Shown here: positions 1 to 64,000 of the stretch, piece by piece | Numbering within the stretch: position 1 is the stretch's first letter | How the letters are laid out: the number at the start of each line of letters is the position of its first letter | From: Protonemura montana | Taxonomy: Eukaryota > Arthropoda > Insecta > Plecoptera > Nemouridae | Assembly: GCA_947568835.1 (NCBI GenBank) | Contig: OX387608.1 | Location: 7,292,001 to 7,356,000 of the forward strand | Length of the DNA stretch: 64,000 nucleotides | Reading direction: 5' to 3' | Notes under the pieces: generated by a model | What the model saw: the letters and a program-made list of their open reading frames with translations, nothing else | The model's database searches: none | Told to the model about the DNA's origin: nothing | Made by a program: the position numbers and the translations under genes

Positions 1-557
1 CATTGTGTAAATACTTAATTATGTTTTTATATTACCTTATCGCTAGTTTCAAGAAATAAAAAAACGTCTTTTTGAACGGTTATTAAAAATTCACTCAATG
101 GGAAAATCATCTTTAGATCCACTTTAAATTCCTTTTTTTTTTAAGGTGTACATTATATTTACAAGTCAAGCTTATGCTTTTGCGTTGCTGCATTTCTCTA
201 CATAGAGCAAGTGGAAATCTCCCTAATTGTTCAAGATTCGCGAGAATTTGAGACAGAAACGTTGAATAATAAGTGAGTTCAATTAGAGAGCGCCACCGTC
301 GCCGTCGTTTTTGGACTGAGTACAAGTGCATGGCGCACTGGGGCGTTATTAAGCACAATGTACCCCACATCTGGTTTACTTTGCGACACTGTTAAAGCAT
401 GTGAGGCACTTTGCTGGTCTGAGAAAGATACAAATAAAAGTGTTTTAGTAGATAATTGCTCTAGAGTTTAATTACTTCATAAAAATTGTGCGAAATTTAT
501 GCTAAATACCACATCCATATGTGTACACAACTTTTCCTTAGCACTTTGTTATCGATT
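1..557. other. No gene recognised
   Basis: AT-rich sequence with no splice-supported coding frame and no recognised repeat. One minus-strand open frame (113-370) lacks domain signal and good start context, and I treat it as chance. Confidence 0.4.
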
Positions 558-680
558 CTTCAGTAGTTCGATAAGAATCTAACAGTCCGCTAATTTGTTA
601 TTAGCTAGACAACAGCCAATCAGAAGATATTTTTTGTAAGATACCGGCCTGTTAATTAGTTAACATGCCACTGTAAAACT
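558..680 (+). repeat. Dispersed repeat R, copy 1
   Basis: This stretch shares long blocks with 21535-21660, including a CTAACAGTCC core, a CAACAG-CAA block and a CTGTTAATTA block in the same order and spacing. Two copies 21 kb apart in the same order indicate a dispersed element, probably a short non-autonomous one. Ends and class cannot be set from two copies. Confidence 0.5.
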
Positions 681-744
681 GATAATTAGTCTGCGATGAC
701 CAATGAATGCGATATTCCGTCACTGTTTCTGCCCATCATATTTT

Positions 745-890
745 GTAAAACGAATGATCAAGTGACGTGACTCACGCGTGATTCACGACTTAGAGCGTTT
801 GTGTGCGTGAGTGCACGCACCTAAAATTGTCGTGCGTCATCTTGCTGGGCATTCAGACACGCGATTCACTAGTTGAGGATGGTCCTGTTG
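745..890 (-). repeat. CACG/CGTG-rich repeat S, copy 1
   Basis: The stretch is dense in alternating CACG/CGTG words. Its reverse complement shares ordered blocks with 61370-61455 (ACGACAATTT, then CACGCACACTCACG-like, then CACGCGTGAG). A third weaker patch lies at 1495-1600. Both main copies sit just upstream of a 5S-headed SINE. Class unknown. Confidence 0.4.
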
Positions 891-968
891 GAAACACTGC
901 TCAATGGTAACCAATCAATTTTCTGACAAAGATATGTAGTTTTTTTGTAAAATTGTCCAAGTAGATTT

Positions 969-1410
969 GCCGAACGGTTTGGCGTGTTGGAAACACCGGT
1001 TCTCGTGATATTACTGAAGTTAAGCAACACTGCACTGGGTCAGGTATTGGATGGGTGACCGTCATACACATGACCAGTTCTGTTTGGGAGAGAGGTTGGA
1101 GGGATGAAAGTTAGTACAGCAACTTCATTCGCCTTGCTAATCAACCTCTCGACAGCCTGGATTTGTGGAGGAATCTTGTTGTTCGCGTTGTACCGTCCTT
1201 CGGAAGGGACGTTAAGCCAGTGGTCCCCTTGGTGCTCTTCGATAGGAGTAGGCTACGTGCCGGCACCGGGTTTCCCCTCCTCCCTTCTAGCCTAGGTTAG
1301 GTTCATCATCATCCTCATCATCATCCACTTATTCACCGACGCCATTAGACTAGTGCCGCATGGCCAGATGTCAAAACAGTGAGTCGTTAAACACTACAAA
1401 TAATAATAAA
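969..1410 (+). mobile_element. 5S-rRNA-headed SINE, near full length
   Basis: The head (about 970-1070) matches the internal promoter half of 5S rRNA: a TTCTCGTGAT block, GAAGTTAAGCAAC, then GGATGGGTGACC, in the 5S order and spacing. The body (about 1080-1300) and a TTCATCATCATCC segment follow, then a TGTCAAAACAGTG / CGTTAAACAC end and an AATAATAA tail. The same layout recurs more than ten times in the window. This is the arrangement of SINE3-type elements, in which the RNA polymerase III promoter comes from 5S rRNA. The 63-residue frame at 1104-1295 is part of the SINE body and not a gene. Confidence 0.85.
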
Positions 1411-1615
1411 TAGTGTCAATACACGAGATATTTTCGGTGACGAAAACCGCTATTAGTGATGCCTCCGGTTATAACTGCCACATTTAAAATGTTGGCAAAT
1501 TCTGACGTGCGTGAGCGCAAATCGCTTGATAAATGCGTGCTTGCACAAACAAAGTTCGTGAGTCGTGACCCGGCGTGAATCGATTTTCACTCACATGACC
1601 ACCACTATAACCTTA

Positions 1616-1799
1616 CAAAACCTAACTTGAGCCAACGAAACGTTACCTAACCTAATCTTACCATACCTAACCTAACCTAACCTAACCTAACCTAAGCCAA
1701 CGTAACGTAACCTTCCTTACCTAACCTAATCTTACCATACCTAACCTAACCATACCTAACCATACCTAACCTTACCTAACCTAACCTAACCTAACCGTC
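1616..1799 (+). repeat. Interstitial telomere-like (CCTAA)n tract
   Basis: About 180 bp of CCTAA pentamers in runs of up to six, broken by variants such as CCATACCTAA and CCTAATCTTA. The reverse strand is TTAGG, the usual arthropod telomere unit. The tract is degenerate and flanked by unique sequence and a SINE, so it is interstitial and old, not a chromosome end. Variants recur in blocks (CTAATCTTACCATACCTAAC appears twice), which suggests internal duplication. Confidence 0.8.
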
Positions 1800-2613
1800 A
1801 CACAAATAAAAAGTAGGTCATTCTTAAAAAAAAGGAAGATAAAAAATAATAAATAATAAAATATAAGCCAGCGACAATTATGTATGTCAATCTGATAAAT
1901 CAGTTGAGAATATGAAAATATTTGATGAAATTTCATCACGATCGGAGCAGGTAGATAAAAATCGCAGAAGCGACTTTATGAAAACAAAATATCTTTGCTC
2001 GCTTCACTCAACAATGAGATAAATATCAACGCCAAGCCTATTCGCACTAAATTTGTGTACATTTTCGTTTGAATAGCTTTCTGGCGACTTCGGTACACGA
2101 CACTCCTAAATAACAATACTAATTGATTGCCGTGCGGATTATCAAACCAACTGAGCAACAGTAGGTATGAATTCAATGTATTCTAGTTCAAAGGTAAACA
2201 ACTATTTACAATCAAGACAGAAACCAGGCAATCAAACTTTGCAGCAACCTCTCAAAGCTCTTAACAACGATAGCTCTCCTCTCATTACAGGATTAGCAAT
2301 GCAAAGCATCGCAGCTACGACGACGTCTCCGTCAAAGTTGTCTCGCCGTCGTACAAAACGAAGAAACCAACAACGCATCAATGAACAAGCTGCGTCATCA
2401 TTGTGTCTCATTTTGAACGTCGAGTGAAATTAGGGACAAGTAAATGTAGTTGTTAGACGTTCAACATGACTTTGAGGAGGAGACTAGACAGAAAACTAGA
2501 CTACCGTGGTTCTTATTTACTTGAGCGCCATTCAGTTGCTTTAACCAAGATGTTTGAAATTGTGCACCGACTGTGCCATATTTTATTTAAATCATATTTT
2601 TCTTGGTTCATAA
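1800..2613. other. Intergenic, one unassigned ORF
   Basis: AT-rich sequence. An ATG-started frame at 2167-2427 (+, 86 residues) is rich in Ser, Gln and Asn with a basic SRRRTKRR stretch. No domain, signal peptide or splice signals support it, and it may be chance. Confidence 0.3.
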
Positions 2614-2896
2614 ACGAACGGTTTCGTGTGCTAGAAATACTGGTTCTCGTGAGAGCGCCAATGTTAAGCAGCACTGCGCTGAGTCAGGTATTGATTGGGT
2701 GACCATCATACACATGACCAGTGTGAGGTGGAGGAATCCTGTTCACGTTGTACCGTCCTTCGAAAGGGGCGTTAAGCCGGTGGCACCCTAGGTGCTCTTC
2801 GACAGGGATAAGCTACGTACCGGCACCAAGGATAGGTTCATCACCATCCTCATCATCATCCACTCGTTCACCGACGCCATTAGACCAGTGACGCAT
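2614..2896 (+). mobile_element. 5S-headed SINE with internal deletion
   Basis: It starts at CGAACGGTTT and carries the 5S-like block (AATGTTAAGCAGCACTGCGC, then a TTGGGTGACC block). It then jumps to the later body (GAGGAATCCTGTTC) and ends after CCGACGCCATTAGACCAGTG. Relative to the 969-1410 copy, about 100 bp of body and the last tail segment are missing. Confidence 0.75.
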
Positions 2897-4215
2897 TTTT
2901 TTTTTCGTTTTCTGACTTGAGTAATAAACACTGATATTTTGAAAAAGATTGGAGATGTGAAGGCCAACTTTATTGTGTGCCGATTTGACGTGGAGTGCCC
3001 CAATACGGCATTGGAGGTCGAGCAACTGAGTTGAAGTTATAGACTTAAATAGGTCTGTGTTTGGCATGGAGATACGATTTATAGATATGGAATAACATTT
3101 GTTTCCCGAACCATAGTAGAGTTTTCAAAAGCTTGAGCATGAAATCTTCAGCCCAAAAATCTTTTTCACACAAAACCCTTCTCGAAAGATAATTACATTA
3201 ACAGTAAAAGCTAGTAAACGATTTGTGAAATTTACCAGTACAAGACTCCAATCTAACAAATTAAGCAAATTAAAGAAGATTTAACTGAGATCAATTAGGC
3301 AAACTGACTTTAAATTTGCGCTGTTGGCCTGCAAGACAATTTTCCAGCTCATCAATTTATTTAAATTTATCGACGCAAAGCACCACAAAAAGGAGAAAAA
3401 AAAAAACACAAAACGATCTTACAATTCCGTCGAGTGAAATATATTTTCGAATTCTCTTTGTGCCGAAATATAAAGCTCCCAGTCGTCCCCGACAATGCAT
3501 AATTAATCAGGCGTTTAGCAAAAGACAGTAACTTCGTTGCCACGGCAACGGTTTCTTTATATAGTCACGTGTTTAACGACCTCTGGTCCCGACCTTTACG
3601 AGGCCAGCCGGCCAACGCGACCGTTTAACGACGCAATGAAACCTGGCGTTGTTTGCTTAGAATATTTATGCATACTCTTGGGATCTTAGAGAAAATGTCT
3701 TCATTTCAGGTTATGAAATTTGTAGTCTAGACAGAAAGGAACACAAAGTCCCTTTGCAACAATTTATTTATTTAATTTGTGATCAATCTATAATATTTTT
3801 TGAATGTTGGGGACGGCGAAATGTAAATTTGTGAAATGTATGCAATGCATTTTTTTATGAATCAATCATTAAACCGTCATATAGTTGCATTAGAGACAAC
3901 ATATTATTCTTTTATAAGAACCATTCGAACAAGATCATGAAGGTCAATGTTTTCTAAAAGTTTATCAAACGTATCCTGATGTTCTTGACGTGTCCTGAAA
4001 ATTTCATCAAAATCTAATCAGTAGAATCGGCCAAATGTAAAAATAACATTTCATATTTGTGAAAACGTATTTTAATTGCAAATGCTTGCAATGGGCAAAA
4101 TATCTTATAATTAGGAACACTGATGACCTTTCAAAAATTAATAATATCCATCCATATCTAAAATATTTTTTTGTTGCAAGTATTTACCATTTAAATAAGA
4201 TTTCATCTTCATTCA
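2897..4215. other. No gene recognised
   Basis: Mostly AT-rich unique sequence. A short GC-richer patch at about 3575-3660 stands out from its surroundings and could be regulatory. Around 4070-4205 are TTGCAAATGCTTGCAA-type words that recur near the tRNA-like repeat T (also 34370 and 61030), so the T family may begin here. Confidence 0.4.
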
Positions 4216-4476
4216 ACGCATCCAACGTCAAATTGGAGTTACTAGAGATTGACAGGTTGTGACGTGGTATAGCGTCACTAGAATCAGAGTGACTGTAAGT
4301 ATTTACAGGCTTATGGTTCTACTCTTTAGATATCTGTCTAAAGTCCTCTAAGAAAAGCCAGTGTCCAAGTAACTCAATGGGTGAGAGCAACACCCGCGAT
4401 GGGTGGAGATCGGGTTTCGAGTCCCCAGCTGGGCATCATTTTTTGGGAGGTTGTTAGAGTTTCTAATAACAAGAAA
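4216..4476 (+). repeat. tRNA-like dispersed repeat T, copy 1
   Basis: It begins at ACGCATCCAACGTCAAATTG and runs through a GTGACGTGG...GCGTCAC inverted motif. It ends with a tRNA-like segment holding an A-box-like word (GTAACTCAATGGGTGAGAGC) and a B box (GGTTTCGAGTCC, one base longer than the other copies). Similar copies lie at 14587, 34330, 59158 (minus) and 60742. The tRNA-like part is at the 3' end of the repeated unit, not the 5' end as in classic tRNA-derived SINEs. Confidence 0.7.
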
Positions 4477-4696
4477 TTTCACATTTTTTGGCCTGGTAGA
4501 CAAATTTAGTATCCACTTCGCTCGCTACGCACATTTACACACAATTTTTACGTCTGCTTTGAACTAACGCAACGATGTGAAAAATTAAATTGAACGAAAT
4601 GAAATAATGAAATGTGATATAAACAAAGTAAAACCAAGAGTTTTTTTCTTGGCAAATAACAAAACACACGATCAAGTTACTTGTTAGGATGGCCTA

Positions 4697-4885
4697 AATG
4701 CGTGGCAGGCTTTCATCTTTCAACTCATTCGGCGTCGGCACGGAGATACGAGGCGTCGCGACGGTGTCAGAGACCGACGTCGGTGCCGGAGCGCGTGGAT
4801 CGGTGTTTAAAACTTTTTGGCTTCGCGGACGTGATTTTAGTTGAAATGTAGACGAGAGTTGCTTTCTTTGGTTGTTAATGAAAAA
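4697..4885 (-). CDS. Possible terminal exon, unrecognised
   Basis: On the minus strand a frame of about 60 codons ends in TAG. Its last 40 codons read like coding sequence: Pro/Ser/Thr-rich, mostly G/C in the third position, ending near NELKDESLPRI. Upstream (higher coordinates) there is a pyrimidine-rich run with AAAG acceptor options but no clear start codon, so it would be a last exon. No family is recognised and no other exon was found. It could be a GC-rich regulatory patch with a chance open frame. Confidence 0.25.
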
Positions 4886-5224
4886 TGAAAGCAAAGCGAC
4901 TTAACGAACCTTAATGAGGATGGTACCTATTTTTTTTTGTCTATCTATTCTTTTATGACAATTACGAATGACGATTCACTACAAAAGTCAAAACTTGCCT
5001 ACGAAATTGTGTCGAGCGTGCATTTTTTTCGCTGGAGAGCACGGCACCTAAAAAACTAAAACAATTATCTCGCAGATTACTCGCATTCGATACTGGTTTA
5101 AGGTTATTTGACATTCAATAATGCAATCCTCAACAGTTAATTTACAACAATCGACATTTTTAATTGTAATTATTTAATTGAAAGGGTTTTGTTCCAAATA
5201 CCATCGGGTGGTACCTACCGTTCC

Positions 5225-5842
5225 CAGTGGTGTAGTCCTACATTTTTTTTGGGTATATGCTGGGTTATCAGGTTGTGAGTTCCAAATGCCGCGGTCATCA
5301 CTAGGTTAGGTACTTGGTGGGGGGGGGGGGGGGGGGGGGGGGGGTTCTAATTCTTTACCTAAAGTCTATTCACTAGTTATAGTTCATAGATAGTTCATTC
5401 CTATCAACACTAAAACTACTACTTGGCGTTGGGGTAGCTGCAATCACGCTTTCCTCGGGTGGGTTGAACGAGTACGTTGACTGGTTGGAAAAACCATTAG
5501 ATCCCCATCCAGGTTGCGCTCGGTGGCAAACCTGGCAGGCGGTGCGATCTCACAAAGGCAGCGTGGTGTTCCGAGCTGTCCAGAAGTACGACCGAGATCA
5601 TACGAAACGCTACTATATACACGGACTACCCACTTTTCGGAATAAACTTTGCTTTTCGAGTTTTTTATAGTGCAGGTTGTAGGGAGATTAAGAATTGTCG
5701 TTGCAAAACCCATTTTAAAGTTTTGTAAAGAGTATTTATTGGGCGTATATCCTGTATATTTTTTTTTTGGGTTTACGCTCGGTGTCAAAATGTTTTTTGG
5801 GTATACGGCGTATACCCGCGTATACCCTCGACTACACCACTG
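5225..5842. mobile_element. hAT-type MITE (618 bp)
   Basis: The element is bounded by a perfect 13-bp terminal inverted repeat, CAGTGGTGTAGTC and its reverse complement. The flanking 8-mers ACCGTTCC (5217-5224) and ACCGTTAT (5843-5850) agree at the first six positions, a decayed 8-bp target-site duplication. CAGTGG termini with 8-bp duplications are the hAT signature. No transposase domain is visible in the two open frames inside, so it is non-autonomous. It carries a 26-G run and is nested in repeat P. Confidence 0.75.
5319..5344 (+). repeat. Poly-G run (26 G after a single T)
   Basis: An uninterrupted G run inside the hAT MITE. Its length is likely polymorphic or partly an assembly product. 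Runs of this kind can form G-quadruplexes. Confidence 0.8.
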
Positions 5843-5935
5843 ACCGTTATACCACATGATGCCGGCTCATTTGCTTAACAGAAAGTTTGCTACGCTGACC
5901 CTCTGACTATACCTATAAAATCATGGTGCTAGAGC

Positions 5936-7560
5936 CAAGAATCTATGTTTTTTAGAAATACTAATCACTGACAATATGGCACCAATGTAACGTAATTTTT
6001 TAAATCTCTTCTTTTGACACTTTTTACTATTTTCTTAATTTTAATTTATTTATTTTGAGTTACTTCGCTCTGGAATCAGTTAAAACCGTTAAGAAATCCG
6101 AATTTCTTCGTCACCTTATAGTAACACGTTAAAAAAAAATCTATGTATGTTTTTGTTTGTAATCCCGCTCAGTTTTTTTGGAGAACCCACCCTAATGCAT
6201 CTACAGATTGAAAACACTTGCCGGTCGTTCACAAAAAGCCTCATGGAAATCAAACCAAACACGTTTGCAGATTCCACTCCGTTCTAGATCTCCCATCCGT
6301 TCCACACCATTGGACCGGGAGAGAGCCGCGGATCGAATGCCATTGTTTCTTGTTATCTTCAAACTTTATGAGCGGCAAAGTCTTACGGCTCGCAATTCCA
6401 CGCACCGAGCGAGACGGCGCATGGATTGCGCATTGCGTCAGACAGAGACGTCGAGCTGATATCAAAGTAGACACGAGCCTGGATTAGAAGAAATCTGGAG
6501 GTGGTTTTCGGGAGAGACCGGTTTTAATACTGATTAAAGTCAGCTGAGAGGAGTGGGGTTTGTTTATAAAGTTGGGCGGTAACAAAAAAAAAGTGATTTA
6601 CTCTGGATGGCTCGAGCAGTTAAGCTGGAGCGGAATTGTTTCCCGCTTGATTAAGCTAAGCTTTTATGGAAGGTGGAGGTTTTGACGTACTACGTTCATA
6701 TTTTTTCTCTCTCTTTTGAGGATCCGTGCATTCTGTAATACTGCGTTTGCTGCGTTTGCTGAGTTAGCTTTTATGTCTGTGGTGGTCGGCACCTAAATTG
6801 AGCGATTTAAGTCTAAACATGATCATTAATCGAGAGAAGCGTTGAAATTGAAATGTTTTTTTACGATTTTTATGGCAATTCAAAACATTACTTTCTATTG
6901 AAATTCTAATAAGTAGGCACGTTTTCTTTCCCGTGAGAGAAAGTACCGATTTTTAAGCTTTATCGAACATAAGAACAAGTTCCATAAGAACTCGTGCCAT
7001 AAGCGCCATTAGAACGAGTGGTAAGACATGTATACAAATGGTTTAGATAATTTGTATCTTCTATCAAGGGCTATATATGCATATTCTACATATTCTATCT
7101 ATGCATAGCATACAAAATACTAATTACTTGATGCATTTTGGTAGATTGGGATGGGAAATTATACGAGGAATGCTTATAAAAGTACTTAGTGAGTACATAA
7201 AAATAAATACAAAAAATGAAGCCGATTAAATATTTTAAGAAAACAATATAAAATTAAAACAATTGAAAAGAACGCGGAGAAAGAGAGAGAGATGAACGCA
7301 AAGAAAAATAAAAATACGCTATGTGGGCACGAATAGTGAATTTTTTATAAGAAAAACGTTTTCAAAGCCCTCTAGAGTAATTTAATTTCACTCGAAATGC
7401 TGCAAATAAAAGCTTTGACAAGCTTTTCAGTTCCAGACTTCTCACAAAAAATTTTGACGCGAATTCATATGTTTTCTGCAAAAAGATAAACACAGATAAA
7501 CACTTGGATAATTGAACCCCAAAACCTACCTTCTCTCCCCAACTGAAGTTCCCTTTGAGA
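5936..7560. other. Intergenic with a GC-richer island
   Basis: Mostly AT-rich. The patch at about 6215-6560 is GC-richer and unique, with overlapping open frames on both strands that conflict with one another and no domain signal. It looks more like a conserved regulatory segment than an exon. The rest shows nothing recognisable. Confidence 0.3.
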
Positions 7561-9954
7561 CACTATAAACACCATCCACATCACATCCATGGAACGATGC
7601 CGCCATTTCTGGTTAATTTTCCGGAATGATGACGTCATACCACCCCAGTTCTGGACTGGACCATGTTTAATTCGGTTCCAAGTTTATCAGGAAGATCGCA
7701 ACCGTCAGCGCCATGAATTACGAGCTGGCTGGCGTCGTAACTAACTAAACGCGATGCTTGTCCACGCAGCACACCCTATAGCTTGCCAAAAACCAAGCCT
7801 CGATGCACGAAAACAACTGAATTAAAGACCCACATACAATCTTTGTAGTCGTTAATCCTAACGAACTGTTTAGAGAACATTTGCTTCCTTGCGGTGAAAC
7901 AATTGTTCTGTATGTTTAGGAATTAGTTTGCTTATTAATGCACATGTTCCTCATTTGATTAAAATTGTACCTTAAAAAAAAACATAAATTTGACATTGAC
8001 TTAGCATTATCAGTGGTTTAAAAAAAATTAAAATATAGCTTTAACCCTCGATAGAGGAACCAGAACATGGTGCTAAGAAAAGTTGGGCATATAGTTGACT
8101 TCACAAGAATAAGACAACTCTCTTTTGGAACTTTCAGGATAAGAATCACAAACAAATGGCCGACACACTGCTTTCTGAGTTCTAACAACATAAAGAGCTA
8201 ATGACAAGAAGATAACCCATTTTTTCCACTGGTTTTTATCCTAAAATTCTGTATTATCAGAGAAATCGATCTAGAAAAGTTATGGCTTACATTTTCTTCA
8301 ATGATAATTACAGCCGCAAGTAAAAATAGCTAATTTGTAAAATTCACCTAAAAACGAATGCTGCTAGAAGGCTTTGCCAGTCACCATTTTGACTTGTTGT
8401 TCTCATCCTGAATATACTGTACCACTGCGTTCACATTCAGTTATGAAACGTTATGTTACTTCATTTCGACGCACATGCGCAAACGCAGCAAAAATAAATC
8501 TAATTTCCGACAATGATGTTGCTGGCGGCAAAAACAAAACACAACCGCGTACGCTAGCCTGGACAGCTGAAAACAAAACCTAGCCCAGTCTTGGTTCTTT
8601 GATCTGCGACACGGCGACGTGGATTAAAGGGGGTTACGAAACCACCGCCCCCTTGTGAACGAAACAGAGCCGCTGATAAGGGCTTCGTAAGTCAGAACAC
8701 AATTTTTGGTGAGCACAGAGTAATTTAAGACATTGAATAAACTAGGTCTTCGCGGACGCAATTTGAGTTACTTTGAAGAGGAGCGGGACATTTTTATTTC
8801 ATTCTTTCCTTCTGTTCTTCTTTCCTTCTTTCCTCCTTTCCTTCCTTCTTTCGAGCCTGTGTCCCAAAAAATTCTTTGCTTCTTTACAGCACTTTCCTTG
8901 CCGCAAGTTTAACTTTGAGCAGTTGGTGACGGGAGAGGGCTGTGCCCCTTCTAGTCCCTCTCATTCTTCATTTTTATTTAGTAAATTTGGCTCACTAACA
9001 ACTCTTTCAAATTCGAACTGAAAAATTTTGCCATTGTAACAATTTCTGTGAATTTCAACGGTAAATATGATAAATATATATAATAAAATTTATGCATATG
9101 TATTTTTATGAAAATTGATGACACGTTTGTTGGTCATTTGTTGATGGTAAAATTGGTGGTTCACGCTAAACATTTTGCAAATCTTAATTGGTTGGCAAAT
9201 TTCTGAGAAATTTTGCTGAACAAACGCAAAGGGTCAAAGATGAGGTCACTAAACGGCATCCTGAATTTTCATCAAAATCGGAGTGCCTGTAGCGCATCAA
9301 CAAACACACAAAACACACCCAAGAGGCAGTGATTTACACATTCGCTACGCACATTTCGTTCATAAACACATTGAAACGAGAAATCGTTCAACCAGGCCGC
9401 GATTAAGACCCAATTTTACGCATATTTTCACACCCTGTATTGTTAACATATAAACCTCTACAAAGGCGACCCTATGAGAGCATCCTACTAGTGTTGATCT
9501 CAATCTTAAACGAATTAACAAATTCAAAGCGACTGTACACGGTGAAAAGTGCTTAAATCTAATTGCAAGCACACAATTAATTTTCTTAATTGGACTGAAA
9601 CACCATTCTTTCCTCACTCTCGTTTATTAGAAGCTCACATCAGCACAATTTAAAGTTAACTGACAATCAGATGAATTCCACGACTTGCTACCGAAAGTGT
9701 GAAAGCAAAGCATGATTATCCTGTTTTTATTTAATTCGGTACACTGCTCTGTAAAGGAGATGATTCTATCAGTGTTTTATCAATGATTGCTTTGACAAGC
9801 AGAGGTTTCTGTGGTAACACGTTATAACAACATTTGCTGAATGAGCGCAGGGAAAGTAGACAACGAAAATGTTTGGGTTTGTGAAACCAATTTGAAGAAA
9901 AGTTTTTCCTCATCAGATCCAGTCGAAAAGTCCTATTCCTTAAAATCTACCTTC
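7561..9954. other. Intergenic with two GC-richer islands
   Basis: Island 7561-7780 contains a CRE-like palindrome (ATGACGTCAT) beside CCGGAATG. Island 8360-8720 contains GCGCACATGCGCAA-like and other CpG-containing words. A pyrimidine tract of TTCC/TTCTT units runs from about 8795 to 8860. The remainder is AT-rich. No exon with splice support was seen. Confidence 0.3.
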
Positions 9955-11085
9955 TTTGTATCCATGTGACTCTGCCCCAGTGCAACTTTCACGTGTTCGA
10001 CTAGGCATGTGACTCTGTCCCAGTGCAACTTTCACGTGTTCGACTGGGCATGTGACTCTGTCCCAGTGCAACTTACACGTGTTCGACTGGGCATGTGACT
10101 CTATCTCCGATGCAACTTTCACATGTTCGACTGGGCATGTAACTCTGCCCCAGTGCAACTTTCACGTGTTCAACTGGGCATGTGACTCTACCCCAGTGCA
10201 ACTTTCACGTGTTCGACTGGGCATGTGACTCTGCCCCAATGCAACTTTCACGTGTTTGACTGGGCATGTGACTCTGCCCCAATGCAACTTTCACGTGTTT
10301 GACTGGGCATGTGACTCTGTCCCAGTGCAACTTTCACGTGTTCGACTGGGCATGTGACTCTGCCCCAGTGCAACTTTCACGTGTTCGAGTGGGCATGTGA
10401 CTCTGCCCCAGTGCAACTTTCACGTGTTCGACTGGGCATGTGACTCTGCCCCAGTGCAACTTTCACGTGTCCGACTGGGCATGTGACTCTGCCCCAGTGC
10501 AACTTTCACGTGTTCGACTGGGCATGTGACTCTGCCCCAGTGCAACTTTCACGTGTTCGACTGGTCATGTGACTCTGTCCCAGTGCAACTTTCACGTGTT
10601 CGACTGGGCATGTGACTCTGTCCCAGTGCAACTTTCACGTGTTCGACTGGGCATGTGACTCTGCCCCAGTGCAACTTTCACGTGTTCGACTGGGCATGTG
10701 ACTCTGTCCCAGTGCAACTTTCACGTGTTCGACTGGGCATGTGACTCTGTCCCAGTGCAACTTCCCCGTGTTCGACTGGGCATGTGACTCTGTCCCAGTG
10801 CAACTTTCACGTGTTTGACTGGGCATGTGACTCTGTCTTAGTGCAACTTCCCCGTGTTCGAATTGGCAGAGCTGCTCGCTCTCGGGTCACTCCCGGTACA
10901 CTTTTTTTACTTTGAGAATTGTGACATTGCAATTGGAAAACAAATACATACACTGACAGCTAGAGATCACGTATTCAGGTGAGAGCGCTCTTGCTCGGAG
11001 CTGGCGCAAATCCTGTGGAAAGCATGACGTCATCGAGCAAGTTTCAAACCCGCCCCGGTGCAGGCCAGTCGGAAACGTCATTAAA
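9955..11085 (-). mobile_element. TIR element M, copy 1, with about 21 x 43-bp array
   Basis: Read on the minus strand, the left end (near 11085) is AATGACGTTTCCGACTGGCC followed by the family's roughly 200-bp unique part. An array of about 21 tandem 43-bp units then runs to 9955. Most units hold CACGTG and CATGTG on either side of TTCGACTGGG. The right terminal segment seen in copies 3-5 (GGGGCAGCCAGTCGAA) is missing. The short open frames across the array are a by-product of the repetition. Confidence 0.8.
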
Positions 11086-11389
11086 GTTTCCCCGCCTTTT
11101 CCTCCGAGTGTGTCTCGACGCGCTTGGTAAACACAGCAGCACTTTATTTAACTAAAAAGTGTCGACGGCATTGTGTTGTACACAACGCTCAAGGGTTTTT
11201 CAAGCGGCATTAAAAAGTTTTCCTTGCGAGGCGCTTTCCTTTCATTTCCTTGATGGCAATTCCGTGGTCGCGAACGAATTGTGTTTATGATTTCATATCC
11301 TTTCAACGTTATCCCTGTGTTTTTGCTAAACTTTCCGACGATAAAAGTTACTTGTGTGCCCACCGGGCATTGCACGACTTGGAAAGGTG

Positions 11390-11590
11390 GTGTGAGCCAT
11401 CGAGTTTATAGGTTTAGTCAGAGTTCCAGCGCTAACGTTAGCCAGTCTGCTAGCTAGATGTCTGCTTCGTTGACAAAACATTGAAGTATATGAAGTATAT
11501 AGTAGAGTTTCCAGTGATAAGAAACGTAATTTTGCCACTTTTCGTAGCTTACTCGCAGTTGAAACTGTGTTAAGGCTGTTGTATCGGGAG
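11390..11590 (-). repeat. Dispersed repeat P, diverged copy
   Basis: The reverse complement carries the P right-end blocks GCTAACGTTAGCGCTGGA and CTCTGACTAAACCTATAAAC. The P-internal block CTTACTCGCAG...GTTTAAGG-like lies at 11549-11580. The order matches other copies, though divergence is high. Confidence 0.45.
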
Positions 11591-13453
11591 CTTACTCATG
11601 TCTATATCTAGGCTTTTTGGATACAACTAATCGGCTAAACCACTTGTCCGATCGCGACAAAACAAAAACTAGGCGACTTATCACACTATTAGCAAAAGAC
11701 TGACGTTTAGAAAATAAAAAATATAATTTTGTTCTACAGTTACACACACTGTAAAAATAGGCTTTTCCGATTATTTTCAGAAATAAATCTGAGTTTTTGT
11801 AGCTACTGTAGATCTCAAATTTGCTCAATCTGTTAACACTATCAAACTACACCTACTAAAATAATTGAACCACCCATTTTGAAAAGCCTTCTTTACTAGT
11901 TATATCAGTATATATATATTAATTTTTTTAGAATGGATTTTCAGGAATATGTTCACTATACAAGATTTTTTTAGTAGCTGAAAAAGTTTTTACCAACCCC
12001 AATTAAATAATAAAAAATATGTTTGTTCCATGGACCCCCCAGAAAAACAGATGGTGGCAAATTAACCCCCCTTGTAACCTAACAGAAAAAGTTTCAATTA
12101 AAATGTTAAACTCCTCTGAAAATCAACAAATCGCAACCCGTCCTTCGCCTGACGATCTCACTAGACGATGCACCAACTTGGAAGTCGTCTACCTCGCAGA
12201 AAGCGATGCGGCCGCTCGAGCCTCGTTGCGGGACACTTGAAACGTGCCCCTGGGGACGCTTCGCATTGTGCGTGTAAAAGCGTCGGTAGCCAATGAACGG
12301 TCTGGCGTCGCCGCAAATTGCTGTCAGGTTTGCGATCATTTACCTCGTAATTACACACACGGGCCGTGACGGTTATTTACTGGTAAACTTGGCACGCCAT
12401 TGTTTTATGGGAGTGCAATTGTCATAAAACAGTGAAGCTACTGTTGTTATTTGACTTTGTCCATTCGGGGACTGCGGATAGAGAAAATATGGTTTTTGAA
12501 TCACCAGTGGGAATACTTTACGAGCACCAATTCAAATTCAGGATATAATACATTTCACTGGCTTTCGCCTTTATGTAAAAATATAGCCTTGAAACCTTTC
12601 TTCACGACTAGCAAATGTAAGTTAAAGAAAGAAATTTGCTAACGGATTATTAAAAAGGGAGGAACTTTCTGAGCTGACGCCACATTTAATATAGTTTTTA
12701 GTTTTCCCCTATGACCCAACCACCAAAGTTTATTACCAAATATTCTTTTCATTTTTTTTTTTTTGCTTTAAGTGCACATTCTTAAAAATGTGTTAATTGT
12801 TGTTAGTTTTGCCCCACTTAAGGAATTTCACAAGCTTCATTTACGTTCAGGTAAGAAAAGCAATGTTTTATTTTTATTTTCACATTTTTAGTTAATCATA
12901 TAAGTTTTTCTGAGTTTAAATTATCTTACTGTAAGCTTGTGATTTGTAAATGAATAAATATCATTAAATTCAACGAAATTTAATGCTGGATGGTTTATTT
13001 ATGGTTCAGGTACAAACTCTGTTTCAAAATTAAATTTATGACATGATCACATTCGATTTTTTTTTTAATTTGCAGTAGAGCAGAAAAAACAACATGGTTA
13101 TTAAGAGTAAGTAATAAAATAGGTCTCACAGCACCAGAAACAAAGACAAATGAAAATGGATGTCCACCGCCTAGAATTACACAAAAAAATACCAAAGCAT
13201 GCATTCAAAAAATTACCAAAAGAAATAAAATGCAAAGATGAGAATAAATAATCTTCTGACAAATGAACAAAAAAATGGTCTATGTTTATATTTCATCACT
13301 GACTGATCTGAGTTAGAGAAATTTTGTTCTACATTTAAAATCAAGCTGAACATATGTTAATCTACTGTTCTAGTCAGGTTCGGAATCGCTTTCCCGGCTT
13401 CAATGTCGTTTTTTAGGTTTGATTATAGTATTATTATATTTATTATTTATTTT
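11591..13453. other. Intergenic; GC-richer island with unassigned ORF
   Basis: A unique GC-richer island at about 12100-12460 includes a plus frame (12019-12240) whose last 35 codons are G/C-rich at third positions and end in SLRDT, and a conflicting minus frame. The adjacent TTTTATGGGAGTGCAATTG and CATAAAAC words suggest a regulatory element. No domain is recognised. The rest is AT-rich with nothing seen. Confidence 0.3.
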
Positions 13454-13842
13454 GTGGTGTTTAACGATATCTTTTTGATATCTGGGCATGCGGTACTGAT
13501 CGAATGGCGTCGGTGAATGAGTAGATGATGATGAGGAGGATGATGATGAACCTAACCTAGCCTAGAAGGGAGGAGGGGAAACCCTGTGCCGGCACGTAGC
13601 CTACTCCTGTCGAAAACTGTACCACTCGAACAACAGGATTCCTCCTCAAATCCATGCTATCGAGAGGTTGATAAGCAAGGCGAGTGAAGTTGCTGTACTA
13701 ACTTGCATCCCTCCAACCTCTCTCCCGAACAGAACTAGTCATGTGTATGATGGTCACCCATCCAATACCTGACTCAGCGCAGTGTTGCTTAACTTCGGTG
13801 ATCTCACGATAATCAGTGTTTCCAACACGCCAAACCGTTCGG
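13454..13842 (-). mobile_element. 5S-headed SINE
   Basis: On the plus strand it reads tail to head: GGTGTTTAACGA, ATGGCGTCGGTGAATGAG, the ATGATGATGAACCTAACC segment, the body, GGTCACCCATCC, then the 5S-like GTGTTGCTTAACTTCGGTGA and CGCCAAACCGTTCGG. Compared with other copies, a short piece of body around 13615-13625 is missing. Confidence 0.8.
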
Positions 13843-14328
13843 TGATTATAATAGATGGGACAACTTGAAGATAAGATAAAAATAAGTATGAGCATGACCA
13901 TAACAGTTTCCCAGATGTTATTACTAAAGAAATTACTACGACATAATGGCACGACATCACTTTTAGAAAATCGACATATTGACCTTGCAACCTCGTTGGA
14001 TAGATAAAAAAAAAAAGCCTAAAACCTAATCTCGTGATGGTAATTTTGATCTTAATATGACATCACGTGTAACACCTATTAAAAGAAGCTTCCTCAATGT
14101 TTCTATACAAATTACAATGACAATTATCGTCAATTGTCATGTGCAATTGTTGGAGATTGATGCATCAATAGCATTTTTTTTGTAATTTAATTATTATTGT
14201 TCAAAGAATTGATTTTCCGATAGGTTGCAATCAAAGAATGCAAGTACCAGCTCAGCTCACTGACTATTTCTACAATCTGGTGGATCTGTGATAGCAATGA
14301 TTGTTATAATTCTCATCGGATTATGGTA

Positions 14329-14424
14329 TCATATTTAAAGCTGTTCTTAGTGGAGACAGAACACCTTCTATCGACGAACTTAAGATAAAAAAAGGAGCGT
14401 TTCTCTAGGTTCGTGACTGCGACG
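14329..14424 (+). promoter_or_regulatory. Conserved upstream block of DUF1091 unit A
   Basis: It shares ordered words with the regions upstream of units B and C: an AT-rich CATATTTAAA word, a CTTCTATCGACG word, then GATAAAAAAAGGAGCGTTTC immediately before the start codon. The ATAAA-GAG-GCGTTTCTC motif is also kept upstream of unit D. This is a likely core promoter and 5' UTR. The exact start site is not resolvable. Confidence 0.5.
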
Positions 14425-15250
14425 ATGTGCAGGCAACGAGTGTTGCTTATTCTGGTACTGGTACTGGTACTGGTTGTTCCGAGATAAGCAAACGCCCTTA
14501 ACGGTCAGGTAAACACGAATAACCTGAACACAGTGTGCAAAGAGAATTTAAAGATTTAGTTAAAATCTTAGTTGAAAACTAAATACAACGAATCCAACGT
14601 CAAATTGGAGTTATTCGAGTTTGACAGGTTGTGACGTGGTGTAGCGTCACTAGATCAGAGTGACTGTGAGTATTCACAGCCTCATGGTCCTAATCCTTGG
14701 AGATCCGTCATTCTCATCAAATACACTAAAATCGTCTCAAAAAGCCAGTGTCCAAATAGCTCCATGGGTTGGAGCAACACCCGCGATAGGTGGAGATCGG
14801 GGTTCGAGTCCCCGTTTGCGCATCAATTTTTGAGACTGTTATAGTGTTCATAATAATAAGTTAAAGATTTATTATCTTCAGTAACGGAGTTAAGTTAATA
14901 TGTCTGCCCATTTACCACACTTACAGATCAGGTAACTTGCCAAATTATTCACTAGATGGAGGTGTGCAGTGAGGCATAGATCATTGACCATACCGTGATG
15001 AAGATGAAACTAAAAAAGCCATTAATAACCCTTAAAAAAAATCTAGATAAAAAAAAATTAAGTTTCTGATAATCAAATATTGCTTCTGATTTAGTATCTT
15101 TACAGAAGCCCAACTACAGGGCCGAGTTTGAGGGTATGACGATTCATAGAGACATCTCTGACGAGTACTACGAGTTACAATTTGGACGCATCGGGTTGAC
15201 TCCACGTTCAGTGAACCGCACCATGCTGTTAAACGCTAACTTCACGCTCA
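14425..15250 (+). pseudogene. DUF1091/MD-2-like secreted protein, unit A (truncated)
   Basis: Exon 1 is 14425-14508, ending CAG before GTAAAC. It starts with ATG and encodes a Leu/Val-rich signal peptide, MCRQRVLLILVLVLVLVVPR. It is interrupted by TAA at 14485-14487, where paralogues have a TGG codon. Exon 2 starts at 15106 after TTTACAG, opens with KPNY, and includes the conserved FGRIGL and LNANFTL words. It stops matching at 15250, where element M copy 2 begins nearby. Exons 3 and 4 are absent before unit B starts. Members of this family are secreted and thought to bind lipids, but the function here is unknown. With a stop in the signal peptide and half the gene gone, this unit is dead. 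Confidence 0.7.
14587..14860 (+). repeat. tRNA-like dispersed repeat T, copy 2 (in unit A intron 1)
   Basis: Starts ATCCAACGTCAAATTGGAG, passes the GTGACGTGG...GCGTCAC inverted motif, and ends in the tRNA-like part with TAGCTCCATGGG (A box) and GGTTCGAGTCC (B box). The arm CGGGG-TTCGAGT-CCCCG forms a perfect T stem. It is followed by TTTTTGAGACTG and an ATAATAA tail. Confidence 0.75.
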
Positions 15251-15276
15251 CTGCTGAACGTGCGTGCAGACGTGTT

Positions 15277-15972
15277 TTAATTGGTGTGCACCAGAGCAGG
15301 TTTGATACTTGCTCGATGACGTCAAGCTCTCCACCGGGTTTGCACCAGCTCCGAGCGAGAGCGCTCCCACCCGAACACGTGATCACTAGCTGTCAGTGCA
15401 TGTATTTGTTTTCTAATTGCGACGTCGAAATTCTTATAGCAAGAAAAATTCACTGGGAGTGACCCGAGGGCGAGAAACTCTGCTAGTTGAACACGTGAAA
15501 GTTGCACTGGGACAGAGTCACATGCCCAGTCGAACACGTGAAAGTTGCACTGGGGCAGAGTCACATGCCCAGTCGAACACGTGAAAGTTGCACTGGGGCA
15601 GAGTCACATGCCCAGTCGAACACGTGAAAGTTGCTCTGGGGCAGAGTCACATGACCAGTTGAACACGTGAAAGTTGCACTGGGACAGAGTCACGTACCCA
15701 GTCGAACACGTGTAAGTTGCACTGGGGCAGAGTCACATGCCCAGTCAAACACGTGAAAGTTGCACTGGGGCAGAGTCACATGCCCAGTCAAACACGTGAA
15801 AGTTGCACTGGGGCAGAGTCACATGCCCAGTCAAACACGTGAAAGTTGCACTGGGGCAGAGTCACATGCCCAGTCGAACACGTGATAGTTGCATTGGGGC
15901 AGAGTCACATGCCCAGTCGAACACGTGAAAGTTGCACTGGGGCAGAGTCACATGCCCAGTCGAACACGTGAA
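15277..15972 (+). mobile_element. TIR element M, copy 2, with about 11 x 43-bp array
   Basis: The left end is degenerate (TTTTAATTGGTGTGCACCAG). It is followed by the family's unique part (GATGACGTCA, CGAGCGAGAGCGCTCCCACC, GAACACGTGATCACTAGCTG) and an array of about eleven 43-bp units from about 15487. It replaces the 3' end of unit A exon 2. The right terminal segment is not seen: after 15972 the sequence changes to unrelated AT-rich DNA. Confidence 0.8.
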
Positions 15973-16249
15973 ATGAAGGTCACTCATTATAATCTCGCGT
16001 CCAAGCTTTTGTAAGGAGCTTCCTGAGTTCTATGTGTGGAAATCACAAAGCAAAAAATATTCAATTGTCATACGCTAAAATGAGAGCTTGACATGTGATA
16101 AGAAATATTTTTAAATCTATGTTGTGACAAAAGTTGGTTTCATAAAAGGCTTATTGGAACAATAAATTGCTATTACATGTGAAAACAAACTGAATTGTTT
16201 CTCCAATAAGTTGGATCTGTGATAAAAACGATTGCCATCATTTTCATTA

Positions 16250-16357
16250 TCATATTTTATCGTTGTTAGCTATGTGTTTAGTAAAAACAAAACGCCCTCT
16301 ACAGACGCAGTTGAAATAAAAGGAAGTGCGTTCTACTCAAAGTTTGTGAGTGCTACG
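16250..16357 (+). promoter_or_regulatory. Conserved upstream block of DUF1091 unit B
   Basis: Same ordered words as upstream of A and C: CATATTTTAT, GTTGTTAGCTATGTG, ACGCCCTCTACAGACGCAGT, then AAATAAAAGGAAGTGCG before the ATG. Similarity with the A upstream region extends back to a GGATCTGTGATA word at 16213. Confidence 0.5.
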
Positions 16358-18752
16358 ATGAGCGGGCAGAGAGCGTTGCTTGTTCTGGCTCCAGTGCTGT
16401 TCGTTACGATATGGGCAAACGCCCCCAAAATTCTGGTAAAACAAACTCGCTTTTCAATATTTCCTGTTTATAGAAAACTAGAAAATAAAAGTGTGAAACA
16501 GAACCAGGATAGGAACAAGTGCCATTCAGAATGCTGGACTGATGCGCTGCCAACTGAGCTATCCGTGCACACAGTTTTTTTGCTCTTACTTTGTGGGATA
16601 CTGGATCGTGGATATGGAAAAGTCTCAGACCGCCAATTCGAACTTCCTGAGTTCCTTTTTCTGGTTCGGATTCACAATTTTATTTTCTGGATTTTTTTCC
16701 ATCTATCGCTCACTGGTAAAAGCTCGTGTGAACTTACACAAAAAAATAAAATAAAAAACTATCAATATATACTATATATACTATGAAAACATATATTTCT
16801 ATATAAATAGATGATTTTAATATTCTGATTTCTTTTCCATTTCACTAAACAGGTAAAGGCTTGTATTTTTTCACCTATACACTCATCAACTCGTCGCTTT
16901 TATCAAACATTTCTCTATTCGCAATCCCATCCCACCTTTCTCTGTTCACCCACTTTTCTTCTATATTTCTTCTATATTAATTCTATTCTTTTTCTTCAAT
17001 ATCTTTTCGCAAGTGGCATATCCTTCTTTTCCGTGGTATTCCAACTCCCCTCTTTAAATATTACATTTCAAGCATTTTTTGGGAAGACAACTTCCTTTTA
17101 TTTACATCTCCTTTCCATATAGCTTCAAACTTTCGTTACCAATTTTAAAAGACAGATGTTCCACCAAAAACAAATTTCCACTAAAAATATGCTTTGTAGC
17201 GCACATACCGCACGTTGTTTTTACAAGTACTTAGTTCATGACTTTATTCCAACATTTGCAGTATTTAAAAAAGGATCGTTTGTTTATAAATGATAACGAG
17301 AAAGAAAATTAAGTGTCTTTGGTATCGCTAGATATGTGTCAGTGGTATTTCCATTAAATATATTTTCAAACTACTTATAAACGTAAATACCACGTAAATC
17401 ACCAAATTCTCCTTAGAATGTAGCAGTGAGCCCAGATCATCTCTCACACTGTTATGTAGTTATCAACTCTGATCACATAGCTTCTCAATTCTCAATTTAG
17501 TTTCTCAATGAAACATTCTGTTTTATGGGAACGAATTTTATTTCTAATTTTCGAAAGCCCAACTACAGAGCCCAGTTCGAGGGAATGACGATTCATAGAG
17601 ACATCTCTGACGAGTACTACGAGTTCCACTTTGGACGCATTGGGTTGACTTCACGTTCAGTAAACCGCTCCACGCTACTCAACGCTAACTTCACGCTCAA
17701 AAAGGACCTTTCAGAAAAAGCCTGGGTAAGAGGACTCTGTATATAGGGTAACGCATTTTTTGACTACTTATTTAAATGTAGTGTTTTATGGCGTTTTTGA
17801 CTGGCCTGCACCAGGGCGGGTTTGAAGTTTGCTCCATGACATCATGTTCTCCACTGGGTTTGCACCAGCTTCAGCTCCCACCTGAACACGTGCTCGCTAG
17901 CTGTCAGTGCATTCTTTTTTACCTATTGCCACGTCATAATTTATTGAGCACGAAAAATGTACTGGGAGTACCCTAGAGCGAGAATATCTTTTGCACTGGG
18001 GCAGTGTTACATGCCCAGTAAAACACGTGAAAATTGCACTGGGGTAGTGTTACATGCCCAGTCGAGCACGTGAAAGTTGCTCTGGGGCAGAGTCACATGC
18101 CCAGTCGAGCACGTGAAAGATGCACTGGGGCAGAGTCACATGCCCAGTCGAACACGTGAAAGTTGCACTGGGACAGAGTCACATGCCCAGTCGAACACAT
18201 GAAAGTTGCACTGGGACAGAGTCACATGCCCAGTCGAACACATGAAAGTTGCACTGGGACAGAGTCACATGCCCAGTCGAACACGCAGATCGCCCCCAGT
18301 GCATACCCGGGGCAGCCAGTTGAACACGCCATAATTAACTGCGTCGTGATGTGATGATAGGTTGGAACCATAAAACGGTTAGCATGAAGGCACCTTTTGA
18401 TAGAACAGAAACCCAGGCATGTCAATAAAATACATTGATAAGACAAGCGGAATATTGTGGGTTACTGTTTAGTTGGCGTTGCTCTAGCTACTCATTTTAT
18501 ACATTTAAGTGATGAATCAAGAAAAAGCTTCAAAACGTTGATCGCTGCCTGTAATATTACTTCCTAGTTATTACTTCCTAGTTCACGGTCATCGCATACG
18601 AGCAGAAGGCGAATAGAGACTACAGCTTGATCCCGGTCAGGCTATTTATCGGAACGTTTTGCCAATTGGTCAAGGGAGCACCGTTTCTATTTCGAGTATG
18701 GAGTTGGAGTTTATATGGAGTTGATGCAATACATTACCATAGCTTGTTTTAA
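16358..18752 (+). CDS. DUF1091/MD-2-like secreted protein, unit B (3'-truncated)
   Basis: Exon 1, 16358-16435, encodes a signal peptide (MSGQRALLVLAPVLFVTIWA) and ends before GTAAAAC. Exon 2, about 17558-17725, is open, with YRAQFEGMTIHRDISDEYY and FGRIGL and the donor GTAAGA. The usual AG before the KPNY codons is changed to GA, so the acceptor is probably three bases later. Exon 3 starts at 18582 after CTTCCTAG and matches paralogues through AYEQKANRDYSLIPVRLF. It then loses the family's second Cys-Pro motif, has no donor, and runs to TAA at 18750. Exon 4 is missing because unit C's upstream block follows. The open frame gives roughly 138 residues against about 199 for a full unit. It is either a truncated gene or a donor of 5' exons to unit C (see findings). 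Confidence 0.55.
17788..18332 (+). mobile_element. TIR element M, copy 3 (in unit B intron 2), complete ends
   Basis: The left end is ATGGCGTTTTTGACTGGCC. The right end reads GGGGCAGCCAGTTGAACACG then CCAT, whose reverse complement matches the left end, giving an inverted repeat of about 24 bp. Between them lie the unique part and about seven 43-bp units. Flanking bases leave a TA duplication possible but unproven. It lies 62 bp after the exon 2 donor. Confidence 0.8.
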
Positions 18753-18811
18753 TCCCGAGGCATTATTTTGCCAATCTGACAGATCTCGTAAATCGGCAAA
18801 TGACATATTTT

Positions 18812-18922
18812 CCATTTAAAAATCGGCCATTGTTAGCTCTGTGTGTGTGCAGACCAAACGCCCATCACTGACGAGCCCGTGATAAAGAGGAGAAGCGTTT
18901 CTCTAGGTCCATAAGTTTGAAG
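18812..18922 (+). promoter_or_regulatory. Conserved upstream block of DUF1091 unit C
   Basis: CCATTTAAAAATCGG, TTGTTAGCTCTGTG, ACGCCCATCACTGACG and GATAAAGAGGAGAAGCGTTT occur in the same order as upstream of A and B, ending a few bases before the ATG at 18923. It directly follows the broken end of unit B. Confidence 0.5.
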
Positions 18923-20192
18923 ATGAGCGTACAGCGAGGGTTGTTTATTCTTGCACTGTTGGTTGTAGTTCCGTTATGGGCAAACAAAATTAACATTCAG
19001 GTTAACTATGAAGACTTTATCAATCAGGTAAGATCAGCTATTCAGCGTCCGCTATATTTTTTAAAATAATGATCTGTGATTGGTTGACATAAACAAAACG
19101 CACAAGACAAATTAGAGTATTTAAGCGTTGTTTTATGCTTGTGTCGATTGTTTATTTCTTAGAGTTAAGATCCTTGTGCGCTATGCTTGCGCTTGTTGCT
19201 ATGTCAATTTTGGGTAGACCGTAGCTACGCAGACTTTGTAAAATTTCGTTGTCTTTGTTTCTTCACCAGACAACTCTAATACTGAATTGAATAATACTAA
19301 TATTAATAATAAATCTTTGCTATGTCGCACGGTTTGTGAATTGTGAATTGTAGTATTTGAAGACGGTCAAACTTTACTGGTCCGTGATGCATGTTCAAGG
19401 CTAAAAGAATTCAAATTCATTTATGGGATCTCTGTAGCTTGATAACGAACTGTTTTTTTTTTTCTAATTTTATGACTTACCAGAAGCCCAACTACAGGCC
19501 TGAATTCGAGGCTTAAGTGATTCACAGAGACGAGTTCATCGACGAGTACTACGAGTTCCACTTTGGACGCATCGGACTGACGTCTGGTTCATTGAACCGC
19601 ACCATGTTGCTCAACACTAATTTCACGCAGAAGAAAGACCATCCGGAGACTGCCTGGGTAAGATGACTCTGTAGATGGCGTGGAAAAAAAATACTGTTTT
19701 TTTCAGTCACAATTTTTACTAATTTTGAAGAAAAACTTCCATTTATTTATTTATTTTTTAACTTTTTAATGGCCACTTATTTGTAAAAAAAAAAACTTCT
19801 GTATGACAGTGTGTCTGTAGCTGCCACAGACATTTCTTAGAACTTTTGATGAGATTTTTAATTAATTGCAACACTCCTCTTAGCACAGAAATTTGCTAAA
19901 ATTCTACAGTGTGGTTTTGGTCGACGTGTTGCGGTTTCTGAAGGTTTCCTTTTTTGTTGAACTTGTTGAAGTTATGTATTTTGTTGTTGTAAATATTGCA
20001 TAATTCATGATTAGGGAACAAAATTAAATGGTAAAAATGATCACATTTAAATACCGAGTTTTCAGATGAGCACTAGTCAATATTCTGTCATTAGTTTACG
20101 GTTTAGAATATCATGATATTGCATGTTATTGATTGGTTGGAACTGAGTTGGTAACAATCTCAAAAGTAAACAATATAAACCCATCTACAATA

Positions 20193-20504
20193 ATGGCGTT
20201 TTCGACTGGCCTGCACCAGGGTGTTTTTGAAACTTGCTCAATTACGTCATGCTCTCCACCGGGATTACACCATCTCCGAGCGTGGGCGCTCCCACCCGAA
20301 CACGTGATCACTAGCTGTCAGTGCATTTATTTGTATTCGTATAGCACTGTCGAAGTTCTCAGAGCAAGAACAGTGCACCAAGAATGACCCATGGAGCTGG
20401 TAAAAAAGGTGCAAATTTCACCGGAGTTGAGTCCAATTTTGAGTCAAACCAGTAGACCGCCTCCAGTACCAAGGACGCACCGGGGCAGCCAGTCGAATAC
20501 ACTT
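20193..20504 (+). mobile_element. TIR element M, copy 4 (in unit C intron 2), array-free
   Basis: The left end is ATGGCGTTTTCGACTGGCC, followed by the unique part through GTGATCACTAGCTGTCAGTG. The right end segment ACCGGGGCAGCCAGTCGAAT follows directly, with no 43-bp units between. It is therefore either a copy that lost its array or the form that existed before the array grew. Confidence 0.75.
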
Positions 20505-21314
20505 CAAGCTGTTTACATGTTTAGAATACACCAAAAAAAATAAACTGAACACAGATCGTCTCTTAACATCCCTTCCTAGGTCACGGTTAACGCGTACGAG
20601 CAGAAGGCGAATAAAGACTACAGTTTGATTCAGCTCAGGCTGTTCTCTGGAAGAATGTGTGACGCAATCAAGCAATACCCGTTTATTTGGGAGGATCTGG
20701 CAAAGACGACCAACTATGGCGGGACGTGTCCGGCTGTCAAGGTTGGTACCAATATGACATGAGAGGTTCAATGTAAGCTCGTTATCGTTACTTATGACTT
20801 GTCCTATTCAGGATTTTTCAGTAGTAGTTGTTGTAATCTTTTATCTATATTTTAAAATAAACAATAGGGCAGAAACTTATATTTAAACACACAAGACAAT
20901 CATAAATAAGCCGACACTTTGTATTTTTTTCTTTTATATCATCTACGCCAACTTTTTCAATACCTTTTCGTCCTTTCAACTTTCCTTTTCTGCTACTTCA
21001 TTTCAATGTGTACCTTTTTCGCCACATCTGTGTGTATTTTGCCATCCTTTGTCGTTCTTTCTTTTATAACATTTTTTCGAAAGCTTTCTTGTTATTCGTT
21101 CTTCGCTCATTTCCCATCATTACCCAGTCACTTTCAACCTTTCTTTCCCAATCTTAATTCCTCTTCTCTACATTTGCTATTAAATTGACAAGAACCGTTG
21201 AGTTTAACATTCCTTAGGTGAAACCTAGCCCTCTGAAACCTTGCACATGTAAAGGCACAAACGGAGTTGTATTTTAGAGCAAGCTCTAGAAATGTGCATT
21301 TAGAGTCTTTCGCG

Positions 21315-21346
21315 CCCCCCCCCCCCCCCCAAAAAAAAAAAAAAAA
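21315..21346 (+). repeat. C16-A16 homopolymer junction
   Basis: Sixteen C followed by sixteen A inside unit C intron 3. It is length-unstable and may be partly an assembly product. A pyrimidine-rich stretch (about 20920-21180) lies just upstream and explains the long Phe/Leu/Ser-rich open frame there. Confidence 0.8.
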
Positions 21347-21534
21347 CAATAAGCTAATAGTAAGACATTTAAAAAGTAAATATTTTTTTTATTGTATACG
21401 CGATTTTGGTTAGGTAACGTTTCTAAAATTGTTGAAAAAGGTTTGTTAAGATGACCGCCAGTCACAGCCAAACACAGCCAAGCCACGGCTCAACCTCCCG
21501 TTATTATTTAACTACACATTGTAAAAGTTTTTCA

Positions 21535-21660
21535 GTGGTTCGTTAAAAACCTAACAGTCCATCAATTTTTTATACCAACCGAGCCCTTTGCAACAGTCAA
21601 CTAGAAGTTGATTGTGTATTTTAACTGTCTGTTAATTACTGAAAGTACCGCTAAATAACC
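21535..21660 (+). repeat. Dispersed repeat R, copy 2 (in unit C intron 3)
   Basis: Shares ordered blocks with 558-680: TTCAGTGGTTCG, CTAACAGTCC, CAACAGTCAA and CTGTTAATTA. Confidence 0.5.
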
Positions 21661-22223
21661 CACACTAAAGAAATAAAAGTAACCAATTATTGAATTTTAT
21701 TATCTGTCCTTTATTTTTGCTTTTAAAAAATGAGATGCATTGTGTCCAGAACTTATTAAACATCTCATTTTTTCTAACACAACTTACATCGACTGTTTTA
21801 TTAGATGCACATTATATTCCCTAGCGTTTCTCTAATGTGTAGAAATGGGGTGGCGGTCAAATTTTAAACTCCGTACGTCCGCGTGCATTGACTCCCACTG
21901 GGTACGAACAAATTTTAAATATTCCTAATACAACTGATCGCTGTCGTTGTATCATGGGCGTTGTCATCGGTTTTCAGGGTTTCTACTACGTTCGTGATTA
22001 TCATCCCAGCACGAAAATGATGCCACCGGAGATGCCAGGAATTCGATGGAAAATGGACATTATCCTCAAGACAAGCGTTCGTGGTAAAGCCATCTGGTAC
22101 TGGAGTGTCTACTTATACCTGAACAGAAACTTTTAGAGTGGGAACGTCTGTTGTTATCAAGGTCAACATAAGTAATGTCAGATTATCAAAATGTAAGCTA
22201 GATTCAGAAAAAAAGTTTTACTT

Positions 22224-22941
22224 ATGGCTTATTCGAATGGCTGCCCCGGTGCGCCCCAGGTGTACACTGGGGGCGATATTTGTCTTTAATTGGGCACGTG
22301 ACTGCCCCAGTGCAACTTTCATGTGTTTGACTGGACATGTGACTCTGTCCCAGTGCTACTTTTACGTGTTCGACTGGGCATGTGACTCAGCCCCAGTGCA
22401 ACTTTCACGTGTTCGACTGGGCATGTGACTCTGTCCCAGTCCAACTTTCACGTGTTCGACTGGGCATGTGACTCTGCCCCAGTGCAACTTTCACGTGTTC
22501 GACTGGGCATGTGACTCTGCCCCAGTGCAACTTTCACGTGTTCGACTGGGCATGTGACTCTGCCCCAGTGCAACTTTCACGTGTTCGACTGGGCATGTGA
22601 CTCTGCCCCAGTGCAACTTTTACGTGTTCGACTGGGCATGTGACTCTGCCCCAGTGCAACTTTCACGTGTTCGACTGGGCATGTGACTCTGTCCCAGTGC
22701 AACTTTCACGTGTTCGACTGGACATGTGACTCTGCCCCCAGTGCAACTTTCACGTGTTCGACTGGCAGAGTTGCTCGCTCTCGGATCACTTCCGGTGCAC
22801 CTTTTTTGCAACGAGAGAGCTAGTGATTACGTGTTCAGGTGGGAACACTCTCGGTCGGAACTGGTGCAAACCTAGAGGAGAGCTCGACGTTATCGAGAAA
22901 GTATCAAACTCATCCTGGTGCAGGCCAGTCGAAAACAACAT
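22224..22941 (-). mobile_element. TIR element M, copy 5, with about 11 x 43-bp array
   Basis: On the plus strand it opens with the right end, ATGGCTTATTCGAATGGCTG, followed by a GGTGTACACTGGGGGC hairpin and about eleven 43-bp units to about 22770. The unique part follows, then the left end, whose minus-strand reading is ATGTTGTTTTCGACTGGCC. It starts 88 bp after the stop codon of unit C, in the opposite orientation to copies 2-4. Confidence 0.8.
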
Positions 22942-23600
22942 TCGTATCACTAGTTGAAGAAAAACTAGTAACCACATTGATAAAAATATAATTAATACAT
23001 TTAGCGGAAACTGGCTTGTAAATTCATGCATACACGAAATTAGGCTTTTAGCCCGATTTCCAAGTTAAGTAGAAATAGAAAGAAACTGGATGAATACTGG
23101 ATAGCCCCATACAAACTCTTAACCCCATACAGAATACCTGTGAGATTTAAAACAAAAAACCAGGGGAGCATGTTATATATTTGATGCAGATATCTACACT
23201 TCTTGCACCCACTTTTTTCGTTTGAAATCTTCCAGGTTTTTTACACGATGCAAGGAATATGCACCAGACAAACTTACAAATAAACAGACAAGAAAGTGAC
23301 CTATTAAAAACGTGTTAAAAAAATCAGTACGCAATTATTTTTATACCTTATAAAATAAATAAAATAACCTCGTAAAAGTGGCAAAATTTTCACTGTGGCC
23401 AATTTTTACTCAATAACCCCCCGGGAAAAGGATCATTTCCGTGGGGCAGGCATCTGGGTGTCGGTACTTGGCCCCAGAACTCGTTCCGGTCTTCAGACCG
23501 TGCAATGGATGGTTCCATTGCTTGAACTTCCTGCCTCCCAGGGCCATGATCACCGACCCGCTTTGGCTGCGTTAACGGGAGCTGGTTGCATCATATGATC
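22942..23600. other. Intergenic with GC-rich segment
   Basis: 22942-23390 is AT-rich with nothing seen. 23400-23600 is GC-rich and open on both strands. The minus frame includes MALGGRKFKQWNHPLHGLKT and the plus frame is of similar length. Neither has splice support or a recognised domain. Confidence 0.3.
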
Positions 23601-23807
23601 CAGGTTATTTGAGATCAGCTGGCTGGATCCTATGCTCTATCAAGGTTATTTGAGAGCAGTTGGCTGGATCCTATGCTCTATCCATGTTATTTGAGACCAG
23701 CTGGCTGGATCCTATGCTCTATTCAGGTTATTTGAGGCCAGCTGACTTGATCCTATGCTCTATCCAGGTTATTTGAGGCCAGCTGACTGGATTCTATGCT
23801 CTATTTA
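23601..23807 (+). repeat. 41-bp minisatellite, 5 copies
   Basis: Five units spaced exactly 41 bp apart (starting near 23603, 23644, 23685, 23726 and 23767), each containing GGTTATTTGAG, GCTGGCTGGATCC and TATGCTCTAT. A sixth start at 23808 breaks down at once. Confidence 0.85.
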
Positions 23808-24041
23808 GGTTCAGTTAAAGTTTCTATGGCACAATTTGTATAGCACGGATTTGAAGAAAAATTCAAAAAGCCGAAAATACCTAAACAAGCAGACGGGAAA
23901 GTCTGCAAATGATGAAGATTGACACATTTTTTACATTTTATCATCCGAAAATATCTCTACTCTTATCTCACAACGCAACTCAAAGTGCGTTCGCAAAGCG
24001 CTACTTTTATGATAATAACAACTGTTTTATAAAAATCAAGT

Positions 24042-24047
24042 TTTATT
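24042..24047 (-). terminator. Poly(A) signal of the F-box gene
   Basis: AATAAA on the minus strand, about 83 bp after the TGA of the F-box gene, a normal 3' UTR distance. Confidence 0.5.
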
Positions 24048-24129
24048 GGAATTTGGAACTCATTTCTAGACTTTTGAAATAAATTTACGACCAGATATCA
24101 ATTATTAAAGGGCTCAGGACGAAAGTCTT

Positions 24130-26089
24130 TCACGGCTTGTCTTCTTTATGTGTCGTTCTGGCGCGAGCATGATAGCATCGTGGTGGATTCAGTCTTCGGC
24201 TGTTTGCAAAGGACAACGTCTCTTCGGGGTGATATTGATAGGCAGAAATCAACAACTCAAAAGTACAGTTCTCGTCGACTTTTTCCACAAAGTTTTGAGA
24301 GGATTTCTTGATCAGACTTTTGGGAACGAATTCGTTCGGGCATGTAGTGTCGATTTTTATCTGTATTCCAGAAGTTTTCTTTCGATATTCGTTATTTATT
24401 AGATGATGATACATAAACACAATAAAATGCAGTTCGCCAGGTACTTCTTGACTAAACGTTTTGTTTCCATTGTAAAAGCCATTTAAATAAGCATCAATGG
24501 TAGTGAACAAAGCACGTCGTTTCATATGTTTGGTCCTTAGACGCCATTGATCTGTACGATAAGTAATTTGCTTGAAAAATGGCAGAAGACAGGCAAGCTT
24601 TCTGGCAAGTGGTTTGTCTCCAGTCTGACCAGAAAAATCCTGGACCCAAAACCAACTTTTACTTATTGTATACTGTACGTGAATTCGTGACCGAAATTCA
24701 TTGCCATCTATTCTCGCTTCATCACGAGTGACTCCTTTACAAGCTTCCAGGAGAGAAAGAAAGGTGATTCCGGACAGCATGTCCTGCGCGTGAGCATTGC
24801 CAAAGCAGTTGCCAGGAACAAAAAAAAAGTTTAAATCTCGTTCAAGCGATGTAGAAAAGCAAAAATCTTGTAAATAGTTCAGTACGTTCAGTCCGATTAA
24901 AGTTGAATTAAAGATCTCTTGGCTCGTGAAACAATCTTTGATGTCTGTCGTTATGTTTAAGCGATTCTCGACAGTGTCCAGGATATCGCCAAGGTTGTGA
25001 AAATTAAATGACGATACTGTTACGTTCCATACAATGGCCTTCACCATTGAGAAGTGCGATGCCAAGGACTCTAGGATGTGGACTTGGAAGGCGATATTCT
25101 CAATCGGAACTTCATGACGAATATGAGCATTTCTTTCTGACAGAACCCGCTTAAAGTTGCTCTCTGCGACTAGTAGCTCAGCGCGCACTTTTTTCTGATA
25201 CAAAATACAATCGATTTGTTCAGACGATTATTTAGGTACTATCAGCATATCTCTTAGGACTTTTGTAAATCGCAGAAGAAACCCATTTTTTTTGTTGGTA
25301 TTTATGCCTCGTATTACAACACGTTTTAACCCTGAATTTAGTTAATAGCTCACATCATCTGAATTTCTCTGCATAAGGTAGGAGATTGCCGTGACAATTG
25401 TCTTAATTACCACTTAATCTACGGGTTGTGAAAGTTGTTAGACTGAATCTCAAAATAGAAGGATTTGGGTTAGCAATTTTAGCTAGCCCTTTTGAAATTT
25501 GGAGCAAAAACAATGTGTCGGTGTGAATTTAAATAATTTGCTGAGTCAGTCAAGTAAATTTCGTGTTTGAAAATGTGATAAGCTGGGCCTAATCGAATTA
25601 TTCAGGATAAATACAAATAGAAATAATACAATTCTTAAACCATTGTCAACAAAAGTATTTAACGTATTGAAAGACATGAATTGGCCTTTTTTGTAGCGGA
25701 AAAACTATATTAACACTAAGGTAATGTAGGAAGTAGTCTGTGGTATTCCAAATGAAGAATATTTAAGTCATGGTCGATACAAATAAGCCAAGTCGTGCAA
25801 AGAGATCGCCGGATTGGGTTTAAATCCTACCTAAGGCACCTACCTAAATAAGCTTTAATTAACAAAATTTTCTTACTTGAAATTTAATGAATAATCGTAT
25901 CAAAATGCCATGGCTTATGTGTCCGAACCGCATGCACACTTCTCCGAAAGTGTTGAGGTCTTTGTAACAATCCGCTCGAAGAAAAATACCCTCCAGTATC
26001 TCGTCGGGGAGGTCTGTGAAGGTCACAGGACATCTCCTTGCCGTTTTGCGGTTCAGATCACGAAACCCTGTTTTTGGCGTTGAAAACAT
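24130..26089 (-). CDS. F-box protein, two exons
   Basis: Exon 1 runs 26089 to 25877 and ends ...RLFIKFQ before GTAAGA. Exon 2 runs 25194 to 24130 after TTTTGTATCAG and opens KKVRAELLVAE. The junction is phase 0 and the product about 425 residues. Residues 21-60 form an F-box: PVTFTDLPDEILEGIFLRA, then NTFGEVCMRFGHI. F-box proteins bind Skp1 and bring substrates to SCF ubiquitin ligases. The remaining 360 residues contain no LRR, WD40 or Kelch repeats that I can see. They are rich in aromatic residues, with blocks such as HVQYTISKSWFWVQDFSG and ALFTTIDAYLNGFYNG, and may be an unlisted substrate-binding domain. The frame is also open for some distance 5' of the chosen ATG, so a small upstream exon is possible. 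It lies antisense between DUF1091 units C and D and looks intact. Confidence 0.75.
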
Positions 26090-26834
26090 TCCGCGACAGA
26101 ATGTCAAAACGTTTCTTTGGGGTGCAAAAATTTGAAGGTTATGCCATTTTTGTTGCCTTTTAGTTGCTATAGTTTTAAAAAAATTATAGAAAGAATGGAA
26201 GAAGGAATTTTGGGTCTGAAATTTTCGGCAAATTGTATTTAGAACTAAAACTTTTTACATATAAACTAAATAAATATTTACCCCATATATTTATACAAAC
26301 TAACCCTTAAATAAGGTAAGATATATATATTTGGTTCAGTCAAAGAAGATTTACATACATACTTTATCATTTGACATATTGTATTGTATTATTTACATTA
26401 AGTCAATTGTTGTGAAAACCAGAGCTCTATGCGGAGATTTTGAAAGTGTCCTTCTAATTGAATTAAAATCGGTATAACCGCCTTGTCGGTAGCGAGCATC
26501 ATCAGAAGAATCATCATATATAAAAAAAAATGCCGATATATTTTTCCTGGTAGCGAAATTGAGTCGCGTCATCAAATCGACCGTTTAGTTTTGTGAGCCT
26601 TGCATAGAAACGCGACAGATTTGCTAAACATAAGTTAAAAAAAGGAAGTGCAGAAGTAAAGCGTGATTCTACGGGGTTGTCCCTAAACACATAACATCAT
26701 TATCTATTGATACAAGCTTCCTGTATTCCTGCTAATCGCTTGGAATTGTTTGGCTAGCAAAATTAATCTCCAATCTGGGAGAGCTGCAACGGAAATGGTC
26801 TCTGTTGTAAAACAAATAGGATATCGAAGCGACA
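26090..26834. other. Intergenic between F-box gene and unit D
   Basis: AT-rich. It should hold the divergent promoters of the minus-strand F-box gene and plus-strand unit D. A 60-residue minus frame at 26393-26575 has no support. No other feature was recognised. Confidence 0.35.
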
Positions 26835-26889
26835 CGTGAGCTTCGCAGTCCAATAAAAGTGAGAAGCGTTTATCTTTCTTCATGCAAAG
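26835..26889 (+). promoter_or_regulatory. Upstream block of DUF1091 unit D
   Basis: CAATAAAAGTGAGAAGCGTT just before the ATG matches the GATAAA-GAG-GAAGCGTTTCTC word upstream of A and C. A single CACGTG lies at about 26833-26838. The more distal words shared by A-C are not clear here. Confidence 0.4.
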
Positions 26890-27033
26890 ATGTGTGAACG
26901 GCGAGCGTTAATCATTATTTTCCTGATCCTGGTTGTTCAGAGATGGGCAGTCGCTCTTGACGGAATGGTACTATCCATTTTCATTTAATTATTTACCTTT
27001 TAGCTTTGACAAGGATCACATTTTTATTTCTTT

Positions 27034-27255
27034 TCAACGAAAAGTTCTTTCCTCGAAATGAGGCGTATCTTTTTCGACAAACATCTTGCCGAACACCGAT
27101 GTGTCCGTGGTTTTTTTCTGAGATTTCTTGTCTGGTTTAATTTTAACTGTCTGAATAACTAATTGTAACTGTAATTTTGTCTGATTTAATTCTGATTTAA
27201 ACTTATTGTAACGTGCCATTAACACGAGTGCGTTGTCTATTTTTTGGTCACACAT
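27034..27255 (-). CDS. Small antisense ORF in unit D intron 1
   Basis: A complete ATG-to-TGA frame of 73 residues, MCDQKIDNALVLMARYNKFK and onward, rich in Lys, Gln and Leu with a likely amphipathic helix in its first half and an acidic-basic tail. AATAAA follows the stop within about 10 bases (27023-27028 on the plus strand). The frame is short for confidence, but its composition is protein-like and its position with a poly(A) signal is suggestive. It could be a small gene, a retrocopy fragment, or chance in AT-rich sequence. Confidence 0.3.
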   Translation of the reverse strand: MCDQKIDNALVLMARYNKFKSELNQTKLQLQLVIQTVKIKPDKKSQKKTTDTSVFGKMFVEKDTPHFEERTFR

Positions 27256-27963
27256 GTTTCTTGGGGCTCCCACTTAAACTACTATATGAGTTAACAGACC
27301 ACAGGTAAATGGGAATTTAGAAGGTCATGACTTGGTCATTAAAATGAGAATTTGAGGACTGGCAATCTGTGAATGATAAAGCCATTGAATGTCAGGGTTG
27401 GGGATGTATAAATCTCAAGACAATTTACAACAAGATAATAAATTATCAAGTAATTTACTTTGGTTGCCAGTTATTTAAATTCAAAACAAAGTCAAGCATT
27501 TGTTGTTTTTTGTTTTCTTGGCCGACTTAGAAGCCCAACTACAGGGCCGAGTTCGAAGGCATGAAAGTACATAAGGACATCTCCGACGAGTTCTACGAGG
27601 TCCACTATGGACGCATCGGTCGGATGTCGGGTTCGATAAACCGCACTATAGTGCTCAACACAAACTTCACGCTGAAGAAGGACCTTCCGGAAAGCGCCTG
27701 GGTAAGAGAACTCTTTCACTTGGACTGCGACATTGTCACAGACTTTTTTAATCGAGAAGTCTTGTAAGCTTCAGAAAATTTATGTTTACAAAAAAATATC
27801 AAGGGCATAAAGATATTTGGATAAATATATAATCTATATTTAAGATATAGATATATTTCAAGACATATGGAGGCCTCAGTATTTTTTTTCGTAACCCTTG
27901 TTTTAATAAATCCCTAATTATATATTCTAGCATTTTGTCTTCAGTTAACACTAATATAACTGA

Positions 27964-28376
27964 TCGATTGGTTGAGTTTAACGACACAACCTTTTTTGAC
28001 AAGTCCGATGGCGTTGGCGTTATGGCGTCGGTAAATCAGTAGGTGATGATGATGATGATGATCATACAAAAAAGGAGAAAGTGAAAATCTGGTGTTGCCA
28101 CGTAGCCTTCTCTTATCGAAGAGAACTTCTGGAATCACCACCGGCTTATTATCACTTTCGTTGGACGAAACAACTCGAACAGGATTCCTCCACAAATCCA
28201 TGCTGCCAAATAGATTTATTTGTAAGGTTAATAAAAGTATCGGGTCAACTTTTAACCCACCAACTTCTCTCTCAAACAATATGAGTGTAATGGTCATCTA
28301 TTCAATACCTGACTTTGTTGCATTATTTCTGTGATGTCACGAGAACCAGAGTTACCAACACGCCAAACTGTTCGGA
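27964..28376 (-). mobile_element. 5S-headed SINE (diverged) in unit D intron 2
   Basis: Tail word GAGTTTAACGACACAACC, then ATGGCGTCGGTAAATCAG, a GATGATGATGATG run, and body blocks. The 5S-like end reads GTGATGTCACGAGAACCAGA and CGCCAAACTGTTCGG. It is more diverged than most copies. Confidence 0.7.
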
Positions 28377-28689
28377 TTAAATGCTAAAATCATGGTCAAA
28401 TAACAGACAAGTTCTGTATCTTTGAAAGAAAAAAAGTATCAACTTTTGGTTCGCCAGGAAATTGCTCAAACAAAATTGTTCTCTTTATTTGCCTTCAGTT
28501 TACTGTCACCGCTTTTGAGCAGAAGGCGAACAGAGACTAGAGCTTGATTCCTGTGAAAGCGTTCGCCGGAAAGTGGTGCGACTGTATTGAAAAAGAAAAA
28601 TATGTCTACGGTAACCTTCTCAAGCATTCTAACCTTCCGGAAAAGTGTCCGGCGCGCAAGGTAAGTCCCAAATAGAAACGACAGTCTCA

Positions 28690-28830
28690 CCACCTAGTAG
28701 CATTTTTTTTTCTCGGTAAAGTAACCGGTCGGTTTTTTTTCTCGGTTCTAAGTAAAGTAGACATTTGGCAACCATTTTTCGCGAAGACAATTTAAAATTA
28801 AAGCGCCGGCCTCTGACTATACTGATATGT
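28690..28830. repeat. Dispersed repeat P fragment (unit D intron 3)
   Basis: Contains the AAAGTAGACATTTGG, TTTTTCGCGAAGACAATTTAAA and CTCTGACTATACTGATA blocks in the P order, matching 50740-50830. Confidence 0.5.
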
Positions 28831-28980
28831 AATAAGCAATTACTCAATGATGTCGAGATGTACCAAGTCCACCGCATCAGGACCATGTTTAAATCCCTTA
28901 CAGGATGATAAGTGTTGCGTGAGGAAGAAACGCCTCCTTTATAAGTCCCTATTGCATAGATTTCAGCTGCGCTGAGTGTG

Positions 28981-29065
28981 TGCCCGGATAGCTCAGTTGG
29001 TACAGCACCCGACCGGCAATTAAAAAAAAAACCCGGTTTTTAACATAGTTCGAACGCTCATTTTC
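28981..29065 (+). pseudogene. tRNA-like sequence, decayed (Lys-like 5' half)
   Basis: The 5' half, GCCCGGATAGCTCAGTTGGT then ACAGCA, is a near-perfect tRNA 5' half with A box, most like tRNA-Lys. The anticodon arm is replaced by an A-rich run, the B box is reduced to AGTTCGAAC, and the acceptor 3' strand does not pair. It is a tRNA pseudogene or SINE head, not a working tRNA. Confidence 0.6.
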
Positions 29066-29584
29066 CAGTCAAGCTCTCATTCCATCCTGCGCTTGCTGGT
29101 TTCAGTTCCCTAGTGGAATCACAAGAAAAACGAAAAATCCTACAAATATATAAAAGATATTAAAAGTTATGTGATTTAGAAGCACCGCTAGTCGAGTCGA
29201 GCTGGATTGAAATATCGACACCAAACAAGAGAAACATGAATCACACAAATCTCACCGAATATCCATTGCGTTTGAGTTTCTAGGACGAACCATAGGAGGA
29301 TATTTTCTGTTGCTTACAGATGTTATACTTCATCCACGATTATGAAATTAACGAGAATTTGCTGCCTCCTGAATTGCCCGGTAGTCGCTGGAAGGTTGAA
29401 GTTGTAATGAAGAAGAGTGTGACTGGACCAGCAATTTTTAAGATAGACTTCTACTTTGTAATAAATAGAAATATCTAGCAAACCTTGCTAAATTGTGTAC
29501 CTACCTATCTTACGCATTTGAGTTATGTGTTAGGAATGTGTCTAAAAATTCAGTCAATTGTGCTATTGCTAATGTTAAACTTTT

Positions 29585-29635
29585 TGCTGAGCCATCGAGC
29601 CGGCAACACAAAAGGCCACCCGATGGCGCTGACAT
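29585..29635. repeat. Dispersed repeat P terminal fragment
   Basis: The words GAGCCGGCAACA and GGCCACCCGATGGCGCTGAC match the ATCGGGTGGC / TTGCCGGCTC blocks of P on the opposite strand. Confidence 0.4.
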
Positions 29636-29979
29636 GTTTTTTTTTTTTTTTTTTTATTTATTTTTTAGTAACGACATAAAATGCCAATACATTTGTTGCA
29701 ATCATTGGCACCAAAGAAGAATACTTAAACATAATCCAGTTTCAGATGCGATAAATAAAAAAATGAATTTTCTTAGCACTGAAAGCTACGGTGTTTCGGT
29801 AGTAGTGTAGGTGCTACCACTTTCATCGACATAAAAGTTGATCAATCGATTTTTTCCAAAGATTATTCAGCCATAAAAGTGTACATGGTTCAACACAAGT
29901 GCTACAAGTGCTACTTGATTTATCCTTAGCTGATTAGTTTTAGTTGTCCTTTACTGGGGATTCAAAACCCATTTCAAAT
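29636..29979. other. 3' flank of unit D
   Basis: Holds a T-rich run at about 29637-29668 and an AATAAA at about 29753 that could serve unit D. Nothing else was recognised. Confidence 0.3.
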
Positions 29980-30245
29980 AGTTTTTCTTAATGTTTACAC
30001 TATCGGGGAGGTCGTTTGTAAATAGGATAAAATAGAAGGGTTGACAATTTGTTTTGATTTCCTGCGACCAGACCGTACTTGTTTTTCTTCTTAGAAGACT
30101 TTTTGTCTTCTATCACACACGTTTGGGTTTGATTCAATCCATTTGTTAGGAATTCCTCTGACACCTAAATTGTTAATCTTACTTAGTAGAATAGTAAGAT
30201 TTACGGTGTCAAAGGCTTTAGAAAAGTCATAGTATATACCTGTAA
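29980..30245 (-). mobile_element. LINE reverse transcriptase fragment
   Basis: On the minus strand, about 30240 to 30135 reads YYDFSKAFDTVN, then LLSKINNLGVRGIPNKWIES. This is the non-LTR retrotransposon RT block in which the family pattern is DFSKAFDTV-H--L---L---G. Further on, 30010-29985 reads FTNDLPDSVNI, matching the later INDLP block, but in a different frame and with the FADD region missing. It is a 5'- and 3'-truncated, decayed copy of a jockey/CR1-like LINE. Confidence 0.75.
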
Positions 30246-30844
30246 ATTCGTATATACCTGTGAATACGTCTAGTTGCTATTAAAAGTGATGAAAAAATAG
30301 TTATTTCAACAACAGTTTTAAGATTGCAAAAAATAACTAAATGTAAAGACATTTTTTTTTCAAAATTTTGCAAGACCTCTTCAAAAGTGGTCATAATTAT
30401 TTAAAAGAAAAAGTGATGAAGTAACTGGTGACCTCTAGAAGGTGCCTATCAGCGGGTGCCTGACAGTTAGTTATAAAAATCAAATGAAAATAGTGTCTTA
30501 ATTCATTAATTGCGTTGATAGTCGTACATTAATGAAATGGTATTTAAGTCAACTGCAACGACACAATTAGCCCGACAACACAACAACATAGCATAAAACA
30601 TTTCAAATTCTTGCCCATTATGATCACATCCGTCCAACTGGTGGCACGCGACGCATTAACATCGAGATCTTAACCAGCAACCACTGTCGGTGTTGTTATT
30701 CTATGTGCGTGACAGAATGCTTCGATTAAAAAAATAATAAATTGCGATGTGAAATGTGTCTATGCGACGTGCTAGCTGTGATTTTATCCGTGTTTCGTTG
30801 ACCTTGGTCTACGAACTAAACAATAGATCGGGTTGATTTGAAAG
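30246..30844. other. Intergenic, nothing recognised
   Basis: AT-rich sequence between a LINE fragment and a decamer array. No frame or repeat recognised. Confidence 0.35.
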
Positions 30845-30952
30845 AACCTTAGCAAACCTTAGCAAACCTGAGCAAATCTGAGCGGATAGGAGCAAACCTG
30901 AGAAGATATAAGCAAAACTGAGCAAACCTGAGCGCACCTGAGCGAACAGCAT
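30845..30952 (+). repeat. 10-bp tandem repeat
   Basis: About ten imperfect units of GAGCAAACCT immediately upstream of the relic exon 1 of unit E. Confidence 0.75.
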
Positions 30953-31133
30953 ATTGACAATGGCCGTCCAGGTGACGGCACTGGTTCTTGATCTGGTAAT
31001 TTTATCGACCTTCACAAACAGCCTTCCTGCCGAATCTGACTGACCAAATGCACAGGTAAGAAGAATCAACTGTTTTACTTAAATTTATCTAAGATAGCCT
31101 TTTTTGCTGCCAACTATGATATAAAAATAGTAT

Positions 31134-31361
31134 TAGGCATGGAGGTTTAATGGTAGATTCAACGTTTGGTAGCCATGGAGATGCTGAGATCGCCTGACAG
31201 AGCTTCTCAATTCTGCTATCTTATGTTACCACGGGTATATCATGACCTAGCATAGGAGTTTCAACTGTAGATTCATCGTTTAGTAGCCATGGAGATGCTG
31301 AGATCGCCTGACAGAGCTTCTCAATCCTGCTATCTTATGTTACCACGGGTATACAGCTGCC
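31134..31361 (+). repeat. 114-bp tandem duplication
   Basis: Two copies offset by 114 bp, each holding GTAGCCATGGAGATGCTGAG, ATCGCCTGACAGAGCTTCTC and TGTTACCACGGGTATA. A diverged related segment lies near 47640-47730. Confidence 0.8.
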
Positions 31362-31384
31362 AAAGGTCTTTATGGAGGTAAAAG

Positions 31385-31435
31385 ATTAGATTGTGATGAA
31401 CTGTCCCGACGCCATGCACGGGTTTCTGATTTGAA
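31385..31435 (+). repeat. Diverged single unit of the 87-bp satellite
   Basis: ATTGTGATGAACTGTCCCGA and GCCATGCACGGGTTTCTG match the unit of the array at 62960-63450. Confidence 0.5.
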
Positions 31436-32404
31436 AGGCTCTAGAATCTTTTACGAAAATGTAAAAACGGTTTAAATTGCAACAAGCAATAAAATCGAAA
31501 AACTAGGTATGCATTAGTATACAGTAAATGCAAGACTTCGTAGACTTGTCTCTATGCTCCTACATAATATGTCATAATATGTACAAAGAGTGTTATCTTC
31601 AGAAAAATGGAAATAAAGCAACAATTTCAATTACCATTACCCTCCCGCAAGACCCTGCTCAGTACCAGAGAGTGTTAAGTTTTCACGCATAGCAGAATGG
31701 CTTAATAAACATATTGTCCATTTCGCGCGAGAAGATAAAAATCAAAGTAAAATCCATTTTTGCAAAAAGAAATGTAAACACATCCATAAACAGAGCTTTG
31801 AAAAGATATCTTCTTGCACAGGCTCCACTGCAAGGCAACAATCTCTTTGCCTGTGCGTCAAACGCAATTTTGACCTCTTCACATTTTTTTTCAGCGCTTA
31901 GGGAATTTTACAAGTGGTATAAAAAACTGTTACTCAAAACATAGTTAATCACGATTTAAAAGTGATGGGTGGGTGAAACAAAAGTTTTTGCGGCAATCTT
32001 AAAAAAGATCTCTTATGACAAGCAAAACAGGTGCAGAAAAGATAATGGGTTTTTTTTTTGTATATCGCAGACAAATTTATCTTCATATGGTAAATTTACT
32101 CTGTTTTCATTAGATCTGAAAAGCTTTTCACCTTTTGTTTATTTTGAGTTATATTAGCACCACTTGATTTATAGTAATAGGTGACGCAATGGCAAATTAT
32201 AGATGCTTCAATATCCGGTTTGTGATTCATTGTGATGCATTGCTGATATAATAGTGATACAAAGTTTCACACAGTTGTGTAAAAAATAAAGTTTTTAACA
32301 TTGACATTTGTATGTTTTTATTTATTGTTGGCTAGAAAATCATTTTCATTGGAACCAATCAGAACTGCCGCAATTCTTTTTGAATCGAAATGAAGAGTAA
32401 CTTA

Positions 32405-32690
32405 ATGATTATGGTTTTTAGACTCATGTCTACTTTATTTAACCTTAGCACTAGTTTTGACAAACACTATTTGAACTGGGTTTTTAATGCTAAGTGAAGA
32501 GCAACTTAATTTTCCGACTTTTCGTCACTTGCACATGTTACTTTATAAAGGGTGAAAGCAGTCCTGACAATTTTCCGATAACCCTTGATAAAATAACATG
32601 TACAAGTTACGAAACGTTAGGAAAGTTAATTACTTTTCAACTGACATTCAAATCCCAGTTTAAATGTTTTTTTTCAGTGGCTTACAGAGC
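32405..32690. mobile_element. Foldback MITE Q, copy 1
   Basis: The arm starting TTTGAACTGGGTTTTTAATG and continuing to CACATGTTACTTTAT is matched by the reverse complement of 32590-32665 (ATTTAAACTGGGATTTGAAT through GTACATGTTATTTTAT). Each arm is about 75 bp or longer. An outer segment (GACTCATGTCTACTT, CTTAGCACTAGTTTTGAC) is kept only on the left. The 73-residue frame inside is a by-product. Confidence 0.65.
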
Positions 32691-33020
32691 AAATAATAAC
32701 AATAGGGAGCAATAAAACAACTATCTTGCTATTAATGAGCGACAAGTACACCACTCGTTAAACTAATTAACTACAAAAAAGTAAAAATCTTTGTACTAAC
32801 CCGATATTTTTAAACGTAAGTTTTGTCTTACATACCCGCTTGGCCCAACAGCCCTCTAACTACAAAATCGATTTGATGCTTTACGGTGTTCAAAAAAGTA
32901 TCGCCCAAGTTATAAGAATGACATTACGCACGCGTTGGGCCTACCAAACGCTCCAAGGACCACGTTTTAGTCCTGAACACGAACTTCATGCTGAAGAAAG
33001 ACCTTTTGATTGACGCTTGA

Positions 33021-33331
33021 GTGAGCATCAAGGGCCGTGGATGACCCTTGGGGATGCGAAACTGACAGAAAGTCACCTGTCAAAAGTAGCACAAAAAAAG
33101 GCTCCCTAAGTTTATATCAACTCAAAAATATTATTTCAGAAGTGATGTCAGTGGTAACATTTCAAATTACTTGTTAGATCTGCATTGATTCCCAAGATCA
33201 GTATAATTTCTGGAAAAATATATGTAGCAGGTTGAAAAGCAAAATAACTGTAGAAAAAAATTTGAATTCTTGTCAATAGTCTAGTTCATGGCACTAGCAT
33301 ATGGTACAAAATACATATGGAAAATCAATCT
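33021..33331. other. Intergenic, nothing recognised
   Basis: AT-rich flank between the relic of unit E and a minisatellite. No feature seen. Confidence 0.3.
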
Positions 33332-33430
33332 GGCTCCTTTACGCGTCGACTCCTAGACGCAACCCGCAGAGCAAACTTGGCTCCTCCACGCATTCAATCC
33401 AAGACGCAACCCACAGAGCATACTTGGCAC
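33332..33430 (-). repeat. 46/47-bp minisatellite, 2 units
   Basis: Two units 47 bp apart starting GGCTCC and ending with CGCAACCCGCAGAGCA or CGCAACCCACAGAGCA. The reverse complement matches the 46-bp unit of the array at 58303-58515. Confidence 0.65.
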
Positions 33431-33510
33431 AGAAAAGTGTTTCGTGCTGTTAGTTAACAGGTTGAAAACTTGAACTGCCAAGAATCATAACAGATTACTA
33501 TTATTATTAT

Positions 33511-33939
33511 TGGGGTTCAACGACGCACTGTTTTTACAACTGGCCCTGCGGCACTGGTCTTATGGCGTCGGTGAATGAGCGGATGATTATGAGGATGATG
33601 ATGAACCTAACCTAGCCTAGAAGGGGGGAGGGGAAACCCAGTGCCGGGACGTAGCTTACTCCTGTCGAATAGCACCAAGGGGACCACCGGCTTAACGTCC
33701 TTTCCGAAGGACGGTACAACGCGAACATCTGAATTCCTCCACAAATCCATGCTGTCAAGAGGTTGACAAGCAAGGCGAATGAAGTTGCTGAACTAACTTT
33801 CATCCCTCTAACCTCTCTCCAAAACAGAACTGGTCATGTGTATGATGGTCACCCATCCAATACCTGACTCAGCGCAGTGTTGCTTAACTTCGATGGTATC
33901 ACGAGAAGCGGTGTTTTCAACACAACAAACCGTTTGGTA
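33511..33939 (-). mobile_element. 5S-headed SINE, near full length
   Basis: Runs from GGGGTTCAACGACGCACTG (tail side) through the full body to GTTGCTTAACTTCGATGG, TCACGAGAAGCGGTGTT and ACAAACCGTTTGG (5S-like head). The 63-residue minus frame is the usual SINE body frame. Confidence 0.8.
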
Positions 33940-34329
33940 GTCATAACAGAGTTATGGCTGGACCGTGGTAGTCGCTATCATGGCAGCGTTGAGCATAGAA
34001 TTAAAAAACTGCAGCAAATGGTTCGGCATATTTTAAAAAGTAAACACATATCTGGTTTTCATACTGTTATAAGTATAGTGATATAATAAATAAAAACAAA
34101 TAAAGCTCACGTCGCCAGAATGGCAAATGAATGTTCTTTTTCCATTTTAGGTCAATTGTCAATTTTTGTTGAAAAAAAGTCAGGCTGAAGACTCGTACTT
34201 CTAGGTCAACAAAATATTTATATTTTCATCATAACCACAAGTTATTGTTTCAAAAAAAGTCTTAAAAAATATCGACATTAGAAAGCAAAAATATATGGTT
34301 ACAAAATTCCAATGTTTACCACTTAACCT
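33940..34329. other. Intergenic, nothing recognised
   Basis: AT-rich sequence between a SINE and a T repeat. Confidence 0.3.
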
Positions 34330-34640
34330 AAGATGGTGAATAGTATATTTATTTATCTGCAATCTGCTTTAAATTGCAAATGCATGCAATTCACGGAGTT
34401 ATTATTAGGTCATCTACTTCCCTCTCGAAAATTGGTCGTGACGTTTTACAGCGTGACTAGAATCAGATTGACTGTGATTATTCACAACATACTTGTTCAA
34501 TTTCTTGGAGATCCGTCACTCTCATCAAGTGCACTAACGTCTGGAATTTCCCAAGAAGCTCAATTGGTTATAGCAACACCAGGTTCGATTCCCCGTTTGA
34601 GCATCACTTTTTGAGTAAATAGAAGTGTTTCTAATAATAA
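34330..34640 (+). repeat. tRNA-like dispersed repeat T, copy 3 (diverged)
   Basis: Includes TTGCAAATGCATGCAA, GTGACGTTTTACAGCGTGAC, CTTGGAGATCCGTCACTCTC, a degenerate A box (AGCTCAATTGGTTATAGC) and B box GGTTCGATTCC, then GAGCATCACTTTTTGAG and an ATAATAAAATAAA tail. It is the most diverged copy and has lost part of the anticodon arm. Confidence 0.65.
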
Positions 34641-35420
34641 AATAAATACAGTTTGCTTAAAAAGAGGTACAACTAGCAAGCATTAAGCTGCGGGGATTTG
34701 TTTAACACTTTTATTTTGCAAAGAGCCACGCAAGCAGGGTTCTATAGAGGTTCTGTGATGATTCTGTGTCAATTGGGATAAAAAATGTATTAGCAGCAAA
34801 TTGAAATGGATTTAATAAAACTAGAGCGTGGTGGTGTTAACCAAGTTTTGCTAGTAAAATGTCCTAGTAGCCTCGCGATTGACTGGATTTAGATAATGAA
34901 ATTCTATTTTCCCATGGGGTATCCACGGATAGCAAATCATCGGATTCATATAAAACCAGCGTAGCACAAGCAAAATTCAGGGGACGACAATAGACCCGTC
35001 GTGGCGAAAACACGAGAGAGAAAAAAACCGCCGTGCGCGTGCCGTCATAATTCGCAAACTATATAATGCGGTGGTTTTTCCCTCAGCGCGTGGAAATTGC
35101 GTTTTCCGCGCTTTTTGCTCGCCGGGAAATCACCATTAGTCACGACTCGCTGGCCGTGGATTTATTTCATTTCATAAGCTTCGCTTTGCGCCCCATGAAG
35201 CTTTCCACATTTTATTTTAATGTTGTGTTGTGTTCGATTTCAGGACTGCGGTAATTTACAGCCCACTGCTATCAACTATTCTGTAAAAAGGAGTTTTTTT
35301 ATTCTGGATTAAAAATAGGATCAAAAGAAGAGATAAAATTGGATTTTTTTTAACATAATGATAGGTGTAGGTTTGTTTGTGTGACCCATATTTGTTTTAT
35401 AACCCAATAAAAATCGTCTG
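34641..35420. other. Intergenic with GC-richer island
   Basis: The island at about 35020-35260 is GC-richer and unique, with CpG words and no exon support. The remainder is AT-rich. Confidence 0.3.
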
Positions 35421-35849
35421 ATTGATTGATTACTGTGTTTAACAACTCATTTTTATGAAAATAGACTCTGTTACACTAGTCTAATGGCATCAGTGAATGA
35501 GTGGTTGATGATGATCATAATCTTGCCTAAAAAAGAAGGAGTGGAAACCCGGTGCCGGCACGTGACCTACTCCTGTCGAAGAGCACCAAGATGACCACCG
35601 GCTTAACGTCCCTTCCGAAGGACGGTGCAACGCGAACAACAGGATTCCTCCACAAATCCATGCTGTCGAGAGGTTGATTAGCAAGGCGAACGAAGTTGCT
35701 GTACTAAAGTTCATCCTTCTATCCTCTCTTCCGAACTGAAATGGTCATATGTATGATGGTCACCCATTCAATATCTAACCCAGCGTAGTGTTGCTTAACT
35801 TTAGTGATCTCACGAGTGTTGATGTATTCAACCCTCTTAACGGTTCGGC
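35421..35849 (-). mobile_element. 5S-headed SINE, near full length
   Basis: Preceded by an ATTGATTGATT tail. It runs TGTGTTTAACAACTC, the body, TGGTCACCCATTCA, GTTGCTTAACTTTAGTGATC, to CTTAACGGTTCGG. The end of the 5S-like head is diverged. Confidence 0.8.
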
Positions 35850-36701
35850 CCCAATATACTCAAATACAAATAAAAGTTAAAAGTGATTAATAACAGTACA
35901 CTTACTGCACACAGTACGAGTAAGATGTCATAAAAAATATTTAAACAAATCTTGTTTTTTTTTCATCAACCAGTGTTTTTTTTTTTTAAATTTAAACCGT
36001 TTAACCTGCAACCCTTTTTATGTTTACCATAATTTATTCAGATTATATATGTGCGCCTGTCCTGGAGTACGAACCACTGCATGAAAATGCTCAAAGAGAC
36101 GTCGTTCCGCCCTGAACAGCAAAACTAGAACTTATGTGACACTATTCTCAATTGGTCTCGATACTCTAATGGCATCTCTACATCTCTAGGCCGAGGACAT
36201 TATGCAGGTAAGCTTCTTTAAAGACATTTATTCTTACCGTTTCTAAACATTCTGCATGGTTGGGATCGCGATATCGTTATCGATTTGCCACAATAACGTT
36301 GAAATGCAGTGCACTCAGAAAAATAAATAAACATCAATTGTTGTTATGATGGTAAATAATATTTACTTTTCCAAATTGTGTAGGTACTCAGAGCACTTAG
36401 ATGCATATACCAAAAGAATGCAACTTGAAAAAAATAATACAATTTAAGTTTTACATTTCCCATTTCAGTGCTTGTACATAATAAAAAAAATCATATGAAA
36501 AGTTCGAACCACTGGTTAGAAAAGTAAGAAAGATGCTAGACGGTATGGATATGTGAAAACGCTTTCACGCTTCTCAACCTGACCAAAGTTTTCTATAAAC
36601 CAAACCTGTTCGCCATGTATGAGCTATCTATAAACTAGAAAGATACTCTCACCCCCAAGAAATTAGTCTTCCCCGCGGTGTAGACGTGAAAAAAAGTTGG
36701 C
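35850..36701. other. Intergenic, nothing firm
   Basis: AT-rich. A possible donor (GACATTATGCAG before GTAAGC, near 36208) follows a short GC-richer patch, but no frame supports an exon. Confidence 0.3.
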
Positions 36702-37033
36702 TCATGAGCAATTAGCGTGAAACTTGCAAACTTTATCCGGCACTTCTTCTTCTACCATCGACGCCACGTGTTCGGCGAACTCGATTATCTTCTCGGGCAA
36801 CTTCTTAACTAGGGGCTTTGTCAGTTGGTTCAGGAGCTGTTCAACGCCCTCTGCGTGTATTGCGAATTGTTTGTGAATTTCGTTATGCTTAATGTGTATT
36901 GTCTTGCGCTTGTTTTATTGTAGGCGCTGTGTGGTGAACAATTTCTTGCCCTCAGGTTTGAACACAGCGGAAAGGAAATCGCAAAGTGCCATTTGACTTG
37001 TGATAAATACGCGTTGTAGGTTATCTTTTTCAG
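36702..37033 (-). pseudogene. Unrecognised exon-like frame with one internal stop
   Basis: On the minus strand, after an acceptor-like TTTTGGTCACAG, a single frame runs 111 codons to TGA at 36702-36704 with one internal TAA at 36915-36917. The first part contains MALCDFLSAVFKPEGKKLFT. The second contains EGVEQLLNQLTKPLVKKL, IIEFAEHVASMVEEEVPDKV and ends VCKFHANCS. The second half is strongly protein-like: amphipathic helices, third positions rich in G/C, and a closing Cys pair that loosely recalls the end of a saposin-fold domain. No family is confirmed and no other exon was found. Confidence 0.35.
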
Positions 37034-38853
37034 CTGTGACCAAAAATCAAGTCCCATTTTACACGTTTTAAGTGGTGGGACGTGCATTATATTCCAAACT
37101 TTACCGTCGTATAGTTACGAAGTTTAATTGGAAGTTATCAGAAAAACCACCTCAGTTAGAATTAAAATATATCTAATGCATCGATTGATTTATAAATTTC
37201 TTGTTCAATATCACTACTATATCTAGTGCCGTTTTCTAATCGGCAACCGAAATTTGCGCTCAGTTTTTATTTATTTCTTTATTTTGCTATTGACAAGTAC
37301 ATGGTTGTTGTATGGACATTAGTTTAACGTAATCTAGAGACAGATAAAATGATAATTGAACACAATAATTAATTTAGGAACAATAACTATGTGTGGATTA
37401 TAGTTTAGGAAGCGGCGAAGGCTTGGGTCGAAGGGTAGGGAGGAGGGTAGTTGTAGATTTTGGTGCCGATATGTAGAGAGGGTTGTGAGTGAATAGTTTG
37501 GTAAGATGGGGAATGGTGCGGATTTCTTTGCTTCTCCTTGTGGCATGTGAGTCGATAGAGGAGTTGGCGGGGAGGGGAGGGCGAGGGGAAGAGTCCTGGA
37601 TGGGATCGCTCGAGGGTGTTTGCAATTTTGATGATAATTTTAGTAGTTCAACCTTGTTTGCGTGAATTTGTTCTCATCTTAAATCATCAGACACTACATC
37701 TCTGTGGAGCCAAGAGCGAAATTGTTACAAGACTTTTAGCTAAAAAAAAAAGTAATTGCTTCCATTTGCTTTTAAATCGTTTGACAACAAAGCAATCAAC
37801 AAGAGATTAGCTGTTGCCCGAGCGAGACATATTGCGAACGGGCAGATCTGAGATAGTGGACGTCGCTGGTAGCTCACATTACCCCCGGCGATGCCCAAGA
37901 CAAAAACAAGCGATGGTGAGGGAGAGATCATTGAAACCGTGCCTGTCACTGTGTTTCGTAGAAAACAAACACACAATGAAAAGGCTTGAAACGTTTGGTT
38001 TCTCTAAAATCCCGAAGGGCTGTTGTTTCAATGTTTAAAAACGAGGAGTGACTTTTCAAAATAGCAGAACATTACAAACCCTCTACGGATGTATTGTGTC
38101 AGAAGCAAGTTTACTGAACTGTGTGTTGTCACTGTCAGAAACCCGAGCATTTCATTCTTGTCATTGCCATTCCCTTTATTGAAGTTGATCGGTTATGAAA
38201 ATGAACACTTCATAGAAATTGTGCTCCGCCATTGAAGGAGTAGCTGAGAGATTTCAATGCAGACTCCTTGCGACGGGAGCAGTTAGTGGAAAATGTCATT
38301 ATTGTCGCGAGACAATTTCGTTTGTTTCTGTTGCTGGCACAATGTACGAGAAGCCATGGATGATATTCCCGATTTTAACTGATTTTTTCGAAAAAAGTCT
38401 GATTTGGAACCGACTGGTAATGGAATTTAGTTGTGTGGGCCGAACTGACAATGGAAAGACGGAAATTTAAATAATATCAGTTAGTTATCTGCCAACATAA
38501 TTGATTTATAGCTGATTTGAAAAGCTTTGGGCACACAAATTGAATGTAGCTTGCAAATTTAAGTGGTAACCGCATGGTTGCTCAAAATTTTAAAATTACC
38601 GCTCAAAGACAACGGGGTGTCCTCAAACGATTAGCAGACACGTTCAAAGAACTCTCTTGGATCTATTTGACTAAAAAACCTTCAAATTTTTATGTTTCTT
38701 TGAGTTCATTACATTTATGTTTGTAAAAACTTTGAGATATGCTTTTTTTTCATCGACATTTTTACATAAATACTATCGTTGACAATGACACAAGTTATTA
38801 AAAAACGTCAACTTTTTTGTCACTGGCACTTTCAGCAATTTCATATGTTTTTA
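37034..38853. other. Intergenic with purine-rich stretch
   Basis: 37400-37620 is G/A-rich on the plus strand and open in all three minus frames, a composition effect that does not point to a gene. A plus frame at 38219-38470 has no domain signal. Nothing else was recognised. Confidence 0.3.
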
Positions 38854-39006
38854 CTATTTTTTATAATATAGCGTGTGCGTCATCCGCCTCCTGCCGTCCA
38901 TCCTCATTTCCACTTCTGTTTGACGTGAAAGTTGAGCATTGTTTGCTAATACAAAACAGCACCGCAGCGCAAAGAGCGCTGCCAAAATCCCTACAGATTT
39001 CCCCAT
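38854..39006 (-). CDS. Small ORF with signal-peptide-like start
   Basis: ATG at 39006 opens a 50-residue frame. Residues 1-24, MGKSVGILAALFALRCCFVL then ANNA, look like a cleavable signal peptide with a good cleavage context. The remainder (QLSRQTEVEM, then basic GRRR and a YYKK end) is short, with basic clusters such as those where prohormones are cut. A donor-like GTAAAA overlaps the end of the frame, so it may instead be a first coding exon. A plus frame of similar length overlaps it. Confidence 0.3.
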   Translation of the reverse strand: MGKSVGILAALFALRCCFVLANNAQLSRQTEVEMRMDGRRRMTHTLYYKK

Positions 39007-39720
39007 CCGTGGGGAAAAAACATTTTTTACATCCTCTAAGCGACATGGTTTTGGCAATTTACTCAGAGATATTTTTACGTAGCTTTGTAACTGATTTTCA
39101 TTGCAGCTACCAACAATGATGCCCATGTTTAACGTTTAACGTTTAAAAATAATGTAGAATACCAATTTTGAAAGTACTTAGAAAATGTAATTGCACCTGT
39201 AAGTGTGTTTACAAACGTAAGTAATAAAACTACGGGCGCGATTCGATTCGATAACATTTTACTTCTGTCTAACGTAAACTAACATAAACTAAAGATTTTT
39301 GAGATGTTAAACAAGGACCCATAGCTACTTTACTAGAGACAATTATTTAAAACTTCCATCCATACCTTAAGCTAAATTTTTTTTCTATCTGCAGTTTTGG
39401 AACCCTTAAATTGCGACAAACAATTCGCGCAAATGCCTGTCGTTGAAGTTCAAATGTTCAAACTTGTTTAAATATTGAATCGGCAAAAAAAAACAGCATT
39501 CCTATCTACAGTTGGTTCAACTTATAAACGAAATATAACTTTTTAGAGTACTTAAAACCAAAAACTTTGCCAATTTGAAACTATTACATTATTTCTGTGT
39601 CTACAAGAGAAATATTGCAAAAATCTATCGCATCAGAGAGCGAACGGCTTTGATGTCGTCCGCCGCCAGGACTTGTCCCGAGTGCCCTAGCTAGAGCACA
39701 CAGAGCGCTCTGTCTATAGG
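39007..39720. other. Intergenic, upstream of a promoter-like site
   Basis: AT-rich, turning GC-richer from about 39640 (GAGCGAACGGC, GTCGTCCGCCGCC), as expected next to a promoter. Confidence 0.3.
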
Positions 39721-39807
39721 TATAAGAGTCTAAGCGACATTTCCGCTCAGTCGATTTCCTCGATTACACTGCGAGCAACCAGTACATGCAAGACGATAAA
39801 TTTCTGG
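39721..39807 (+). promoter_or_regulatory. TATA + Inr core promoter and short first exon (candidate)
   Basis: TATAAGAG at 39721 is followed 28 bp later by the arthropod initiator TCAGT (39747-39751, A at 39749), the canonical spacing. Downstream, ATG at 39786 opens ATGCAAGACGATAAATTTCTG, ending at a GTGAGG donor (39807/39808). A very short first coding exon followed by an intron is common in insect secreted and cuticle-type genes. No second exon could be assigned in the following kilobases. Confidence 0.45.
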
Positions 39808-41111
39808 TGAGGTACACTGGCAGTTTTTACATAATCTTGCAGGAAAACAGAGCGGCCTAAAAACGGAAGCATGCCACTTTATAAATTATAGAGTGAAGTG
39901 AGACTCTAGAGGGTAAGCGGGGGGATGAGCTCGTGTTCTTGGATGCAATTTCGGGATTATAGAGTTTGCTCGTTGACGACGGGAAATAGAAAGCGTGTGG
40001 GAGGAGTGTCTACCGTTAATTGTGAACAGCGTTGTAACCTTTGCCATGAGAGGCACGTTGTCTGCTTGCATTAGGAAGAGGTTTCGAAGTTTGAGCGGAG
40101 ATTACACTTTTTAGATTTGAATGAAATGGTAAGAAAAATGTCAAATCTTATCAGGAACTAATTTAGCTGCTTTGACAGAAGTTTAAGATGAGATGGTAAA
40201 GACGCTCCGGGCTGTTTTATGTTATGCTTAACTGGTTTTAGTGTTCGAACCACTTTTGTGCACTTCGAGTTGACGAAATAGAGTCACCACAAGTTTGATT
40301 AGTCATTGTGGGTCAGAATATTTTTTGATCACCTAAATTCGATTCATTGTTTGGTGAGGTGTTTGAGAGTCACTTATATATTGTTTGATATCGTCTCATT
40401 TGGCACGGATTCAAGAGTAAAAATCCTGGCTATTAACAAAAAAATGCTCTCAGAACTATACTTCACTTTCCAATCACTAGCAAGTCATGAAAAAAAAATA
40501 CTTGAGGTAATTTCGTAAAAATACAGAAAGCACACAAAATTTAAAACCAAAATTAACGTGGCTTTATTGATTAATTTAGTTAAGTCTCATGTACAAAAAG
40601 TACATACAACAAGCTCATGAAATCCCTTTAAAATCAACTTCTTCTTTCTCTCTCTCAACAAGCACTTCCTAAAATTAAATCCACTCTTTCTCTACTTTCC
40701 CCTATCCAACCCATTAAATATACACTCCACACGTCAACAGTTAACGTTCGGCTTCATTACACATTTCAAATCAATTACTTTACTATCTTCCATTCGTCCG
40801 ATTGCCACTTCAGCCATGCAGACAACCTCGTAATTGCATCTACCAATTAGAACTGTCCAAATTGCATCAAATTAGCGTACAATGCACTATGCACTGACGC
40901 AGAGTTAGTTGCGATCAATCGCCGCTTGGGTAAGCGCGGCGCTGGCCACGCTGACAGACCGCCATGTATTTAATTGTGCTTGACGACGCATTGACTGTTG
41001 ATGTGAAACGACTCGTGCAAATGGCGCAGTGACATTAGTATGGAGTGTTTAGTATAACTTCTACCTTCACAAAGGTTCATTTAACAAATTTGTTTGTTTT
41101 ACTGAGTGTGC
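39808..41111. other. Putative intron or intergenic
   Basis: AT-rich with a pyrimidine-rich stretch (about 40630-40740) and a GC-richer unique patch (about 40860-41040, including TCAATCGCCGC and GGCGCTGGCC). No exon joins convincingly to 39786. Confidence 0.3.
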
Positions 41112-41510
41112 ATGTTCAAAGGAGTCGCTTTCAGCCTAAATTCAGATGATTGCGTGGGCATATTTATGCAGACTAGTAAGACAAGGATCTTTGAGAGTAC
41201 AGACAATCCACAAACCATATCTTACGATCCCAAGCAAGGCCCATGTATGTTGTTACGAACGTCTGCTACGCTTAAATCGCTAGTTTCTTCTAAGATGGTA
41301 ACAATTCACGCAAAACGACCGTTTAAAAAAAAACATCGATTTGAATTTTGGATTTTTGATCATATCAATAAAACTAACCTCTTATTGCTGCTTGCTTACC
41401 GCATCAATTTTGCTCGCAGAATGCTTACAACAATTTCTTATCACTTAATTTTTGCTGCATTACACTGGCTTAAAAATAAAATCAATGTGGAGCCTTTGGC
41501 TGCAAACTGA
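41112..41510 (+). CDS. Unassigned ORF, 132 residues
   Basis: ATG-started frame beginning MFKGVAFSLNSDDCVGIFMQ and ending INVEPLAAN. It is among the longest simple frames outside the gene array. The first half (to about residue 75) has mixed codons with some G/C-ending bias. The second half is AT-rich. There is no domain, signal peptide or homologue that I recognise. It may be chance. Confidence 0.2.
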   Translation: MFKGVAFSLNSDDCVGIFMQTSKTRIFESTDNPQTISYDPKQGPCMLLRTSATLKSLVSSKMVTIHAKRPFKKKHRFEFWIFDHINKTNLLLLLAYRINFARRMLTTISYHLIFAALHWLKNKINVEPLAAN

Positions 41511-42609
41511 AAGTCTAGTAAAGTTGGTAATTCATGGTCGACACGTGTGATTCAACGTCGGTAAAAATCAGCTTTTAAAATCGAATCTAGTCGAATCAAT
41601 ACAATGACAAGAAATTTGAAATGAGAGTTTTCTTCATTTGGTGTTATGATGGCATGCTGACTTAGCGTCATTCATAAAAAAATTGCACGATAACACTGAC
41701 ATAACATTCCCCTTGGTTCTGAATTCGATATGCGTGTTTCAGCATCTTATCAACGTGAAGGAAAGATGATTTTAGCTTAAAGGACTCTGAAGCATAGACA
41801 TATCCACTTTAATGGTCGATTACAAACTTTGTGTATGTTCAATGCTCTCAATTCAATTTCATGCATAGGCAAGGATTATATCTACAATTTTGATATTTAA
41901 AAAAAACGACGAGATTCATAAAAGTTAACGTAGGTACATTTTTTACAAAAAATTATGGCAGTCTAGACCAGTTGATTAAAAAAGGGATTGTTACAAAAAT
42001 CTGAATGCTACTAAAAAGCTTTCCACTTGTATTCAGGATTAGATATTTAAAATTAATTTTGAACCGATTTGCAACAAATTGATCTGCTTGGATATTTTCG
42101 TTTAATTTTCGTGTCACTATCTTGGAACAATATTAATGTTTTTTTTAGCTATGTCTACAATTCCATTAATCACATTTCGAAACTTAGGTGCTGTGCTGAA
42201 ACCAATTATTGCTAAATAAATATTAAGACCTACAGATACTTGTCAGAATAATCTATTTGGTAAAAGATATTGATACATTTGATAGAAAAACAACTGATCG
42301 AAGGACCCACTGTTGTCAATCCACCGCTCAGCTGAGTCTTCTATAACAATCCCTTATCCTTACTAATTCCCAAACGTTGGAAGCGCAGAACCCACTCAGG
42401 CTCTCTTGCACTTTCTCCGCACCACACCGCAATTACTTTCACCGTGCCTCGGAAGTGTTTCGGGGCGTTTCACGGTTTATTCATTCCGAAATTTATCGCC
42501 CTTTTTTACGTCCGCGCGCTAAGGTTGCCCGTAAAGTTAATGAAAGAAGAAGATGACTATTAAAGCCCACGCATTGTTCAATGGTTTGGTGCCACCGCCA
42601 AAGTGAGCT
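41511..42609. other. Intergenic with GC-richer island
   Basis: AT-rich to about 42390. A unique island at 42400-42600 carries GTTTATTCATTCCGAAATTT and TTTATCGCCC, regulatory-looking words with no exon support. Confidence 0.3.
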
Positions 42610-42792
42610 TCATTGATTGATTCGTTGCGTTTAACGACGTAACGTGTTGACAATGCGTCATGTGGCACTGGCCTTACGTATTCAGCAATTAAACGGCAAT
42701 GATGAGAATAATTAACTTAAACTAGCCTAGAAGAGAGAAGGAAAAATGCAGTGTAGACACGTAGCCTACTCATGTAGCAACGCACCTAGGAA
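42610..42792 (-). mobile_element. 5S-headed SINE, 3' fragment
   Basis: Tail-side half only: ATTGATTGATTCG, GCGTTTAACGACG, AACTTAAACTAGCCTAGAAG and ACACGTAGCCTACTC. The head is absent. Confidence 0.65.
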
Positions 42793-43225
42793 ATGCTCTT
42801 ATTTGTCTTGTCTAAAAATGTAAAGAACTCAGAAGAAATGTCTCTGAGTACCCACGTGGCGCACTCACTCCATCAACTTCAACCCCACGGGAGCTAGACG
42901 CACAGACAATCGCCTTATCAAATAACCCATAGTCCGTTCAATAATCCAATCACTATTCGCCGTCATCGCCGTCCTCCGAGAGTCGACGTTGTCCACTAAT
43001 TGAAGATCTTGTTCAACCCCCCAACCCTCATTGGACACAAGCCAGCAGGCACAGTGGTCGCCAACGTGCAACAGGTGCCTGGGCAGGGGTTGCTAACGCA
43101 GCTGACAGTACGCAAGATCAAACCTGCCGGGATGATGCGACCAACGTCCATTGTTACTTTGACCATTTTTGATCTAAATATTTTTTTTTTATTCGGTCGT
43201 AACGTTAAGCGGATGATAAAATAGT
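42793..43225. other. GC-richer segment with conflicting open frames
   Basis: 42840-43180 is open on both strands. The plus frame includes AGTVVANVQQVPGQGLLTQL followed by TVRKIKPAGMMRP. Minus frames of 60-70 residues overlap it. The plus frame reads more like protein, but no start, acceptor or domain supports it. Flanked by SINEs on both sides. Confidence 0.25.
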
Positions 43226-43622
43226 TCATTGATTGATTATTGTGTTTAACGACGCACTGTTTTGATAACCGGCCGTACGATACTATTTTAGTGGCGTCGG
43301 TGAATGAGTGAATGATGATGAGGATGATGATGAACCTAAGCTAGCGTAGAAGGGAGAAGGAGAAACCCGGTGCTGGCCCGTAGCCTACTCTTGTTAAAGG
43401 GCCCCAATGGGACCACAGGCTTAACTTCCCTTCCGAAGGACGGTACAACTCAGGTTCCTTCACAAATCCTTATTGTCGTGAGGTTGATAAGCAAAACCTC
43501 TATTACAAACAGAACTGGCTATGTTTGTGATAGTCACCCATCCAATACCTCACTCAGCGCAGCGTTTCTTAAATTCGGTGATCTCACGAGAACCGGTGTT
43601 CCCAACACGCCAAACCGTTCGG
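43226..43622 (-). mobile_element. 5S-headed SINE plus adjacent inverted fragment
   Basis: ATTGATTGATTATTGTG tail, the body with a deletion of about 35 bp, then the head (GGTGATCTCACGAGAACCGG, CGCCAAACCGTTCGG). At 43626-43700 a plus-oriented 3' fragment follows directly (ATTATCATCATCCACCCATT, CAGTGCCACAGGTCAAAT), so two SINE pieces meet here. Confidence 0.75.
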
Positions 43623-43700
43623 TGTCATCCGCATTATCATCATCCACCCATTTCCTGAAACCACTGGAGCAGTGCCACAGGTCAAATTTACAATAAAACA

Positions 43701-44859
43701 GCGTATATTTAAGCCCCACATCATATCTGGGAACAGATTAATAAATGTACACAAATAAGTTGGGTTCATCAGCTCGACGAGATTTTTCTCTAAGGCGATT
43801 AAAATATTTTAGAAACTCGTTAAATCAATAAAAAAAAAAGCGTTCATGTAGATATGAGGATATGGCTTAACATGACTTTACAATTACATTACATTTGAAA
43901 TGATTGAATTCCAGAAATCAGTTGAAAATTTCACCCAACCGCGACGACCAAGCCTAGCTTTTAAGCCGAATTTAAAATTTACAACAAACACTGGCCGCTG
44001 AAATGTCAATGTTTTCAAACAAAACACATTCGAAATAATGAAAACCTTTCCAAATCAACGCAAAGTAAACAGATTCGAATGCATTATCTGTGATTTTTTT
44101 TATTTACTCGCTGGAAATCTGCAATGAAAAGCCGTTTTCGAGTTAATAAGCCGAGCTTAGACTACTTGTAGTACGTAATGCGGTGAAACTGGTCGTACTG
44201 TACTCCGGTATAGTGTTTTAACCACATATATACACGCAGTATTCCTAGTTCGACCACAATAATTTAATTCCTGGGCATATTATAATAGTTATTATTATAT
44301 ATGAACATATGAATAGAGGATTCATGCCATTGCTATTGCAATGGCAGCCTGTGTCCATTCGACAGGCACTGCCAAACAGATTCTGTTGGCATGCATCGAA
44401 TGTGAAGTGAAAACTGGGTGTTTTCTGCGCAATGCGCAGCTGTCAGTGCAGCCCAAAATTAATTACTCAAAAAACCAGGGTCACCCTAAGTACTCGGAAG
44501 TTAAAACTAAAATAAAATTTAAGCGATAGCCTCAAGGAAGCCAAAAGTATTCGATGTCGTAAACTGTTAATAGTTAAGTCTACAAGCTTAGCAAAGATAT
44601 TTATAACCGTGTTTTTTCAGTAAGTGGCTTTTTACCCTGGTTCTGCATCGAGCTATCTCGATAGAAGATTGGACAATGAACAATAAAAAAAAAGGATTCT
44701 CAATAATAAGCTATTTTCTTAAAAATCAGTTATAAAAATACCGTTGACGCACTTAGATCCGGTTTTACTTAGTGTTTGCACACTAGCCTCAGAGTACACC
44801 TTGCAATGTTCGTGTATTCACCAATTACTGTCTAGCCCGTGAGAGAAGTCAGAAAGTAA
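43701..44859. other. Intergenic, nothing firm
   Basis: AT-rich sequence. A 62-residue plus frame at 44341-44529 has no domain or splice support. Confidence 0.3.
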
Positions 44860-45195
44860 GTAATTTTTTATTCACCTTAGATCATATGTTAGATATTGGC
44901 AAATTGTCATATACTTAAGACGTAAACATTGACATACATTTTAAAACTAGACTTAAGAAATAACGTAGAAAAGTAAGTGATAGATAAATAGTTAATTCGT
45001 TATAAGTCTTTGCAGAAATCTGCTACAGAGTGAACTTCATTTGACAATAAAAAATCTTTTAGGGTCGAAGAAAAATTCAAACCCTTCTTTTCCTTGACAC
45101 TTTTTGGTAGTGCATTCATTAACTTTGCACCAGCAAAGAAACCGGATACCAGCACAAGAACTACCCCCTTGAGTTGCTACTAAACCATGAATTAA
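44860..45195 (-). mobile_element. LINE 3' end fragment
   Basis: On the minus strand, 45180-45013 reads FFAGAKLMNALPKSV, then KEKKGLNFSSTLKDFLLSNE and VHSVADFCKD. This is the typical C-terminus of LINE ORF2 (a NSLP-type word, F---LK-FLL, then HSV-DF). The AT-rich 3' UTR continues to about 44860. The 5' part is missing. A similar end lies on the plus strand at 49500. Confidence 0.65.
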
Positions 45196-45339
45196 ATTTC
45201 AGTTTTATTATTTTAGAAGTGGAATTTAAAAAAAAAAGTATATATATATATATATTATATCTTCAAAATAATTCACTGTTATTAAAATAGACAGAAATAT
45301 TCGTCTTCTTGCTAAAAACACAAAAACCTTTGCACGACA
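45196..45339. repeat. (TA)n microsatellite and AT-rich spacer
   Basis: A TATATATA run at about 45238-45257 following a poly-A stretch. Confidence 0.6.
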
Positions 45340-45605
45340 TAGCTTATGAGCACAATTAAAATGGCGGACAGCAGCGGAGATGACGTGTAGTGTCTTTGAA
45401 AATGACAGTTGACCCAAACGTCAACCCAAAACGACCGGTGGCGCCTCTATCGGGAAACTGAGTGTGCGTTCTTGGCGCTATGGAACACGGTTATGTACGT
45501 TATTATGGTGCCTCGCATGTTCTGCATCCAACCAGACAGCCGTGGATGGATTCGCTTGCGATGATTGTTTGGCTAACTGACAGTTCAATACGAGGTCTTG
45601 CATAA
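45340..45605 (+). other. Possible 5' gene end with short ORFs
   Basis: AAAATGGCGGAC at 45358 opens MADSSGDDV before a stop and resembles a YY1-type initiator. At 45480 a 41-residue ATG frame begins MEHGYVRYYGASHVLHPTRQ and ends RGLA. The region is GC-richer than its flanks. No downstream exon could be linked, so this may be a promoter/5' UTR or a repeat end. Confidence 0.2.
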
Positions 45606-46471
45606 AGGTTCTAGAACTTCCTAGTTTTGAAGAGTTGGCGCAGAATAATGTAATATGCGTTTTATTACGAAATTGAAAGAGGTTTTCCCTGAAATATTTC
45701 TGAGTGCGCTCAACTGAATATTATTTCCGTATCGTGAGAATCATCTTTTGTCTTATAATAGAAATGGCACAGGTTTATTTTATTTATTTATTTATAATGG
45801 TTATTCAGCTTAGGCATGAAGACATTGTCCGGTACTCGGTAGCTGAAGCAATACAATTGGAGCAATACAATGAATGCAATACAATGGTCAAGTGGAGAGT
45901 ATGATCTTCAATTGAGAAGCAGTTGGTAGGGTCGTCATCTTCTCTGCAGGCATTTGGTTCTAGAGTCGACATGTCCTACCCAGGAACGAGTGCAGACCGA
46001 TGCTTGTCTTATAGCGGTGTTGGTTAAGTTTGAGGCTATGGTCATGCCGGGTGATTTTGGTTGAGAATGACCATAGCCATATTGACCATGTTGACCATAA
46101 GACCATATTGCTACAAAAATGACAGAACAACTATTTTCTCTTTGATACATTTCTCATTTCACATTAGAATCTAAAATTAATTGTTCGTTAATGGGTCTTG
46201 TGGGCCCTTAAATTGATTAGGGTACACTTAATTTAGAGTACGTTTCAGTTTTTTTGATTTCCCTTGACAATTAAAGTTTAATTTGATATTAGTGACAATG
46301 CTCCAGGTGGAGTGTGATAGAACCGGCAGTTTCAAATAATGTTAGTACTGCAATAATCATGGCCCGATTTAATCACACCATAGGTCCTATTGAAAGCATC
46401 TGAAATCAATCAAATTTGACGTCACAGGAAAGGAATTGCAGCCGACACGTCAATCTGCGAATGCATTCCTG
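45606..46471. other. Intergenic, nothing firm
   Basis: AT-rich. Short GACCATA repeats occur near 46068-46105. A 66-residue plus frame (45704-45904) has no support. Confidence 0.3.
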
Positions 46472-46670
46472 TCATCTGCAATCGACCTCAATACAATACT
46501 CACACAAGTTTGTGTGAGACGGAAGCGCCGTGAAGCGGTTGGGTTTCAAACCTCTGTGCTTTGTGTATAGCTGATAGGTACCATGGCATTGATAGTTGTG
46601 TTTGTACGCGGGTAGGGTCCAGTAGAGGGCAGTATCCTCTTTGAACTTGGTGTGAATGAGGTATTCCTTC
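46472..46670 (-). CDS. Possible terminal exon, unrecognised
   Basis: Minus frame from an acceptor-like CATTCTATCAG (46671-46673 are the CAG complement) to TGA at 46472. It encodes KEYLIHTKFKEDTALYW, then a Tyr/His-rich LPAYKHNYQCHGTYQLYTKH and a Cys-containing end, NLCEYCIEVDCR. Third positions are biased to G/C against an AT-rich background, which supports coding. Family unknown and no partner exon found. Confidence 0.35.
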
Positions 46671-46969
46671 CTGATAGAATGACTCACAAGTGGTTCTGTT
46701 TTAGGATGCCCTTAGGCTACATAAAGCCACTGTACCCCAAACATAAACGACTTTATTGTTTTGGTGTGAATATATTTTTGTTTGTTTTTAAATATCATTA
46801 CCTAACCCGCAAGAGGCAAACAAAAAATCAGAGTTAAGGCGGGTGCACGGCACTGTCTAATAATGACAGCACCTCTCTAAACTCCAGTACACCTGGATAA
46901 TGGGGAACAGTTTGACTTATTTTTTTTACTGACTAGTTGTTTTCTTTAACGTGAAGAAAATAAAAGCAC

Positions 46970-47370
46970 CAGAACGGTTTGGGGATTTGGAAACACCGTT
47001 TCTCGTGGGATCACCGAAGTTAAGCAACACTGCGCTGGGTTAGGTATGAGATGGGTGACCATCATAAACATGACCAGTTCTGTTCGGAGAGGTTTGGGAG
47101 GTTAGGTTTGGTACAAAAACTTTATTCACCTTGCTTATCAACCTCTCGATAGCATGGATTTGTGGAGGAATCCCGTTGTTCTAGTTGTAAAGTCCCTTGG
47201 TGCTCTTCGACAGGAGTAGGCTACGTGTCGCTACTGGAGTTTCCTTCTTTCTTTCTAAGCTAGGTTAGGTTCATCGTAATTCTCAACATTATTCACTCAT
47301 TCACCGACGCCGTTAGACCTTGAAGTCACAGAGGCCGTTGTTAAAACAGTGCGTCGTTAAACCCCACTTA
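46970..47370 (+). mobile_element. 5S-headed SINE
   Basis: AGAACGGTTTGGGGA, TTTCTCGTGGGATCACCGAA, GTTAAGCAACACTGCGCTGG, then a GATGGGTGACC word, the body with a deletion near 47190, and the tail GTTAAAACAGTGCGTCGTTA. Its 5S-like block is one of the least diverged in the window. Confidence 0.8.
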
Positions 47371-47814
47371 GAAAATAGAGTCAAGTAAAAGCAAGTCGAC
47401 CCAGATGTTACTTGTCTCAACGCAGAAACAAAAAAAAATTACTTTTCTGTGTTTTGTTTACATAAATAATATTGACACAGCGTACAACAAACACGACCTA
47501 AACAAAAGGATGTTTAGAGGTAAAAACATTTGATTCTTCAAAGTGCGCTGCATTTAAAAACAAAATAGGTCTTATTATAAAGTTGGCCACGACTTAACCG
47601 TTTTGAGTAGGGCACTACACTTAAATTGTTCTAAGAATGTCATATAGCTATGGTAGCAATGACGATGCTTAGAACGCCTGACAGACTTTCTGAAATTTTC
47701 CTTTTTTATCCTACCTTGAGAATAAGAGGGTGGGGGCGGGGGAGGGATAATGTTAAAAAATAAATTCAGAATCCCATAGCTAATTCTTTACTTAACAAAT
47801 ACAGGTGGTAATGT
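47371..47814. other. Intergenic
   Basis: 47640-47730 shows weak similarity to the 114-bp unit at 31134. Nothing else recognised. Confidence 0.3.
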
Positions 47815-48035
47815 TAGCTGCTACTCAATGGCGCTTGCGGCCGTTAATTTTAACAAACCTCTAAAATTAATGAACTTCTACAACAAATATCGATAGACGA
47901 TCAATCGTTGAGGTTAGAATAAATGACGATTAGACGATTAGACGATTAGACGATTAGACGATTTGACGATTAGCGTAAACCAGTCTATAATACGAGTAAT
48001 TTTCGAGATATGACGAAATCAAATTACGTTCAATA
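47815..48035. repeat. Dispersed repeat P copy, expanded 8-bp microsatellite
   Basis: P blocks TGGCGCTTGCGGCCGTTAAT, AACAAACCTC, CAATCGTTGAGGTTAGAATA and AATTTTCGAGATATGACGAA occur in order, with a (GACGATTA)n run of about five units at 47929-47970 between them. Confidence 0.5.
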
Positions 48036-48054
48036 ACTCCACTAAATGGCAACT

Positions 48055-48297
48055 TCAATAAAAAACATTTTAAACTGGGTTTTGAATGCTAAGTACCAAA
48101 CAACTTATCTTTTTCGACATTTTGTAACGAATACCTATTAATCTATACTTTTACTTTATCTTGTAACAGGTACACGCTATGAAATGTCGGGAAACATAGT
48201 TGTTCTTTACTTAGCAATCAAAACCCAGTTTAACATGTTTTGCCAAAATTAGTGCTATGGTTAGATAAAGTTGACATGCGTCCAAAAAACCATGGGT
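48055..48297. mobile_element. Foldback MITE Q, copy 2
   Basis: The left arm TTTTAAACTGGGTTTTGAAT then GCTAAGTA pairs with the right arm, whose reverse complement reads TGTTAAACTGGGTTTTGATT then GCTAAGTAAAG. The right arm continues outward to the reverse complement of CATGGTTTTTTGGACGCATG, matching the outer end of copy 1, so this copy shows the true right terminus. Confidence 0.65.
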
Positions 48298-48416
48298 ACA
48301 TATAAAACACATTTCATTTCATCCTATATCAATATCGACACATATCACATATCGGAAAACTTGCCGGGACTCTTGACTAAATTTAAAACCCCTTTGACAG
48401 TAACCTATTGACAAAC

Positions 48417-48569
48417 ATGGCGGTAGTGCATCGTCTCCTGGATATACCAGCTGCATTGTGCCGGACGCCAGACGGCGCTGAATGCTATCTGATTGCCATG
48501 TCACCGACGTCTGATGACGTACGGCGTCGCGACGCTGCAAGTAATTGCCTTCGACGACCCGGTCTTTGA
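48417..48569 (+). other. Small ORF at a YY1-like ATG context
   Basis: ACAAACATGGCGG is both a strong start context and a YY1-like initiator. The frame is 50 residues, MAVVHRLLDIPAALCRTPDG and onward, ending RRPGL. The segment 48415-48570 is GC-rich. A minus frame of similar size overlaps it. It may be a promoter/first exon or chance. Confidence 0.25.
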
Positions 48570-48924
48570 TGTATAACCGTCAAAAGCCTGGACAGAGGGT
48601 TGTCGATGATAAGGAGGTCATGGCATGCGGTCTGCGGCTAGACGCGCTAGCATGAAATGATATTAGCGAAATTGGAATTATTTTACAATTTAAGTAATTG
48701 ACGTACCTACAGTGAATCTCGGGTGCGACTGTGTCTATCAAATTTGATGCAAAATTATTTGTTTCCCTTATTTGGGGTTTGAGATGCGACTTGTCATGCC
48801 TAGTTTCTTCACAAGTAATAATTTAAAAATAATTCAAGTAAGAACATAATTAATTAAACTTTAACGGGTTGTGGCTAGTTTCTAATTTATTTTACATTGC
48901 TATGTTAGCTCTAAGAAAGTAGAA
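48570..48924. other. Intergenic, nothing recognised
   Basis: AT-rich sequence with no recognised feature. Confidence 0.3.
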
Positions 48925-49325
48925 TATAGATTGTTTTGATGTAAACAAACTAGCATAGAGCTAACGTTAAACTGGCTTTGCGAAAAGTGGGCGCCAATTA
49001 TGATTATCTACTTTACCACGACAAAAATGGAGGTTGCAACTAGATGGAGTCACCGTCGTTTCGAGTGTTTAAGAAATTTAATTTAGTTATTTCTCGCAGA
49101 ATACTCGAATTTAAAACCGGTTCAATCTTAAAGAAACATAAAATAATTGTAACCTCAACGAGTGATACACATTTTGAGTAGTGATTAAATTTGTTAAAAA
49201 ATACGGCCGCATGCGCCATCGAGTGGCTCTTACAGTAACCACATGTTGCCGGCTCGTTTGCACAGCAGGAAGCTTAACATTAACGCTAGCCTTCTGTAAC
49301 CTATAAACTCAATGGTAAAACAGAA
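48925..49325. mobile_element. MITE-like repeat P, most complete copy
   Basis: About 400 bp. The left end (TAGCATAGAGCTAACGTTAA, then ACTGGC) and the right end (reverse complement GGCTAGCGTTAATGTTAAGC) form imperfect inverted termini. Internal blocks CACCGTCGTTTCGAG, TTATTTCTCGCAGAATACTC, GCGCCATCGAGTGGC and TTGCCGGCTCGTTTGC recur at nine places in the window. No coding content, class not assignable. Confidence 0.55.
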
Positions 49326-49499
49326 TACACTGAAACTGACGTTTCCTAAATTAATCGATCTAAACACACAAATTAAGACTTGTAATGACTAAAATTACTA
49401 CCAAAATTGCTCAATAACTAATCATAGCATCATTATGTATATACCATCATTATGTTTATACCATCATTAGATATTTACTGCACCATCTTATTTGTATTT

Positions 49500-49960
49500 G
49501 AACAATCAAATGTCACTGCCCCCATCACAGAACGAAAACACAACACTCGCGGAAGCACTAACCATAGAGTAAGCAAAACTTATTACAAAGCTTCAAAGAA
49601 GAACACTTTTCATGCCGTTATTCTATTGTATAACGCACTCCTAAATATTTTATAAGAACAGTCGAATCCAGGTTTTAAGCAATAAGCTAAGAGAGTTTTT
49701 AATTGAAAGTTTTCACTCAGTTTCGACGTTTTGTCATAGAATTTTAGAATTATACTATTTTTTTTTTAGATTGTAAATGTCTGACATAATACTACATATT
49801 ATTATTGTACCTATTATTGTATCTATATTGTATTTATAGTATATCTATACGTTATTGTATATTTAATTTATTGACAACTGATTGTAATTGAGAGACAACT
49901 CCAAATATCATGTCCATGATCAAACTGGAATAAGCAAATAAACAAATAATAGCGTCATCG
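49500..49960 (+). mobile_element. LINE 3' end fragment
   Basis: The plus frame reads NTRGSTNHRVSKTYYKASKK, then HAVILLYNALLNIL, followed out of frame by KLREFLIESFHSVSTFC. This is the LINE ORF2 C-terminal pattern seen also at 45013-45180 (minus). An AT-rich 3' UTR runs to a GCAAATAAACAAATAATAG tail near 49950. At least one frameshift separates the two parts. Confidence 0.6.
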
Positions 49961-50269
49961 GATTCCAAACGGGATGCTATGTGGTGTTTGTTATCGAAAG
50001 CTTAAGGCATTTGATTTTAATCAAAATGATTTAATTTTCAAGCCTGCAATAATTTTTTTTTGGCATTTGACGAATAGGTACATGTTTTTGCGTTTGACAA
50101 ATACATGGTTTTGGTCTGGATTTGCGGATTTTGGAGATGGTTTTGCAGCTGTGACGCACTTCCACAACACAGTAAAAGCACTTACGTTTAGGTATAGTTG
50201 CATATTTGTATAGTTAAAGGGTCGTAGTTAATTGCAAACTTTCACTGAGTAAACGAGGTGGCAATGTAC
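49961..50269. other. Intergenic, nothing recognised
   Basis: A 79-residue Phe-rich plus frame (49974-50213) lies in T-rich sequence and is treated as chance. Confidence 0.3.
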
Positions 50270-50830
50270 GGTCACGGTAGGTGCCACCCGATGGCGCTTG
50301 CGGCCGTCATTTTGTAACAAACTTTTCCAATTAACAAATTACTACGCAAAATGTGAATGCTTGTAAATCAATCGGTGAGGAGTCATTCCATGTCGAACCA
50401 ACAAAGCATGAAACCCAACCGACTATTAAGTGAAAAAAAGTATGATTACGAATTATGTATGCCTAAGACAGAATAAACCCGTATTTTTTATTTATTTAAA
50501 ACAAATATCTATTTCTTTACAATTGTTAAGATTTAAATTTGGTCGAGTCTTTTCGTTTAATGATAGATATGGTGTCGAATGGCCTTGAGGCTAGTATCAG
50601 TTGCTTTTAATTAAGCGGAAACCGTTCTCAAATGCAAGTAATCTGCGAAAAATTAAAAATTATTGCGAAAAATTTCTTAACACTCGAAACGACTGTGACT
50701 CCACTTAAAAGCACCCTACTTTCTTGTCAGTAAAGTAGTTCTTTGGCGTTAATTTTTCGCGAAGACAGTTTAACACTAGCGCTGGTACCATGGTACCATG
50801 GTATCTATAAAATCAGTGGTAGCCGTTACC
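50270..50830. repeat. Dispersed repeat P copy, long
   Basis: Opens with GTGCCACCCGATGGCGCTTG, passes CAATCGGTGAGG, CTGCGAAAAATT, CACTCGAAACGACTGTGACT and TTTCGCGAAGACAGTTTAAC, and ends near CTAGCGCTGGTACCATGG. It contains extra sequence in the middle relative to the 48925 copy. Confidence 0.5.
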
Positions 50831-51009
50831 ACCGTGGCCATGCGATAGGAAAAGCTTAAAAATCCAACGTTAAAAGATATTTATGCCAGAAAAAACTGTA
50901 TGAATAAATTCTTCCTCTCTTTCTACCGCACATCCAAGTTGTATATACCTACATGGTTGAGCTGTGATATGGTCAGCTATAAATTAATCTCCACTAAAAA
51001 TCAGCTGTT

Positions 51010-51240
51010 TAATTTTCAGCCTGACGGGGCTGGTTGGGATGGGGTTAGTGGTTCACACCAGTGTGATATTCCACCGAACTGGTCTGCTGGTTTCGTAACG
51101 CACGCCCCGGAAACCACCAGTGATCATCCCCGCCGGGTAATTGCTAATCAACCGATTAGTCGCGCTGTTGACAGATTATCGTGGTCTAACGGTCACGGCT
51201 TAGCGAACTGCGTTCGATTTGTGATCAATGTGCACTATTT
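51010..51240 (+). promoter_or_regulatory. Unique GC-richer island with homeodomain-type sites
   Basis: The island contains TAATTGCTAATCAACCGATT then AG, three closely packed homeodomain-core words (TAATTG, TAATCAA, GATTAG), and several imperfect inverted motifs (GGTTCACACCAGTGTGA). Preceded by ATTTTCAG, an acceptor-like word. An open plus frame of 114 residues crosses it without domain signal. A conserved non-coding element seems likelier than an exon. Confidence 0.3.
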
Positions 51241-51854
51241 TTGAATTTATGTGTCTTTGTTCACAATCGACTTTTTATCGGTAACTTGCGTTGACAGCTG
51301 ATGGCGTGTTGTCTATTTTTTTTTTGTGGGAATGGTGATTTGCAAAAAGGGAGATCAACACATTTGGTGAAAAATTGTCTAAATATCTCTTGTGCTAATT
51401 TTGTGGAAGGTTAGTAGAGAAACTGTGTTAGTTCAGATTAGATTGAGGAATTTGTATTGCAAATAGTGTTGCTGAATCCTCTATTTTATGTTTAAAATGC
51501 TTAAAGGATGTGTGCAGGTATTTTATATATCCAAACGTTGGTAACTGCACAAAGACTGTATCAAGAGGTAAAAGAAGCAATAAACTGAAATCAAGTTTAA
51601 TTTAATAACATAAACTAACCTTTCATTTTCAGAATAGCTTATTTTTTGAAACGCGGCTTCAAAGAAAATAACATATTTTAGATCAATGGGGTTTGCTGCA
51701 AAAAGGTAAATGTTTCGTACAATTAAACTCTTGAAGATCGACAATCCTCATTATTACTGGCAACGGCAGGTACTGACAAGGAAACCACTTCTAGACTTAC
51801 TTAAAGCAGGTGACATACTATTTTATCTAAATACCTGTCATCCTTTTCAAAGTT
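51241..51854. other. Intergenic, nothing recognised
   Basis: AT-rich sequence. Confidence 0.3.
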
Positions 51855-52150
51855 GACATTTTTCTGCCAGGCAAACGAGTCGGCAATATGTGAAACCTCT
51901 CCAATTTAATAATAATAATACTCAAAATACCGATACATGTTCATCAATCGTTGAGGTTAGCATTATTAAAGAGTATTATTAGAGTAGAACCTAAACGAAT
52001 CTGCGAGAAATAACGAAATTACATCCCTGAAAACTCGAAATGACGGTGACTGCTATCTTTGCGCGACTACCATTTTTGTCATTAAATTGTCATTTATCCA
52101 GCCATTCCACTTAAAATAAGTGCTATGGTACTTTTGCTTTGATGTACATG
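51855..52150. repeat. Dispersed repeat P copy
   Basis: AACGAGTCGGCAATATG, CATCAATCGTTGAGGTTAGC, ATCTGCGAGAAATAACGAAA, CTCGAAATGACGGTGACTGC and ACTACCATTTTTGTCATTAA occur in the P order. Confidence 0.5.
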
Positions 52151-52624
52151 CAGACCAAGAAACTCAAGAGTTGAAAATGCCTTAAGTGCACCGTTTTAAT
52201 ACTCGGAATGTGCATTAATCATCAAACCCATGCGTTAGGTTAGTATCATACCTATACCTAAACCTTTAAGAGCTATCCACTTACCATAGCTACTCCACAC
52301 TATAACATTTGTATAGCCATGCCTCTAAAAGCAAAACTAGCGATGAGGATCCGTACAACAATTACCCCCGCCCCCTTGTTATTGAACCCATTACCATGCA
52401 TGTCCCTGTGATATCATGTTAGTACGGTGAACACCGCAAGGAAACGAACCCGGGACGTAGACATTACTAATTACGGTGAAACATAATTAATCGTTTCCCC
52501 ATAGTTTATAAGCGGCTTTGGTATCTAGTTGGCGGTGAGCTACTATCGGCGATGTACCACTAGGGCTTAGACGGTGTGTGCACCTTTGCGGGTGTTGCGG
52601 GTGTATGGATATTTTGAGTCGTGA
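52151..52624. other. Intergenic, nothing firm
   Basis: Mixed composition with no recognised element or exon. Confidence 0.3.
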
Positions 52625-52760
52625 TTATTTCATTGTAAAGGTTTGTTTAAAATGACGGCTGCAAGCGCCATCGGGTGGCACTTACAATTGCCACGTATTG
52701 CCAGCTCTTTTGCTCAGCAGCACGTTTAAAATTTGCGTTGGGACTCTTGATTGGACCTGT
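52625..52760. repeat. Dispersed repeat P terminal fragment
   Basis: AAATGACGGCTGCAAGCGCC, ATCGGGTGGCACTTACAATT, GCCACGTATTGCCAGCTC and TGCTCAGCAGCACGTTTAAA match the right part of the 48925 copy. Confidence 0.55.
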
Positions 52761-53969
52761 TTATAGTGGGGCTTAAAAAAACGTGCGTCTTCTGTTCGAT
52801 TTTGATGTGTTTAACGACGCCTTGACATTTTTATCAATATTATAAGGAACGACGAAGAATACGGTGAGCCTGGACGTTATTTTTTAACATTTTTTTGCTA
52901 TTTATACAAGATTCAACGAGTTATGATCCACTTTATGTGATACGAAATATTCGAATATGAAAATAAATAAATAATCTGAACCGTTGAAGTAAGTAAGCCT
53001 TGTAAGACGCTTTGCCTGCTCCGGTCGACGATCTTCGAGGGCCGGCCACTGCTTGGACTTGTCGCTTTGACACACAGTGTTAGTGTTCTCGTTGTAGCAA
53101 TCTGATAACTCTGTCGCTGAAAGACATTTATATAATAAAACTAGACTCGTCTAGAAGGCCTACAAAGGTATATGAATCCGGTGCCAAAACTCTTTAAAAA
53201 TTGTCATCATATATTCACGGCAACACACGGCCACTATGGTAACGCGACACCTTGCGCTCGTGACGCCATCTGTATTAAAAAAACAAAAGCGCGATAAATT
53301 CCCGCGCGCGTTTTCCCCGGCTCTGGCCTGGGGGGGTCGCTAAGTGAGCAATACATTCTTCGTTTGCGTTCACAACTCACGTCACGTGCATGCAATGGAC
53401 GACCTACCCGACATCGAGCTCAACTTAAAGTGTGGTAAAGAACCGAAACGTGCGAATAGTTGTCTTTGACATCCATTGAAATTTCGTCAAATTTAAACGG
53501 CTAGTAGAGGCTAGAGAAACAAATAATTTGCTAAGTTTTTTTTTTATTTGTCTTATCAAAAAGTATGACAAGGTAAAGAAATTAAAAATTAAAAAAAATA
53601 CACTTAATGTGCCGAAATGTAATCTTTTGATTATGATAATTATTAGTTTAAAGGTAAGGTCATAACATCTCTGGAAATTTTAGTATGTTTTCAGTCGTTT
53701 TCACTCTCATTTTGTGGCTTTAGTTTTTTCTTGGAATCTCAAATACCTTGATAGAGAACAGAACACTGCCTGCTGGTAAAAAATAAAGCTAGGCAATTCA
53801 TTGTGAGTCTGGGACTGCACTTAGTTTTAGTCAAATAAATTAAACAGTAAGAAACCTACAGGGATCCTACACATTAAAATACCGCTTTTCCGCACCTTGA
53901 ATGATAAATCTAAACGTTTCTGACTTTCAAAATAAGTGACATCGAGAGCAATTGCAGTAATTTATACCG
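52761..53969. other. Intergenic with CpG-rich patch and possible first exon
   Basis: A CpG-rich patch at about 53225-53420 ends in ATG at 53396, opening MDDLPDIELNLKC with a GTAAAG donor inside the next codon. This is a possible short first coding exon with its promoter, but no partner exon was identified. The rest is AT-rich. Confidence 0.25.
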
Positions 53970-56266
53970 ACTTAAGCGCCTTCGCCTCTCGGCGCTTGGC
54001 TCAGATGGGGGGCGATTACCAAGCTTTGTGATCGGCGTCCTGCCTGATTTCCGACGACCGGTCGGCGACGAGGTACTCTCTTCGAGCTGATGGAGGATGA
54101 CGTCGACTGACAGCGAACACGATGAGCGGAGACAGCGTGGACGACGTTGACGGAGAGGGCGGAGGGTGGAGAGAAAGAGTAGCGATGATAAAGTTGTGTG
54201 AGAATTTTATGCGGATCTACTTTAAGTGTGTCTAGGCGCAGATCTTTGGACAAGATCTTTGTACAAAGATACAAAATATAACTATTAAAGTCTTTTTTTT
54301 GCGTTAATGAACATTTATAGAAAGATAAGAAAGATTGGACTAGCCTGGCAACCGGTGCAAAGATAAAAAATTAAGTACTGAGAGATCATGTACGATAAGT
54401 TTTCTTTTCCAATTACTCTTGCTCGTATTTAATTTTTAATGCATACTCTCTAACATTTATCTTGGCTTAAATAAAGCTTTAAAGAAGACATTACTCCTTG
54501 AAATTAAATTTCACCACTTATAACTTTGTTTCGTTTTTGTGAACACAGAGAAGACGTAAATAATTCCTGTCCCACAACCTCGCACGAAAGAGATCCTTGA
54601 GCAGGCTCAATCCACTTGGACAAGCTAAGAAAAGCATGACCCTGAACCTCTTAAACCTGGTTTATCAGACTGCTTGAAAAATATATTCATTCCCTGAACC
54701 AAATTCGTTGATCATCCATAGAAACAAACTAAAAAGTATGCTTCAATAAGAAGTTAAACTTCCAAAAAGTAAAGCAATTGTCAAATTTTGAACAAATTTC
54801 TATGATTGTGCGCTCTGAGTGGGAATTGTTAAATAGTTTTTGGAATCTTTTTTAATAGGGTGGAACGTAAAACACTGATGGCAATGAACATAGAAATTTC
54901 CCATTTCTATTGCGTCCACAGCCATTTCAGTGCTATGAAATGCAATATTAGCAGTAAAACGGCGACAATTTTTGGAGTTGACCACTCCCTGACCACCAAA
55001 ACCCTCCAGGCGGAGAGAGCAAAGATTTCTCTGCCGTCCTTATCGAATGGGAAAACTGGATCGTGCAGTCGACGACAACGGCGTCTTTGTGCAGGACGCT
55101 CTGGCAAGATGCACGACCGATTCGGGAAAGGGGCACGAATTCCGAAGGGGCACGACCGAATAAGCAAACTCAGGCGAGGAGCAAACTACAACAATGATCT
55201 CTAAGGACGGCGCACGGGAGGATTATTAATTAGGTGATATGACGTGATAAGGCGGGAGGTGCCGCGATAATTGTTAATCAAAAGCAGAGAAAAGACGTCG
55301 TGAGATCTATGCCATGGAGTCGAGCTAAGATTTCTGGAATCTAATTTCTATGCGAAGCAATTTTCCACAGAATTAGATTGAATTTTCCAATTTTCTCTCG
55401 CCAGACACAATGCTGCTGCTGCTGTGTGTGTGGCACGGGGAAAGACGTTTCGCGCAACGTCTTTGTCGCGGGGAAAATCTAAACCAGATAATTTTCACAA
55501 CTTTCTTACAGGGAAAATGAGTAACGATAATGCGACGACCATTTTCTGTAAAGACACGGTCTAATGGTTCCTAACGAATGCAGATTTCGTTTCGGAACAA
55601 CTTTTTTTTTCACGGGCTTCTTTGTGCTACATCGAGAAGGCTGTGCATTTGCCATCTTGTTTCCAAGGAAATATTTTGTCCACGGATATAAGCTCAAAGT
55701 CGAGTAGGTCGTTGTTGAAAGGCTACCAATGTAGATATATACAGTGACAACAGAAGAAAATACACGGTATAATGGATTACGTCGTTATGAACCGTGGCAA
55801 AGAACTCTCGGAAAACCCCCGAGACATGTTTCTCGGAATTCCCGCGATGCACTGGCGACGACGATGTCAAGAAAATGTACGGAAAATAGAAGGGAAATGT
55901 AAGTAAAACGTCATGGAATGTAAAGAAAATACGCGTCCAACAGGCGACGAGGGGTTAAGTAAGTTTTTGTAAGGCACAGCACGCACTCTGCTGAAATTAA
56001 ACGGGGAAATGCAGCGAGGCGGCCCCCGGGGACGGCGACGACGCCGGTGTCGACGTCGACGACGGGGAATGTGTCGGACAGTTGCGATGGCATGGGGTGG
56101 TATGACGCTAGCTTAAAGCGTTGAAGTGTCTCCGAATTGTACTGGAGCAAATGAGGGTTGATATTCAGTGTGAAAGTTTATTATAGGAGTCAATTAAGTC
56201 TGATTGAATGGTTGAAGTCATCGTTAGGAGGCGAATTAGGAGTTAGATTATTTGTCCTTTGATTTC
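53970..56266. other. Several GC-rich unique segments, no assigned gene
   Basis: GC-rich patches at 53970-54150, 54990-55320 and 55780-56110 are open in several frames on both strands. The last is dominated by GTCGACGTCGACGACG-type repetition. A plus frame near 55050-55160 (MGKLDRAVDDNGVFVQDALA) and a minus frame near 56110-55920 read partly like protein, but none has consistent splice signals or a recognised domain. They may be exons of an unrecognised gene or regulatory DNA. Confidence 0.25.
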
Positions 56267-56653
56267 TGGGGTGTTTAACGACGCACTAAATTCAACAACT
56301 TGCTCTGTGTCACTAATATAGCGTATGGTGAATATGAGACCGACCGAGTCTAGATGGATGGAGGGGCATACCAGAGGCGCCACGAAGCGTACTGTCAAAG
56401 AGCACCAAAGGGACCATCGGCTTAACGTCCCTACCGAACAACAGGATTCCTCCTCAAATCCATGCTGTCGAAAGGTTGATAAGCAAAGCGGGTAAAGTTG
56501 CTGTTCTAACTCTACTCCCATTAACCTCTCTTCCGAACAGAACTGGTCAGATTTGTATTGGTCACCCATCCCATACCAGACCCAGTGCGGTGTTACTTAA
56601 CTTTTGAGTGATCTTACGAGAACCGGTGTTTCCAATACGTCAAACCGTTCGAT
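56267..56653 (-). mobile_element. 5S-headed SINE (diverged)
   Basis: GTGTTTAACGACGCACTAAA, a shortened body, TTGGTCACCCATCCC, then GTGTTACTTAACTTTTGAGT and GTCAAACCGTTCGATG. It lacks most of the CATCATCATCC segment. Confidence 0.75.
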
Positions 56654-56920
56654 GTCACAAATTCTTAAATGATTACTTAAACCAATTTAATTTTTAATTT
56701 TAAATGTAGATTGAGTAAATAGTATTAATTGTTTATAAATCATATAATTATTAGAAAGTTTTATACAGAACGAAATCAAATCAACGTTTTTACTTTCTTT
56801 TTCAAAAACTGTACTTAGTTTACTGTACCCATGCAATTTTGACAAGATATGTAAATAAAAAATTAGATTTGAGCCCCAAATAAGCAGTAATTCCTATCTA
56901 TAACAGTATTCTATTTTCAG

Positions 56921-57199
56921 CGCCTATCTCTGGAATCCATCAAACTTGTAGCAGCTGTGAATGGCTGTACCAATCAAATCTCGGCAGGTATCCGCTAGTC
57001 GGAGCAATGAATAGTAACGAGATTCCACGAGGAGGACGTTTGAAGTAACATGTTTGGAAGTGCTGCGAAGAAGGTATGCGTAGAAGATGCCCGACGTGGA
57101 ACACAATTTGAAGATCTCATTAAAGCAGAGCATGACTGTAGCTAAGAGGTTGCATCGTGAGATGGGAGATCTGAGACGACAGATTAAGAAAACGTTTTA
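56921..57199. other. Exon-like segment, strand unresolved
   Basis: Plus: a strong acceptor TATTCTATTTTCAG precedes RLSLESIKLVAAVNGCTNQI, and further on MPDVEHNLKISLKQSMTVAK continues as a coiled-coil-like stretch to TAG at 57197, in a different frame. Minus: an uninterrupted 69-residue ATG frame (57133 to 56924), SRYYSLLRLADTCRDLIG in its middle, preceded by an acceptor-like CTTAGCTACAG. The coding look is real on both strands, but I cannot choose between them and recognise no family. Confidence 0.3.
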
Positions 57200-58302
57200 G
57201 CTAATAATGCTAACTTTTAAATTCAAGGAATGCTGAAAGACGAAATTAAATAGGTGTTGAACTATGCGCTGGGTGTTTTACTTAATCACAGTGTATTTTG
57301 GGTCTGAGGCGTATGGCCGCTTTGTTTAAGTGCTTTGCACTTATTTTCTAAACTTATTATTCACGCCGTGTTTTACAATGTTTTAAAATCAACTTAAATT
57401 CCCTATAATTCGATGATTGAACCTGCTAAGTTTTCACGGGGAAAACAGCTCAGCAACAGAACCAAGAGGAAATATCAAGAAAAATATCTGCTTTTAAGCA
57501 AACCTAGTTTAATTATAAAACCTAAAATCTAGTTAAAATAAAACCCAGTTTAAACTAAAAGACCCAGCAAATATTTTGTAATATCACTGTCTAAAATATC
57601 TAGAAAATTCAGTTCTCACCGAGTTCTCTAAAATTGTACATTCAACTTTCCCTATAAATTAGTCAACGTCCACTGACGATCTTTTTTTTGTGTAACGATA
57701 TAGAATTTGCACGCATCAATTCATGTGCGTGCACTCAAGCGCTGTAATGCCTACGCACTTGCCAATTCGTTTGTCGAGTTCTGCTCGCCTGAATTTCATT
57801 GCAAATTGAATTTGCTTCAAATCACTTCACACAAAAATCAGAGCGTTGGGCGGTGTAATTGTAAAAGCTAATTATTGAGATGGCATTAAAAAAAAATGTG
57901 TATATATATATTAAAGTTCTTTCGAACTGCCTCAAAATATCGGTTTTTTTTCACTGGGGTTGACGATTTTTACGACGTTTATATTCACGGAAAGGTCACT
58001 CGTGGGCAGAAAAACAAGAAAAATTATGCAAATTGTGTGGCTGGCTGAAAATCTGAATAAACACTAGAAAAAGTTTGGTATTGCTTTGTCAATATTTTTT
58101 CTTGTGATTTAAGTTTTGTTCAATTCGATAAAAGTGGACAGGAACTTGGCCAACTGACTTAGCTGAGAGACTGGTCAGTGCTTCTTACATCTACCGGCAA
58201 CCAAAAGCTAACGAGAAAAAGTGACACAGCACACCACACGAGGTTCTTGAAACTTGTATTAATTAAATAATTCCTCGTCTTTTTGGTGAGATCACTTGGA
58301 CT
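57200..58302. other. Intergenic, nothing recognised
   Basis: AT-rich throughout. Confidence 0.35.
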
Positions 58303-58515
58303 TGCTCTGCGGGCTGCGTTCAGGGGCACCTAGTGGAGGAGCCATGATTGCTCTGCGGGCTGCGTTCAGGGGCACCCAGTGGAGGAGCCATGATTGCTCT
58401 GCGGGCTGCGTTCAGAGACACATAGTGGAGGAGCCATGATTGCTCTGTGGGCTGCGTTCAGGTGCACCTAGTGGAGAAGCCATGATTGCTCTGCGGGCTG
58501 CGTTCAGAGACCCTT
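58303..58515 (+). repeat. 46-bp minisatellite, about 4.5 units
   Basis: Units start at 58303, 58349, 58395, 58441 and 58487, an exact 46-bp spacing, each with TGCTCTGCGGGCTGCGTTCA, GGGCACC and GTGGAGGAGCCATGAT. The unit also occurs as two inverted copies at 33332-33430. Confidence 0.85.
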
Positions 58516-59157
58516 ATAAAAATTGTTACTATTCAAGATTTTCGTGATAATTCGCAAGGTTCCGAAAGAAGTAACATAGATTAAAGAATTTTAAAATATA
58601 TTTTATTTTCATGTTAAGCAGATGGCGCTCACCGGAGGTTGCCAGTGGTGCTCGTGTGTTCGCTGCACACGGGTTATATGGTAGATTTAATTATATCTTC
58701 TTTCTATTTAATAAATTTGAACCGATCGTCAAATAGCCACGTTTTGCGATAAATGCAATCTTGCATTCATACTAGACAATTGTTTGCACATGCCATGTCA
58801 CGTGGTTTCAGTGGGCCTAAAACTCGATCTGTTAAGCTGAGTTGTTTAGTGAAATGAGGATCGAAGATGAGTACCCAATTTTTTATTTTTGTTACTTCTG
58901 GATATTTTCAGGTCGTCGTTCCTCGTTTTAACACGGTGATATAAAACTTGATGACAAAATTAATCAAAGAAAGAGTGAGTATCACGGAGGCCGTTGTCTC
59001 TTGCACTTTGTTTTCGTTGTTGTTTTTTTTTTTGGCCAATGGTCAGTCGAAATTCAACATTGATTCACATTTTTTTTAACCACATAATTCGCAATGTGTT
59101 CAAATAGCTGTTAATCGACTTGCAAATAGCAATTCAATATTTGAAAAACATCAGAAA
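58516..59157. other. Intergenic, nothing firm
   Basis: A short frame from 58621 (MALTGGCQWCSCVRCTRVIW) ends quickly in a stop and has no support. Otherwise AT-rich. Confidence 0.3.
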
Positions 59158-59417
59158 TGTCTTATTATTATCAACACTATAACCGTCTAAAAAATTGACG
59201 CCCAAACGGGGACTCGAACCCCGATCTCCACCTATCGCGGGTGTTACTCTGAACCATTGAGCTATTTGGACACTGGTTTTTTGAGACGATTTTAGTGTAT
59301 TTGATGAGAATGACAGTTCTCCAAGGAGTAGAACCATGAGGCTGTGAATACTCACAGTCACTCTGATTCTAGTGACGCTATATCACGTCACAACCTGTCA
59401 GAACCTGTCAAAATTTC
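59158..59417 (-). repeat. tRNA-like dispersed repeat T, copy 4
   Basis: On the plus strand it begins with the tail (TTATTATTATCAACAC), then GGGGACTCGAACCCCGATCT (B box complement), CACCTATCGCGGGTG, and TTGAGCTATTTGG (A box complement). It ends at GTGACGCTATATCACGTCAC. Confidence 0.75.
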
Positions 59418-59576
59418 ATCCTAATTAGAAATATCAGCTTAATAATTCCAACGTTCAGTTCATCATCAAACAGGACATCGCTGATCTTGAAGTGCTCTCA
59501 GAGTGATGGTTGAAGTTGTATCTATGAAGCGGTGACCTGCTAAATAAGTCATGCTAATAAGTCATGCGCTGGTTAC

Positions 59577-59790
59577 CTCTGTGACGACCGTCGCCGCGTA
59601 CTCCGAGTAGTCAAACGACCATCCGTCGATGCAGTTGTCGAGCGAGAAGGTGTCAAGCGAGTGGTTTCCGTCGTCGACAGAGTTCATGGAGACGTTTGGC
59701 AGGAACGCTGCGGCCAGCGCCGAGTAGTTTCGTTGGTAACGTTGGCAGGCGCCGTATTGCAGTGCGCCGCCATGAAGTTCTCTTGGAATG
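59577..59790 (-). CDS. SLC22-type organic cation transporter, single exon
   Basis: Minus-strand exon from 59790 (acceptor TTTTTTTCATCACAG) to 59577 (donor GTAACC), 214 nt, one split base then 71 full codons, all open. It encodes IPRELHGGALQYGACQRYQR near the start, then NVSMNSVDDGN, and DNCIDGWSFDYSEYAATVVT ending in TE. The pattern C--GW-YD-SEY--T-VTE followed by an intron is the large extracellular loop after TM1 of SLC22/Orct family major-facilitator transporters. This loop is cysteine-rich and N-glycosylated: NVS at the loop centre and NHS nearby are sequons. The family moves organic cations or carnitine-like solutes across the plasma membrane. The next exon should begin W-LVC but was not found at lower coordinates, nor was the N-terminal exon above, so the gene has long introns, extends beyond the window, or this is a lone remnant. 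Confidence 0.75.
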
Positions 59791-59817
59791 CTGTGATGAA
59801 AAAAATTGATATTGTAT

Positions 59818-59935
59818 TTATGATGGTTTTAAGACTCATGTCTACTTGATTTATTCTTAGCACTAGTTTTAAGAAAAACTATTTGAACTGGGTTTTGAAT
59901 GCTAAGTAAAGGGCTACTAAATTTCCCTAAATATT
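59818..59935. mobile_element. Foldback MITE Q, copy 3 (one arm)
   Basis: GACTCATGTCTACTTGATTT, CTTAGCACTAGTTTTAAG, TTTGAACTGGGTTTTGAATG and CTAAGTAAAG match the left arm of copy 1. The other arm is missing. Confidence 0.6.
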
Positions 59936-60176
59936 CCTTGCCCAATGTTAATACTAGGATATGCAAAAAAAAATGTTTCACGGTCCAAAAAAGTGTATTT
60001 TTTTTTTTTAATGTAAAACAAGTGAGAGTAGTTTCTTACAGAAGCGGTTACTAGAAAATGGCGAAATGACAGCTGCGAAATTTTAAGTAAGTTGTCGAAA
60101 AAATATTTCTTCATTTTGATTTCCTAATTTCGTCTGGTGTCCCAATTTGCGTGGATGAAAAAGTTAAAACAGTTAT

Positions 60177-60290
60177 CTTCATCCTCATCCTCATCCACTC
60201 ATTCACCAACGCCATTAGACCAGTGCCGCTTGGCCAGATGTCAAAACAGTGCTTCGTAAAACACCACAAATCAATCAATGTATCGACAAA
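60177..60290 (+). mobile_element. 5S-headed SINE, 3' fragment
   Basis: TCATCCTCATCCACTCATTC, ACCAACGCCATTAGACCAGT, GGCCAGATGTCAAAACAGTG, then ACACCACAAATCAATCAATG, an (AATC)n-type tail. Confidence 0.7.
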
Positions 60291-60741
60291 GATCTAAATA
60301 TCAGGTTTAAGATCCAGTTTCACCTCTTTTTTTCATGAAGTGAAACATCTGGATTGCTTTTTCTTGGGATAATACTACCAGCAAACTGAAAGTTGATAAT
60401 AATTTGAAGAAATTGATAAAATTACTGCAAATAATGACATTTTAAAACTTTTTACGCCACCAAGAGAATTTCCGGCAGCTACCGCTTGAATTCTTTAAAA
60501 GGTTTAGTCATAGTGGTCTTTTTGGTATCTACATAAATATTCTCGAGCCCACAAGAAACTGGACATAAAATAAGATTAAAACATATCGATCGCAGTTTTA
60601 CCATACATATCAAAGATAGGAGAGAAGTTTAAAAAAGTACTGTCGAAAAATCAGATTTTCCGCTTCAGATTAGTGACGCTATACCACGTCAAACCATTCA
60701 ACCAGCGCTTGCAATTTAAATAAGATTTAAAATAAATAAAA
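60291..60741. other. Intergenic with small T-repeat piece
   Basis: A short inverted T-repeat piece (GTGACGCTATACCACGTC) lies at 60673-60690 and TTGCAATTTAAATAAGATTT at 60711, just before T copy 5. The rest is AT-rich. Confidence 0.35.
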
Positions 60742-61018
60742 CGCATCCAACGTCAAATTGGAGTTACTCGAGATTAAATGGTTGTGACGTGATATAGCGT
60801 CACTAGAATAAGAGTGACTGTAATTATTCACAGCCTCATGGTTCTACTCCTTGGAGAACTGTCATTCTCATCAAATACACTAAAATCGTCTCAAAAAGCC
60901 AGTGTCCAAGTAGCTCAATGGGTGAGAGCAACACCCGCGATAGGTGGAGATCGGGGTTCGAGTCCCTTTTAAGGCCTCAATCCATTTTTGAAACGTTACT
61001 AGTGTTCATAATAATAAA
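60742..61018 (+). repeat. tRNA-like dispersed repeat T, copy 5
   Basis: CGCATCCAACGTCAAATTGG, GTGACGTGATATAGCGTCAC, TAGCTCAATGGGTGAGAGCA (A box), GGGGTTCGAGTCCC (B box), then TTTTTGAAACG and an ATAATAAAA tail. The CATTGCAAGCGTTTGCAATT word at 61028 is the inverted form of words at 4074 and 34370. Confidence 0.75.
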
Positions 61019-61369
61019 ATCCCCTGCGCATTGCAAGCGTTTGCAATTTAAATAAGATTTCAAGTAAAAAAATATGTTAGTTTTTTAATTACTGACCCTG
61101 ATTATTTTATTTAGATGCATTTAGAATGCTTCAACTAGGTAATTGTTGTAATTTTCTTTGGCTCTTTTGTTATCGGGAAACTGTCAGGACTGCTTTTAAC
61201 CAAGGTCACCGGCCGAGGCTTGCCCGTACACTGCTACCGCTACACGAGCCGATTCACACGGGATAATGACCTTTCTCGTACGTCTTTTGTCGCATAAAGA
61301 TACCTTTTTGTGGTCTATCCTTGCCGTCTGAGGAGCCTGTCACGATCCACAAATGACTGAATAACCTGC
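61019..61369. other. Intergenic with short Q-like piece
   Basis: TATCGGGAAACTGTCAGGAC at 61171 matches the centre of Q copy 1. 61200-61330 is GC-richer and unique, with no exon support. Confidence 0.35.
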
Positions 61370-61455
61370 ACGATCACGTACGACAATTTGGATTGCGTGA
61401 ACATCCACGCACACTCACGTGTAAAGTCACGAGTCACGCGTGAGCCACACGTCTA
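61370..61455 (+). repeat. CACG/CGTG-rich repeat S, copy 2
   Basis: CGTACGACAATTTGGATTGC, CACGCACACTCACGTG and GTCACGAGTCACGCGTGAGC match the reverse complement of 755-855. Confidence 0.45.
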
Positions 61456-61716
61456 GGTAGAAACACTGGGCATGTAGCAACGCTGCTCGGTGTCAGGTAT
61501 TGGATGAGTGATCATCATGCTCATTTGAGAGAGAAGCTGGAGGAATTAAAATAAGTACCGAACTTCTTGCGCCTTGCTTATCCACCACTCGACATCATGG
61601 ATTAGCAGAGGAATCCTGCCGTTCGCGTTGAACCGTCCTTTGAAAGGGAGGTCGAGCCGGTGGTCGTCTTCGTGCTCTTCAACAGGAGTTGTCTACGTGC
61701 CGGCACCTTCCTTCAC
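61456..61716 (+). mobile_element. 5S-headed SINE, 5' half of a split copy
   Basis: It has a decayed head (TAGAAACACTGG, GCAACGCTGCTCGGTGTCAG) and the body up to GTGCCGGCACC. It continues at 62167-62282 (CCTAGGTTCATCATCACTCT, AACACCATTAGGTC, GTGCGTTGTTAATCACC). The break is exactly where the minus-strand SINE 61717-62166 is inserted. Confidence 0.7.
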
Positions 61717-62166
61717 TATTATTAGATTATTTATGGTGTTTAGCGACGCACTATCTTGACATCTGGCCATGCGGCACTGGTCTAATGGCGTCGGTGAATG
61801 AGTGGATGATAATGATGAGGATGATGATGAGCCTAACCTAGCCTAGAAGGTAGGAGGGAAAACCTTGTGCCGGCACGTAACCTACTGTTGTCGAATAGCA
61901 CCAAGGGGACCACTGGCTTAACGTCCCTTCCGAAGGACGGTACAGCTCAAACAGCAGGATTCCTCCACAAATCCATGCTGTCGAGAGGTTGATAAGCAAG
62001 GCTAATGAAGTTGCTGTACTAACTTTCATCCCTCCAACCTCTCTCCCAAACAGAACTGGTCATGTATATGATAGTCACCCATTCAATACCTTACCCAGCG
62101 CAGTGTTGCTTAACTGCGGTGATCTAACGAGAACCGGTGTTTCCAACACGCCAACCCGATCGGTCA
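61717..62166 (-). mobile_element. 5S-headed SINE, full length, nested
   Basis: Full copy from a TATTATTAGATTATTTA tail and TGGTGTTTAGCGACGCAC to the head GTTGCTTAACTGCGGTGATC and CGCCAACCCGATCGG. Flanked by TTCCTTCAC (61708-61716) and TTCCTTTAC (62167-62175), a 9-bp target-site duplication with one mismatch. It is inserted antisense into an older copy of the same family. Confidence 0.8.
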
Positions 62167-62282
62167 TTCCTTTACGTTAAGCCTAGGTTCATCATCACTC
62201 TATTATTGAGCAACACCATTAGGTCAATTAATTTTTCAATTCATTCAGTGCGTTGTTAATCACCTCACACCAATCAATCCAG

Positions 62283-62959
62283 CTTCCAACAAATAACCTG
62301 ACAACGCACTCTTTATTGCACAGATGGTCTTTGATTACCTCGCATCTGTCTAGCAAAAAAGTGGCGCTCTTCGATCACTCAACAACGCAATCAAACCTGG
62401 GTTTGACTAGATTCAATGCATCACGTCTACTGTTAGTAGAAGCTCACCGCGCAATAACCATCTTTCCGAAGCAGCACGCTGCGTTTCGATATCCTCTCAG
62501 CGCCCCCCGTCGCCGTTTATGAGATTCTCGCTGGCTTTAATTTGTTTGTTCGCCTCCGGCCAACGGATCGAATGCATTGACAAGTCCTAGCAATGTTGGT
62601 TCAACGCCTCGCCCCCGTTCGCCCCCGAGTTTGAGGAAAACAAACAGAACGCGTTTGTTACAAGTTTTTAGAAACGGTTCACTTGATCTTTTTTAGCTGC
62701 CGTCCATTATTTTTATAACAACAAGCTTTTCTCACGGAGTTTCGCTTTTTATTTTTTTAATACCACTGCAATTAATGGCTGTTTGGTATTGGTTATAACA
62801 CGGCCTTTATTATGGCTTGACGGCCTGTTCCCTGAATTAATTGGTCATTTAAACCCTTTTGTAGTTCATTAACGATGGTTTAAATATAGACCATTACAGA
62901 CCGCGGTTACCTAACGCAATACAACCACCATTTCGAGGTATTTTTTTAGTATGCCGTGA
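62283..62959. other. Intergenic, nothing firm
   Basis: A GC-richer patch at about 62450-62620 has conflicting short frames. The rest is AT-rich. Confidence 0.3.
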
Positions 62960-63450
62960 GAACCCTTGTTTCACCAACCTATTACTATTACATTGTGATG
63001 AACTGCCCGATGCCGGGTACGGGTTACTTGTTTAAGATTGCCCTTGTTTCACCCACCTATTACTATTACATTGTGATGAACTGCCCGATGCCGGGCACGG
63101 GTTACTTGTTTTAGATTGCCATGACAACCCTTTTTTTACCCACCCATTACTATTACATTGTGATGAACTGCTCGTTGCCGGGCACGGGTTACTTGTTTTA
63201 GATTGCCGTGACAACCCTTGTTTCACCCACCCATTACTATTACATTGTGATGAACTACCCGATGCCGGGCACGGGTTACTTGTTTTAGATTGCCATGACA
63301 ACCCTTGTTTCACCCACCCATTACTATTACATTGTGATGAACTGCCCGGTGCCGGGCACGGGTTACTTGTTTTAGATTGCCATGACATCCCTTGTTTCAC
63401 CCACCCATTACCATTACATTGTGATGAACTGCTCGATGCCGGGCATCGAG
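62960..63450 (+). repeat. 87-bp satellite-like array, about 5.5 units
   Basis: The word CATTGTGATGAACTGC starts at 62991, 63069, 63156, 63243, 63330 and 63417. Spacing is 78 bp once, then exactly 87 bp. Each unit includes a GCCCGATGCCGGGCACGGG hairpin-forming core and TTGTTTCACCCACCCATTAC. Because 87 is divisible by 3, the minus strand stays open for 122 codons with a 29-residue repeat; this is not a gene. Confidence 0.9.
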
Positions 63451-64000
63451 CATTTTTTGTATTACGGTCGTATTTAAGCGGTCTGCAAATGTTTAGTGAT
63501 TAACTAGTTTACCTAGGTACGCAGAAATATGACGGTGTTGACACCCTCTAAGATGCTATCCAAGCTCTATGCAGGACACTACGAAATTCTGCAGCTTCGA
63601 TCTGCCATCAGGTTCTGACTGGTGGAAATGTTAACTTATGAGCAAAAATGTTTCACAATTGTGGGCAAAATGACTGACGGCTGTTTGGGATGACAAATGT
63701 TTTTTTTTGACATAATAATTCATCTCATTGCATAAATTGCAGACTTTGAAAGCCTAGATGCGTGTGACAGTACTCTTTGCATTTCATCTGCATTTTTGAT
63801 GACGCTCGTGCAGTTTTGATGACGCTGGAATTGGTACGCACAAAGGTCCGCCGCATTTTAATCAATCGCCAGATTTCACCTATTTCAATCACCTATTTTA
63901 CAAGCATACGCATGATGCGTGGAAAACACACGCGCCCGACTGACAGAACTCACTAAAAGCATTTTTTGTGCGACTTTAACGGAATCGTCCTGCTGAAAGA
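63451..64000. other. Intergenic to window end
   Basis: Mixed composition with no exon or repeat recognised. Confidence 0.3.

Follow-up and report, generated by a model that had tools for sequence, protein, structure and literature searches.

Five related element copies between positions 9955 and 22941 of a 64,000-nucleotide stretch of Protonemura montana DNA (contig OX387608.1; hereafter the window) belong to a family that is dispersed across the genome, with defined ends and a common architecture. The family is, with good confidence, one of non-autonomous cut-and-paste MITEs with 17-bp TIRs and YTWA targets, probably mobilised by the PIF/Harbinger-related (PHIS) route and carrying a 43-bp array that turns over and is probably self-derived. 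It is a new example of tandem-repeat-carrying MITEs, a kind that has been described before. A sequence-only reading had called it new-looking, which applies to the sequence (three strings were without a match in the literature searched) and not to the kind.

Dispersal of the element family

The exact TIR 18-mer had 60 genome matches on ten contigs (control, 0), and a right-end 26-mer, allowing up to two mismatches, had 178 (reversed-pattern control, 0). The common ends, the unique part and the array recurred, each time in different flanks, on ten or more contigs, that is, in many copies with fixed ends at unrelated sites, as in MITEs. The family is therefore a dispersed mobile element and not a local duplication, which bears out the proposal that these are TIR elements of one family with an internal 43-bp minisatellite able to expand; the genome search suggested for excluding a locally duplicated segment thus found copies elsewhere. 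Spread by segmental duplication only, starting from a locally duplicated gene-cluster segment, would fit the five copies lying within 13 kb among related exons, and some outside copies do sit inside duplicated segments (for example L097/L098, at 99.7%), but this explanation is refuted by the same ends on ten contigs in different flanks. Confinement of the family to the surroundings of a DUF1091 gene array held within the window and failed genome-wide. The naming of the neighbouring genes as DUF1091 was itself not borne out: an exon-by-exon genome search with PF06477 gave one match, on contig C14 (28 bits; cut-off 25), and none in the window, and Pfam analysis of eight window ORFs and two short peptides detected no DUF1091.

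Copies in the window

The non-coding element was recognised in the window by its terminus, with seven matches at up to three mismatches against 0.11 expected (one of these, 15870-15886, is array-internal and no true terminus), and by its unique part, which ties together all five copies at 76-84% identity in the main BLAST pieces. The predicted range of 0 to about 21 tandem units per copy was confirmed by TRF, with approximate counts of 21, 11, 7, 0-1 and 11 in order of position (Table 1). The claim of five copies with common, clear inverted termini applied in part. All five are related, and both TIRs are kept, with one to three mismatches each, only in 17788-18332 and 22224-22941; copy 4 pairs an exact TIR with a decayed one, and the left end is absent from copy 1 (9955-11081) and copy 2 (15277-15973), whose arrays run out into other sequence.

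Table 1 Element copies in the window, with 43-bp arrays as delimited by TRF.
Feature	Position	Strand	Description
Copy 1	9963..11081	+	Array 9963-10868 (21.0 units); unique part 10869-11064; left end missing
Copy 1, right TIR	11065-11081	+	2 mismatches
Copy 2	15277..15973	-	Right end decayed, starting near 15277; unique part as far as about 15484
Copy 2, array	15485-15973	-	11.4 units; no left end
Copy 3, two ends kept	17788..18332	-	Right TIR 17788-17804 (1 mismatch), then unique part
Copy 3, array	17991-18285	-	6.9 units
Copy 3, left end	18286-18332	-	TIR 18316-18332 (2 mismatches)
Copy 4, short form	20193..20505	-	No TRF-detectable array; 0-1 degenerate unit
Copy 4, TIRs	20193-20209 (right); 20489-20505 (left)	-	Right exact; left decayed
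Copy 5, two ends kept	22224..22941	+	Left TIR 22224-22240 (3 mismatches); left subterminal part to about 22290
Copy 5, array and right end	22291-22765 (array); 22925-22941 (right TIR)	+	11.1 units, then unique part; right TIR with 2 mismatches

Ends and architecture

The element consists, in order, of a left end (the 17-bp TIR plus about 40 bp), the 43-bp array, a unique part of about 200 bp and the right TIR. TIRs stand at the two outer ends, as in MITEs, and 46 end pairs were found together (consensus ATGGCGTATTCGACTGG / ATGGCGTTTTCGACTGG). The 17-bp TIR as aligned is ATGGCGTWTTCGACTGG, of which the first one or two letters may be target-derived. The array occupies one place, between left end and unique part, and in the loci compared it lay upstream of the unique part and in its orientation; locus L024 holds an additional, opposite copy. 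Foldback elements have long TIRs with internal repeats, and the family departs from this Tetris-like layout, with a TIR of about 17 bp and an array on one side only. Helitrons and Helentrons have no TIRs, carry a 3' hairpin and insert between A and T or between T and T. A non-autonomous element of that type (HINE-like), a group in which central tandem repeats are frequent, is very improbable here: the array recalls the oyster HINE elements as outlined in PMC9659126, but, judged against the general features of the group, a single 17-bp sequence forms both ends in inverted orientation and extends on each side to the outer boundary.

Target site and class of transposase

The flanks read YTWA...TWAR, corresponding to a YTWA target. 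At ends with up to three TIR mismatches, T occupied position -2 in 36/45 left and 53/63 right ends, A or T occupied -1 in 38/45 and 57/63, and C occupied -3 in 18/45 and 31/63; relative to the NuwaII target C|TNA|G, the T at -2 was present in 89 of the 108 ends and the C at -3 in no more than 49. The YTWA target points to mobilisation that is probably PIF/Harbinger-related (PHIS). The variable base of TWA, which a TWA target-site duplication would make identical on left and right, was the same in 22 of 35 informative pairs (63%; binomial p = 0.088), and in 29 of 46 when pairs read by eye were added (p = 0.052), short of proof of such a duplication.

A possible but less favoured reading is an ISL2EU-like element with a 2-bp AT duplication, or one without any duplication, at a palindromic TWATWA target, in place of a TWA-duplicating PIF/Harbinger element. 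The variable bases differed in 13 of the 35 informative pairs, and among the best-preserved pairs concordance fell short of significance (p = 1.0, 0.13 and 0.16 with at most one, two and three TIR mismatches); on this reading the TIR would begin with GG, which is also what PMC4482050 gives for ISL2EU. Against it, the target described for ISL2EU is conserved as A|AT|T, but here the base before AT was A or T about equally (17 A and 21 T on the left, 30 A and 27 T on the right), and inclusion of more decayed pairs tilted concordance towards TWA (Fisher one-sided p = 0.027; 34 and 41 pairs with up to four and six mismatches). AT itself is present at either end, and an AT duplication as such remains compatible with the flanks.

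A genome search that skipped common words revealed no empty sites among 22 joined flanks and about 22 more, the second set comprising about 22 of 35 prepared flanks, several of them shortened, plus one flank alone. Comparison of flanks with the loci sampled gave no spanning empty site, and at one candidate (L106) the second element was truncated at both ends and carried no information. An autonomous PIF/Harbinger partner would have these TIRs and encode DDE_Tnp_4 together with a Myb/SANT protein. A genome search for the PF13359 transposase domain returned at least 154 matches, none of which was tied to the TIRs of the family among the matches listed; read by eye, these included no PF13359 match near a TIR pointing to it. 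The closest TIR among them (C14:6973799) was 2.6 kb from a PF13359 match and belongs to a paired copy (L099) pointing away. Three transposase loci inspected had chance-like TIR matches only, and no TIR pairs 1.5-10 kb apart were seen by eye among the matches listed.

Array length and turnover

As in other tandem-repeat-carrying MITEs, the internal array of this TIR element varies in copy number, from 0 to 42 units in the sampled copies and up to 171 in one copy. All 46 end-sampled loci had either 0-1 or at least five units (L059 and L077, which repeat or duplicate L058 and L075, stood outside this sample, as did L087, L088 and later loci), and the parser found two to four units in two of all 68 unique-part copies. 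The 171-unit array, on contig C14, adjoins a left TIR; another, of 169 units on contig C4, has no element ends.

Array length also differs among copies of one insertion. L075 and L077 have flanks in common (89% over 151 bp and 96% over 108 bp), with arrays of 15 and 9 units that have zero private variants in common; the variants they do hold in common, at unit positions 7, 27 and 29, each occur in at least 20 arrays. One insertion has thus been duplicated and now carries 15 and 9 differing units, and therefore arrays turn over after insertion. Two further pairs lend one-sided support: L036 and L105 (9 and 42 units) are 92% alike from the unique part through the right end into some 120 bp of flank, and L026 and L092 have a common left flank, with a short degenerate stretch in L026 and no array in L092. 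Within arrays, rare variants were held in common in 231 of 4224 pairs; shuffling units among arrays gave 111 (sd 15).

We infer that arrays would change by blocks of whole units, through unequal exchange or slippage in replication or repair, also after insertion, and that 0-1 unit would be a near-stable state because little can misalign. Arrays can reach about 170 units, and one that has lost, or never had, the remainder of the element would be a nascent satellite. Short copies diverged more from the consensus than array copies (12.1% and 7.4%; 21 and 47 copies, a set partly chosen by likeness to the window copy), as they did among end-sampled loci (13.9% and 9.0%; 14 and 11 copies; p = 0.035), which is suggestive only of a greater age of the short form.

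Origin of the 43-bp unit

Of the 25 bases aligned between the unit and the left terminus, 23 are identical; the alignment, interrupted by 10 additional bases in the unit, has a score of 26 that none of 500 shuffles reached. A TCACGTGTTCG..TGGG motif also occurs in the unique part at 15/17, a match that taken alone was equalled by 5 of 500 shuffles. The minisatellite would accordingly have expanded from the motif at the left terminus of the element itself, the unit probably deriving from the terminus rather than the terminus from the unit. That the element instead captured a host minisatellite, with the likeness of unit and terminus secondary as in the miDNA4 model, appears unlikely: the C4 array without any TIR and the 10 bp of the unit absent from the left end would suit capture, but the close match to the terminus, the recurrence of the motif in the unique part and the commonness of copies with 0-1 unit speak against it.

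The repeated terminal motifs may be protein-binding sites. The array could then conceivably, although this is quite improbable, be a tunable string of putative transposase-binding sites, each unit copying the terminal motif, whose number may alter mobilisation, with selection among copies, and not drift alone, favouring long arrays until satellite release.

Variation among units

Units differed pairwise by 7% on average, and the window unique part differed from its best matches by 12-17%. Of 68 copies, 44 had three or more units, and in these the units diverged less from their consensus than the unique part did (4.7% versus 7.0%, p = 0.0004), also without CpG (4.2% versus 6.0%, p = 0.001); the difference was gone once CpG, CA and TG positions were omitted (5.2% versus 5.5%, p = 0.51). 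Genome-wide homogenisation of units is thus not claimed, because CpG-type mutation can explain the gap. A C/T dimorphism at unit position 27 had the T form in 47 of 68 unique-part copies, and the order of T forms, counted from either end, was not common among elements, which discounts copying of arrays as fixed strings. A two-unit (86-bp) step was likewise rejected: after a first even-lag excess, counting pairs once left 18 of 500 shuffles as high, and for the two giant arrays the even-lag test gave 35 and 10 of 200 shuffles as high to lag 12, with 200 and 6 of 200 when extended to lag 40. The unique-part tree favoured neither a single origin of the arrays nor many: 0 of 65 inner branches were starred, and array presence was unclustered (17 changes versus 18.0 in shuffles; three rows, their units missed by the parser, were assigned an array by eye).

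Relation to known elements

The Xmix MITE of Xenopus and its Xstir repeats (Hikosaka and Kawahara 2004) likewise comprise a MITE with or without a tandem array, the source of Xstir being internal MITE sequence in the account of one review and the TIR in that of the other (PMC12628747, PMC9659126). Compared by description and not by sequence, the window family differs in that its unit matches one terminus and its arrays lie at one internal place. For miDNA4, a MITE of Xenopus tropicalis (Scalvenzi and Pollet 2014), these reviews outline a variable internal array and satellite release once the ends decay, a proposed route that the C4 orphan array and the 171-unit C14 copy fit; a Tc1/mariner-type element with a captured repeat is proposed there, whereas in the window family the repeat appears to come from the element itself and the target suggests PHIS. 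The MITEs of Donax trunculus (Satovic and Plohl 2013) are tandem-repeat-containing, a likeness drawn from the title alone. Tetris of Drosophila virilis, whose TIR-related repeats expand into satellite-like arrays as described in PMC4079207 and PMC9659126, is a foldback element with a TIR-derived repeat, unlike the short-TIR, one-sided arrangement found here. The flanks of the window family fit the PHIS targets given in PMC4482050 (C|TNA|G for NuwaII, TWA for PIF/Harbinger); with a TWA duplication, however, its TIR would start with TGG, whereas according to that source NuwaII TIRs mostly start with GG and PIF/Harbinger TIRs usually with A or G.

A single genome thus holds a short MITE, a minisatellite-carrying MITE, an array of 171 units at a TIR and another, free one of 169 units, as stages. 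Duplicated insertions serve as natural experiments on array turnover, and the route from transposon to satellite is thereby opened to testing. Should the units be binding sites, the length of its array would give a mobile element a trait that can be measured.

Genomic distribution of the 43-bp-repeat family

The window lies at C11:7292001-7356000 of a 258-Mb assembly, and searches of that assembly with the unique part (the ~200-bp non-repeated region) and the ends of the family, a short non-coding element (MITE) with terminal inverted repeats (TIR), gave copies on at least ten contigs. The family is therefore mobile, as proposed from sequence alone, and a local duplication found nowhere else in the genome is excluded. 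The unique part returned 679 first-look candidates, and all of those scored (40/40) matched; the exact TIR 18-mer gave 60 matches on the ten contigs and the right-end 26-mer, at up to two mismatches, gave 178, with no matches for either control (reversed for the 18-mer).

TIR density fell with contig size (Spearman -0.94, ten contigs with matches), being 0.03 per Mb on C1 and 1.3 per Mb on C14; C16 (at least 29.5 Mb) had none of the 60 exact matches. Across C1-C5 and C11-C16, family density was ~40-fold lower on the largest contigs than on C14. Because matches to PF13359 (DDE_Tnp_4 transposase domain), among those listed, appeared by eye to be likewise thinly spread on C1 and closely packed on C14, the gradient may be general to transposons in this genome. 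Arrays of at least four units occurred in 1/10 cases on C1-C4 versus 21/36 on C5 and C11-C15 (p 0.011), and in 0/5 versus 12/24 when TIR-sampled loci alone were compared (p 0.06). Partial and full copies were also seen clustered on C15 (~5.531-5.536 Mb, loci L036 and L106), one of them cut at both ends and carrying at least 31 units.

Copies and neighbouring features in the window

All five copies in the window are joined by the unique part (76-84% in the main pieces), and tandem 43-bp arrays were indeed found, at four positions. The terminus, allowing three mismatches, matched seven times against 0.11 expected from shuffles, one of the seven falling within an array. Shared termini, claimed for all five copies, held for two with both ends and for one with an exact and a decayed end, but two copies have no left end. 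The neighbouring exons had been taken for DUF1091; searched exon by exon, PF06477 had a single genome match, located on C14, and nothing in the window matched. The degenerate TTAGG-type repeat suggests that the host may be an arthropod. A further dispersed repeat, containing TTAACGTCCCTTCCGAAGGACG, has multiple copies in the window, including shorter pieces, and in the fetched loci.

Features located in the window
Feature	Position	Remark
43-bp array	9963-10868	copy without left end
43-bp array	15485-15973	copy without left end
43-bp array	17991-18285	within copy 17788-18332
43-bp array	22291-22765	within copy 22224-22941
Copy with both ends	17788-18332	1-3 mismatches per end
Copy with both ends	22224-22941	1-3 mismatches per end
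Copy with one exact and one decayed end	20193-20505	
Degenerate ACCTA (TTAGG-type) tandem repeat	1608-1796	perhaps interstitial telomere-like
Repeat with TTAACGTCCCTTCCGAAGGACG	1196-1298, 33609-33711, 35526-35622, 43333-43440, 61835-61937	dispersed
Minisatellite, 41-bp unit	23598-23811	
Minisatellite, 46-bp unit	58302-58507	
87-bp tandem repeat	62944-63503	both strands open, 155 codons
Open frame, minus strand	24130-26254	365 codons, no Pfam match; adjoins ORF with weak F-box-like match below cut-off

Element structure and origin of the repeat unit

An oriented full copy has the left TIR (ATGGCGTATTCGACTGG) followed by ~40 bp of subterminal sequence and then the array; the unique part comes next, and the copy ends with an inverted right TIR reading ATGGCGTTTTCGACTGG inwards. 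In one set of fetched loci, the array precedes the unique part when read in the orientation of the latter. The alignment of the unit with the left terminus matched 23/25 bases, interrupted by a 10-bp insertion, and outscored all 500 shuffles. Its core CGTNTTCGACTGG is common to the right TIR (a match that, alone, was equalled in 12/500 shuffles), and a 15/17 match to the motif also occurs in the unique part (5/500). From the alignment and these recurrences, the minisatellite appears to be an expansion of the element's own terminus, and we infer descent of the unit from the terminus rather than the reverse.

Target site

Flanks read Y-T-W ahead of ATGGCG, with T at -2 in 89/108 and C at -3 in 49/108 ends having at most three TIR mismatches. 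According to PMC4482050, PIF/Harbinger has the target TWA, NuwaII has C|TNA|G, and in ISL2EU it is AT within A|AT|T. The middle target base agreed between left and right in 22/35 informative pairs (of 46 pairs; binomial p 0.088); pairs read by eye from match lists agreed in 7/11, giving 29/46 in total (p 0.052). Fisher tests of concordance gave 0.027 with up to four (34 pairs) or six (41 pairs) TIR mismatches, and 0.16 (n=29), 0.13 (n=18) and 1.0 (n=7) for better-kept pairs. Judged from the target alone, our best guess is a PHIS relative, PHIS being the superfamily that includes these three groups. PF13359 had at least 154 genome matches, none of which, among those listed, was tied to the family's ends.

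Array length and turnover

Each of 46 end-sampled loci carried 0-1 or at least five units, and among 68 unique-part copies one had two units and one four. Giant arrays were found on C14 (171 units, with left TIR and truncated unique part) and C4 (169 units, without element ends); their C/T strings contain, by eye, long repeated blocks, and rare variants in the C14 array return at 13- and 33-unit spacing.

There is good evidence that arrays turn over after insertion. L075 and L077, a single insertion in two duplicated segments with both flanks alike, carry 15 and 9 units and have no private variant in common, their common variants (unit positions 7, 27 and 29) each occurring in at least 20 arrays. 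One-sided comparisons point the same way: L036/L105 (9 vs 42 units, right side alike) and L026/L092 (left side alike, L092 without array). Array length was equal in L097/L098, which are 99.7% alike. Units of one array had rare variants in common roughly twice as frequently as under shuffling of units among arrays (231 vs 111, sd 15), and units were less diverged than the unique part through CpG-type positions only, for which reasons we read array change as local block duplication and loss, with no family-wide homogenisation.

Relation to known elements

Tandem-repeat-carrying MITEs (Xstir/Xmix, miDNA4, clam elements), and a path by which a MITE gives rise to free satellite, are already described, as reviewed in PMC12628747 and PMC9659126, and three sequence strings of the present family had no match in the literature searched. 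The family is thus new, its type already known, and there is good evidence for a terminus-like repeat within it.
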